A stretch of 37,702 nucleotides of DNA from a virus. The notes below the pieces were generated by a model, which saw only the letters and a list, made by a program, of their open reading frames with translations, was not told the origin of the DNA and did not search any database. The stretch covers positions 1-37,702 of IMG/VR virus record IMGVR_UViG_3300009098_000015; one strand, 5' to 3'. Position 1 is the stretch's first letter, and every line of letters begins with the position of its first letter. This document shows, piece after piece, positions 1 to 37,702 of the stretch. Position numbers and translations under genes: made by a program.

Positions 1-2
1 AA

Positions 3-104
3 TACAAACTGATAGAGTTCCCCGACGGGACAAGGGAATACCATAAAGACCCTAAGCCTGATGACTTCTGCAAGAAATATCAAGACTTTAAAATTATAAA
101 ATAG
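3..104 (+). CDS. C-terminal fragment of a small protein (left-truncated)
   Basis: An open frame enters from the left edge and stops at TAG (102-104), giving 33 residues beginning YKLIEFPDGT. No start is visible, so the gene begins outside the window. The IEFPDG stretch resembles IELPDG near the C-terminus of the DUF6283-like protein at 2117-2407, so it may be the tail of a paralogue; that is inference from a very short match. It runs in the same direction as the next gene, whose start is 19 nt downstream. Confidence 0.45.
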   Translation, partial: YKLIEFPDGTREYHKDPKPDDFCKKYQDFKIIK

Positions 105-112
105 TACCTTTA
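105..112 (+). promoter_or_regulatory. Possible -7 element TACCTTTA
   Basis: TACCTTTA lies 11 nt before the ATG at 124. It resembles the Bacteroidota -7 consensus TAnnTTTG except for the last base. The same octamer sits ahead of starts at 3068 (minus), 27981 and 37581. No convincing TTTG lies 19-21 nt upstream here, so this is a half-match. Confidence 0.3.
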
Positions 113-123
113 AATCAAAAACA

Positions 124-627
124 ATGAGTATCATCGGCATCATCATCCACTTAGTAGAGAAGTTTGGAAAATGGATTAGCGGTTGGTTTATCCACGCAGA
201 AACAATTTACAATGACTTTACAGACGCAGAGAAGAAATACGCAGAATGGGCGTATGGCGTAGTGGCCTTAGTAAATCAAAACTTGGACGCTTTTATCAAA
301 AAAGACCCGGCATCCGTCGCGTTAGTGCAAAAGGCGTTCCCCGATCTGAGCCTATCCGTTTTACAGGGCTTTTTAGACAACGTGCTGAACGAATTTAAAG
401 TAAAGCAGGCTGAGATACCATTGACGTTAGAAGATGCGCTAAAGGAACTGGCAGTATATCTGCAAGGATTAGGCAGTCATAACGTTTGGAGTACGGTATC
501 GCAAAGTATCGGGCATATCTTAATGATAATGTTCAGCCCGGAAACCACTTTGCAAAAGTTAATAGCTACGGCTGAGTATATCTATCAAACCATCGTTAAG
601 CCGAAAGTGGCGGGGATGGTGGTGTAA
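124..627 (+). CDS. Hypothetical protein, 167 aa
   Basis: I do not recognise a family. The protein starts with a hydrophobic, amphipathic segment (MSIIGIIIHLVEKFGKWISG) and continues as a mostly helical acidic protein with a possible second hydrophobic stretch near residues 130-140. There is no clear signal peptidase site or enzymatic motif. ATG is preceded by an A-rich leader (ATCAAAAACA), usual for Bacteroidota, and by a TACCTTTA box. The gene is followed by a weak hairpin at 674-695. The orientation matches the HNH gene that follows, and the position beside the lysis region suggests an accessory phage gene. Confidence 0.7.
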   Translation: MSIIGIIIHLVEKFGKWISGWFIHAETIYNDFTDAEKKYAEWAYGVVALVNQNLDAFIKKDPASVALVQKAFPDLSLSVLQGFLDNVLNEFKVKQAEIPLTLEDALKELAVYLQGLGSHNVWSTVSQSIGHILMIMFSPETTLQKLIATAEYIYQTIVKPKVAGMVV

Positions 628-673
628 AGATCACAGGGCTTCGTCACGCCTGCGAGTTGACGGTTTTATAAGG

Positions 674-696
674 AGCGGGCGTAGTTGCCCGCTTTG
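674..696 (+). terminator. Weak rho-independent terminator
   Basis: AGCGGGC (674-680) pairs with GCCCGCT (687-693) around a 6-nt loop, followed by only three T. It sits between the 167-aa gene and the HNH gene. The short U-tract makes strength uncertain. Confidence 0.5.
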
Positions 697-706
697 TTGG
701 ACATAT

Positions 707-1366
707 ATGAGTTTATATCACAAATACGACTTTTCAGGAGAAGTGAGATATTACCGAAATAGGCTCACTTTAATCGATATTAATATAGTCAAATACTTAG
801 GGGCTGACTACAAGCCTAAGTTTGACCATTGGTTTATTCCTCCTCCCGATAGCCAATTAGAATGGTTTGTATTTTTTGTTGACGGTGAAAAACGGTATTA
901 CCAAACTTGGCCTAAAGACAAATTAGAATTACATGAAAAGTTTTTAGGTCTTGGGAGGCCGGGAGATAAAAAGATTGTTTATACCTATGGGAAAGCACTA
1001 AAGCCAAAATCGGAAAAGTCATCTAATAGCATTCCTAACCCCGTTAATATAAAATCAAAATGGGTGCGCAATGTAAACGGCGAATTGGTACCACCAACAT
1101 GCTGTTATTGCGCTATTGAACTCAATGGCTTAACATATACACGCGATCATATAGTGCCAAGAATAAAAGGAGGAAAGGATACAAAAGGTAACCTGCGTCC
1201 ATGTTGCTACGAATGCAACCAAGAAAAAGGCGGTTTAATGCTTCATAGTTACATCCAAATGCTAAATCTGTTGCAGGGTGAAGAGAAGCCGGGGACTGAA
1301 AGGTATAACAAACTCCAAACCAAAATCATCAACGCGAATGAGATAGCGAAGTCGTTAATAAAATGA
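707..1366 (+). CDS. HNH endonuclease
   Basis: 219 aa. The C-terminal half carries a Cys4-type HNH module: C132/C133-x-x-C135, the catalytic DH pair at D147-H148 in the segment YTRDHIVPRIKGG, the central N162 (KGNLRP), and a second CxxC at C167/C170 followed by NxxK (C170-N-Q-E-K). The N-terminal ~125 residues are aromatic-rich and unrecognised; they may bind DNA or set specificity. HNH proteins of this type nick or cut DNA and occur in phages as free-standing homing endonucleases or as packaging-associated nucleases. This copy lies far from the terminase genes and in the opposite orientation, so a free-standing role is more likely. The stop codon overlaps the next ATG (ATGA). Confidence 0.9.
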   Translation: MSLYHKYDFSGEVRYYRNRLTLIDINIVKYLGADYKPKFDHWFIPPPDSQLEWFVFFVDGEKRYYQTWPKDKLELHEKFLGLGRPGDKKIVYTYGKALKPKSEKSSNSIPNPVNIKSKWVRNVNGELVPPTCCYCAIELNGLTYTRDHIVPRIKGGKDTKGNLRPCCYECNQEKGGLMLHSYIQMLNLLQGEEKPGTERYNKLQTKIINANEIAKSLIK

Positions 1367-1560
1367 AGCCACACTTTAGGATAAAAGTATTCAAAATGCA
1401 CCCTCATCAAAATGGGTACACTTATAAAATATGGATACGAGGGCACAAGCCTTCATTCTCTATTTTTGCTCCTATGGGAATTGCTCCTGACTTTAGCAGG
1501 TTAACGGGTATCTTAATGAGGTCGGTATACGGATGTCCTACTTCGAGTCCGCGCTCGTAA
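1363..1560 (+). CDS. Small hypothetical protein, 65 aa
   Basis: The start codon overlaps the HNH stop (ATGA at 1363-1366), a sign of translational coupling. The protein is basic and rich in His, Pro and aromatic residues (MKPHFRIKVFKMHPHQNGYTYKIWIRGHKPSFSIF). No family recognised. Its last 23 nt run antisense into the 3' end of the minus-strand holin-like gene, so the two genes converge and overlap. The C-terminal residues could be read-through into that gene's antisense strand. Confidence 0.5.
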   Translation: MKPHFRIKVFKMHPHQNGYTYKIWIRGHKPSFSIFAPMGIAPDFSRLTGILMRSVYGCPTSSPRS

Positions 1561-1747
1561 AGAAGTTCTTAACGAGATATGTGCATCCCGCGCCTATTCC
1601 TATCATCACTAATGACTTCCAGCTAAAATCCATTTTTCCAGCGTCAATAGTGCGCTCTATGGCGACAAGTACAGGTGAACCGACTGCGATTATTAAGCCA
1701 CGTATAGCATCACGCCAGTTGATTGAGTAAAGTTTTGATGGTTGCAT
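1538..1747 (-). CDS. Small two-helix membrane protein, holin-like
   Basis: 69 aa from the ATG at 1747. A longer in-frame reading back to 1843 would overlap the preceding gene by 86 nt and is rejected. Two hydrophobic segments are visible, about residues 15-32 (AIRGLIIAVGSPVLVAIER) and 44-63 (SLVMIGIGAGCTYLVKNFF), separated by a short charged turn, a topology common among small phage holins. The start lies 10 nt after the stop of the 83-aa gene, so the two form a unit. Holin function is inferred only from size, topology and nearness to the endolysin at 2461-2994. Confidence 0.65.
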   Translation of the reverse strand: MQPSKLYSINWRDAIRGLIIAVGSPVLVAIERTIDAGKMDFSWKSLVMIGIGAGCTYLVKNFFTSADSK

Positions 1748-1757
1748 AATTAATTGT

Positions 1758-2009
1758 TTATGGTAAAACCTCTGTTTCATTAATCCCCCACCACTGAAAC
1801 TTATCCCAACTTTCATCTGAATATAGTTCAGCAGATAATTCATCCCCTTTCGAAATCCAGTACTCTTTGCTTTTTGAGTGCTCCTCTTTTACTTTATTTT
1901 GGCTTTCCAATATAGCGTTCTGAGCGCCTTTCTTTGATAGATGAAGCGATATAGTGTAAGCAGAGCTTTCTTCTGTCATTGGATTGTGTAAGGCTTCAAA
2001 TACTTTCAT
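1758..2009 (-). CDS. Hypothetical protein, 83 aa
   Basis: Acidic, soluble, unrecognised. The middle is strongly helical and charged (KVKEEHSKSKEYWISKGDELSAELYSD) and the C-terminus is Trp-rich (WDKFQWWGI). It is transcribed with the holin-like gene 10 nt downstream and diverges from the DUF6283-like gene at 2117; the intergenic segment holds a palindrome and promoter elements. Confidence 0.6.
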   Translation of the reverse strand: MKVFEALHNPMTEESSAYTISLHLSKKGAQNAILESQNKVKEEHSKSKEYWISKGDELSAELYSDESWDKFQWWGINETEVLP

Positions 2010-2045
2010 GTAACTGAGATTTCTTTAATCAAACTTACCATTTAT

Positions 2046-2077
2046 TTTGATTAAATCAAATAGAAGTGGTATATTGC
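2046..2077 (+). promoter_or_regulatory. Promoter with overlapping 15-bp palindrome
   Basis: TTTG (2046-2049), a 20-nt spacer, then TATATTGC (2070-2077) matches the Bacteroidota TTTG-N19/21-TAnnTTTG layout except for one or two bases in the -7 box. A perfect palindrome TTTGATT-A-AATCAAA (2046-2060) covers the -33 element, and part of it (TTTGATTA, minus strand) recurs about 20 nt further left toward the divergent gene. A regulator binding here could control both directions. Confidence 0.45.
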
Positions 2078-2116
2078 GGGGTAGCCGGTAATTCAGCCGG
2101 TGTAAAATCTCACAAA

Positions 2117-2407
2117 ATGAAAGTCTATAAAGAGCCATGTAAGAATTGTCTTTTGTCAAAAGAAGCAATTGTAAATCCAAAACGTAAAAAACAAATAATA
2201 TCCGACTGCGTTCAAAGTCAAACTCATTTTATTTGCCATAAAGCATCAATAGAAAATAAAGACATTTGTTGCAAAACTTTCTTTGATACACTTGGCGACT
2301 ATTCCCAATTAATCAGAATAGCTAAACGGTTAAATTGCATTGAGTTTATCGAATTGCCAGATGGTGAGAAATTATTATCTTACAATGAAATTAACCGAGC
2401 AGGTTAA
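2117..2407 (+). CDS. DUF6283-like cysteine protein, 96 aa
   Basis: Begins MKVYKEPCKNCLLSKEAI and carries two Cys clusters: PCKNC near the N-terminus and a later C/H group (DCVQSQTHFICHK, DICCKTFF). The PCxxC opening and spacing resemble DUF6283-type small phage proteins, which probably bind a metal; function is unknown. A GTG 51 nt further upstream is also in frame, but it falls between the -33 and -7 elements of the promoter, so the ATG at 2117 is preferred. A good terminator follows at 2437-2460. The leader contains a direct repeat AGCCGGT-AATTC-AGCCGGT just downstream of the promoter. Confidence 0.7.
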   Translation: MKVYKEPCKNCLLSKEAIVNPKRKKQIISDCVQSQTHFICHKASIENKDICCKTFFDTLGDYSQLIRIAKRLNCIEFIELPDGEKLLSYNEINRAG

Positions 2408-2436
2408 GTGAGATTTCCCTGTTTTGGTTTTTAGTC

Positions 2437-2460
2437 AAGCCCGTCCCGCACGGGCTTTTC
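2437..2460 (+). terminator. Rho-independent terminator
   Basis: AAGCCCGT (2437-2444) pairs with ACGGGCTT (2450-2457) around a CCCGC loop and runs into TTTT. It ends the DUF6283-like transcript and abuts the stop codon of the convergent endolysin gene. Confidence 0.8.
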
Positions 2461-2994
2461 TTATGACAGCAAATCAATAAACTCCGCATAAAACCCCGCT
2501 ATCATATCAGCCTTATCCAGCCCATTAATTATTTTTCGAGCATTCACAGGATCAGTAACCGTATCATTAAAATACTTCGGCAATCCCACGCCGGTATACA
2601 GCCCGTGGTACATACAATGTATCATAGCCCAAACTGACGGTTCCATAAGCAATAACAATTCAGGATGGTTCAGGAAGTCCCAGCCTTGTTGTTTGGCATA
2701 GGCTTGATCGGATAGCATTTGATAGTTTTCGTACCAGCTGGTTTGACAGAACCCTCTGCCGTAGTATATATGGTCAGGCGTTTCATAAGGCTCACCCGAC
2801 TGTTTAATCTTGTGCCCATATTTATGTCCGGCACCTCTCCCATATTCCTCTATTGGCAACATCGTTCTGCCTGTCTCCCAATAGGCCGTAGCTAATATGT
2901 AAGCCATCATTCGCTTATCGGTGACGCCATACTTGGTACAGGCATCAACTATGTCCTGTACGCTTTGTTTTTGGGTTTCGGTCAGTTGAATCAT
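2461..2994 (-). CDS. Endolysin, GH19 (chitinase-like lysozyme) fold
   Basis: 177 aa, single domain. Family signs are AYWETGRTMLPIEEYG (E40 the likely general acid, E49/E50 nearby) and YGRGFCQTSWYENYQ at about 78-92, equivalent to the GRGxxQLTWxxNY block of GH19 enzymes. It should cut the glycan backbone of peptidoglycan at the end of infection. There is no signal peptide or wall-binding domain, so it would rely on a holin for release; several small membrane proteins lie nearby. Its ATG overlaps the stop of a 25-codon membrane-peptide gene (ATGA at 2991-2994), so translation of the two is probably coupled. Confidence 0.88.
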   Translation of the reverse strand: MIQLTETQKQSVQDIVDACTKYGVTDKRMMAYILATAYWETGRTMLPIEEYGRGAGHKYGHKIKQSGEPYETPDHIYYGRGFCQTSWYENYQMLSDQAYAKQQGWDFLNHPELLLLMEPSVWAMIHCMYHGLYTGVGLPKYFNDTVTDPVNARKIINGLDKADMIAGFYAEFIDLLS

Positions 2995-3068
2995 CTCGTC
3001 GTCTTAACGCACGCCCATAACATTGCCAGCCCGAAACAGATAATGAGGATGGCGGCGATGGGGTGCAT
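2991..3068 (-). CDS. 25-aa membrane peptide coupled to endolysin
   Basis: The frame starts at ATG 3068 and encodes an N-terminal MHP, one hydrophobic helix (IAAILIICFGLAMLWACV) and a basic tail KTTR. Its stop overlaps the endolysin start (ATGA). A TACCTTTA box lies 3 nt before the ATG. A single short transmembrane peptide directly before an endolysin could be a pinholin, a spanin fragment or a lysis regulator; the Cys at position 20 follows WA, a poor lipobox. Too short for most gene callers; the evidence is overlap, hydrophobic pattern and position. Confidence 0.5.
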   Translation of the reverse strand: MHPIAAILIICFGLAMLWACVKTTR

Positions 3069-3071
3069 GGT

Positions 3072-3079
3072 TAAAGGTA
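3072..3079 (-). promoter_or_regulatory. TACCTTTA box before the lysis pair
   Basis: On the minus strand TACCTTTA immediately follows the T-run of the terminator at 3080-3106 and sits 3 nt before the ATG at 3068. If it is a -7 element, transcripts would be leaderless or nearly so, and the -33 region would lie inside the terminator hairpin, where no TTTG is seen. Confidence 0.3.
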
Positions 3080-3106
3080 TAAAAAAGCCCTGAATAAATC
3101 AGGGCT
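3080..3106 (-). terminator. Rho-independent terminator
   Basis: On the minus strand AGCCCTGA pairs with TCAGGGCT around a 5-nt loop (TTTAT) and is followed by TTTTTT. It lies downstream of the 73-aa gene and upstream of the 25-aa/endolysin pair. Confidence 0.88.
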
Positions 3107-3140
3107 CTCTACCCAGCTGACCAACGCGCTATTGGCCTTT
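3086..3140 (-). other. tRNA 5'-half-like segment merged with the terminator
   Basis: Read on the minus strand, TTGGTCAGCTGGGTAGAG resembles a tRNA D-arm, and the terminator hairpin right after it can be drawn as a 5-bp anticodon stem CCCTG/CAGGG with a 7-nt loop ATTTATT (T at position 33, anticodon TTA). No variable loop, T-arm or 3' acceptor strand follows; instead a T-run does. The D-stem pairs imperfectly. It could be a decayed tRNA whose anticodon arm became a terminator, or a chance likeness. Confidence 0.25.
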
Positions 3141-3172
3141 CTTTCATTCGGTGAATTGGGTGCTCGAATATC

Positions 3173-3394
3173 TTAATCCGGTAATTGCTTTTTGGCTGAA
3201 ATGAGTTTGCTGATTAAAGCGTTTAATTGTTCCTTATCATTTATGTAATAAAACACATTCCAAAGTTCAGAATTTTCATTATTCTCACTTTGTAATTGAA
3301 AGACAAGCGAACTTTTATTATCATCGTCCATGTTTGGCTGAACCGAAACCTCTAAAACATTATCGAGGTCATCTTTTAAGGTTAGTGCTATCAT
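3173..3394 (-). CDS. Hypothetical protein, 73 aa, stand-alone transcription unit
   Basis: Begins MIALTLKDDL; acidic, Asn/Ser-rich, probably alpha/beta, family unknown. A longer frame reaches back to a TTG at 3466 or an ATG at 3451, but a promoter (-7 box at 3435-3443) overlies that extension, so the ATG at 3394 with its A-rich leader (AGCTAATAAA) is preferred. With that promoter upstream and a strong terminator at 3080-3106, the gene forms a complete one-gene transcription unit inside the lysis region, the arrangement expected of a moron. Confidence 0.6.
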   Translation of the reverse strand: MIALTLKDDLDNVLEVSVQPNMDDDNKSSLVFQLQSENNENSELWNVFYYINDKEQLNALISKLISAKKQLPD

Positions 3395-3434
3395 TTTATT
3401 AGCTTTTAATATACATTCGGCTGAATTACCGAAC

Positions 3435-3467
3435 CAAAATATACCACCCATCCCCGACAAAAGCAAA
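3435..3467 (-). promoter_or_regulatory. Bacteroidota-type promoter
   Basis: On the minus strand TTTG (3464-3467) is followed after exactly 20 nt by TATATTTTG (3435-3443), one insertion away from TAnnTTTG. Transcription would begin near 3430 and leave a leader of about 35 nt before the ATG at 3394. Confidence 0.5.
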
Positions 3468-3492
3468 TGTAAATTCAGGCTGTGGGTGTTTG

Positions 3493-3681
3493 TTAATTCG
3501 TCCCCCTGATATGCTCTTGCAACCGCTCTATCTTAGCGTCCTTCTTATCGCACTCGGCCTGTAGGCGCTTGACCTCTTCCTCATTACGGTCTGCCTTTAT
3601 GATATATCTTATAGCGTAGAAAAAACCGCCTATAAAAGCTAAAATAACGGCTATTAAAGCTATCCAGTTTGCGGTATCCAT
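3493..3681 (-). CDS. Single-TM protein with coiled coil, spanin/holin-like
   Basis: 62 aa: an N-terminal membrane helix (about residues 6-28, WIALIAVILAFIGGFFYAIRYII) followed by a charged helix with heptad character (NEEEVKRLQAECDKKDAKIERLQEHI). An N-terminal anchor plus coiled coil is the layout of i-spanins and some holins. The start overlaps the stop of the receiver-domain gene (TAATG). No outer-membrane partner with a convincing lipobox was found, so the spanin reading is tentative. Confidence 0.65.
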   Translation of the reverse strand: MDTANWIALIAVILAFIGGFFYAIRYIIKADRNEEEVKRLQAECDKKDAKIERLQEHIRGTN

Positions 3682-4097
3682 TACTCATGCGACATAGCCA
3701 TTTTCTTATCCAGCATTTTTGGCACTGTAAGTTCGACAATTTCTCTCAGATTTTCAGGCCATTCGGGTTCGTTCTTGTCTGCTATACCCCAAACGTGACA
3801 TTCATTGATGAGCCTTTTATAAATTCGCGTATCAAAGTAGCCCGATACGACTATCATATAAATTCCTGAGTATTTCTTCTTGATGCTTATGACGGTATCA
3901 AAAACGTTATAGTCAGTTATGCCAATATCGGTTATAACCATGTAAACATCGTCGTTCAATGCATTAATAAACTCATCAGGATCGTAAAATGTTTTTACGC
4001 TAAAGGTGTCTGATTTACTCAATACGCGCTCCATTACCCGTAGGTCATCGATATTGTCATCGAGTATATGGATTAAGATTTGGATTTTGGAGGTCAT
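3681..4097 (-). CDS. Stand-alone response-regulator receiver (REC/CheY-like) domain
   Basis: 138 aa with the full REC active site: acidic pair D13-D14 (HILDDNIDD), phosphoacceptor D57 (VYMVITDIG), S85 in the T/S position (MIVVSGYF) and K108 (GIADKNEPEW). No output domain follows; the C-terminus ends about 20 residues after the REC fold. Such proteins normally take a phosphoryl group from a histidine kinase and act through protein-protein contact, as CheY or Spo0F do. No kinase is present here, so a host kinase or phosphotransfer protein would be the partner. The gene overlaps both neighbours (ATGA with the upstream TM/coiled-coil gene, TAATG with the downstream one), so it is an integral part of this small-membrane-protein operon. 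Phage recruitment of a REC domain is uncommon. Confidence 0.87.
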   Translation of the reverse strand: MTSKIQILIHILDDNIDDLRVMERVLSKSDTFSVKTFYDPDEFINALNDDVYMVITDIGITDYNVFDTVISIKKKYSGIYMIVVSGYFDTRIYKRLINECHVWGIADKNEPEWPENLREIVELTVPKMLDKKMAMSHE

Positions 4098-4444
4098 TTC
4101 TTCAATTCGATCATAACCCTATCAAACCGACTATTCATGTCTTTTTTATCTTCTTCCCGGTATTTAAATAAGGTTGATATATCATCCTTGATACCACCGA
4201 GTGTGCTATTCAATGTAGCGGTGACAGTTGCGATCACAACCTTTTCAATAAACTCTTGCTTCTCTTGCTTTTGTGCTAATTGGTAAGCATCACGTTCAGC
4301 CGCTTTGTCCTTAAACCATTTGTTGGTAAATCCTAAGAATGCTATTAAAATACCAATTACAGTTACAATCCATGTTCCGATCGTTGTCCAGTTGATAGGT
4401 TCCGGTATAGGTGGTGTCATTCTGATAATTTTTGAATATTGCAT
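4094..4444 (-). CDS. Single-TM protein with C-terminal coiled coil
   Basis: 116 aa, or 108 aa from the second Met (MTPPIPEPINW), which may be the true start. A membrane helix at about residues 22-40 (IGTWIVTVIGILIAFLGF) is followed by a long charged helical region (KAAERDAYQLAQKQEKQEFIEK) and a C-terminal helix ending IELKK. This is a typical phage holin/spanin-like architecture but not diagnostic. It overlaps the REC gene by ATGA. Confidence 0.65.
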   Translation of the reverse strand: MQYSKIIRMTPPIPEPINWTTIGTWIVTVIGILIAFLGFTNKWFKDKAAERDAYQLAQKQEKQEFIEKVVIATVTATLNSTLGGIKDDISTLFKYREEDKKDMNSRFDRVMIELKK

Positions 4445-4504
4445 GTTAATTCACTAAGGTAAAACTTTATTCCCGTTCTCATTTACCGTTTTTTAACCCA
4501 ATTT

Positions 4505-4882
4505 TCAATCAGGGTCACCCATTACTTTATACTTCCACTCGTTAAAAAATATAGTAGTAGTTACGAATAAAACTGTTCCGTCATAGGCGTAGAACATATG
4601 CATCGGGTATTTAGTGTTAAAAAACTCTGTAATTGTTAAAATTATAAATAAATAGTTGACCAGTATAGAGATAAAAATCAATAGATTGAAATTCCTGTGA
4701 TGCTCATTAATAAAGCCACACTTCCAATCTAGTAACACAAACAACGCTGCACCGAATGTTAGCCAATTATAAAACAACTTGCCAAAATACGGCGTCCATA
4801 CAAGGAACTGGAATATATAAACATCAAAAAGCCCGACATATAATATCAGGGCTATGATTGTTATGGCAATTCTGATTTGCAT
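4505..4882 (-). CDS. Four-helix integral membrane protein, 125 aa
   Basis: Four hydrophobic segments at about residues 4-25, 38-52, 65-85 and 98-112, joined by short loops, the first loop aromatic-rich. No family recognised. Position in the lysis/tail-end region makes a holin or superinfection-exclusion role possible; neither is shown by sequence. The start lies one base after the stop of the upstream Cys-rich gene, so the two are coupled. Confidence 0.65.
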   Translation of the reverse strand: MQIRIAITIIALILYVGLFDVYIFQFLVWTPYFGKLFYNWLTFGAALFVLLDWKCGFINEHHRNFNLLIFISILVNYLFIILTITEFFNTKYPMHMFYAYDGTVLFVTTTIFFNEWKYKVMGDPD

Positions 4883-4883
4883 G

Positions 4884-5078
4884 TTAAGCTGGCCTACCTA
4901 AATCCAAAACACAATCCCCCGTGGTCGTGTTGCAGACATAGTGAGGTGGGCAGCCGGTTGTCTTGCAGGTGCCACCGCTGGCCGGGCTAACATGTCCATG
5001 AATAACCTCAATAATCGCCTCCGGTCCGTACAGTTCGATTAAATCATCAAAGTGTAGTTGTAATTCTGATTTTTCCAT
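4884..5078 (-). CDS. Small four-cysteine protein, 64 aa
   Basis: The N-terminal half is an acidic helix (MEKSELQLHFDDLIELYGPE). The C-terminal half has four Cys at 38, 43, 49 and 56 in GGTCKTTGCPPHYVCNTTTG, suggesting two disulphides or one metal site. There is no signal peptide. The leader-plus-Cys-core plan superficially recalls ribosomally made peptides, but no maturation enzyme is nearby. Family unknown. It follows the gene at 5091 by 12 nt. Confidence 0.6.
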   Translation of the reverse strand: MEKSELQLHFDDLIELYGPEAIIEVIHGHVSPASGGTCKTTGCPPHYVCNTTTGDCVLDLGRPA

Positions 5079-5090
5079 TTTTATGTTTGT

Positions 5091-5414
5091 TTAAAAGAGT
5101 TTGTACCAGGTTGTATTTGATTTACGATACTGATAAGAGGTAGTTGTTCCTGCGTTGGCTGCTGTTAACGCCGCACCTATCAACGATTGTGCAGTATTGG
5201 CTAACATTGTCAAAACACTTACAACAGCAGATACCCCCGTAATTGTACCACCAAATTGAAAGTTAACAACGTCCTGATCTTGTGGATTGGGCGGTAACTT
5301 AAGGCTTAATGTAGCTGCCAATGATGCCGGATTGACATATACTATCCCCGTTGCATCATTTACCGTTTGAGTGCCGCTTGTAGCGGTTATTTCCTGTATG
5401 CCGTCTCTTTGCAT
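5091..5414 (-). CDS. Small Ser/Thr/Ala-rich structural-type protein, 107 aa
   Basis: Beta-rich, low in charge, with an N-terminal part reading GTQTVNDATGIVYVNPASLAAT and a C-terminal YQYRKSNTTWYKL. The composition is like small tail-fibre-associated or fibre-tip domains. It is the first minus-strand gene after the 1082-aa fibre, separated from it only by the inverted methyltransferase module, so it was probably adjacent to the fibre gene originally. Confidence 0.6.
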   Translation of the reverse strand: MQRDGIQEITATSGTQTVNDATGIVYVNPASLAATLSLKLPPNPQDQDVVNFQFGGTITGVSAVVSVLTMLANTAQSLIGAALTAANAGTTTSYQYRKSNTTWYKLF

Positions 5415-5447
5415 GATAATTTATTATAATATGTAAATGTAATTATT

Positions 5448-5455
5448 TATCTTTG
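5448..5455 (+). promoter_or_regulatory. Consensus -7 box TATCTTTG
   Basis: An exact TAnnTTTG match 21 nt before the methyltransferase ATG at 5477. No clear TTTG lies 19-21 nt upstream. It shows that the in-frame TTG at 5453, inside this box, is unlikely to be the start codon. Confidence 0.5.
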
Positions 5456-5458
5456 GGT

Positions 5459-5471
5459 AAACAACCACGAA
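5459..5471 (+). repeat. Left 13-bp inverted repeat bracketing the methyltransferase module
   Basis: AAACAACCACGAA here is exactly complementary to TTCGTGGTTGTTT at 6080-6092. It lies between the -7 box and the methyltransferase start codon. Confidence 0.6.
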
Positions 5472-5476
5472 AAGAA

Positions 5477-5881
5477 ATGAAAGATAGAAATCTTGATCAT
5501 TCCGATCACTGGGCAACACCGCCGCACATTTACAATGAACTTAACGAAGAATTTAATTTTGATTTTGACCACTGTCCATTAAGATCTCAATTTGATGGAT
5601 TGGCTATTGAATGGGGTGGTTCAAACTTTATTAATCCACCTTATTCAAGAAAACTTAAAGAAGCCTTTATTATAAAGGCTATTGATGAAAGTAAAAAAGG
5701 TAAACTATGCGTAATACTATTGCCTGTATCTACTTCAACTAAAATATTTCATGATTATATCTTGCCTAATAAAAAAGAAATAAGGTTTTTACGGGGTCGG
5801 GTGAAGTTTTTGGGGATAACAACTAAGGGTGAAAAATCAATAGGTGCAGGAATGCACGATAGTATGATTGTAATATTTTAA
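5477..5881 (+). CDS. Phage DNA N6-adenine methyltransferase (Dam-like)
   Basis: 134 aa from ATG 5477. The opening HSDHWATPPHIYNELNEEFNFDFDHCP is the N-terminal signature of small phage DNA adenine methylases, and SNFINPPYS carries the catalytic [DNS]PPY motif as NPPY. Later VILLPVSTSTKIFHDYIL and IRFLRGRVKF complete the family pattern. It should transfer methyl from SAM to the N6 of adenine and may protect phage DNA from host restriction. No partner restriction enzyme is seen. It lies on the opposite strand to the tail genes on both sides, with its own promoter box and a terminator at 6110-6134. The next gene starts 3 nt after its stop. Confidence 0.9.
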   Translation: MKDRNLDHSDHWATPPHIYNELNEEFNFDFDHCPLRSQFDGLAIEWGGSNFINPPYSRKLKEAFIIKAIDESKKGKLCVILLPVSTSTKIFHDYILPNKKEIRFLRGRVKFLGITTKGEKSIGAGMHDSMIVIF

Positions 5882-5884
5882 GAT

Positions 5885-6079
5885 ATGAAAACCTATATAG
5901 TAACAAGGGTAATTCAGGAAACATTTACTGTCGATGCAGAAAGTGAAGAAAATGCGTTAAAATTAGTTTTTGAAGGCGAAGGGGATGGAGGCAATGTAGT
6001 CATTAAGAGTCAAATAGCAAAAGAAGTTCCTTATCGATATACTAAACGTTATATTGATAATAAAAACACTCCCCATTAA
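5885..6079 (+). CDS. Small hypothetical protein, 64 aa
   Basis: MKTYIVTRVIQETFTVDAESEENALKLVFEGEGD: a beta-hairpin followed by a short acidic helix, like small phage proteins that fuse a repeated sensory-type strand-helix unit. No enzymatic motif. It is co-transcribed with the methyltransferase and its stop (6077-6079) touches the right inverted repeat. Confidence 0.65.
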   Translation: MKTYIVTRVIQETFTVDAESEENALKLVFEGEGDGGNVVIKSQIAKEVPYRYTKRYIDNKNTPH

Positions 6080-6092
6080 TTCGTGGTTGTTT
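6080..6092 (-). repeat. Right 13-bp inverted repeat bracketing the methyltransferase module
   Basis: TTCGTGGTTGTTT on the plus strand, the exact reverse complement of 5459-5471, starting at the base after the stop codon of the 64-aa gene. Confidence 0.6.
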
Positions 6093-6109
6093 TATTTGGG
6101 GTTTGATTC

Positions 6110-6134
6110 AGGGCGGCTAAAACCGCCCTTTTTC
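6110..6134 (+). terminator. Rho-independent terminator
   Basis: AGGGCGG (6110-6116) pairs with CCGCCCT (6123-6129) around CTAAAA and is followed by a T-run. It ends the plus-strand methyltransferase unit and touches the stop codon of the convergent fibre gene. Confidence 0.85.
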
Positions 6135-9100
6135 ATTGTATCACCTGCACCATCCATTGATAAGCCGTACTTGCGGCCAAACCGCCCGAACCTACCTTTA
6201 TTACATAAACCGTTGTGGTTGTACTTGAAGCATCCACGTACACCTGTGCTGTACCGTTTAAAGCCGCTGTTACGCTATTAGCAGGTGTTAATACTACTGC
6301 TTTGGGTGCTGACCCGTAAGCAACGTTAAACGTTATCGTAGCCACTGTAGCGGTTGCTGTCGGGCTTGTACCAGTTGTTACGTTCACCTGATGCCCCAAA
6401 TCACTACCTGTTACCGTTACAGTTGGCGAAGTGCCTGCACCTGTACCAGCTGCTATGGTGGGGGCGGAGGTGATAGAAGATAGATGTGTAACCGATAACA
6501 ACCCACTATTATCCAAACTCATTCTGTCGGTAAAAGAGGGCGTTGTATTGGTCACAAGCGAACTCATCCAGTAAAGAGTAGCGGTGGGCGTTGACGCGGA
6601 TACCCCACGGGCTTCCATACCGAAATCAAATTCATTAGAAGCAGGTGTGCCACTTAAATTCCATACCCTACCACCTGTCCTGATGCGTGGCCCGATTTGT
6701 ACCGGTACACCGCTTGTTGCCGCCGTCCTGTTGGTAAATACGCCACCATCCGCTGCTGTTGTCGCTAACGCGCTTATATTACCATCATACTTCCCTGCTG
6801 CTACAGAGCCGCCGAGCGTAAGCGTACCGGTAGACGATAGGCTGCCCTTGCTTACTCCACCTACTTGAAAATCAAATAGGTTTTGCGCACCGCTTCCCGG
6901 CGTATTCGTCGTCCTGTTAACCAAGAAATCAGTATAAGCAGCAGTTGAAGTTTGGCTAACCGTTGAGTTAATTGTAAAACCTACATCAGTGCCGGAAGAT
7001 GCGTTACCGGTCGGGCTAAAGGTTGATTTTTGCAGGTTGTCCATTGTCCAGCCGGTGGTATAAGAACCGCCGTCTTTTTTGGTTTGTACCGTAAAATTAC
7101 CGCCCTTATTATTCGTAGTCGAGCCTGTTAGTTGAGCAAACATTCGCGCAACGCCGTAGCTGCCTGAACTATTATAATTCGATTGAAAGTCAAACTCTCC
7201 TACCGTGCCTGATGTTATGGCCACGTTTGCCAATGTTGTATAAGTTGGCGGGTTAGCTGAGTTGGTAGATGACCCGTATAGCTCAGCAATTGATCTGCTT
7301 GTATATCCGGCCGGGTTTTGAACGGTAGCCTCGTCGATGCCAAGATTGCCTATAATACCGGATGAAAAGTCATTATTCCATTGCTGCGCCGTCGAAAGCG
7401 TGGTAGTGGCATTTTTTGTAACCTTTAAAGTTGCATAGCTGCCATTGGCGCTACTACTCCACGTTTCTCCTGCTATGAATTGTAACGCCCCTGCTGCTTC
7501 TGCTGTCCTGTGCGTAGCGTCATACCATCCACCGCCACCGAAAGCTATAATCTCGTCATTGGCGACCAACCCTGTCTTTGAACCAGCTGTCCCGTTGTAT
7601 TTCCACCCTTCAATTAATACGTGCCCGTTGGTGTTATACTCCGAAACGTTGGTTTGACCGTCCAGTCCGTTGACTTGCAAAGCTGTCTGTCCGGGAAAGG
7701 CAAGAGAAGGGGCCGCAACGCCGGTATTTAAATTAATGGTGAGTATTTGCGCCATCGTTTTAGGCCCAAGTATTGTTTCAGCTTTATTAATGTGAACAAC
7801 ATTACCCAACATGGTTGCCGTATCTGAATAGGCTACAACGTCCGTGATTCCGTACCCTGATTTTGTTGTCGGCGTGCTTGTAATTGTTGACCAGGCTTGC
7901 GTACCGGTATGGTTTGACCTGTCAAGGTAATAACTACCCGGATGGCTATTTAAATTACTTGCATTGGAAACAGTACCACCAACTCCCGCAGCTATCGCAT
8001 CATCAACGTATTTTGTAGAAGCAGCTTTCAATGAACTGTCACGGGCCGCTGGAGTATTAGATAAAAGCAGTTGCCCGGTAGCATCTATTGAATTTCCACC
8101 GGCGTAAAAATACCCACTTGCATCATGGTTAAAAATATTAAGCATGTAACCGATATAGGGCTGTGAATAAGATGCTCCTAAACCAATTTCGCCAGCGTCA
8201 CCAAATACTTTTATACCATAATGGCTGTCCCCTTTATCCCCTATAAACAGATCATTTATAAAATCAGGCTGTTGTATATTTATAAAATCATAGTTACCGC
8301 CGTAATCATGGTCAAGACTTTCTATCTGAAAATTCTTTCTAACCTTAACACCATCGTTATTGATCGAAACAAAAGTGCTGTCTGATTTTAACAAAAGTCT
8401 ATTTGAACCAATGTTGAACGTTCTCAAAGTATCAGATTGCGTAAGATCGGAGTTGCCGAGATTTGCTATACTTCCTGAAATAACAGTATGTAAACTATCT
8501 ATAGCACCTTTAACAGCCCCCCACGGAGTAAGCCATCCATCATCAAGCTTACCAACTGCTGAATAATCGGCAGGATATGAAGCACCCTTAGACCCCCTAT
8601 CATCGTTTATCTTCCATCCAACTGTGTTTTTATCACCATAAATAGTTTGTAATCCGTCTGATAAATTTAATGTTATGCCCGCACTGTATGGACTTCCTAC
8701 ACTACCGTTACCGCTTACTCCGATAGTCGCGCTATCGCCAGTTGAAACATTCCCGGCCAGCAATAAAGCACCTGTCGTATCGACTCTAACTGTGGTATTC
8801 CCATCCAATCCAAACCGGTTCACGTTGGCTATAAATTGCTTTTTAGCCATTAATAACTGAAACGACGGATCTGCACCATCATTATCTGTGAACTGAACTG
8901 ATTTACCGTTTAAATAAGCATTCCGGTTGGCTGTAAAAACCCCGTTAACATTATAGATATTCCGTCCAAATGCACCGGTATCGGTTAATCTCAAAACGCA
9001 TGTTGGGCAGTCAGGCACCGCATTAACCTTTAATGTATCTGCTTTAACGTACCGTCCGCTAAAATAAATACCATTCGACAGCGCCCCACCTGCATTTACC

Positions 9101-9381
9101 GTATTCCCGACGAAATTAATACCGTCCCCCGCAATAGCCCCATGTGCATTCAATGTATCTTTCAGTGCCGTCTGCGTCACTACCAAAGTAGCCGTATCTG
9201 ATTTTTGAAGCAACCGTATCCGGTTTAGCCTGCTATCCCATATCCATTTAACACCTGATACGCCCGGAATAGTAAAACCGATGGAATCTTTTGTCTTATC
9301 CATCTGCCATTGCGGGATAACCGGAACTTGCGCATAGGCAAAAACTGGCAAAAGGAACAATATAAATAGTAATTTCTTCAT
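6133..9381 (-). CDS. Long tail fibre / receptor-binding protein with N-terminal signal peptide
   Basis: 1082 aa, rich in Gly, Ser, Thr, Asn and Ala, with strand-rich repeats such as SNLNSHPGSYYLDRSNHTGTQ, typical of phage fibre shafts that form trimeric beta structures, and a Ser/Thr-rich beta C-terminus. The first 18 residues (MKKLLFILFLLPVFAYAQ) are a textbook Sec signal peptide with a signal-peptidase I site after AYA. That is odd for a virion protein assembled in the cytoplasm. The start overlaps the stop of the upstream gene (ATGA at 9378-9381), so this N-terminus is well fixed. The fibre is the last gene of the tail operon before the inverted methyltransferase module. Exact receptor unknown. 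Confidence 0.82.
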   Translation of the reverse strand: MKKLLFILFLLPVFAYAQVPVIPQWQMDKTKDSIGFTIPGVSGVKWIWDSRLNRIRLLQKSDTATLVVTQTALKDTLNAHGAIAGDGINFVGNTVNAGGALSNGIYFSGRYVKADTLKVNAVPDCPTCVLRLTDTGAFGRNIYNVNGVFTANRNAYLNGKSVQFTDNDGADPSFQLLMAKKQFIANVNRFGLDGNTTVRVDTTGALLLAGNVSTGDSATIGVSGNGSVGSPYSAGITLNLSDGLQTIYGDKNTVGWKINDDRGSKGASYPADYSAVGKLDDGWLTPWGAVKGAIDSLHTVISGSIANLGNSDLTQSDTLRTFNIGSNRLLLKSDSTFVSINNDGVKVRKNFQIESLDHDYGGNYDFINIQQPDFINDLFIGDKGDSHYGIKVFGDAGEIGLGASYSQPYIGYMLNIFNHDASGYFYAGGNSIDATGQLLLSNTPAARDSSLKAASTKYVDDAIAAGVGGTVSNASNLNSHPGSYYLDRSNHTGTQAWSTITSTPTTKSGYGITDVVAYSDTATMLGNVVHINKAETILGPKTMAQILTINLNTGVAAPSLAFPGQTALQVNGLDGQTNVSEYNTNGHVLIEGWKYNGTAGSKTGLVANDEIIAFGGGGWYDATHRTAEAAGALQFIAGETWSSSANGSYATLKVTKNATTTLSTAQQWNNDFSSGIIGNLGIDEATVQNPAGYTSRSIAELYGSSTNSANPPTYTTLANVAITSGTVGEFDFQSNYNSSGSYGVARMFAQLTGSTTNNKGGNFTVQTKKDGGSYTTGWTMDNLQKSTFSPTGNASSGTDVGFTINSTVSQTSTAAYTDFLVNRTTNTPGSGAQNLFDFQVGGVSKGSLSSTGTLTLGGSVAAGKYDGNISALATTAADGGVFTNRTAATSGVPVQIGPRIRTGGRVWNLSGTPASNEFDFGMEARGVSASTPTATLYWMSSLVTNTTPSFTDRMSLDNSGLLSVTHLSSITSAPTIAAGTGAGTSPTVTVTGSDLGHQVNVTTGTSPTATATVATITFNVAYGSAPKAVVLTPANSVTAALNGTAQVYVDASSTTTTVYVIKVGSGGLAASTAYQWMVQVIQ

Positions 9382-9860
9382 ACTTTCAACAAAATATAAG
9401 TATCCTCTTTAAAGTTACCACTTCCATCGTCATTTCCAAAAACATCAATTGAAAGGAGTGTAGCATAAGAGCTGTTCAGGTAGTTGTATTGCCGCTGTAT
9501 CGTTTCCCACGGTATCAGTACGTCAAAATCCTGTGTGGTGTCATCGTTATACTTATTAATAAGCGGCAATGTCGTTGGGAATGCCCCAAATTGAAGCCGT
9601 GTGGTCATATCAATATTATAAGGTATTGGGTCACCTTTTGGTATAAATATTTCCTCCGGCGGTACACCTGATGCGTTGCTGAACCAGTATGGTAAGTCAA
9701 CCCAATGCGTAACGCCGTCGCCCATCTTCATGCCGACGGGTGTGCCATAGCTATCTATTTCAAATCCCTGTTCGCGGTCTGCAAGTATGGGGTTGACATA
9801 TTCCCATGCCTCTGTTGTATCTCTCCGGCGCTTGACGGTTGTTAGTACACTTACGCTCAT
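9378..9860 (-). CDS. Tail-tip/fibre adaptor with Mtd-N-like motif
   Basis: 160 aa. Near the N-terminus, RRRDTTEAWEYVNPILADREQGFEIDSYGTPVGMKMGDGVTHWVDLPYW matches the repeat found at the N-terminus of major tropism determinant-like and hyaluronidase-like fibre proteins (pattern: W..aNPvLa.gE.G.E.D.....KiGDG.T.W.dLPY). It probably links the fibre to the tail tip. It overlaps the genes on both sides by ATGA. No reverse transcriptase or template repeat was found, so it is not part of a diversity-generating retroelement here. Confidence 0.72.
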   Translation of the reverse strand: MSVSVLTTVKRRRDTTEAWEYVNPILADREQGFEIDSYGTPVGMKMGDGVTHWVDLPYWFSNASGVPPEEIFIPKGDPIPYNIDMTTRLQFGAFPTTLPLINKYNDDTTQDFDVLIPWETIQRQYNYLNSSYATLLSIDVFGNDDGSGNFKEDTYILLKV

Positions 9861-10444
9861 TCGCCTTCGATTATTATTAGTGTTGGTATTGGTTTATCTG
9901 CAAAACCCTCGTCTATCGTATCAAACCGAATAACCGAATAACTCCCCGGCGCTATAATTGTCGCAACAACATTACCAAACTGGTCAATTATAGTAACCGT
10001 TTCGTTTGGCAACGGTATCGGTGGTACATCGGTCGTTATGATACCCAATTCGCCGTCCCCGGTCATCTCGAAACTGTTCTGCGATAATCCATCATAGGGA
10101 CTGTCCATATCCGACGAGGTCAGTAGAACAACGCCGGAGTACTGTACATTTTCCTGATCGGTAAAAGCAAACTGTACTTTCGTACCGGTCATAATCAACC
10201 CTTGCAGGATCGCTATATTAGGAACGTCCAGAAAATTAGTGATGCCTTTTAGCGCAAGCGTGTAGGTATATTTGCCGATGAAATTAAATGTTCTTCCCCG
10301 TAAGGTGTTCTTTGTAGTGGTCTCTTGTGTTTCAGTAGTGACCTTGATGGTGCAGTCACGGGCATGGGCTACGGCGTAATATTGGCCGTTCAAATTGTAA
10401 AACAGGTCAATGTCCTTACCCTTGATATATTCTACTTGTGCCAT
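9857..10444 (-). CDS. Tail-tube-fold protein, 195 aa
   Basis: The N-terminal ~140 residues have the look of siphophage tail tube proteins (KGKDIDLFYNLNGQYYAVAHARDCTIKVTTETQETTTK and a later SFEMTGDGELG). The C-terminal ~50 residues (TVTIIDQFGNVVATIIAPGSYSV) form a separate beta domain. A second tube-like protein is encoded at 15937-16380, next to the tail chaperones where the major tube gene usually lies, so this one more likely forms a tail-tip or baseplate ring. Start codon is ATG at 10444. Confidence 0.6.
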   Translation of the reverse strand: MAQVEYIKGKDIDLFYNLNGQYYAVAHARDCTIKVTTETQETTTKNTLRGRTFNFIGKYTYTLALKGITNFLDVPNIAILQGLIMTGTKVQFAFTDQENVQYSGVVLLTSSDMDSPYDGLSQNSFEMTGDGELGIITTDVPPIPLPNETVTIIDQFGNVVATIIAPGSYSVIRFDTIDEGFADKPIPTLIIIEGE

Positions 10445-10477
10445 CGCATAAATATAGATATTTTCTACAAATAAAAA

Positions 10478-13117
10478 CTACCCGTTTTGTCTTGCATTTC
10501 TTTCGTATTTTGGAGTGTATTTGTAGACATCCTGAACATCGTTATCGCTACACTGTATCAAAACTACATGCCAAACGCTATTCCTCAAGTCACCCTCAAT
10601 TGAGTACGGCATAAACAATACGCCATCATAGTATTGCAGCGTAAACAACCCGTAATATTGCAGCGATGAACATTGAACATCACCCTCAAACTTAAGCATG
10701 TGGAAACCGTAGTTACGGGCTATGCTGCGTGTTACCGTGGCTGCCAGTCTATCTTTCGGGTCAACTGATTTCAGGGCAAAATTCCACAGGTTTGATACCG
10801 GCGCTGTTGAATAATCATGGCCGTAAAAGATATTGCCAGCAACGCGCTTATTATTTGGATAGGTAAATAATCGCAAATCAGTTTGTTTCAAATTAGCTTG
10901 CGGTAATCCCGTTACAGCCGTCATGGTATGGATTTCGGCGGTTTGAAGCGCAGAGGATTGACTTGCATCTGAGAATGTTAAATTCAAAGCGTCAATGTCA
11001 TAGGTTTTAATGGTGTGGTTTTGGGTACCCCATGACCTTGCTCCTGCAACCGGAACAGCGCCGTAAAACTTAAGATAAACTATTCCAGTGCCGGGCATAG
11101 CATCCGTGCTTGTATTAAAATTGAGCCAAATCCTGTAATCGGTTATCTTGCCGAAGTTGGTAACAAATGCCGGGTAAAAGTCATAATGCGGAAATATGAT
11201 CCATTTGTTTTGGTCTACATTCCAAAAGTACTTATCGCCTGTACCGTCCTGAACAAATTCAATCCCGATTACTGGCTGTGGTGAATAGGTGGCATCATAA
11301 TATTGAGGTCGCCATGCGAACGAAACATTGAACTTTTGATTAACCTGGTCACACACAAATCCCGGCACGAAATAAATAGACGAATTTGAATCCATATCGC
11401 CGTTACGGAACAGGTTCAAAAATATTCCTAAATCATAGGTTGCCGTGGTGAAATTACTATACCCCTGTATCCTTAATTCCCAATCACCATCGTACGCTCC
11501 CAATTGAACATCTGCCGGGTTTGGCGGGTCGTAATTGAAAAATGCGTTGTTAGGCGAATTGGCAACCCAATCCGGTGGCAACTCCCCCTGTATCGGCCCA
11601 ATTTCAAAGCTTGGATTTTCAAACAACAATGCCAGTATATCAAAACTTACATCGCCCTCAATATTATATGCCTTATCGTAATTAATGGTCTGCATTGGAT
11701 TAACAGGCGCAATAGGAAAGCCAAATCCGATAGGTTGTAATAACGGTTGTGTAACATCAAGCCCGGTAGTATTGATATTTGACATATCATCAGCGAACTG
11801 GTAAAATGCCTTTTCAAACTCATCAGAAACAACGCCATTGGTCAGATAGAACATATCATTCCAGTTAACCAGTACAAATTCACCCAAGTGATTGATTAAG
11901 CATAACCGCATTGACTTTAGCAGCAATTCCAGTGCGGAGTAAGTATCCATTGGTGTGCCTGAGCTATCGTAAAGTATATCAGCCCATGTGCCCATATTTA
12001 GCCATAAATCCCGGTCATAAGTGCCATTATAGCGGAGCGATGAAACCACCTTAACATTATAGTTATACCCCAATTGGTCAAGGCATTGCTTAACAAGCCG
12101 TTTCCATGCAACCAAACCATATTGCTGTATTTGCGCTGTTCCGTATCCCTGTCCGCCTGAACCGTCACCGAATATATTGCCCTTTAATGATGGGATGCCA
12201 TCGGTAGCTGTTAAGGTCACCGGATATTCCGGGTCGGCGTAAAAATCCTGTAACTCATCCGGCAATAGCCATCCCTGAAAATATAATAACCCACCCATTT
12301 CCAGTACAATGTACCATGATTGTTCAGGCACATTTGAAAACTCAGCAGGCGTAAAATCAAGCCCGGTATAAATCAGGTTGATTGTCAGGTTAGCCGATAC
12401 AATTGCAGTTGTCTTGTCCTCGTTCGGGTCGCTTTGCTTATACGATACTGGTATTCCTGTCCCGGTTATATCCTTCGGGAATAAGGTAGCGTCATAACTA
12501 TGGCGCATGTCATATAGCTGTAATTCAAATGGTGTTAACCCGTCGCGGCTATTGAACTTCAACCGATATTTAAAATGCGTTTTCGTGCTGTCAAATGGCA
12601 GTATAACAAAGTCCTGTGAAAATGCGCAGGCGTTTGTATCGACCGCATCTATCCTGTAATTATTGGCCGGTGCAAGCCCTGTAAAGTATCCAGTGGTATT
12701 GCTTGCCAAATCAGGCCCGAGCACAACTCGCAGGGTATAAGTTATTGGCGCAAACGATGAAGTGCAGAATAAATTAGCCGTCCCGTCATTCGCCCCGCTA
12801 TCGGTTTCGTCCGTAGTGGTGAAATTAACTTTGGCTATATCGCAGGTCGGTTTTACATAACCGCAATAGATTGAATTAGCCTGCTTTGTTGCGTATGCGT
12901 ATGGTGGCCCAGCCTGAACTCTGTAAGTATACTGGTCAAAGGTATCAGGTGCGCAAATAATCGAAACGATAGTACCGACAGGTGGTTGTGGTGTTGAACC
13001 GCCGCCGCCTATGAAAAAATCGCTATAGGTTACATAGTTCGGGTCTTCTGTGCTGCGCTTAACTGTACGCAAGATTGACGGTGAAGGATTGTAACTATAT
13101 AAGGTAGGAAAACTCAC
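10478..13117 (-). CDS. Large tail-tip / baseplate protein
   Basis: 879 aa, beta-rich with abundant Tyr and Trp, no membrane segment. It lies directly after the tape measure gene, overlapping it by ATGA (13114-13117), where siphophages encode distal-tail and tail-associated proteins. About residues 200-450 have a strand-helix pattern that could be a phage tail hub, and 530-720 reads like a carbohydrate-binding jelly roll (SFEIGPIQGELPPDWVANSP, WELRIQGYSN). Functional split inferred, not shown. Confidence 0.65.
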   Translation of the reverse strand: MSFPTLYSYNPSPSILRTVKRSTEDPNYVTYSDFFIGGGGSTPQPPVGTIVSIICAPDTFDQYTYRVQAGPPYAYATKQANSIYCGYVKPTCDIAKVNFTTTDETDSGANDGTANLFCTSSFAPITYTLRVVLGPDLASNTTGYFTGLAPANNYRIDAVDTNACAFSQDFVILPFDSTKTHFKYRLKFNSRDGLTPFELQLYDMRHSYDATLFPKDITGTGIPVSYKQSDPNEDKTTAIVSANLTINLIYTGLDFTPAEFSNVPEQSWYIVLEMGGLLYFQGWLLPDELQDFYADPEYPVTLTATDGIPSLKGNIFGDGSGGQGYGTAQIQQYGLVAWKRLVKQCLDQLGYNYNVKVVSSLRYNGTYDRDLWLNMGTWADILYDSSGTPMDTYSALELLLKSMRLCLINHLGEFVLVNWNDMFYLTNGVVSDEFEKAFYQFADDMSNINTTGLDVTQPLLQPIGFGFPIAPVNPMQTINYDKAYNIEGDVSFDILALLFENPSFEIGPIQGELPPDWVANSPNNAFFNYDPPNPADVQLGAYDGDWELRIQGYSNFTTATYDLGIFLNLFRNGDMDSNSSIYFVPGFVCDQVNQKFNVSFAWRPQYYDATYSPQPVIGIEFVQDGTGDKYFWNVDQNKWIIFPHYDFYPAFVTNFGKITDYRIWLNFNTSTDAMPGTGIVYLKFYGAVPVAGARSWGTQNHTIKTYDIDALNLTFSDASQSSALQTAEIHTMTAVTGLPQANLKQTDLRLFTYPNNKRVAGNIFYGHDYSTAPVSNLWNFALKSVDPKDRLAATVTRSIARNYGFHMLKFEGDVQCSSLQYYGLFTLQYYDGVLFMPYSIEGDLRNSVWHVVLIQCSDNDVQDVYKYTPKYERNARQNG

Positions 13118-15141
13118 GAAATACGCCCTTTCGTCTTATTCGCCCTATCTAAAAATAACAACATATCAGAGCCTTGCAATTTCATGGTGAGCGTTCCGGG
13201 GTTATCTCCGCCTTGTGCATTTACATTGGCAAATTCAGCTAAATGCTTTGGCGTTACTATGGCTTCCGGGCCTGCTTCACCAAATAACCCGACAGTTGGC
13301 TTGGTAAATATACCACCGGTAGCATAATGCCCCGGAGCACCACTTCCGCCACCTGTCGGCGAACCGCCTACCAATGTACCAAAGCCTGATAACTGTCCGA
13401 ATAAAGACGCGAACGATACGCCTGAACCGAACCCTGTAGCCGATAACAATACAGCCAGTATAGCGGCGGCGGCGGCGGCGGCCAATATCTTTTCAATCAA
13501 TTGTAATAAGAATTGCCCCATCGCCTGTACGAATGATTGCGTCCCCGATAATGCCGATTCAAAGGCGTGCATTAAGCCCGTACCTATCGTTCTTGATAAC
13601 TCCCGCACTGTTACCGCCGCTTCTGAGTTTTCTTTCTTATATGCTCTTGTTGCTGCGTTTGATTTCCAAATCTCTTGCTGGATACGGGCATGTTCTTTAG
13701 CACCTTTTTCGAGGTCGTCACTCAGTTGGTTCTCTAATTGATCCTGAGCAATTAGATTTTCGCCCTCTCCCTTGTCTTGAACATTAGTTACTGTTGACAA
13801 CCCAAGCTCACCCACCCCCGTTCCCTGCGCCGACAATGCAGGCGCACCTCCTCCGGCCAATCTTGCGTTCTTAATCGCCAATTCAACATCTGCCACCTTT
13901 TGTTCTGCCAATTCAGCATCAATGGCCAATTGTCGTATCCAAGATTTTTCAGCCCCATTTGCTACGGCATCATTCAAAGCGGTTTCCGCTTCTTTGGCTT
14001 TTTGTTTGAGTAGGTCGAGTCCGGTGACGGCTTCTACTATTTTCTCCTTACTACCACCCTGCTTATCAAGTAGCGACCCTATGCCGTATTGCTCCAATAG
14101 CTGCTGTATGGCCATCCCATTGGCTTTGACTTTATCTTTTATTTTGTTGTAATAATTCTGCAAAGTAACACTGTCTCCGTTTTCATCCTGTACGCCCAAG
14201 CTTTGCAAAACAGGGCGAACGTTATTACCGGGTGTTATCTGCCTGAAACCGGTCATCGTTTCTTTGGAAACGTCGGGTTTTATTTCCCTTGCCGCAAACC
14301 GCTGATCGAGTTTTAATTGCTCCGCTGCAAGCTCGGCCTTTAATTGTATTAATGGCTTTAGCGCCGCTGACAAGCTTTCTTGTCCGGCTTTTACAACTGC
14401 TGTATTTATCAGGCTTTCGGTTAATTTATCATACGCTCCGGCTGCCTTACCAGCTAATATCGCCTCCTGCGATAGATTACCAAAATAGCCGGGGTATTCT
14501 TTTTGTATTTCTTTTACAGCCCGTAATCGGTCTTGTCTTGATAAATTATCATTTTGACTTGCCTGATATAATACCATCAGGTGCGAAACCTCTTTGGCGG
14601 CGGTGTCTATACCGTCGTTAAGGGCTTTGTTAAAGTCCTCCTGATCTTGCGCCGCATGTTTGGCAGAAATAGCGACACTATCTATCCCCCTTTCAAAAAG
14701 ATGCAAGCTTGCTACATATTCAATAATTGGGCCAGTGAAAAAGCCAATTAAACCCGCGACACCAACACCCGGCAGAATGTAAGCTATTTTCCTTATCATT
14801 GAAAATGCCTGCCCTGCATAATTGGTGCTGCTTTGAACCGCATTCCCCAATTTGTCGAAGCCGTCTTTACCGACATTGGACAACCTTCCAATTTCCGATT
14901 CTATGTCCTGTATCTTTTTATTGTACTCCCTTAAAATATTGGGGTCAGTAGCCTTTTCAGCAATATTCCGGTAAGATTGAAGTTGAATTGAAAGCGACAG
15001 AATAGACCTTTGTTGCTGATTGTATGCAGCGTTAGTGACTTCCAGTTTTTTAGCGGTGTCGCTTGCGATGGCTGCCGCTTCGCCCATGCTATTGCGGTAT
15101 GCCGAAATATCAGCGCCAATTTTTACCTGTAAATCTGCCAT
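13114..15141 (-). CDS. Tape measure protein
   Basis: 675 aa. N-terminal helical/coiled-coil region (ISAYRNSMGEAAAIASDTAKKLEVTNAAYNQQQR), hydrophobic segments near 120-140 (IAYILPGVGVAGLIGFFTGPI) and 545-570 (LIEKILAAAAAAAILAVLLSATGFG), and the hallmark C-terminal block HYATGGIFTKPTVGLFGEAGPEAIVTP. It sets tail length and is ejected with the DNA; by the usual ~0.15 nm per residue the tail would be near 100 nm. The alanine tract is encoded by a GCC/GCG triplet run (13463-13483), a possible slippage site. It follows the G/GT chaperone genes, the standard siphophage order. Confidence 0.92.
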   Translation of the reverse strand: MADLQVKIGADISAYRNSMGEAAAIASDTAKKLEVTNAAYNQQQRSILSLSIQLQSYRNIAEKATDPNILREYNKKIQDIESEIGRLSNVGKDGFDKLGNAVQSSTNYAGQAFSMIRKIAYILPGVGVAGLIGFFTGPIIEYVASLHLFERGIDSVAISAKHAAQDQEDFNKALNDGIDTAAKEVSHLMVLYQASQNDNLSRQDRLRAVKEIQKEYPGYFGNLSQEAILAGKAAGAYDKLTESLINTAVVKAGQESLSAALKPLIQLKAELAAEQLKLDQRFAAREIKPDVSKETMTGFRQITPGNNVRPVLQSLGVQDENGDSVTLQNYYNKIKDKVKANGMAIQQLLEQYGIGSLLDKQGGSKEKIVEAVTGLDLLKQKAKEAETALNDAVANGAEKSWIRQLAIDAELAEQKVADVELAIKNARLAGGGAPALSAQGTGVGELGLSTVTNVQDKGEGENLIAQDQLENQLSDDLEKGAKEHARIQQEIWKSNAATRAYKKENSEAAVTVRELSRTIGTGLMHAFESALSGTQSFVQAMGQFLLQLIEKILAAAAAAAILAVLLSATGFGSGVSFASLFGQLSGFGTLVGGSPTGGGSGAPGHYATGGIFTKPTVGLFGEAGPEAIVTPKHLAEFANVNAQGGDNPGTLTMKLQGSDMLLFLDRANKTKGRIS

Positions 15142-15172
15142 GCAATAAAGATATTATGAATTTGCCATATTA

Positions 15173-15547
15173 TCAAACCTTTCTCATTCGCGAAACTACC
15201 TGTGCCCGTTCGATAGCCCGGCGTTTCATATCTTCCTTATCTTCCGCCGTTACTGGTTTTGGCGGTGGCTCAACAGGGTCGGTAAGCAATGGTTTAAAAT
15301 CGATAATAGAAATATCCTTGCAGCCACCATTTACCTTAGCCATTACATAGGATATGAAGCGGGTGTGTTCCCACTGTTTTGCGGCCTCGAAAGCCCGGCG
15401 ACAGATATAGCAACGGTATTCATACAATGTCAGGTCATAAAATTCAGCAGGGGAAAGCCCCATGTGAATTATGGCATCTTCAAAAAGGTCTTTAAATGTT
15501 ATTTCGCGGCTTTGGGTTGCTCCGCTTGCATCGAGGTCGGTATTAAG
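15173..15547 (-). CDS. Tail assembly chaperone T part (expressed as G-T fusion by -1 frameshift)
   Basis: Frame -1 relative to gene G is open from the slip site to the stop at 15173 and adds 124 residues, giving a 253-aa G-T fusion. The core MGLSPAEFYDLTLYEYRCYICRRAFE is the T-domain signature of phage tail chaperones (G-x-SPxEFxxLTxxE). An internal ATG at 15463 could give a 96-aa free form, but no separate promoter or leader is evident. The fusion is expected to bind the tape measure protein and recruit tube subunits. The tape measure gene follows 31 nt downstream. Confidence 0.85.
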   Translation of the reverse strand, partial: LNTDLDASGATQSREITFKDLFEDAIIHMGLSPAEFYDLTLYEYRCYICRRAFEAAKQWEHTRFISYVMAKVNGGCKDISIIDFKPLLTDPVEPPPKPVTAEDKEDMKRRAIERAQVVSRMRKV

Positions 15548-15933
15548 TTTTTTTTTAGATTTTCCTCGTATTGCTTTATTTGCGCTTCGCTGGCTTGCGG
15601 TATTTCCATTATTTCACGGAACTGTTGCCAAACGCTTTCCAATTCGGCTTCGTCAGCGTCATCAACCCATGTCGCAAGAACAGGGATAGTAAGGATTTCT
15701 TTGTCTTTATAATAATGCTCGTAATTACCATTCCGCTCATAGTTAGCAATCAGTCCGCAATAGGTAATTACCGTTAAAGCCCGAAGCGGATTCAACTCAA
15801 TCATATCGGCAATACTGTCGTGCGTATTTAGCGGGTCTACGTTCAGGTGTTTTGCCAACAGCACCAAAAAATTATTCTTTAGCGAAAGAGTGCGGATTTC
15901 CCCGCCGATATTTACAGTTACTATACCGCGCAT
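15499..15933 (-). CDS. Tail assembly chaperone G
   Basis: 144 aa, alpha-rich and acidic in the middle (VDDADEAELESVWQQFREIMEIPQ), located between the tube gene and the tape measure. This is the shorter, major product; a fraction of ribosomes should slip at 15547-15553 and continue into the T frame. After the slip site the zero frame runs only 15 more residues (LIPTSMQAEQPKAAK) before TAA. Starts 3 nt after the tube gene stop. Confidence 0.85.
   Translation of the reverse strand: MRGIVTVNIGGEIRTLSLKNNFLVLLAKHLNVDPLNTHDSIADMIELNPLRALTVITYCGLIANYERNGNYEHYYKDKEILTIPVLATWVDDADEAELESVWQQFREIMEIPQASEAQIKQYEENLKKNLIPTSMQAEQPKAAK
15547..15553 (-). promoter_or_regulatory. -1 ribosomal frameshift site A AAA AAC
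   Basis: On the minus strand the gene-G codons read CTA AAA AAA AAC TTA, so the heptamer A-AAA-AAC is in the exact X-XXY-YYZ phase for -1 slippage (nine A in a row). The -1 frame after it is open for 125 codons including the T-domain motif. Confidence 0.88.
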
Positions 15934-15936
15934 AGA

Positions 15937-16380
15937 TTAAGAAACAGGCACCTTATTGATTACGCCAGATGAATCAAACGTGTAGCTGTAAGACAGGATT
16001 TCATCGTACTTAGCCGTTTGTTTAAAGGCAGTCAGGTAAGCATCACAGCCCCAGATACGATCGCCTACAGTAAATGAAATATATACCTTGCGCTTGCTTA
16101 TGGATAAATCCATCAATGTCGCTCCCGATACTTCATCAGCACCGCCGCTGGCAGATTGGTCAAGAACGGTAAAGCCGTCACCGGTTACTTTCATACTTGT
16201 TGAAAGGGCAATCATGCTGCCGAACAAATTACCTTCTGCATCAACCGTACACTTGGACGAGTTGTCAAAGGTTTTGATAGCCATTTCGATAGTACACGTG
16301 GTATCACATCCTATCATAACGCCGTCCATTTCTACAAACAACTCTTTGCCTGGAAAGTATATTGGGTTAGTATCTGCCAT
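15937..16380 (-). CDS. Major tail tube protein
   Basis: 147 aa, beta-rich: FPGKELFVEMDGVMIGCDTTCTIEMAIKTFDNSSK and MDLSISKRKVYISFTVGDRIWGCDAYLTAFKQTAKYDEILSYSYTFDSSG, the pattern of TP901-1-type tube proteins. Position just before the G/GT chaperones and after the tail terminator is the standard place for the major tail protein. It should form the stacked hexamer rings of the tube. Confidence 0.75.
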   Translation of the reverse strand: MADTNPIYFPGKELFVEMDGVMIGCDTTCTIEMAIKTFDNSSKCTVDAEGNLFGSMIALSTSMKVTGDGFTVLDQSASGGADEVSGATLMDLSISKRKVYISFTVGDRIWGCDAYLTAFKQTAKYDEILSYSYTFDSSGVINKVPVS

Positions 16381-16428
16381 TGCCTTAATTTTTGACTAAA
16401 GATAATAAATAATTTAAACTCACAAGTA

Positions 16429-16554
16429 TTATTTTTTATGCCTCGCCGCCCAAACTTTTTTAAAAGCATCTTCTGTTTTCGACGGGTCAGGTGCAGGGCG
16501 TTTTGGTTCTGTCTTTTCTTCCTTTCCAGATGGCGCAGGTGATTTCTTTTTCAT
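16429..16554 (-). CDS. Small Lys/Pro-rich protein, 41 aa
   Basis: Starts at ATG 16554, overlapping the stop of the tail terminator gene (ATGA), and ends with TAA at 16429. Reads MKKKSPAPSGKEEKTEPKRP followed by DAFKKVWAARHKK: a disordered basic/Pro segment and a short helix. No family known. Support comes from overlap, orientation and lack of any other use for this stretch. About 50 nt of A/T-rich non-coding DNA separates it from the tube gene. Confidence 0.6.
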   Translation of the reverse strand: MKKKSPAPSGKEEKTEPKRPAPDPSKTEDAFKKVWAARHKK

Positions 16555-16970
16555 GCTATTAAAAATTGATACCTCACTAATTTGCGATTAATAAACTTGG
16601 TCGCTGTATCCAAATCCATATCGTGAATGTCAACCACTTGTGTATTGTAAAGTGTAAACCCATCGACCGCTATATCGGCCTGCACATCAATTATTTGATT
16701 GATGGTATCTAAAATGTCGTCAACCTTATCCCGTTGCGAAAACCCGTTATCATTCTCACTGATAATATCGAGCAATATAGAATGATACCACAGGTGACCG
16801 CATTTGCTTGTATCATGCTGGCTATTATTCTGCGTTGATATCAAAACACGCTGCGCCGGTGGCGGTTGTACAGATTTTGGAACTTTCGTTTCATATACCG
16901 GCGTACCAATACCTGCCAATAGCGTTAGGAATGCTTTACGGACGTACTTATCGGGGATGCGGTTTGACAT
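16551..16970 (-). CDS. Tail terminator / completion protein
   Basis: 139 aa. Alpha/beta pattern with ILLDIISENDNGFSQRDKVDDILDTINQII and the C-terminal KFINRKLVRYQFLIA matches small siphophage tail-completion proteins (gpU/Ne1-like), which cap the tube and join it to the head. Gene order supports this: head closure, HK97 gp10-like, this gene, then tube. Confidence 0.65.
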   Translation of the reverse strand: MSNRIPDKYVRKAFLTLLAGIGTPVYETKVPKSVQPPPAQRVLISTQNNSQHDTSKCGHLWYHSILLDIISENDNGFSQRDKVDDILDTINQIIDVQADIAVDGFTLYNTQVVDIHDMDLDTATKFINRKLVRYQFLIA

Positions 16971-16971
16971 G

Positions 16972-17145
16972 CTATTGGATACTTAAATTAAAATCTGACA
17001 GCTTAACCACAAATGATTTTTTACCATTAATTTCACATTCCATCAATGGCTTATTGGCTATTTTACGCAGTAATTTTACCCCTATCAGTATTATATAATA
17101 CCAAACTGTTTTTTTAACCTTGCATTTTATCTCTAATGTCGCCAT
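16972..17145 (-). CDS. Small protein, 57 aa
   Basis: ATG at 17145, stop TAG at 16972-16974, one base before the next gene's ATG. Sequence begins MATLEIKCKVKKTVWYYIIL, continuing with a basic helix and FVVKLSDFNL. A short hydrophobic segment (VWYYIILIGVKLL) may be an amphipathic helix rather than a true membrane anchor. Unrecognised; supported by tight packing between two real genes. Confidence 0.6.
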   Translation of the reverse strand: MATLEIKCKVKKTVWYYIILIGVKLLRKIANKPLMECEINGKKSFVVKLSDFNLSIQ

Positions 17146-17154
17146 GCTATAAAG

Positions 17155-17733
17155 TTAACTACTTTGTTTCGATTTCATCAACTCCTCAAACGCCTTTTGT
17201 AACATTGGAACTAAACGTTCCTTGCCGCGTACATAGGCCGGATATAAAAACGGCTGCGGCTGCAATCCTTCGCGTAATATCTTCTTTGCTATCGCCCATG
17301 CCAATTGCACATTTTGATCTGTCGTTCCTTTGCTTGAGACCCTGCGTGTTTTTACCGAATAGGTATTGGTTAACCCTTTTAATTGTATCCATAGCACAAG
17401 TGATGCTATAAACGCTTGCATATTACCGCCACCTTTACCCTGAAACTCAGAAGCTATATCGGACATTTCAGAAGGTACGATAACCTTGCCGCCTGTTCCA
17501 AATTCCTGATAGGCGCTTTCGGGGGCGGTGGCCTTAACGGCTACCTGTAATTGACTTACTGGTTCTTTGATTATTCCCTGCCTGATCCGCCCGAATGCTG
17601 CAGGTGCTGCTGTCTTTGCATCTGCTACGACCTGATCAGCGGTTGCATTTATTACCGCGCTGGCCGTTCTTTCTCCATCTTGTCCTAAATCGGCAAATTT
17701 ACGCAGTAGTTCGGGTAGGCCGGATACGCTCAT
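17155..17733 (-). CDS. HK97 gp10-like head-tail/tail protein
   Basis: 192 aa. Family signs: MSVSGLPELLRKFADLGQDGERTASAVINATADQVVADAKTAAP at the N-terminus, SAYQEFGTGGKVIVP in the middle and LQPQPFLYPAYVRGKERLVP at the C-terminus, the typical HK97 gp10 motif order (…EFGT… QPFLxPA). This family acts at the head-tail joint. ATGA overlap with the preceding 34-aa gene. Confidence 0.85.
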   Translation of the reverse strand: MSVSGLPELLRKFADLGQDGERTASAVINATADQVVADAKTAAPAAFGRIRQGIIKEPVSQLQVAVKATAPESAYQEFGTGGKVIVPSEMSDIASEFQGKGGGNMQAFIASLVLWIQLKGLTNTYSVKTRRVSSKGTTDQNVQLAWAIAKKILREGLQPQPFLYPAYVRGKERLVPMLQKAFEELMKSKQSS

Positions 17734-17834
17734 TTGAATATCTTATTTATCAACTTATCAAACCAAGTATCTTCAAGAGGTTTAGCCCATAAATTTATTT
17801 TGATTGGTGGTTCGGTTGGCGTAGTCTTTTTCAT
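17730..17834 (-). CDS. Very small protein, 34 aa
   Basis: MKKTTPTEPPIKINLWAKPL then a short helix ending in KIFK. Its start overlaps the head-closure stop (17831-17834) and its stop overlaps the gp10-like start (17730-17733), both as ATGA, which strongly supports translation. No family known. The layout matches the other short Lys/Pro-rich protein at 16429-16554 and they may be scaffolding or assembly peptides. Confidence 0.6.
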   Translation of the reverse strand: MKKTTPTEPPIKINLWAKPLEDTWFDKLINKIFK

Positions 17835-18253
17835 ACTCTCTTCTTAGCAACCATAAACACCCAAACATTATCTTTAAACGGTTTCGCATCCGTATTTTGA
17901 AAGGTGGTCTTACTGCCCGGCTGATATGGCAATACTGAATGTATCGTATACATCGAACCGGGATTATTCAAGTCCTCAAATATCGTATCAATAAAAAACA
18001 GGGAAGCATCCGGCCCAAACAGATTACGATACCTTAATACCACTATCCTATCCTCTGTCATTACGCTCGCGCCTGCCTGTATCGCCAATGTCTGCCATTG
18101 CTTGATCGGCTCGACAGATGCCCATGTCGTATCGGTATCAGTTCCGGTTGAAACAACCAAAGGCACCTGCGTAACTTCCTGTCCCCCGTAATCATTTGTG
18201 GATTCAGTCAGTTGCGAGAACTTTAATCGGTGATTGAGTTTGCTGGGATTCAT
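17831..18253 (-). CDS. Head closure / head-tail adaptor protein
   Basis: 140 aa. Opening MNPSKLNHRLKFSQLTESTNDYGGQ and WASVEPIKQWQTLAIQAGASVMTEDRIVVLRY match the phage head-tail adaptor (SPP1 gp16 / head-completion) pattern: 'L.hRi.i...t...n.yGg....w....tvWA.v.pl'. It sits between the gp6-like connector and the gp10-like protein, as in HK97-type phages. Confidence 0.85.
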   Translation of the reverse strand: MNPSKLNHRLKFSQLTESTNDYGGQEVTQVPLVVSTGTDTDTTWASVEPIKQWQTLAIQAGASVMTEDRIVVLRYRNLFGPDASLFFIDTIFEDLNNPGSMYTIHSVLPYQPGSKTTFQNTDAKPFKDNVWVFMVAKKRV

Positions 18254-18360
18254 AACACTTCAATTAAACAACCAATTCCATAAATGATAAAAACGACAAT
18301 AGCAATAGCGCCGATAAGTTCAGCGAATCTTCGGAGTGCCCATTTTGCGTCGTTGGTCAT
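18250..18360 (-). CDS. 36-aa single-TM peptide
   Basis: MTNDAKWALRRFAELIGAIA followed by VVFIIYGIGCLIEVL: a short charged N-terminus and one membrane helix of about 20 residues. Its stop overlaps the head-closure start (ATGA) and it begins 5 nt after the connector stop. Function unknown; a membrane peptide inside the head-tail block is unusual. Confidence 0.6.
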   Translation of the reverse strand: MTNDAKWALRRFAELIGAIAIVVFIIYGIGCLIEVL

Positions 18361-18365
18361 AACTG

Positions 18366-18929
18366 TCAGAATAACGGATTTCTATTAAACGGTGCTAACT
18401 CAATCGAAATATTCGACGGTAAATCAACTATCGCCATGTCACGGTTCTCATACATATATGATACAAGCGTTTTAACGGCCTGTATCAGCGTAGTTGGGAT
18501 CAGGGTACTATTACTATACCCGCAATCAACAAATATGTTAAACAATGGCAATGAAGCTGCAAGCATATTACCGAATGGCGGCCCGAAGCCATTATTAAAA
18601 TTTGCTGGGATTCCAAAAACATCAATTCGCTCCTTCCTGAAAATCACAGTCTGTCGTACCGGTTCTATTTTCACCTGAAATTGAGATTGTACAACACCAT
18701 CAAGGTTCTTAATAACTACTGAATTTAACGGTGTTTGAAATAAATCAACATTATAAGTTCCGTCTGAATGCTCTTGCTCCACGCGCTGATATAGCCTATA
18801 TTGTGTCTTTTGTTCAACCAAAGCTACCGCCGAATATATAATGGATGTTATTAAATTATCGTCGTCGTCAAAATCGACCCTTAAAAAGTCTTTGGCATCT
18901 GAAAGTGATAGTACATTTAAAGCATCCAT
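18366..18929 (-). CDS. Head-tail connector (HK97 gp6-like)
   Basis: 187 aa from ATG 18929; a TTG nine bases earlier is in frame but less likely. LSLSDAKDFLRVDFDDDDNLITSIIYSAVALVEQKTQYRLYQ is the gp6-like signature (LeeaK.hLRVd.ddDD.li..li.aA...vE..t), and the C-terminus has LIQAVKTLVSYMYENRD. It builds the ring below the portal. It is transcribed directly after the glycosyltransferase genes, with 15 nt between, so those genes are within the structural operon. Confidence 0.85.
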   Translation of the reverse strand: MDALNVLSLSDAKDFLRVDFDDDDNLITSIIYSAVALVEQKTQYRLYQRVEQEHSDGTYNVDLFQTPLNSVVIKNLDGVVQSQFQVKIEPVRQTVIFRKERIDVFGIPANFNNGFGPPFGNMLAASLPLFNIFVDCGYSNSTLIPTTLIQAVKTLVSYMYENRDMAIVDLPSNISIELAPFNRNPLF

Positions 18930-18944
18930 GTTGAACAAATATAA

Positions 18945-19856
18945 TTATTTATTTATCGTATTACATAGCCATGTATTAAAATCATTCAGCCTGCCTGCTG
19001 CGTTATACTCGGCGGATCGTTTAAAACATAATTGTCTTTGCTTCTCAAAGTCCAAATTGTGTATTGTATCTGCATAGGCTTGTGCCTTTCGTTCTGCGTA
19101 AATCCCGGCATAACTTAAATTCTCCCTTAATGGCTCAATATCCGAGCAAATTACCGGAATCCCCCTAACAATAGCCTCCGTAGCGACTTGACACCAACTT
19201 TCGAACTCAGATGGGCAAATGATTAACTTAATATCAGACCAATCCATGTTCGGCGAACTGTCCCGGTATTCCAAATTCGATCTATTGCCAATTATCTGCT
19301 CACCGTACATGCCGCGTATGCCTAAAAATTGCTCATCAGGCATGAGCTCCGCAAGTTCAACCAATATACCACCCCCTTTGTTATAATTGCAGTTTATAAG
19401 GCATATTTTAAATCCTGAGATTACTGGCTGTTCAGGATATACCAATGGTTGTAAAACGGTTGATGAAAGGCATTTGAACAGGTGCTTATTGGCAAGAAAA
19501 TTAGAATTGTAAACAACATGGCTGTTTTCTACATAATAATGCTTGCTTGTATTATGGGCAAAAAATATAGATGGCTTCTTATGCTGCCGCGCCTTATTAT
19601 AACCGTATGCGTTGCCTATTAATTGGAAGAAAATTACGTCAGCCCATTGAAACGCTTCATTGTTTTCTTTGAATAGGTTTTCCATGCCACCCATTGACAT
19701 TATTTCAATCCCGTCATAAATACAGGCTTCGGTATGCGCAGCCACCTTGCAGTTATGCCCAAATGATTGCAACCCTTTCAAAAGCCGGTGCATATAAGTT
19801 TCACCGCCGGAATATTTATGCGGGAAGTAATTGTAGGTGGCGGCTATGATGTTCAA
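18945..19856 (-). CDS. Glycosyltransferase, GT4-like (GT-B fold)
   Basis: 303 aa, short for the family. N-terminal Rossmann half begins MNIIAATYNYFPHKYSGGETYMHRLLKGLQSFGH, with the GGxExxxxxL donor-side pattern. The C-terminal half carries MDWSDIKLIICPSEFESWCQVATEAIVRGIPVICSD, the E-x7-E nucleotide-sugar site of GT4 enzymes. It should transfer a sugar from an NDP-sugar to an unknown acceptor. It overlaps the preceding 56-aa gene (ATGA) and precedes the head-tail connector gene, so it is expressed with virion genes. Confidence 0.85.
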   Translation of the reverse strand: MNIIAATYNYFPHKYSGGETYMHRLLKGLQSFGHNCKVAAHTEACIYDGIEIMSMGGMENLFKENNEAFQWADVIFFQLIGNAYGYNKARQHKKPSIFFAHNTSKHYYVENSHVVYNSNFLANKHLFKCLSSTVLQPLVYPEQPVISGFKICLINCNYNKGGGILVELAELMPDEQFLGIRGMYGEQIIGNRSNLEYRDSSPNMDWSDIKLIICPSEFESWCQVATEAIVRGIPVICSDIEPLRENLSYAGIYAERKAQAYADTIHNLDFEKQRQLCFKRSAEYNAAGRLNDFNTWLCNTINK

Positions 19857-20023
19857 AATATAAAAGCTTTAACGGCGGCTTCCAATTTAATATCATTGAC
19901 TGTCTTTAGTTGTGATATTTGCTCTCTGTTTTCGGCCGGTAAATCCGATTTTAATAATTGAACGCAGTGATTTTTGGTATCCTGCAATTGGCGAATATTC
20001 GCGTTATATCTGTCTTTAAACAT
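19853..20023 (-). CDS. Small helical protein, 56 aa
   Basis: From ATG 20023: MFKDRYNANIRQLQDTKNHC, then a charged helical stretch (ENREQISQLKTVNDIKLEAAVKAFIF). Its start overlaps the end of the three-domain glycosyltransferase by 8 nt and its stop overlaps the GT4 start by ATGA. It may be a coiled-coil partner of one of the enzymes. No family recognised. Confidence 0.55.
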   Translation of the reverse strand: MFKDRYNANIRQLQDTKNHCVQLLKSDLPAENREQISQLKTVNDIKLEAAVKAFIF

Positions 20024-21917
20024 GGAGTATGTACGGTTTCGAATGTAAAAACTGTGTATACCCAAACCCGGCTTCGCCCCAAAGCCCCTTTCTTGAATAT
20101 AAATGAATCGGCATTTTTAAATCCATCTGCTCAAAAATATACAATAGGCTTGTGTTGGCTGAATGTATTTCCTCTGCCCTCTCAATAACCCCGCACCAAT
20201 CCAGTAAGGTAAATCCATCGATAGCCCGCATTTCAATGCAAGGCAAATCATTGGTTATTACCGGTTCGATCTGAAACTGTCCCTGTGCGCCATATAAGCG
20301 ATTGACAAAGTTATAGGCACCCGATACCCCAACTATCTGCCATAATGCATCCTCTGACTTTAAATCGCGTTCCCATGTCAAATTTCTAAACATCTTCCAT
20401 GAATGTCCGTACATCTCATACTTTGAGGTCATACACCTGTCAAGCCTGCGCCCCATATTCTCGCTTGCGAACCTATATGGCAGCCATTGACCGTATGGCG
20501 TATCATGCCTATCCCGCCGTTCGTAATTAATATCGATTTGAGTCTTGTCAACAAAATTCAGGTCGAAAAAGTGCTTATCCAAACTAACATATTCAGCATT
20601 AACAGGCCAAAGACAAATATTACCCTCTGCCTGCAATGCACGAACCATAGGAATGAGCCAAAGTATATCGCCCAAACTGGCAAATTGACCTATGACGTAT
20701 TTATCCCGCTTGACGTGCTGAATCGTTCTTCGTGGATTAGCGCCATGTACGCCAAACTGGTCTGTCAGTATTTTATTCGGCTGATTATATCCTTCAAATG
20801 CAAATCGTTCAGCAACATCGTCGGATGCGAACCTGATACCATGTTTTGTTTCAAGATAACGGCGGTATATACGGCATATTTGGTGATCTTCCGGGTGGAA
20901 TTGAGTTATCTCCGGGTCTGTAGCTAATATTTCCATAAGGCGCTTAGAGCGCAATGAAAAACCACCGTTACCTACATTAAGGCCATCCTTGTACCACCAC
21001 GGTGCGCCGATATAATCATATTGCAACCAATCATTGTTCCATGATTTCCAGTTATTCACAAATCCGTCATGCTGAAATACCAATACATGCGATGTTGGTA
21101 TGTGCTTGTACATCTCATAGATACATAGCCTCGAATATTCCTCTTTACTTCGGATGTCAGGATGTAATAAACTGATATGCCCGAAGTTGATTTGTTCGGT
21201 GCATTTTTTTAATGGCTCTTGTATGCGCTGCGGGTTGTTATCAATACATAGCAAAGTCACATCGGGCAAGTCCCAAAATTTAAAGTCGTCAGCAACATCC
21301 GGATAGTCATGGTGTCCTAAACTACTTTCGATACCTATGTGCTGAACAACTGATTGCTTGAGGCAGTAAGCCCCGTCCGATTTAAGGCAGGCGACGTGGT
21401 CCCAATTTGACGGCTCTTGCAACGCGGGTTTGATATATCTCTCATAAGCGACACGGTCAACGCAAAAATTGATTCCACCGACTGATTGTTTTTTGTACAT
21501 AGTATCGGTTTCTTCGATTATTTTGTGCCTGCCCATTGTGGTGCAGTGGAAGCCGGTTAGTAAAGTACCGGGGATGTAGTGCTTGATAAGTTCGGTTACA
21601 GCGTTTGGTTTGATTAGAGTATCGGAGTCGAAGTTGATGATGTGTGTGAAACCCTGAGCGAATAATGCGTCATATCCAGATAAAAGTGTTTTCTTGACTC
21701 CGATATTATTATCATTGGTTCGCATCCGAATAGTTTGAATATTTTCGTTTTTCCTGAAATAATCATTAAGCAATTGACTTACTGCCAAATCGGTACTCCT
21801 GTCGTTTATGATTAATATCTGATGCGTCTCGGGTATCTGCAGCCTTTCCAACGACCAAAGACATTCTTTTAGATAATTCGGGCGGTTAAATACCGGAACT
21901 AATATCCCTATTTTCAT
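20016..21917 (-). CDS. Three-domain glycosyltransferase: GT2 + DUF5672 + GT9-like
   Basis: 633 aa. Residues 1-215 are a GT2 (GT-A) domain: MKIGILVPVFNRPNYLKECLWSLERL, IINDRSTD and the DxD-type FDSD at 96-99. Residues about 219-392 match DUF5672: VTLLCIDNNPQRIQEPLKKCTEQINFG, HVLVFQHDGFV, YDYIGAPWW, VGNGGFSLRS (315-324) and HPEDHQICR. Residues about 406-633 look like a GT-B, heptosyltransferase (GT9)-type domain: VIGQFASLGDILWLIPMVRALQAEG and EEIHSANTSLLYIFEQMDLKMPIHLY. The fusion could add successive sugars to one acceptor. It overlaps the GT31-like gene upstream by ATGA. I do not know this exact domain order from a characterised enzyme. Confidence 0.82.
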   Translation of the reverse strand: MKIGILVPVFNRPNYLKECLWSLERLQIPETHQILIINDRSTDLAVSQLLNDYFRKNENIQTIRMRTNDNNIGVKKTLLSGYDALFAQGFTHIINFDSDTLIKPNAVTELIKHYIPGTLLTGFHCTTMGRHKIIEETDTMYKKQSVGGINFCVDRVAYERYIKPALQEPSNWDHVACLKSDGAYCLKQSVVQHIGIESSLGHHDYPDVADDFKFWDLPDVTLLCIDNNPQRIQEPLKKCTEQINFGHISLLHPDIRSKEEYSRLCIYEMYKHIPTSHVLVFQHDGFVNNWKSWNNDWLQYDYIGAPWWYKDGLNVGNGGFSLRSKRLMEILATDPEITQFHPEDHQICRIYRRYLETKHGIRFASDDVAERFAFEGYNQPNKILTDQFGVHGANPRRTIQHVKRDKYVIGQFASLGDILWLIPMVRALQAEGNICLWPVNAEYVSLDKHFFDLNFVDKTQIDINYERRDRHDTPYGQWLPYRFASENMGRRLDRCMTSKYEMYGHSWKMFRNLTWERDLKSEDALWQIVGVSGAYNFVNRLYGAQGQFQIEPVITNDLPCIEMRAIDGFTLLDWCGVIERAEEIHSANTSLLYIFEQMDLKMPIHLYSRKGLWGEAGFGYTQFLHSKPYILHV

Positions 21918-22555
21918 CCCCTTAAAATTAAATGTAATCTTTTCAAACTATCAATATCCCGTGTCCTGTCGCGAATATCATTACTCGTCTTTGCCCGGAA
22001 GTGCCATGAATCAAACCGCTCAAATCCGTTCAATCCCGCATCGATACGGATATTAACAGGCGTTGGTTCAATGCGGCCCTGCAATAATTGGCCTATCAAA
22101 ACATCCTCCGCTCCGTGTTCGGCTTCGGTTAATTCATCCCGCAATATATCCAAAACATCAGGTGAAAAAAAGATGCCAGCGCCGGAAATATAAGGCAATG
22201 CGCCGACATTATCAGGCCATCCATTCAGCCAACCTGCATAACATTTGGTTTTCGGCAGATTATAGGCTTCTTTGATAAGTCCGTCTTTCAGGATATAGGA
22301 GCATGAATTGGTTCGGAAGATAAAATCATATTCTTTATAATCTATCGCATCCAAAGCCAGTTTGAATTTCCAATGCATCATTTCGTATTTGTCGGAACAA
22401 TCGACAGATAATTCATTACCGAGCCATCCTTTGTTGCCGCCGTAATAGTAGACAACGTCAACGTCGTTATGCGGCACATCTGTTAGTTGCTGCAATTGCA
22501 TGAATTTATCGAAAGGCCATTCGGTGTAGGAAAGGACGAGGATTAGGATTTTCAT
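21914..22555 (-). CDS. GT31/fringe-like glycosyltransferase
   Basis: 213 aa. MKILILVLSYTEWPF, a middle DYKEYDFIFRTNSCSYI (in place of the usual DDD-type acceptor strand), YISGAGIFFSPDVLDIL and AEHGAEDVLIGQLL; the last two correspond to the 'sGaGy..s.d' and 'EDV..G' motifs of galactosyl- and fringe-type transferases. The metal-binding DxD is not obvious (RTNS at that place), so the donor site may be altered. ATGA overlaps at both ends tie it to the 57-aa protein and the large fusion. Confidence 0.7.
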   Translation of the reverse strand: MKILILVLSYTEWPFDKFMQLQQLTDVPHNDVDVVYYYGGNKGWLGNELSVDCSDKYEMMHWKFKLALDAIDYKEYDFIFRTNSCSYILKDGLIKEAYNLPKTKCYAGWLNGWPDNVGALPYISGAGIFFSPDVLDILRDELTEAEHGAEDVLIGQLLQGRIEPTPVNIRIDAGLNGFERFDSWHFRAKTSNDIRDRTRDIDSLKRLHLILRG

Positions 22556-22725
22556 AGATTTCTACATTCAACAAGTGATATGATTTCATTTATTGATAAT
22601 AGCAGCCATTTAAGAGTTCCGGTGTACCCGTCTCTGGTTAATTGAAGATTAAAAAATTCTTCTTTATTTGTTGATTTAAGAACCCCGTTTTTAACAAGTA
22701 TTTCTAAAATTTCTTTTTCTTCCAT
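22552..22725 (-). CDS. Small protein, 57 aa
   Basis: MEEKEILEILVKNGVLKSTN, followed by a short mixed segment (LTRDGYTGTLKWLLLSINEIISLVE). Start at 22725 is 3 nt after the SDR stop; its stop overlaps the GT31-like start (ATGA). Helical, slightly acidic, no known family. Overlap with the downstream enzyme supports translation. Confidence 0.6.
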   Translation of the reverse strand: MEEKEILEILVKNGVLKSTNKEEFFNLQLTRDGYTGTLKWLLLSINEIISLVECRNL

Positions 22726-22728
22726 GAT

Positions 22729-23517
22729 CTATAATTTTAACATCCTCATAATCCCCTCCTCAAACCCAATGCATCCCGGTATCCCCGGACTTGCCACGCT
22801 ATATTGCATATCGGTTTTTGAAGGTGGAAGTTTCATTATTTCAAGCCTGCGACCCTTAACCCGCTCGATAACAGCAATAGCCTCCATTATCGTCATGCCC
22901 TTACCCGTACCAACATCGACTAATCCCGGAGGTGAGTCTAAATTATCAATGATCGCCCGAACAGCATCGTCAATGTAAATAAAATCCCGTACCTGCTGGC
23001 CGCCGTTGATAATAAGCCTGTCTTTCTCTAAAGCGGCCTTAACTATACCCTTGTTATTGCCATGCCCGTAGATGTTGAAGAACCTTAGCCCAGTCGCGTT
23101 CTTGCCGATTGCAAGATGCTCAATATAGCGTTTAGTATAAGCATAAGGATTAGTCAGTTCTGCCGCGCTGGTGCTGCTTGCGTATATAATCCGCGTCGGT
23201 ATGCTCATTATCTGCTTCGTGTAAACGATATTGCTATCGAATAGTTCAGGGATAAACGAATCGGACGTAGTGGTTACGGCGGCAAGGTGGATGATGTAAT
23301 CGGGAATAGTTTCGGGTAATTCGTTATAACCTCCGCATATCACATTATAATCTGATAGCTTCGGCAATAAATGCCTGCCAATAAAACCGTTCGCCCCGGG
23401 CATAAATATTGTTTTTTTATCGTTCAATTTAACTCCTGTTTTTAAATTCTCCGACCAGTATAGTGTTTCATCAGGTGGGATGTCTTTTAGTTCGGTGGAT
23501 GGGGGTAGGGTGTTCAT
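22729..23517 (-). CDS. NAD-dependent epimerase/dehydratase (extended SDR)
   Basis: 262 aa. NAD-binding GANGFIG at 41-47, then HLAAVTTTSDSF (equivalent to the HLAA strand), catalytic Ser in IYASSTSAAE (114-116) and the YxxxK pair Y125/K129 in NPYAYTKRYIEH. The later VRDFIYIDDAVRAI and VDVGTGKGMTIMEAI match sugar-nucleotide epimerases and dehydratases of the UDP-glucose 4-epimerase group. It is a little short (usual length ~310). It probably converts an NDP-sugar used by the neighbouring transferases. Substrate cannot be read from sequence. Confidence 0.86.
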   Translation of the reverse strand: MNTLPPSTELKDIPPDETLYWSENLKTGVKLNDKKTIFMPGANGFIGRHLLPKLSDYNVICGGYNELPETIPDYIIHLAAVTTTSDSFIPELFDSNIVYTKQIMSIPTRIIYASSTSAAELTNPYAYTKRYIEHLAIGKNATGLRFFNIYGHGNNKGIVKAALEKDRLIINGGQQVRDFIYIDDAVRAIIDNLDSPPGLVDVGTGKGMTIMEAIAVIERVKGRRLEIMKLPPSKTDMQYSVASPGIPGCIGFEEGIMRMLKL

Positions 23518-23520
23518 TTA

Positions 23521-24192
23521 TCAGACAAGGCGCTTTTTAGTTATGATATAACCAGGGCCGCTTTTTATATACTCAACCTCAATCATTTGGCCAATTGTTT
23601 TTAAAATTGCTTTAAAATAATTCTTCGTTATCTCAACATCTGTTGGTATACTCGCCAAAATTGAGTTCCAATAATTTTCGCCTGTTTGAATCAGTTCCTC
23701 CTTCTCGCACACCACCACAAAACTATGATTAAAGTCACACCCACTTACCCAAACCTTATGCCCAAGTTCGGACAGATAACCGCCGATTTCGCTACCGTCA
23801 AATGAATGAAGATGCTTCCTGTTATTCTTCGGATGCCAGTACTCCTGCGATTTGTGAGGCAGGTATAAAAACAAAATTCCGCCGACTTTAATCTTCGTCA
23901 TCCAGTAATCAAGCACATTGTAAACATTCTCTTTGATGTGCTCCAAACAATGGCTGCTAAACAAATACTCAAACTGCCCGTTTGGCAATCGCATAGCATC
24001 ATACGTCGGATCGATAGACGGCTCAATGCCGATAGCTCCGGGTAGCATCCATTTCTCTTTGGAATATCCCACATCGAGGCCAACACCGATACAATAGTGC
24101 TGCGCTAACTGGCGTATCCATAATGATGCGCCTCCTATGGCCTCATGGGAAGGGTATTCAACACCGTTAAACTTTATAAATTCGAGTGGCAT
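23521..24192 (-). CDS. SAM-dependent methyltransferase (class I)
   Basis: 223 aa. Motif I is GVGLDVGYSK (36-45), the acidic ribose-binding residue is E57 in IGIEPS, and motif post-II/III reads FEYLFSSHCLEHIKE, followed by VGGILFLYLPHKS. This is the Methyltransf_11 pattern. In a sugar-gene cluster it may O-methylate a sugar, finishing or capping a glycan, but a protein or small-molecule substrate is possible. It sits 3 nt before the SDR gene. Confidence 0.86.
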   Translation of the reverse strand: MPLEFIKFNGVEYPSHEAIGGASLWIRQLAQHYCIGVGLDVGYSKEKWMLPGAIGIEPSIDPTYDAMRLPNGQFEYLFSSHCLEHIKENVYNVLDYWMTKIKVGGILFLYLPHKSQEYWHPKNNRKHLHSFDGSEIGGYLSELGHKVWVSGCDFNHSFVVVCEKEELIQTGENYWNSILASIPTDVEITKNYFKAILKTIGQMIEVEYIKSGPGYIITKKRLV

Positions 24193-24194
24193 AG

Positions 24195-24431
24195 TTATTT
24201 TTTTTCGCGTAAATGCTTAATACCTTCGCTTATTAACAGGTATGGCATGTATAAAATAGCCAAGTAAAACGGCGAACCGAATATGCTTATCATGGTTATT
24301 TGAGGCCAACCACTTAGTCCTTCATTATAATGTATACACCAAAATGGTATCAATACAATTGATGATACTATCGCTACAAGAAAATACAATCCCAGCCAAA
24401 AAGCATCGTCTAATTCTTTTATTTTTTTCAT
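24195..24431 (-). CDS. Two-TM membrane protein, 78 aa
   Basis: From ATG 24431: MKKIKELDDAFWLGLYFLVA, then one more hydrophobic segment (FGSPFYLAILYMPYLLI) and a basic C-terminus HLREKK. An upstream in-frame ATG at 24452 would add seven residues; the leader AAATAAAACAACC before 24431 favours the shorter form. In a glycan-modification cluster it could be a membrane partner or a flippase-like helper, but size and sequence do not show it. Confidence 0.6.
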   Translation of the reverse strand: MKKIKELDDAFWLGLYFLVAIVSSIVLIPFWCIHYNEGLSGWPQITMISIFGSPFYLAILYMPYLLISEGIKHLREKK

Positions 24432-24454
24432 GGTTGTTTTATTTAGTGGCATAT

Positions 24455-24580
24455 TTATTTATTAAAATCTACTTCTTTATTTTCCCAACAGCGGGTACAT
24501 TTAAATGTACACTTTCCAAATGCAATATATACGAATACCCATTTGTGATCGAAAATACTGCACAGTAATTTACTTCCCAT
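24455..24580 (-). CDS. DUF1660-like small zinc-ribbon-type protein, 41 aa
   Basis: MGSKLLCSIFDHKWVFVYIA then GKCTFKCTRCWENKEVDF. The LLCxIFxHKW opening and C-x3-C-x2-C end resemble the small prophage family DUF1660. Four Cys and one His could bind zinc. Its stop lies 2 nt before ATG 24452. Family assignment is by eye only. Confidence 0.55.
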   Translation of the reverse strand: MGSKLLCSIFDHKWVFVYIAFGKCTFKCTRCWENKEVDFNK

Positions 24581-24659
24581 CTCTTATCATCCTAACCAAC
24601 GTGTAAATTATCATCACAAGCGGTGGAGTGTCCATTGCAATTCCGAATATCAATAGCAT
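24570..24659 (-). CDS. 29-aa hydrophobic peptide (tentative)
   Basis: Starts at ATG 24659, one base after the stop of the 62-aa gene, and reads MLLIFGIAMDTPPLVMIIYT with a basic tail VRMIRDGK. Its end overlaps the start of the 41-aa gene by 11 nt. Coupling and orientation are right, but the length is small enough that chance is possible. Confidence 0.35.
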   Translation of the reverse strand: MLLIFGIAMDTPPLVMIIYTLVRMIRDGK

Positions 24660-24660
24660 G

Positions 24661-24849
24661 TTACTTGTCATACTCCCTCTTTTCTCCCTTATGCGGGTCG
24701 CTTTCCTGTTTTGGCATAGGCAATGTTTTGGCATGTTCCTTTAATATATGCGCCGCATGCGGCGATATTTTCCGGCTCTGCTGATCTGCCTCCGACTGTA
24801 ACTTTGCCGCTGTAACGTCGTCTACTAACGGTTGGAGCCTTTTTCCCAT
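24661..24849 (-). CDS. Possible ribbon-helix-helix protein, 62 aa
   Basis: MGKRLQPLVDDVTAAKLQSE continues into a helix and ISPHAAHILKEHAKTLP. A short strand followed by two helices, the second ending in an 'A..iLkeh' pattern, recalls ribbon-helix-helix DNA-binding proteins; the C-terminus is disordered and charged. Overlaps the preceding gene by 25 nt. If it is a regulator, the palindrome at 25102-25118 ahead of this operon is a candidate target. Assignment weak. Confidence 0.5.
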   Translation of the reverse strand: MGKRLQPLVDDVTAAKLQSEADQQSRKISPHAAHILKEHAKTLPMPKQESDPHKGEKREYDK

Positions 24850-25103
24850 TTCTTTACTTGCTTTAAAACATTACTTAACGCGGCCTCAAAATCATAATGA
24901 TAACAAACAGCCTCAAATTTTGAATTTGCCTGCACACGTATTATTGTATCCCGGTTTATCATTTCTTTCTCAATGGCACGGGTCGCTATTCGCGAACGGC
25001 CTATTACCTGCGCGGCTGTTTCACCAAATAGTTTGTGATAGTCGAGTTGAATGTCTATTCTGCCGGGGCATAGCCGCATTAATTCGGTAATAATTTCATT
25101 CAT
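24825..25103 (-). CDS. Hypothetical protein, 92 aa
   Basis: MNEIITELMRLCPGRIDIQL opens a mixed alpha/beta protein with GETAAQVIGRSRIATRAIEKEM and a C-terminal helix (LSNVLKQVKKWEKG). Not recognised. It is the first gene of the operon that runs through the glycosyltransferase block into the connector and tail genes. Its start codon is inside a 17-bp palindrome. Confidence 0.6.
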   Translation of the reverse strand: MNEIITELMRLCPGRIDIQLDYHKLFGETAAQVIGRSRIATRAIEKEMINRDTIIRVQANSKFEAVCYHYDFEAALSNVLKQVKKWEKGSNR

Positions 25104-25118
25104 ACTACAAAGTAGTAT
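25102..25118. promoter_or_regulatory. 17-bp palindrome overlapping a start codon (operator-like)
   Basis: ATACTAC-AAA-GTAGTAT, with perfect 7-bp arms, covers two bases of the minus-strand ATG at 25101-25103. On the minus strand it also contains TACTTTG, close to the -7 consensus but one base short. A repressor here would block transcription or translation of the accessory/tail operon. Confidence 0.45.
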
Positions 25119-25158
25119 ATAATATTATTAGCAAACAACTTTATTTTAAAATTGTTAA

Positions 25159-25326
25159 ATGGCTATGAATATTCAAGCAGTTTGGGAGGTGGTTGCAACT
25201 ATTGTATTCACTCTCGCCGCATTTAGTTACCCGACAGCAGCTCCGTATTATTAGGGTTTTCGCGGCTTCGCTATTATATTGGCTATAGTCGGCTGGTTCC
25301 TGATCTTCACAACCTTATTTCATTAA
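25159..25326 (+). pseudogene. Two-TM small protein interrupted by an in-frame TAG
   Basis: From ATG 25159, 31 codons encode one membrane segment (VWEVVATIVFTLAAFSYPTA) ending in APYY, then TAG (25252-25254). The same frame continues for 23 codons with a second clear membrane segment (GFAIILAIVGWFLIFTTLFH) to TAA. The hydrophobic pattern on both sides and the shared frame suggest one two-helix protein with a nonsense mutation, a truncated functional 31-aa peptide, or amber readthrough. It is on the plus strand between the capsid gene and the accessory operon. Confidence 0.5.
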
Positions 25327-25360
25327 AAAAACCGGGCGAGTTTGAGTGCTGCATCCCGGT
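25325..25360 (-). terminator. Rho-independent terminator after the capsid gene
   Basis: On the minus strand ACCGGG pairs with CCCGGT across an 18-nt loop, followed by seven T. It lies about 115 nt after the capsid stop and would limit read-through into the accessory operon. The rest of the 25104-25474 interval holds the palindrome and interrupted plus-strand gene; 25361-25474 shows no supported gene. Confidence 0.7.
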
Positions 25361-25474
25361 CTAAAAACCATATCTAAAACCTTATGAAAACTAAAGGTAA
25401 TTATAAAATTCTGATATATACAAATAAAAAAGCCGCTCATTTCTAAGCTGTCATTAAATATAAACTCAAATCAC

Positions 25475-26758
25475 TTAACTTGCGAAAGCATCAAGCGTTA
25501 CCTTAACGAATGATTCAGGATAGAAGTTCGCTAAAGCAATTCTTTCTTCGATGAGAACGGTTGTAATGTTCTGTACAAAGTTAGTCCCGTTTTCCTGAGA
25601 GAAGCGCAATGTTGCATCTGCCTTTTGGAAGATACGGGCACCCATCGCAAAATCACCTACAAATCCTTCTGATGGATTAAACACTGTATGCTGAATTACC
25701 GGCAAATCTCCTAAATACAGCATATTGTTTGACGCATTGAAGCGGATAGGATAAGTGTATAACTGCACATCCCCGGTTGATTTGTTAATCAGAATTTGCA
25801 GATAATCTTCCGGCGAAGTCCATGCGGCAGTAGCAACCCTTTTCTGGCGACGTACATAAGTCGAAGCAGCCAGTAACTTATCGATGTTATTCGATGAGGT
25901 TGTTACGCCTGAGTACGGCAATGAAAGAGCGGTGGCGTTGGTATACAACCCTGAAAGGTTATTGGTAGTGCCATTACCTTTGAACACCTGAATATCCTCC
26001 GCATCATACAGTTTCATTGGAAGATCGGCAGACAGGAATGATGTTGCTCCTACAATATCCTCCAAAAACTCATCGGCTACGTTAATCCAGCCTGCGATTT
26101 TAACTACAGGTGCATCAACGATAGTTTCAAGGTAATCGAATTGAGGCTTGGTAGTTGCCGGAGCAACAGTAGTAATTACACCATTAGCGTCATCATTGGC
26201 AAAGCGTACATAACGAACCAGGTTAGAAATAGTAGGAGACACCGGGATAAAATTACGGGCATGTACTATTTCGTGAGCCGGGCCGATAATTGGCGTATAC
26301 AGCGGAGCGACAGCGCCGGAAGTAACCAACATTGTTGATGGGGCTTTCAATTCAACCGCATACCCTCCCTTTTTATTGGACAGATATTGCTTAATTTCAG
26401 CCTCTTTACCTTCCATTGCCTCTGCGATAGAATCCCCGAATGTTTTACGGCGCTGGTTGTCCTGTTCAACTTTCGCCTTATTCATCTCGGTGAGTGAGTT
26501 TTTTAACTCATCGATCATCTCCTGCTGGCTCTTGCCTTTAGCTTCGGATGCTTCTTTAAAGTCCTTTAGGGAATTTTCCAGTGATTCTGATTTTTGCAGA
26601 ATGGCTGCGTTTTGATCTTCGGTAGCTTTTTTATAGCCCTCTAAAGATTTCTGAGTATCGGCATCCAAAGCGTTGAATGCCTTATTCATAAGTTCGATAC
26701 CCTGCTTTACTTCTGCGGAGGCATCTTCACTTGCTTTGATAAATATTTTTTCTGACAT
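25475..26758 (-). CDS. Major capsid protein, HK97 fold
   Basis: 427 aa. The first ~125 residues form a charged, heptad-rich helical delta/scaffold domain (KSLEGYKKATEDQNAAILQKSES), normally removed by the prohead protease. The rest has the HK97 capsid pattern: PLYTPIIGPAHEIVHARNFIPV, APVVKIAGWINVADEFLEDIVG, and the C-terminal VGDFAMGARIFQKADATLRFSQENG and IEERIALANFYPESFVKVT. It follows the protease gene by 2 nt, the standard protease-capsid pair. If the accessory glycosyltransferases act on the virion, this abundant Ser/Thr-containing surface protein is a candidate acceptor. Confidence 0.93.
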   Translation of the reverse strand: MSEKIFIKASEDASAEVKQGIELMNKAFNALDADTQKSLEGYKKATEDQNAAILQKSESLENSLKDFKEASEAKGKSQQEMIDELKNSLTEMNKAKVEQDNQRRKTFGDSIAEAMEGKEAEIKQYLSNKKGGYAVELKAPSTMLVTSGAVAPLYTPIIGPAHEIVHARNFIPVSPTISNLVRYVRFANDDANGVITTVAPATTKPQFDYLETIVDAPVVKIAGWINVADEFLEDIVGATSFLSADLPMKLYDAEDIQVFKGNGTTNNLSGLYTNATALSLPYSGVTTSSNNIDKLLAASTYVRRQKRVATAAWTSPEDYLQILINKSTGDVQLYTYPIRFNASNNMLYLGDLPVIQHTVFNPSEGFVGDFAMGARIFQKADATLRFSQENGTNFVQNITTVLIEERIALANFYPESFVKVTLDAFAS

Positions 26759-26760
26759 TT

Positions 26761-27543
26761 TTAGTTAATTGTAAAAGACGTGAAAACTGATTTCTGACTA
26801 TTGATCGCCAATCCTGCAAAGAGAGAAACCGGCTTTGCTTCTTCTTGAGTGCCCTTCGGCGGCTCTGCTTCCACAAGTGATTTTTTACCCAATTCGTATA
26901 GTTGCGAACCGTATTGTTTTACCGCTATTTCAAGCAGTGCAAATGTTTCATCTGTCAATGTGCCATTTCTGAGCAACTTCATCATGATGCCTACCTGATC
27001 GTTTATCTGTTGTGGTGTCAATGATTTGAAGCCGGTAAATGGGGTTTGGTCATTTGCGCCCAATGTCACACATGACCCTTCATATAATTTTATCTCACTT
27101 ATCTCCCTGTAGGTATCCCATTCGTAGGTAGCATCATCCTTCACAACATTGCTCCACTTCATAGCGACATAGCCGATAGAGTTTTGTATGACCAAGCCGC
27201 TGCCCATCAACTCTAAAGCATCTTTGCCGTAGCTTGTTTTATCGTTCACCGGCGTTTCGTGGTACAAACCCTGTGCTCTTTCCTCTAACAGAGTCGGCTT
27301 GCCTAATGGTTGCGCCCAATTATGTTGGTTAAGAAAAAAGATTTCATTTGTTCCAATCGGGCCGCGTTCGGCTATGGTTTTTGCAAATGCTCCGGGCTTG
27401 ATAATATCGTCGTCGTAATCAAGATTATTAAATGCAGACCAGTACCCGGTGACAATCCCGTTCTTGGTATCAATGTCGCCGACCTGCATTGTCATTGATT
27501 TGAATTGCATTAATCCGTATGGGGTATCTTCTTTTTGTTGCAT
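26761..27543 (-). CDS. HK97-family prohead protease
   Basis: 260 aa from ATG 27543 (MQQKEDTPYGLMQFKS); the frame extends upstream to 27648, but that part overlaps the operator and HTH gene and lacks family character. Signature GYWSAFNNLDYDDDIIKPGAFAKTI (33-57), then H74 in FFLNQHNW and S122 in LVIQNSIGYVAMKW as the likely catalytic His/Ser. It cleaves the capsid delta domain during maturation. The C-terminal ~90 residues are a variable extension. Confidence 0.92.
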   Translation of the reverse strand: MQQKEDTPYGLMQFKSMTMQVGDIDTKNGIVTGYWSAFNNLDYDDDIIKPGAFAKTIAERGPIGTNEIFFLNQHNWAQPLGKPTLLEERAQGLYHETPVNDKTSYGKDALELMGSGLVIQNSIGYVAMKWSNVVKDDATYEWDTYREISEIKLYEGSCVTLGANDQTPFTGFKSLTPQQINDQVGIMMKLLRNGTLTDETFALLEIAVKQYGSQLYELGKKSLVEAEPPKGTQEEAKPVSLFAGLAINSQKSVFTSFTIN

Positions 27544-27591
27544 TATGGGTATAAAAATATAGTATAAAAAAATAACTTTAGGATTTTTTGG

Positions 27592-27613
27592 TATACAGAA
27601 ACGTTTCTGTATA
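27592..27613. promoter_or_regulatory. 22-bp perfect palindrome, operator for the HTH gene
   Basis: Each 11-nt arm reads TATACAGAAAC, giving a gapless perfect inverted repeat. It ends 8 nt before the HTH start codon (27622) and 49 nt upstream of the divergent protease start (27543). Size, symmetry and place are those of a dimeric repressor site, most simply for the adjacent HTH protein itself. Confidence 0.75.
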
Positions 27614-27621
27614 TTAGCGGG

Positions 27622-27846
27622 ATGACAGCAACTGAACTTTTCGACCACATTACATCAGAATCAAAATGGTATGCCGGGTACACCACACCGCAACATGCCA
27701 ATCTTTTGAAAAAACGGTTTAAGGCCGGTACACTTGAATTTCAGACGCTTACCAAATTGTTCAATCACTTTGGGTATTACCTTTATGCGGATTGGATATT
27801 TCAAGGTGACAAACCGAAACCGGTTGAACTTGTGGAACGCGCATAG
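27622..27846 (+). CDS. Small HTH transcriptional regulator (Cro/C1-like)
   Basis: 74 aa. WYAGYTTPQHANLLKKRFKAGTLEFQTLTKLFNHFGYYL has the helix-turn-helix layout of small XRE-type proteins: a helix (PQHANLLKKRFKAG) then a recognition-like helix (EFQTLTKLFNHFG). The C-terminus ends with a short Pro/Glu tail. It is probably a dimeric autorepressor acting at the 22-bp palindrome immediately upstream. It is on the plus strand, opposite to the head genes around it, and precedes the secreted beta-helix gene. Confidence 0.78.
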   Translation: MTATELFDHITSESKWYAGYTTPQHANLLKKRFKAGTLEFQTLTKLFNHFGYYLYADWIFQGDKPKPVELVERA

Positions 27847-27874
27847 GGTAGTACTTATGCTGGTTTTAAGATAA

Positions 27875-27965
27875 AAAATAACAAGGCACCTATGCTCGAC
27901 CACAGAGATAGCGCGTAAAAGCCAAAATAGGAACAGATGGACGCATTTGTTAGCCTTGTTATTTT
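27875..27965 (+). repeat. 13-bp inverted repeat with 65-nt insert (structured RNA or operator)
   Basis: AAAATAACAAGGC (27875-27887) is the exact reverse complement of GCCTTGTTATTTT (27953-27965). The insert contains a possible inner pair CCTAT (27889-27893)/ATAGG. The right arm is followed by ATTTTA, so an RNA copy would form a long-loop hairpin with a U-rich tail, which could terminate the HTH transcript. The right arm also lies within the spacer of the beta-helix promoter. Confidence 0.55.
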
Positions 27966-27977
27966 ATTTTACCTTTA
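27946..27977 (+). promoter_or_regulatory. Promoter of the secreted beta-helix gene
   Basis: TTTG (27946-27949), exactly 20 nt, then TACCTTTA (27970-27977), close to TTTG-N20-TAnnTTTG. The ATG follows after only 3 nt, so the transcript would be leaderless or nearly so. Confidence 0.5.
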
Positions 27978-27980
27978 GGC

Positions 27981-30053
27981 ATGAAAAGAACATGCTTAAC
28001 CCTAATTATCAGCCTGCTATCTTTGGCTTGCATGGCAGACGACACCGCTGCTATCCAGTTGGCTTTAAACTCCAGCAACTACACGCTGCCAGTAAAACCC
28101 GGCGGTTACTTCATTTCATCGACTATTACAGTTCGCCATAACTTTAACCTGAATGGCCAAACGGTAACCTATACCGCTTTAACCCAACGGGCTTTATTGA
28201 TACCGGTTATCAATACGCATATAACAATCAGCAATGGCACGTTAATTGGCACGAGCAATGCATCGAACCCGAACGGTAATATTGGTATTGATTATGAAGG
28301 GGATTACTCAACTATTGACCATTTAACAATAAGTAATTTTACGGCCTATGCGATACTGGCAAACAACGCAAACCATCCGACAATAACTAATAACACGATA
28401 ACGCGCATAGGTTATATCGCCATAAGTTTAATATCAAGCGCCCCGATTACCGGCGGATTGATCTATAATAATACGATTGACAGAACCGATCAGTTACCAG
28501 CTTCGATATCGCAGGCTGCTTTTATTCTTCGCGGCGCAGTTGGTGACACTTCATCAAACTGGATTATACGAAAAAACACAATCAATATGCCGCTAAGCCC
28601 CTCCGCTATTGCTGCTGAATGCTTTGAGGGTAGGTATGTTAAAAACGTCCTGATTGACAGCAATACTTTTAATGGAAGTTCGATTGCAAACTCTATTGTT
28701 CGCTCTGCCTTTGTAGTTTCAAGGCATAATACTTACTTAAAGCAATCTCATGAGGCTTTAGAGTTCGCCGACACAAGAAATTCAAGGGCTGATTTTGAAA
28801 CTATTGGTAATCAGTACGCAAAGGGTATATTTATTGATGGATTTTCCGCTTATGGTGGCGATAATACAGATAGCGTAACTAACTGCACAATTACAACCAC
28901 GGCGGATAATTCCATCGAAGCCAATGGGGTTGTTGCAAATATTTATATAGCGAACAACACTTTATCAACCCGTAATGTCGGCATAAGGCTACAAAAAGCA
29001 AATAACTTTACGATACAGAACAATACCATGACCGGCAATGGCGTGGGTACAAATGCGATCTATTTGGATAATTCAACCGGCAACGTGTCGTTGGCCTGCG
29101 GCGCGATGACTGGATTTATCAATAAGCCGTTACATATCTACGGCTCTACGCCAATTGTAACGGCAAATGTATCCTTGACCAATTTTAGTTCAACTACTAC
29201 CGGCTACAGCACCTACCTGACTGGCGGTGCAACTGTTTCGGCTATTACCGTTACACCTGTTCCAATGCCGACCGGCTGTACCTCCGGATCTGCACCAATC
29301 ATAACTTATGCGAATCAGTCATTTACGGCATTAACAACTATTAGCCCGGTTAATCCGACTAATACAGGTGGAACACCATCAGGTTACAGTATAAGTCCAG
29401 CATTACCAAGCGGGCTATCATTCAATACGACCACGGGTGTGATAACCGGTACGCCAACGCCATATCAAACGGCGGTTATATACACCGTAATAGCAAGCAA
29501 CCTAATCGGTGCTGATACAACTACATTTACAATTGCTATCGCAAACCCGGCGTTTACTTTCGGCTCATTGCCGACAAAAACATACGGGAATGCTGATTTT
29601 TCACCTGGGGCGACAAGTCCGGCAAGTATAGGTTATACAAGTTCAAATTTATCGGTAGCCGTCGTTACAGGCGGTCAAATACATATCGTCAATTCAGGTA
29701 GTTCAACTATAACGGCTGATAATGGCTATCAGACCATTCCGCAAACATTGACGGTGAATAAAGCGGTACTGACAATCACAGCTAATAATAAAGCTCGTCC
29801 TGTCGGGACAGCAAATCCGCTATTGACAGTTGCCTACTCAGGTTTTGTGAATAACGAGGATCACACCGTATTAACATCACAGCCGACCATCTCAACAACA
29901 GCAAATATTGGGTCACCTGTCGGGGCTTACCCCATAACGCCATCGGCCGCGACCGCGCCCAATTATAGTTTTGTGTATGTTGATGGTACGATGTATGTGT
30001 TTAATGATTTGGGGCCGCTGATATATAACGGAAAGTTAATAATTGCTTATTAA
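27981..30053 (+). CDS. Secreted right-handed beta-helix protein with He_PIG and MBG domains
   Basis: 690 aa. The N-terminal MKRTCLTLIISLLSLACMAD is an export signal; the Cys is not in a perfect lipobox, so signal peptidase I or II is open. Residues about 30-400 are a parallel beta-helix (pectate-lyase-like) with repeats such as TITNNTITRIGYIAISL, NVLIDSNTFNGSS and NFTIQNNTMTGNGVGTNAIYL. Residues about 435-515 match a He_PIG Ig-like domain (ALPSGLSFNTTTGVITGTP), and about 595-675 an MBG domain (LTITANNKARPVGTANP). It may bind or cut polysaccharide at the host surface, altering phage adsorption. The catalytic residues of a depolymerase cannot be assigned. Its stop overlaps that of the convergent head gene by 4 nt. 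Confidence 0.83.
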   Translation: MKRTCLTLIISLLSLACMADDTAAIQLALNSSNYTLPVKPGGYFISSTITVRHNFNLNGQTVTYTALTQRALLIPVINTHITISNGTLIGTSNASNPNGNIGIDYEGDYSTIDHLTISNFTAYAILANNANHPTITNNTITRIGYIAISLISSAPITGGLIYNNTIDRTDQLPASISQAAFILRGAVGDTSSNWIIRKNTINMPLSPSAIAAECFEGRYVKNVLIDSNTFNGSSIANSIVRSAFVVSRHNTYLKQSHEALEFADTRNSRADFETIGNQYAKGIFIDGFSAYGGDNTDSVTNCTITTTADNSIEANGVVANIYIANNTLSTRNVGIRLQKANNFTIQNNTMTGNGVGTNAIYLDNSTGNVSLACGAMTGFINKPLHIYGSTPIVTANVSLTNFSSTTTGYSTYLTGGATVSAITVTPVPMPTGCTSGSAPIITYANQSFTALTTISPVNPTNTGGTPSGYSISPALPSGLSFNTTTGVITGTPTPYQTAVIYTVIASNLIGADTTTFTIAIANPAFTFGSLPTKTYGNADFSPGATSPASIGYTSSNLSVAVVTGGQIHIVNSGSSTITADNGYQTIPQTLTVNKAVLTITANNKARPVGTANPLLTVAYSGFVNNEDHTVLTSQPTISTTANIGSPVGAYPITPSAATAPNYSFVYVDGTMYVFNDLGPLIYNGKLIIAY

Positions 30054-30853
30054 ACTGCTTTTAATATCGGCAATCCGCTTGCAGAAAGTATAGGAACGTA
30101 AATCGTAGTACATCTACAATTAATTACTTCATTTGCTGGTAATGACATATCTCCAGGATACATACATTGATAACCACCTACTATGAAATAATCGGTGTTT
30201 TCTACCTGCTGACCGTTCGCGTCCACATGATTAGGCCGCGTGTTATTATCAAGTATTGATAACCATTGCTTTGCAGTGAGGTAATCTGCATCTTCGTTTC
30301 CTAAAGCCGCCCCGCAATTAGCCGCAGTAGTTGTTTCCGTTCTGCTTATCATCATAGCCCTGTAGCGTGTAAATCCGTCAGAGCCTAAAGTATCTTCCAA
30401 ATAGGTGGCTTGCTCCGATAGTGTCATGTCGGCGCTGTCTGATAAGGCCTTTCTTATCTTTTCACGAGTGGTTTCTGTTACATCTGAAACTCGCTGAGCA
30501 GCATGGTCTGTAAAGAAAGCTTGCATAAGCCTTGACCACTTCTCGCTAAAAAACGACATGATGCCCTTTTGAGAGCGTCCAACGCTGTTTATCCAGCGCC
30601 GGGTATATGCGGCCTGCCTAACGCCAATTTTTAAATACAGGTCACGATAGGCGGTTTCTACAGGTTGTTTTGAGACGAGATAATCAGCAAGTTCCGGCGT
30701 GATGCTGCCATATCGTTTGATATGGTTCAAAACCGGCGCTACCTGTGCCTTTAATGCAGTTCTGAATAGCTTAAATCCATATCGCTCATAGCCACCATGC
30801 AACTTTCGCCATTGTAACTCAAATTCTGCTATATTGATATTTACGGTATTCAC
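30050..30853 (-). CDS. Minor head protein, SPP1 gp7 / Mu F-like
   Basis: 267 aa. C-terminal signature: MMISRTETTTAANCGAALGNED, AKQWLSILDNNTRPNHVDANGQ and a final PGDMSLPANEVINCRCTTIYV, the hallmark 'RTE….W.t..D.rtR..H…G…F.vGG…PgD…a.e..nCRC' pattern of phage head morphogenesis proteins. The N-terminal ~150 residues are helical. It follows the portal gene with an ATGA overlap. It likely sits inside the head and is ejected with DNA. Confidence 0.9.
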   Translation of the reverse strand: MNTVNINIAEFELQWRKLHGGYERYGFKLFRTALKAQVAPVLNHIKRYGSITPELADYLVSKQPVETAYRDLYLKIGVRQAAYTRRWINSVGRSQKGIMSFFSEKWSRLMQAFFTDHAAQRVSDVTETTREKIRKALSDSADMTLSEQATYLEDTLGSDGFTRYRAMMISRTETTTAANCGAALGNEDADYLTAKQWLSILDNNTRPNHVDANGQQVENTDYFIVGGYQCMYPGDMSLPANEVINCRCTTIYVPILSASGLPILKAV

Positions 30854-32256
30854 ATGCCCAGCCCTGCACCGGCTGTAATAGTCGAATCTGTCAATTGTAT
30901 GTCTTCCAATAATTGATAGGTTTTTTTGACGAGTAACTTATCAGCCATCGGATCAAGTATTTTACCAAAACCCTGGAATTCGCGCTTCTCATTGTATGTA
31001 AGATGATCCATTGCGTTCAATGCCTGTGCCGTCTTTAGGAAATCATCGGCCAGTTCAGGCAACACGGAATAATCAAACATCCACATTAACCGCTCTCCTG
31101 GTTTTTCGTATTGAGGGCATGTATCGCGGGTCAGTTTATCGGTTATCAGGTTGCCCAATGTCATTACCGGGTTGTAGATGAACTGCTTCATGTGGGCATC
31201 TACGTTATTGTCAGTAGATGCGCTCATATCGTTCAATAATGTAATTGGAACCTGATATGCATTAGCTATATCTACCCTGTCAAACCGAAGCGATTCAATA
31301 ATCTGCAAATCGGCTGACGGTAACCCGAACTGTGTCCATTTTGCCGGTGCCCCAGATACGAAAATTCGTTTAACCAAATCATATCCGTTCTTTGCTTCGG
31401 ATATCTGCTGCTTAATATCATTCTTTACCTTCGGATCGCTAATAGGCGGAACTCCCGGTGCAGCCTCCGGGGATAACATGCCATATACGCCGCCGTTCTT
31501 CATTTGTTTGTTCTGTTCAATCCTTGCATCTTTGTTTTTTACAAGCGTCATTATCTGCGCACGTAATGGTGATTGCCCGTATAGCTGGCTGCCGTAGGTG
31601 GTAAACTCAGGATTGAATGTCTTGAAATGGCTCACCGCATCGCCTGGGAAGTCAGGTATTTCCATCGTATAATTGCGCGAATTATACACGTTGTACCCCT
31701 TTACTGGCTTTAGTTCACCGCCTGATATGATGTGAATATATGGGGATGGCAATACATACATTTGCGTCCATTTCCGCGACTTTGGCAACCCTACATAGTA
31801 GTTATAGCTATTACCTGTAAGCAGGTAAAATCCGGCCAATTGTTTTAACCATTCTGTTGTGGTTTGGTATGGATTCGGCTTTTGTATCAGGTCATTAAGC
31901 TGCGCAATATACGTTTCCTGTATGCCTTTAATTTGGATTCGATAAAACTCAGCTTTCACCATATCGGATTGACGCAGAACTTTATATTTCTGCGCTTGCT
32001 GAATTTTATCCTCTTTAATGGAGTATAATATCAGCGGACAGTAAGATAGCTTGCTTAAAATTCTGTCAATACAGGTATAAACATCGCCGTTGCCCTGGTA
32101 GCCATTTTGTACGTAATTTAGTGGATTGTCATTGAAATAGATAGGTTGATTGTCGCCTATCCACCGGAACATATTCTCATTATAAAGCCCCACAGCGGCG
32201 AGGGTATTAACCACGTCTTTCTTAGTAAATAAGCCCAGCCTGTTCAATATGTCCAT
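30850..32256 (-). CDS. Portal protein, HK97 family
   Basis: 468 aa. Family features: VYTCIDRILSKLSYCPLILY near the N-terminus, LIQKPNPYQTTTEWLKQLAGFYLLTGNSYNYYVG, DAVSHFKTFNPEFTTYGSQLYGQSPL and LRFDRVDIANAYQVPITLLNDMSASTDNNVDAHMKQFIYNPVMTLGNLITDKLTRD, the standard phage_portal series. It forms the dodecameric ring through which DNA is packaged and ejected. Lies between the large terminase and the minor head gene. Confidence 0.92.
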   Translation of the reverse strand: MDILNRLGLFTKKDVVNTLAAVGLYNENMFRWIGDNQPIYFNDNPLNYVQNGYQGNGDVYTCIDRILSKLSYCPLILYSIKEDKIQQAQKYKVLRQSDMVKAEFYRIQIKGIQETYIAQLNDLIQKPNPYQTTTEWLKQLAGFYLLTGNSYNYYVGLPKSRKWTQMYVLPSPYIHIISGGELKPVKGYNVYNSRNYTMEIPDFPGDAVSHFKTFNPEFTTYGSQLYGQSPLRAQIMTLVKNKDARIEQNKQMKNGGVYGMLSPEAAPGVPPISDPKVKNDIKQQISEAKNGYDLVKRIFVSGAPAKWTQFGLPSADLQIIESLRFDRVDIANAYQVPITLLNDMSASTDNNVDAHMKQFIYNPVMTLGNLITDKLTRDTCPQYEKPGERLMWMFDYSVLPELADDFLKTAQALNAMDHLTYNEKREFQGFGKILDPMADKLLVKKTYQLLEDIQLTDSTITAGAGLGM

Positions 32257-32296
32257 TGGCTAACAAATATATTGTTTTATTATTGATTTGCAAATG

Positions 32297-33586
32297 TTAC
32301 CATTTATATCCGATTTCTTCTTCCTCGTCTGGAATATTTGGTGGGATGTATTTTCTAATGGTTTCTTCGGAATCTCCCCATCCTGAGTTTGACCAATTGA
32401 ATTGGTTAGCTGATAATTGATTTTGAATAGCGTACCGTGCCGCGTCTAAAAGGTGGTTAAACATATCTATTGGCGTGCCTGATTTTTTGTCATTCCATGC
32501 ATAGTTATTCAATTCCTTAATTAAATTTATACTATCTGGATCAATTATCAGATGATAATCCTGCATAATCGCAATACCGGCTGATATGCTGCCGGGGCCT
32601 TTTACAGCTTCGATTATATTTAAACCCTTTGATTGTATTTCGGTTATTAGTCTTGGCTCTGCACTATCGGCTACGATTAAACTATCACCTGCATGATATT
32701 TATCGCGCTCAGCTATATCAGATGTAGTTAGCCGCTGTTCATAAAAACACTCCTTTAGGAAAATTCGCTTTGTGGATGAATGGATAGATGTTTTTATTAA
32801 AGTAGACGGATCGACGCTAAAGCCAAAATCCTGCCCAAATACCGGCACAGAGTGTTCTTCAAAATCACCTATTGACCAATTGGTATAAATAACACCTTCG
32901 GCCTTATCGAGCCATCCGCCCAATATTACATGCTTATATTTTACTGGATTTTTAAATTCAAGTTCTTTAACCTCTTGCACAAAAGAAGGGTCAAGGTTTT
33001 TTTCATTATCCCTGTAATCGGAATGGATGTAAGTCACATTACCTTTTACGCCATTCCATCCCGGTTCAATACCGGCTTCCTCAAAGTACTTTTTGTATAT
33101 CCAATGCTCTTTTGTGGCAGGGTTAAGTATAAGTATTACCCGGTTTTGTACACCTTTTTGCCTGATTGAGAAGTTTATCTTATCGAAAATCTTCTCGTCT
33201 GTCAACTCCTCGGCTTCGTCAATTATCCATGTCGTTACACCCTGTAATGATTTTAAATTAGCTGTTTGATCGCCTGATGACGTTTTAATACCCCTGAAAA
33301 TTATCTGGCTTCCTGATTTACGATTTACAACCTCTGTTTTATTTATATCGAAATGGTTTTCAAATCCCATTAAGTTTATCTTTTCCTCAAACTCCGGGAT
33401 GATTGATAAATGCGCCGATGTCATCGTACTGCGTGTAAACAGTATTTTATGTCCTACCTCGAACGATAATGCGCTGGCAAACGTACCTACGGCGAATGAT
33501 TTTGCTGATCCCCTACCGCCGGTTATGACGAAATAGCGGGTATTTGAAAGATATAATGGCTTATACTTCAGGTTTAGTAATATCAT
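32297..33586 (-). CDS. terL: Terminase large subunit (PBSX/Terminase_3 type)
   Basis: 429 aa. Walker A GGRGSAKS (23-30), Walker B WIIDEAEEL with D123-E124, and motif ILILNPATKEHWIYKKY. The RNase H-like nuclease half contains the three acidic positions: GQDFGFSVDP, LIVADSAEP and FNHLLDAARYAI. It drives ATP-dependent packaging and cuts the concatemer. It overlaps the small subunit gene by 26 nt. Confidence 0.95.
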   Translation of the reverse strand: MILLNLKYKPLYLSNTRYFVITGGRGSAKSFAVGTFASALSFEVGHKILFTRSTMTSAHLSIIPEFEEKINLMGFENHFDINKTEVVNRKSGSQIIFRGIKTSSGDQTANLKSLQGVTTWIIDEAEELTDEKIFDKINFSIRQKGVQNRVILILNPATKEHWIYKKYFEEAGIEPGWNGVKGNVTYIHSDYRDNEKNLDPSFVQEVKELEFKNPVKYKHVILGGWLDKAEGVIYTNWSIGDFEEHSVPVFGQDFGFSVDPSTLIKTSIHSSTKRIFLKECFYEQRLTTSDIAERDKYHAGDSLIVADSAEPRLITEIQSKGLNIIEAVKGPGSISAGIAIMQDYHLIIDPDSINLIKELNNYAWNDKKSGTPIDMFNHLLDAARYAIQNQLSANQFNWSNSGWGDSEETIRKYIPPNIPDEEEEIGYKW

Positions 33587-33875
33587 CCGACATTCTTATA
33601 CTTATATCCTGATGTTTATCATCTTCGAAACCTAAAGCGCCTTTAAGGGTGAATGATATAGGGTTATCAGGGTCACCGGCTAATTGAATTGGTATTAACT
33701 TAGAGGCAAGTTTATAAAATTCGGTTGGGTTTTGTTTACCCCATGCAGAAAGTCTAACATCATCATCATCCTGTAATTCGCTAAAAGCCTGAGCGAAAGC
33801 ATCTTTCACTAAAATAGTCACCTTATTTTTAGCCCCAACTGGCCTGCCTGGCGCTTCTCCTTTTACAAAAGGCAT
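33561..33875 (-). CDS. Terminase small subunit-like protein
   Basis: 104 aa. FVKGEAPGRPVGAKNKVTILVKDAFAQAFSELQ is the 'GRPkGakNk' opening of small phage packaging proteins (DUF5681-type) that stand in for the small terminase subunit; the middle is helical and the C-terminus is disordered and acidic. It lies immediately before terL with overlap, the usual place. Recognition of the packaging site is inferred from position. Confidence 0.75.
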   Translation of the reverse strand: MPFVKGEAPGRPVGAKNKVTILVKDAFAQAFSELQDDDDVRLSAWGKQNPTEFYKLASKLIPIQLAGDPDNPISFTLKGALGFEDDKHQDISIRMSDDITKPEV

Positions 33876-33906
33876 TTTATTATAATTTATTTATTTATAA
33901 TCAAAA

Positions 33907-34470
33907 TTACAAATTAAACTTACCAAAAAAACTATCCGCTGCAAGTTTATTTTTATCAAATTTGGTTTTCTGCCTGAATGGCTGTATCTCTTTATACTGC
34001 AAGGCACCACACTTATACTGCTGAACCATGGTTTTAATATCGTATTCACCAACTCCAAAATCAGCATGACAACCAACTTCACGCAACATCAACAATGATT
34101 CATATTGTAATTGAACATGCTCTGACTTTAGTGTTTTTCTATCAGAAAGTAACAAGTCAGATTCTTTTGCCTTTATTTCGATAATTAAAGGCCGTGGTGG
34201 TAAGAAAATATATAAGTCTGGCATTTTATACTCACAGGCCTGCATCGACCTTATATTGGCTAAAAATGGGCTTAAATGCAATCCTGCTGCAAAATCAGAT
34301 AAAAACATAATATGTTGCTCGGTCAGCCATTTGCATATCAATGTTTGTAAGTCGGTTTCTGCATTTCTGCTGCTGCGCCTGTTTTTATCTTCTTCCTCTG
34401 TAACTACTGTATGTTTTTTAGCTGATTTAATACCTATCAGTCCATACTCAATCTTTTTGTCTGTGTTCAT
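33907..34470 (-). CDS. VRR-NUC-type nuclease
   Basis: 187 aa from ATG 34470 (a start at 34497 is possible). The core reads LQTLICKWLTEQHIMFLSDFAAGLHLSPF, then CEYKMPDLYIFLPPRPLIIEIKAKESDLLL, with the PD-x(n)-ExK triad as PD of KMPDL and EIK of IIEIKAK, followed by HVQLQYESLLMLREVGCHADFGVG. This is the VRR-NUC/Holliday-resolvase-like fold seen in many phages. It could resolve branched DNA before packaging. It lies between replication and packaging genes. Confidence 0.8.
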   Translation of the reverse strand: MNTDKKIEYGLIGIKSAKKHTVVTEEEDKNRRSSRNAETDLQTLICKWLTEQHIMFLSDFAAGLHLSPFLANIRSMQACEYKMPDLYIFLPPRPLIIEIKAKESDLLLSDRKTLKSEHVQLQYESLLMLREVGCHADFGVGEYDIKTMVQQYKCGALQYKEIQPFRQKTKFDKNKLAADSFFGKFNL

Positions 34471-34630
34471 ATAACCATTGTTTAGCCTTGTCATCATTAA
34501 TAAATTCCTCCCTCTCCCTGATATATTGCTCGATTATACCGGGCACGTATTTGCGTGGTGGCTTTTTGGGGAATTTCAATTCTGGCTGGATGTTGCCGTT
34601 CATGTCGGATCTTAATTTTTTAGGTGGCAT
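34448..34630 (-). CDS. Small basic protein, 60 aa
   Basis: From ATG 34630: MPPKKLRSDMNGNIQPELKF, followed by PKKPPRKYVPGI and a charged helix (EQYIREREEFINDDKAKQWLYEH). The frame extends upstream to 34672 inside the primase-like gene, so the later Met is preferred (11-nt overlap). Pro/Lys-rich start and helical end suggest a nucleic-acid-associated adaptor; family unknown. Overlaps the nuclease start. Confidence 0.55.
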   Translation of the reverse strand: MPPKKLRSDMNGNIQPELKFPKKPPRKYVPGIIEQYIREREEFINDDKAKQWLYEHRQKD

Positions 34631-35465
34631 ATTCGGCAAATTGATTTTTATACCCCTTATAAACATTGGCAACCGGCTTTTCTAAGTCAATATCAGAACC
34701 GGTCATTGACCTGAAATTTTGCTCAACCAAGCCTACAACTGTATCGTAATCCAAACCAAAAGTATTACAATATCCGGCTACTCTTACCAAAAAACTATGT
34801 TTTGCGCCATCAACAAACAGATCAGTTAATTGCGCTTTCTTAACAGCTCTTTCAAATACACGCTCAGTATTGGTTTCATAGGATTGACTGCGATTTATTT
34901 TAATCACCTGCGGCTTTGATATCTGTGTAAATATCTCAGCCCTGTGGTTGACATGGGCATTATCATCATAAGAATAACCGCGAAGGCTTGCTACGTTGGA
35001 CGGCGCAGTATCGCATTTTATACCAAACTGCTTAAAAACGTTTTTTAAAGCCTGTAAATGTAATTTATGCTTCTCAGGAAAAGCTATCGGAACAAGGCCC
35101 CATATCCCATATCCACTGGCTGAAAAGCCGCAATACGATATATATGGCAGATTACCTATTTCATGCGTCAACTCCTCGAAATTATCGATATGTTCATTCC
35201 CTTTGTAATCAATATCGAATTGTATTAACCCAGAGTGTTTAATCAGATGCGCCTCGTCCCGTTTGGTAAATGTACCACTCGGGGTAATCGCCGGGATAAG
35301 CGCCTTTGCATCGTCGCGGGATTTTTTATCTTCCATCATCCTGATGGCATCAATTTTCTCCTTGTGTTTTCGTGAATTAATAAAAGTGAGTAAGTTAATA
35401 TCTACCGGAGTAGTGTCGAAATAGTTAGTGTAACAACTTACAGTTACGTTCATTACTGATTCCAT
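34620..35465 (-). CDS. BT4734/VirE-N-like (primase-type) protein
   Basis: 281 aa. DAIRMMEDKKSRDDAKALIPAITPSGTF, then LIKHSGLIQFDIDYKGN (DxD as D-I-D) and YISYCGFSASGYGIWGLVPI are the signature of the BT4734-like/VirE N-terminal domain, common in Bacteroidota mobile elements and often fused to helicases. The domain resembles archaeo-eukaryotic primase catalytic cores. Here it is not fused but lies next to a separate helicase gene. Residues 200-281 are helical. A second Met (35453) is an equally good start. Confidence 0.8.
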   Translation of the reverse strand: MESVMNVTVSCYTNYFDTTPVDINLLTFINSRKHKEKIDAIRMMEDKKSRDDAKALIPAITPSGTFTKRDEAHLIKHSGLIQFDIDYKGNEHIDNFEELTHEIGNLPYISYCGFSASGYGIWGLVPIAFPEKHKLHLQALKNVFKQFGIKCDTAPSNVASLRGYSYDDNAHVNHRAEIFTQISKPQVIKINRSQSYETNTERVFERAVKKAQLTDLFVDGAKHSFLVRVAGYCNTFGLDYDTVVGLVEQNFRSMTGSDIDLEKPVANVYKGYKNQFAEYAT

Positions 35466-35651
35466 AATCGTGTTAATTTAACAACCGTGTTAGCTATCGT
35501 GTTAACATGCATCCCTACATATAGGGATGCTGTATTAACATAACATACGTTAGCCTGAAAATTTAGTATGTTAACATACTTTGCAAAAACTGCGTTTTTG
35601 ATATAGTTAGCCATGTTAATTAGTATATTTTAGTGTGTTAACATAGTAGTT
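35466..35651. other. Iteron-like TGTTAA array with hairpins, probable origin or operator region
   Basis: 186 bp with no gene. TGTTAA-type boxes occur at 35471 (TGTTAATTTAACA), 35488, 35500 (TGTTAACA), 35533, 35569 (14-bp palindrome GTATGTTAACATAC at 35566-35579), 35614 and 35636 (TGTTAACA); two more follow in the 3' end of the helicase gene near 35678-35700. A 9-bp hairpin GCATCCCTA/TAGGGATGC lies at 35509-35530 and a 7-bp one CAAAAAC/GTTTTTG at 35584-35600. It separates helicase from primase-like genes. Confidence 0.65.
35509..35530. repeat. 9-bp hairpin within the TGTTAA array
   Basis: GCATCCCTA (35509-35517) and TAGGGATGC (35522-35530) are perfect complements around CATA. No U-tract follows on either strand, so it is not a standard terminator. 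Confidence 0.7.
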
Positions 35652-36815
35652 TTAAAATGGGCAATCTTCATCAAGTGTGTTAATATCGTAGTTAACATGG
35701 CTATTTCCATTTAAACGCGGTTTTTGAACCAATTCCTTTTTTAGTCTACTATATACCTTTTGAGCTACATCATGAAAAATCCACCCGTCATTTATATAAA
35801 AAGTTATAAACTCTCTCGACTTACTCATACCAAAAGTTACCCCATATCTCATAAAATAATCCTTAACCTGATCCTGTAGTTCACTGTACTTGTATTCCAT
35901 TTTAGACCTGAACACAGCATCCAAAACCTGGGAATGTGTTTCAGGCGGAACATCTACCGGTGTGAGTGCGCGTTTGCCTTTTGGTGGTTCTATCAATGGG
36001 ATATCAGATATATAAGGAATCCCATATTCATCAATTTTGAAACCAAATGGAATAAATTCTTTGCTGCGGCAGTACTCTGGCTTAACTATCATTTGGTCAG
36101 GGTTCTGTAAATCCTTTGAGACGGAAATAACAGATTCGGCTTTATTTGTTAACTCAGAGCCAACGTGACCACGGGCGTTATTGTCTCCTTTGTTGGTGTG
36201 TAGAACTACGGCGATGTGGATATTGAGTTCCTCTGACCATTTAAGTAATTTTGAGGTTATCATACTTGATTGCTCCTCATCGTTTATAGATGTTATAAGG
36301 TCGCGGATGCCGTCGATAACAACAAAGCCTAAATTTTCGGTATTATATAAAGCGTACTCAATAATTTCAAGGCGCTCATTTGGGGTGTATTTACGTAGTC
36401 CAGCGGCGGTAAGATTGACAGGTTCTTCACGGTTAGATAGCTTGGCGACACGCCTGATAACTCTTTGCAGGTGAAACCGTGATTGTTCCGTGTCGAATAG
36501 AAATATATTCTTTTGATTGTCAGGCAGGCTTACTTTCATCTTCTGCATAAGCCAGTCTCCGGTTTCAGCAGCAGCAAGCGCCATAGCCATAGCGAACGTC
36601 TTACCCTGTTTGGCTTTGCCGATCCATAGTGAAATATTACCAAGCGTTCCAATTTCTGAATTTAACTCACCGTCCAATATTTCAAAACATATTGGAGGCG
36701 TTTCTATAAACTCTTTTGCTGTAACAATAGCAGCCTGGAGTTTTTCTCCGATTGAGGATAATTTAATATTCTCATCAGGTATTGAAACTGTTGGGTCGAT
36801 TAGAATAACGGTCAT
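35652..36815 (-). CDS. RecA-fold replicative helicase (RepA/AAA_25-like)
   Basis: 387 aa. Walker A is GKAKQGKT (66-73), with a DTEQSRFHLQRVIRR block following (as in RepA/RAD55-like ATPases), Walker B FVVIDGIRDL (D168), and a late VVLHTNKGDNNARGHVGSEL corresponding to the sensor/arginine-finger strand of hexameric helicases. The C-terminal ~100 residues hold a winged-helix-like segment (YSELQDQVKDYFMRYGVTFGMSKSREFITFYINDGWI). It should be the phage replication helicase. It lies beside the repeat array and upstream of the primase-like protein. Confidence 0.85.
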   Translation of the reverse strand: MTVILIDPTVSIPDENIKLSSIGEKLQAAIVTAKEFIETPPICFEILDGELNSEIGTLGNISLWIGKAKQGKTFAMAMALAAAETGDWLMQKMKVSLPDNQKNIFLFDTEQSRFHLQRVIRRVAKLSNREEPVNLTAAGLRKYTPNERLEIIEYALYNTENLGFVVIDGIRDLITSINDEEQSSMITSKLLKWSEELNIHIAVVLHTNKGDNNARGHVGSELTNKAESVISVSKDLQNPDQMIVKPEYCRSKEFIPFGFKIDEYGIPYISDIPLIEPPKGKRALTPVDVPPETHSQVLDAVFRSKMEYKYSELQDQVKDYFMRYGVTFGMSKSREFITFYINDGWIFHDVAQKVYSRLKKELVQKPRLNGNSHVNYDINTLDEDCPF

Positions 36816-36816
36816 G

Positions 36817-37098
36817 TTATAAAGCTATTAAGTGTCTTTCAATAGCTTCTTTAATACGTGGCTTTAAATCCGGCATTTGGACAAACCATTGCAGATAACG
36901 TATTTCATCGCCGGAAATTAATGTCTTTAATTCACGGCCTTTATACTTGCCGAATGGCATAAGTTCGACAGGATTGTTTTGTGGTAAGTGTTTAATGTAA
37001 TTTCCGCATCCATTACAATATGCGGAAATGTGAGGCCCGGCTTGGCGAGGCGTGTAGTCATTTATTAAGCCGCATTTTTGGCAGTTAATATCTTCCAT
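36817..37098 (-). CDS. Zinc-ribbon protein with DUF3820-like C-terminus
   Basis: 93 aa. Residues 1-35 contain two CxxC pairs (CQKCG, CNGCG), a zinc ribbon. Residues about 45-90 read ELMPFGKYKGRELKTLISGDEIRYLQWFVQ, the DUF3820-like module also found at the C-terminus of exodeoxyribonuclease X (MpFGKyKGk….YLqWf). It may recruit to DNA replication intermediates. Its stop is 1 nt before the helicase start. Confidence 0.75.
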   Translation of the reverse strand: MEDINCQKCGLINDYTPRQAGPHISAYCNGCGNYIKHLPQNNPVELMPFGKYKGRELKTLISGDEIRYLQWFVQMPDLKPRIKEAIERHLIAL

Positions 37099-37229
37099 TT
37101 GATAAAGAAACCTGGCATATAAGGAAATGCTCAGGTTGTTAAATTATCAATAAATATCTTGCGGTAAATCTGCTCCTTATTTCAGATTACCAATCTCCTA
37201 ATCTACTATTTCCACCACACAAAAACAAA

Positions 37230-37424
37230 TTATTTATCACCACCAGTTCGCTTAGCCATACGCTTCCTGTTTTTCCTAATCCCTAAATGATATAGACAGG
37301 CCATAGTTAAGTTATCGAATTTCTTTAAAATATCATTCTTTTGTTTTTCAGACAGCGATACCGTATGAGATTTCTTCTTATTCTCTTCCCGTAATGTGCG
37401 CGGTCTGCCTAAGCGTTTCTCCAT
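37230..37424 (-). CDS. Small basic protein, possible DNA-binding regulator
   Basis: 64 aa. MEKRLGRPRTLREENKKKSH opens with a GRPR AT-hook-like motif, followed by TVSLSEKQKNDILKKFDNL (strand-helix as in ribbon-helix-helix proteins) and a very basic tail (RKNRKRMAKR). It is the first gene of the leftward early operon, with a consensus -7 box 4 nt before its ATG, and diverges from the gene at 37581. Probably an early regulator. The 131 nt between it and the DUF3820-like gene holds no gene I can support. Confidence 0.6.
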   Translation of the reverse strand: MEKRLGRPRTLREENKKKSHTVSLSEKQKNDILKKFDNLTMACLYHLGIRKNRKRMAKRTGGDK

Positions 37425-37428
37425 AAAA

Positions 37429-37436
37429 CAAAGATA
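37429..37436 (-). promoter_or_regulatory. Consensus -7 box TATCTTTG (leftward early promoter)
   Basis: Exact TAnnTTTG on the minus strand, ending 4 nt before the ATG at 37424, so the transcript would be leaderless. The -33 position has only TTTA. ATTTTGTTAT occurs twice in this divergent region (37440-37449, 37510-37519). Confidence 0.5.
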
Positions 37437-37526
37437 GTAATTTTGTTATAATAAACTAAATATTTGTTTAACTAAAATTAATCTATTTGATAATCAGTTA
37501 GTTACAACCATTTTGTTATTAAGCTA

Positions 37527-37556
37527 TTGACAATACCAAAACCTTTTGTACCTTTA
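37527..37556 (+). promoter_or_regulatory. Rightward promoter TTG-N19-TACCTTTA
   Basis: TTG at 37527-37529, 19 nt, then TACCTTTA at 37549-37556, followed by a 24-nt leader to the ATG at 37581. It forms a divergent pair with the leftward box at 37429-37436. Confidence 0.5.
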
Positions 37557-37580
37557 TATCGTAAAACAAATTAAAAACTT

Positions 37581-37702
37581 ATGAAAACAAAACTAACCCA
37601 ATCCTTCCGCCACGTATTCGCTGGCGAGGGTGATAACAGAGAGATGGCGGTGGTGTTTATAGCACTGTTCGTTCCGGTAATGATGTTGATAACGGTGTTT
37701 GG
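37581..37702 (+). CDS. Truncated small membrane protein (N-terminal part)
   Basis: ATG at 37581 with an A-rich leader (AAATTAAAAACTT). Forty full codons are present: MKTKLTQSFRHVFAGEGDNR then EMAVVFIALFVPVMMLITVF, a membrane helix running off the right edge. Family unknown. It diverges from the leftward early operon. Confidence 0.55.
   Translation, partial: MKTKLTQSFRHVFAGEGDNREMAVVFIALFVPVMMLITVF

Follow-up and report, generated by a model that had tools for sequence, protein, structure and literature searches.

What is a stand-alone phospho-receiver doing in the lysis region of a phage? The question is raised by a small gene at positions 3681-4097 (minus strand) of IMGVR_UViG_3300009098_000015, a linear IMG/VR record of a tailed phage from soil, whose 37,702 nucleotides (37.7 kb) we refer to as the window. 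The structural genes of the window comprise terminase, portal, S78 protease, HK97-type capsid, major tail protein and tape measure. Positions 27300-37702 (10.4 kb) recur with 100% identity in IMGVR_UViG_3300025927_000137, a contig of a different sample that extends beyond position 37702; such identity in a second assembly that runs past the right end indicates a genuine phage whose genome the window covers incompletely. The portal gene resembles portals of Cellulophaga and Flavobacterium phages (29% identity or less) and the terminase matches contigs of Bacteroidota MAGs, and hence the host is likely a member of the Bacteroidota. Elsewhere in the window, positions 18945-24192 (minus) hold glycosyltransferase, NAD-dependent epimerase and methyltransferase genes between head and tail genes, resembling surface-sugar cargo. 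A gene at 27981-30053 (plus), opposite to the structural operon and flanked by protease and MuF genes, encodes an adhesin-like 690-aa protein, possibly also cargo, with an apparent signal peptide, a beta-helix, and Ig-like and MBG domains. A Dam-type adenine methylase gene (5453-5881, plus) lies on the opposite strand between tail-fibre genes and the lysis-region genes.

The gene at 3681-4097 runs from an ATG start to a TAA stop and encodes 138 residues, nearly all of which are taken up by the receiver domain, leaving no output domain, as had been proposed in a preliminary description of this DNA. The active-site residues were also numbered correctly there: D13/D14, the phosphoacceptor D57, S85 and K108 align with the active site of other receivers. 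Pfam Response_reg (PF00072) covers residues 9-105 at 28.2 bits (E 2.2e-6) and so falls two bits short of the curated cut-off of 30.2 bits, which is a reporting threshold and not a biological feature; the protein would therefore escape automatic annotation. A profile built on Bacteroidota NtrC-type receivers scores 49.7 bits, and NCBIfam gives weak matches to FixJ and NtrC. The single-sequence AlphaFold2 model predicts the complete (beta-alpha)5 order with a mean pLDDT of 67; its best matches among PDB structures are receivers, with the NtrC1 receiver at the top by VIA-align (Z 13.1, rmsd 3.0, 130 aligned). The gene encodes a real but very divergent receiver, the fold being predicted. At the switch position, where receivers usually carry an aromatic residue, it has I105, and K108-N109 replaces the usual Lys-Pro pair. 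Retention of the canonical phosphoacceptor site despite such strong divergence suggests selection on that site. A PF00072 profile search found no second receiver elsewhere in the window, and no kinase families were seen among the scanned window proteins.

Close relatives of this receiver were found neither in IMG/VR, nor among INPHARED phage records, nor in GTDB genomes and contigs. A PF00072 search that readily detects the window receiver returned none from 75 IMG/VR records, many of them fragments, comprising relatives by terminase or endolysin and a 75-kb phage contig, L002. Across 395 Bacteroidota genomes, the best matches scored about 20-33 bits and were NtrC-type receivers together with a few of the single-domain kind, the best NtrC-type match reaching 32.6 bits (33% identity over 84 residues). 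NtrC-type receivers top this hit list, yet a mixed profile of other receivers scores higher, at 69.7 bits, from a set partly selected for similarity to the window receiver; we therefore claim no subfamily. By its sequence it is a generic, divergent receiver that cannot be placed in any. One Bacteroidota single-domain family, L114, was considered as a home; it too lacks the Lys-Pro pair, but it scores just 39 bits. L114 and L134-L143 are Bacteroidota single-domain receivers of 131-183 residues, and several genomes have an NtrC-type receiver gene roughly 6 kb away. Many of the receiver-bearing 'phage' records in INPHARED look like host DNA (Salmonella, Acinetobacter and Listeria assemblies) and were left out. 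Two larger regulators were set aside, one in MW462191 (224 residues) and one in Stenotrophomonas phage Bhz63 (240 codons), whose gene precedes a kinase-like one.

The receiver gene is flanked on both sides by genes for small membrane proteins. Upstream it shares ATGA (4 nt) with a gene at 4094-4444 (minus) for a 116-residue membrane-tethered coiled-coil protein, its proposed partner, with a transmembrane (TM) segment at about residues 22-40 and a long helix, predicted to be cytoplasmic; residues 19-115 were modelled as a single long helix. Downstream it shares TAATG (1 nt) with a gene at 3493-3681 (minus) for a 62-residue protein with one TM segment, a short coiled coil and, judged by charge, its C-terminus inside. 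The overlaps with both genes, and the single clear TM segment plus coiled coil or long helix in both products, bear out what had first been reported. The accompanying idea that the receiver is locked to its neighbours by overlapping codons does not survive, as this is normal phage packing: of the window's 38 same-strand gene pairs, 11 overlap and six do so by 4 nt, and the overlaps of the receiver gene are not special. A role of the neighbours as putative spanins is unsupported. Both proteins have no K or R in the 12 residues before the TM segment and three in the 12 after it, which by the positive-inside rule alone places them N-out/C-in, with cytoplasmic C-termini, the reverse of the N-in/C-out topology of Rz-type i-spanins. 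The case for holins is weak, the best profile match over both neighbours having an E-value of 8e-5; the 4094-4444 product matches a PHROG holin family at E 1.4e-3 and Pfam holins at E 0.1-0.2. The two are better named, as far as their charge patterns and predicted helices tell, membrane-tethered cytoplasmic coiled-coil proteins.

Further upstream lie genes for a 125-residue multi-TM protein (4505-4882, minus), in the slot of a multi-TM gene in the Alteromonas phages XX1924 and PB15 described below, and a 64-residue Cys-containing protein (4884-5078, minus) with a weak homologue in L002 (E 0.003). Beyond the 62-residue protein, the next ORF (3173-3466, minus; 97 residues, TTG start) has no family match and is a doubtful gene. 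It is followed by a likely intrinsic terminator at 3081-3106 (minus; 8-pair stem, 5-nt loop and T run), recognized by eye and missed by a simple scan, which stands downstream of the receiver gene group. The GH19-like endolysin (2461-2994, minus; PHROG endolysin, E 3e-20) is thus about 690 bp from the receiver gene and behind this likely terminator. A 101-residue membrane protein (1538-1843, minus) without a family match is a possible holin by hydropathy alone. Positions 3107-3145 (minus) resemble the 5' half of a tRNA (AATAGCGCGTTGGTCAGCTGGGTAGAGAG) that runs straight into the terminator hairpin; ARAGORN calls no tRNA there, and the segment is possibly an attachment site or a tRNA remnant. Relatives of the 116-residue partner were absent from INPHARED, with one weak match (E 1e-4) in the 395 Bacteroidota genomes. 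L002 carries a homologue of it (60% identical) that follows similar small genes and precedes another TM/coiled-coil gene, with no receiver there, which makes the receiver an optional member of the gene group.

A structure search with the window receiver led to a 149-residue protein of Alteromonas phage V22, gp30, published as a CheY-like class II auxiliary metabolic gene (PMC7289586); gp11 of PT15-A5 (A5) has been published likewise (PMC10579305). Stand-alone receivers lie in the lysis region of A5 (Schitoviridae), V22 (a myovirus), H4/4 and R8W (Autographiviridae), XX1924, PB15, R9Y1 and R9Y2, and in all this placement is shared by about ten marine phages, whose groups are otherwise unrelated. 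In V22, a papain-like amidase gene is followed by those for a 125-residue coiled-coil protein, the receiver, an Rz-like i-spanin with an embedded o-spanin, and a two-TM protein; the Rz-like gene (PHROG E 7e-6) overlaps the receiver gene by 32 nt and its embedded ORF carries a lipobox. The A5 order is TM/coiled-coil protein, receiver, i-spanin (PHROG E 3e-8) with an embedded lipoprotein o-spanin, two-TM protein and annotated endolysin. V22 gp31 (L164:6168-6792) and A5 gp12 (L165:4410-5055), both annotated as hypothetical, resemble Rz i-spanins with embedded lipobox o-spanin ORFs, and holin-like two-TM proteins come after them. Two IMG/VR contigs, L170 and L171, have the V22/A5 gene order.

PB15 and XX1924 share a different surrounding, in which a multi-TM gene and an XhlA/hemolysin-like coiled-coil TM gene (PHROG E 2e-16 in PB15) precede the receiver gene. 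This is followed in PB15 by an M15 peptidase and a holin-like three-TM protein, and in XX1924 by DUF5675 and GTA_holin_3TM (Pfam); by eye, the two three-TM proteins are nearly the same. DUF5675 (L166:2438-2836) fills the slot of the PB15 M15 peptidase/endolysin (L167:4387-4743), a hint that DUF5675 is a lysis enzyme. The PB15 response regulator (L167:3992) has a probable ATG start 21 nt upstream of the annotated one, which reproduces the 4-nt overlap of the window. H4/4 and R8W have an annotated class II holin, a one-TM/coiled-coil protein, the receiver, a membrane protein and terminase, whereas R9Y1 and R9Y2 have a TM/coiled-coil protein, the receiver and a lysozyme (PHROG endolysin, E 2e-37). 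Phage V19 has the TM/coiled-coil and receiver pair only, and its receiver (L174:2998-3450) lacks the phosphoacceptor Asp, the Ser/Thr and the Lys; R9Y3 is known as a sequence match alone. The receiver gene overlaps the upstream membrane coiled-coil gene by 4 nt in seven genomes (the window, XX1924, PB15, H4/4, R8W, R9Y1 and R9Y2) and is separated from the upstream gene by 1-4 nt in four (V22, A5, L170 and L171). In the window, as in these phages, the receiver comes directly after a membrane-tethered coiled-coil gene; the product of the window gene has one TM segment and a helical C-terminal part. The early suggestion of a link with lysis thus gains from the recurrence of stand-alone receivers, in the same gene order, in the lysis regions of several unrelated phage groups. 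Its companion claim, that such an arrangement was not known to be described, stands for the lysis association only, given the existing CheY-like annotations (PMC7289586, PMC10579305). We found no literature that places phage receivers in lysis regions or pairs them with a membrane coiled-coil gene, in a search that covered few subscription papers; the words holin and spanin are absent from the A5 paper, which calls the functions of the receiver's neighbours unknown (PMC10579305).

Does this recurrence reflect one origin or several? The window receiver is 13-20% identical to those of the Alteromonas phages, and the window partner has no convincing similarity to theirs. In a tree built without gammaproteobacterial host receivers, and with Alteromonas cases collected by queries that began from one of them, the Alteromonas phage receivers form one group, which speaks against many independent events. 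The window receiver stands apart from the eight other phage receivers and falls with Bacteroidota receivers, both weakly. A single clade of all phage receivers is not rejected (p-AU 0.32), and we therefore do not propose convergence. A5 and V22 are known to have a transferred module in common (PMC10579305); together with the single receiver group, this indicates that the pattern in part reflects the spread of a single gene family among Alteromonas phages. Within these phages, the receiver occurs across phage groups along with its upstream partner type. The arrangement is most likely present in phages of two host phyla.

How might such a pair work? Tentatively, and as a possibility that falls somewhat short of even, we favour a two-gene module of the late/lysis operon in which the receiver does the signalling and its phosphorylation state would alter the membrane coiled-coil partner and hence the time of lysis. 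The partner, anchored in the membrane with its coiled-coil tail in the cytoplasm, would be translated together with the stand-alone receiver; the receiver, most likely phosphorylated at D57 by host histidine kinases or acetyl phosphate, would in one phosphorylation state bind the partner's cytoplasmic tail at the inner membrane. We infer that this binding would hasten or delay hole formation and so couple lysis time to the state of the host; alternatively, the membrane-anchored receiver module could act on host envelope signalling. The repeated order of membrane coiled-coil gene and then receiver in Alteromonas phages of several groups argues for a module. Against it stand the L002 partner homologue without a receiver, the distance and likely terminator before the window endolysin, the low receiver identities and dissimilar partners, and the single tree group of the Alteromonas cases. 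The altered switch residues of the window receiver (I105, K108-N109) and the lost site in V19 argue against a strict phospho-switch; as V19 keeps the same pair, phosphorylation is not required in every case. The broader version, in which phospho-receivers of several unrelated phage groups from two host phyla dock on a membrane-tethered coiled-coil lysis protein and gate hole formation, is rather doubtful.

Late-operon ends are a frequent site of cargo, and the receiver could be a host-derived gene for another host process (motility, surface or metabolism) with incidental lysis neighbours, which we regard as unlikely. Its absence from L002, which has the neighbouring gene, and from the 75 related viral records, many of which are fragmentary, would be expected of cargo, as would the published auxiliary metabolic assignments in V22 and A5 (PMC7289586, PMC10579305) and the transferred module common to these two (PMC10579305). 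In the Alteromonas phages, however, the receiver sits within the cassette rather than at its edge, overlapping spanin, endolysin or membrane genes, and each has the same partner type upstream. Distinctly unlikely, in our estimate, is a soluble phosphate sink or decoy that drains host histidine kinases and blunts a late host response such as envelope stress, the lysis region being an expression site only. The complete phosphoacceptor site, the missing output domain, the position in a late operon and the lack of a further receiver in the phage genome would all suit a sink, and the literature discusses single-domain receivers in this role. A sink leaves unexplained the membrane coiled-coil gene immediately upstream of the receiver in all carriers examined, and the V19 receiver has lost the phosphorylation site.

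That the receiver is a decaying or neutral passenger without a present role is improbable. No homologue was found that could reveal purifying selection, its switch residues are altered, and V19 exemplifies the decay of such genes; yet all five active-site residues are retained in a divergent protein with an intact frame, and the codon adaptation index of 0.73 is near that of other window genes (0.73-0.83). An enzyme of the cREC type is highly improbable. The cRECs, divergent receiver-like domains found in jumbo phages, have a predicted activity on cyclic phosphates, and the window gene shares with them a phage-borne receiver-like domain with two aspartates and no kinase gene. It has, however, every residue of the receiver set, Ser and Lys among them, and its closest sequence matches are ordinary receivers. 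Its neighbours are membrane, tail and lysis genes, among which the RNA-repair, NAD and ADP-ribose genes characteristic of cREC surroundings (PMC7824862, PMC9503650) were not found. PHROG 731 was discarded as a cREC marker since it matches 14 of 14 cellular control genomes and misses phage V5, a cREC carrier (PMC9503650).

Lysis timing is understood for a handful of model holins and antiholins. Phage CheY-like genes are already known, and those of Alteromonas phages annotated; their placement in the lysis region and their pairing with a partner appear to be new. Placement among the genes that burst the cell suggests a possible coupling, in some phages, between host signalling and the moment at which the cell lyses. 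If the two-gene module is real, a receiver in the lysis region would offer a plain route from host physiology to that moment, with host two-component signalling feeding directly into lysis timing, and genes filed as 'auxiliary metabolic' would be re-read as parts of lysis control. V22, PT15-A5, H4/4, PB15 and R9Y1 are all named isolates, each with a named Alteromonas strain as host.

Of the known systems, V22 gp30 and PT15-A5 gp11 are comparable in being stand-alone receivers with a complete active site, directly after a membrane/coiled-coil gene and among lysis and tail-end genes. They differ in their 18-20% identity to the window receiver, their marine gammaproteobacterial hosts and the downstream overlap with an Rz-like i-spanin bearing an embedded o-spanin, which is not seen in the window; neither paper connects the CheY-like gene with lysis (PMC7289586, PMC10579305). 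The regulators of XX1924, PB15, H4/4, R8W, R9Y1 and R9Y2, which have database annotation alone (some as 'hypothetical protein'), repeat the window's order of membrane coiled coil and then receiver with a 4-nt overlap; lysis-type genes lie beside their receiver genes, and XX1924 and PB15 also share the multi-TM gene further upstream. In PB15, XX1924, R9Y1 and R9Y2 a lysis-type enzyme gene comes directly after the receiver, whereas in the window the endolysin is separated from the receiver by a second TM/coiled-coil gene, a doubtful ORF and a likely terminator. Bacterial single-domain regulators of the CheY, Spo0F and DivK type and the Bacteroidota L114 and L134-L143 proteins agree with the window receiver in predicted fold, phosphoacceptor residues and lack of an output domain, L114 also in lacking Lys-Pro; their best identity to it is about 26-32%, and the window protein is phage-borne with I105 for the aromatic. 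Bacteroidota NtrC-type receivers provide many of its best sequence matches, and the NtrC1 receiver its closest structural one, but these are the N-termini of 450-490-residue proteins, whereas the window receiver stands alone and the match is generic. The jumbo-phage cREC domains are likewise phage-borne, receiver-like and without a kinase (PMC7824862, PMC9503650), but they occur in another neighbourhood, and the window receiver has the full receiver residue set.
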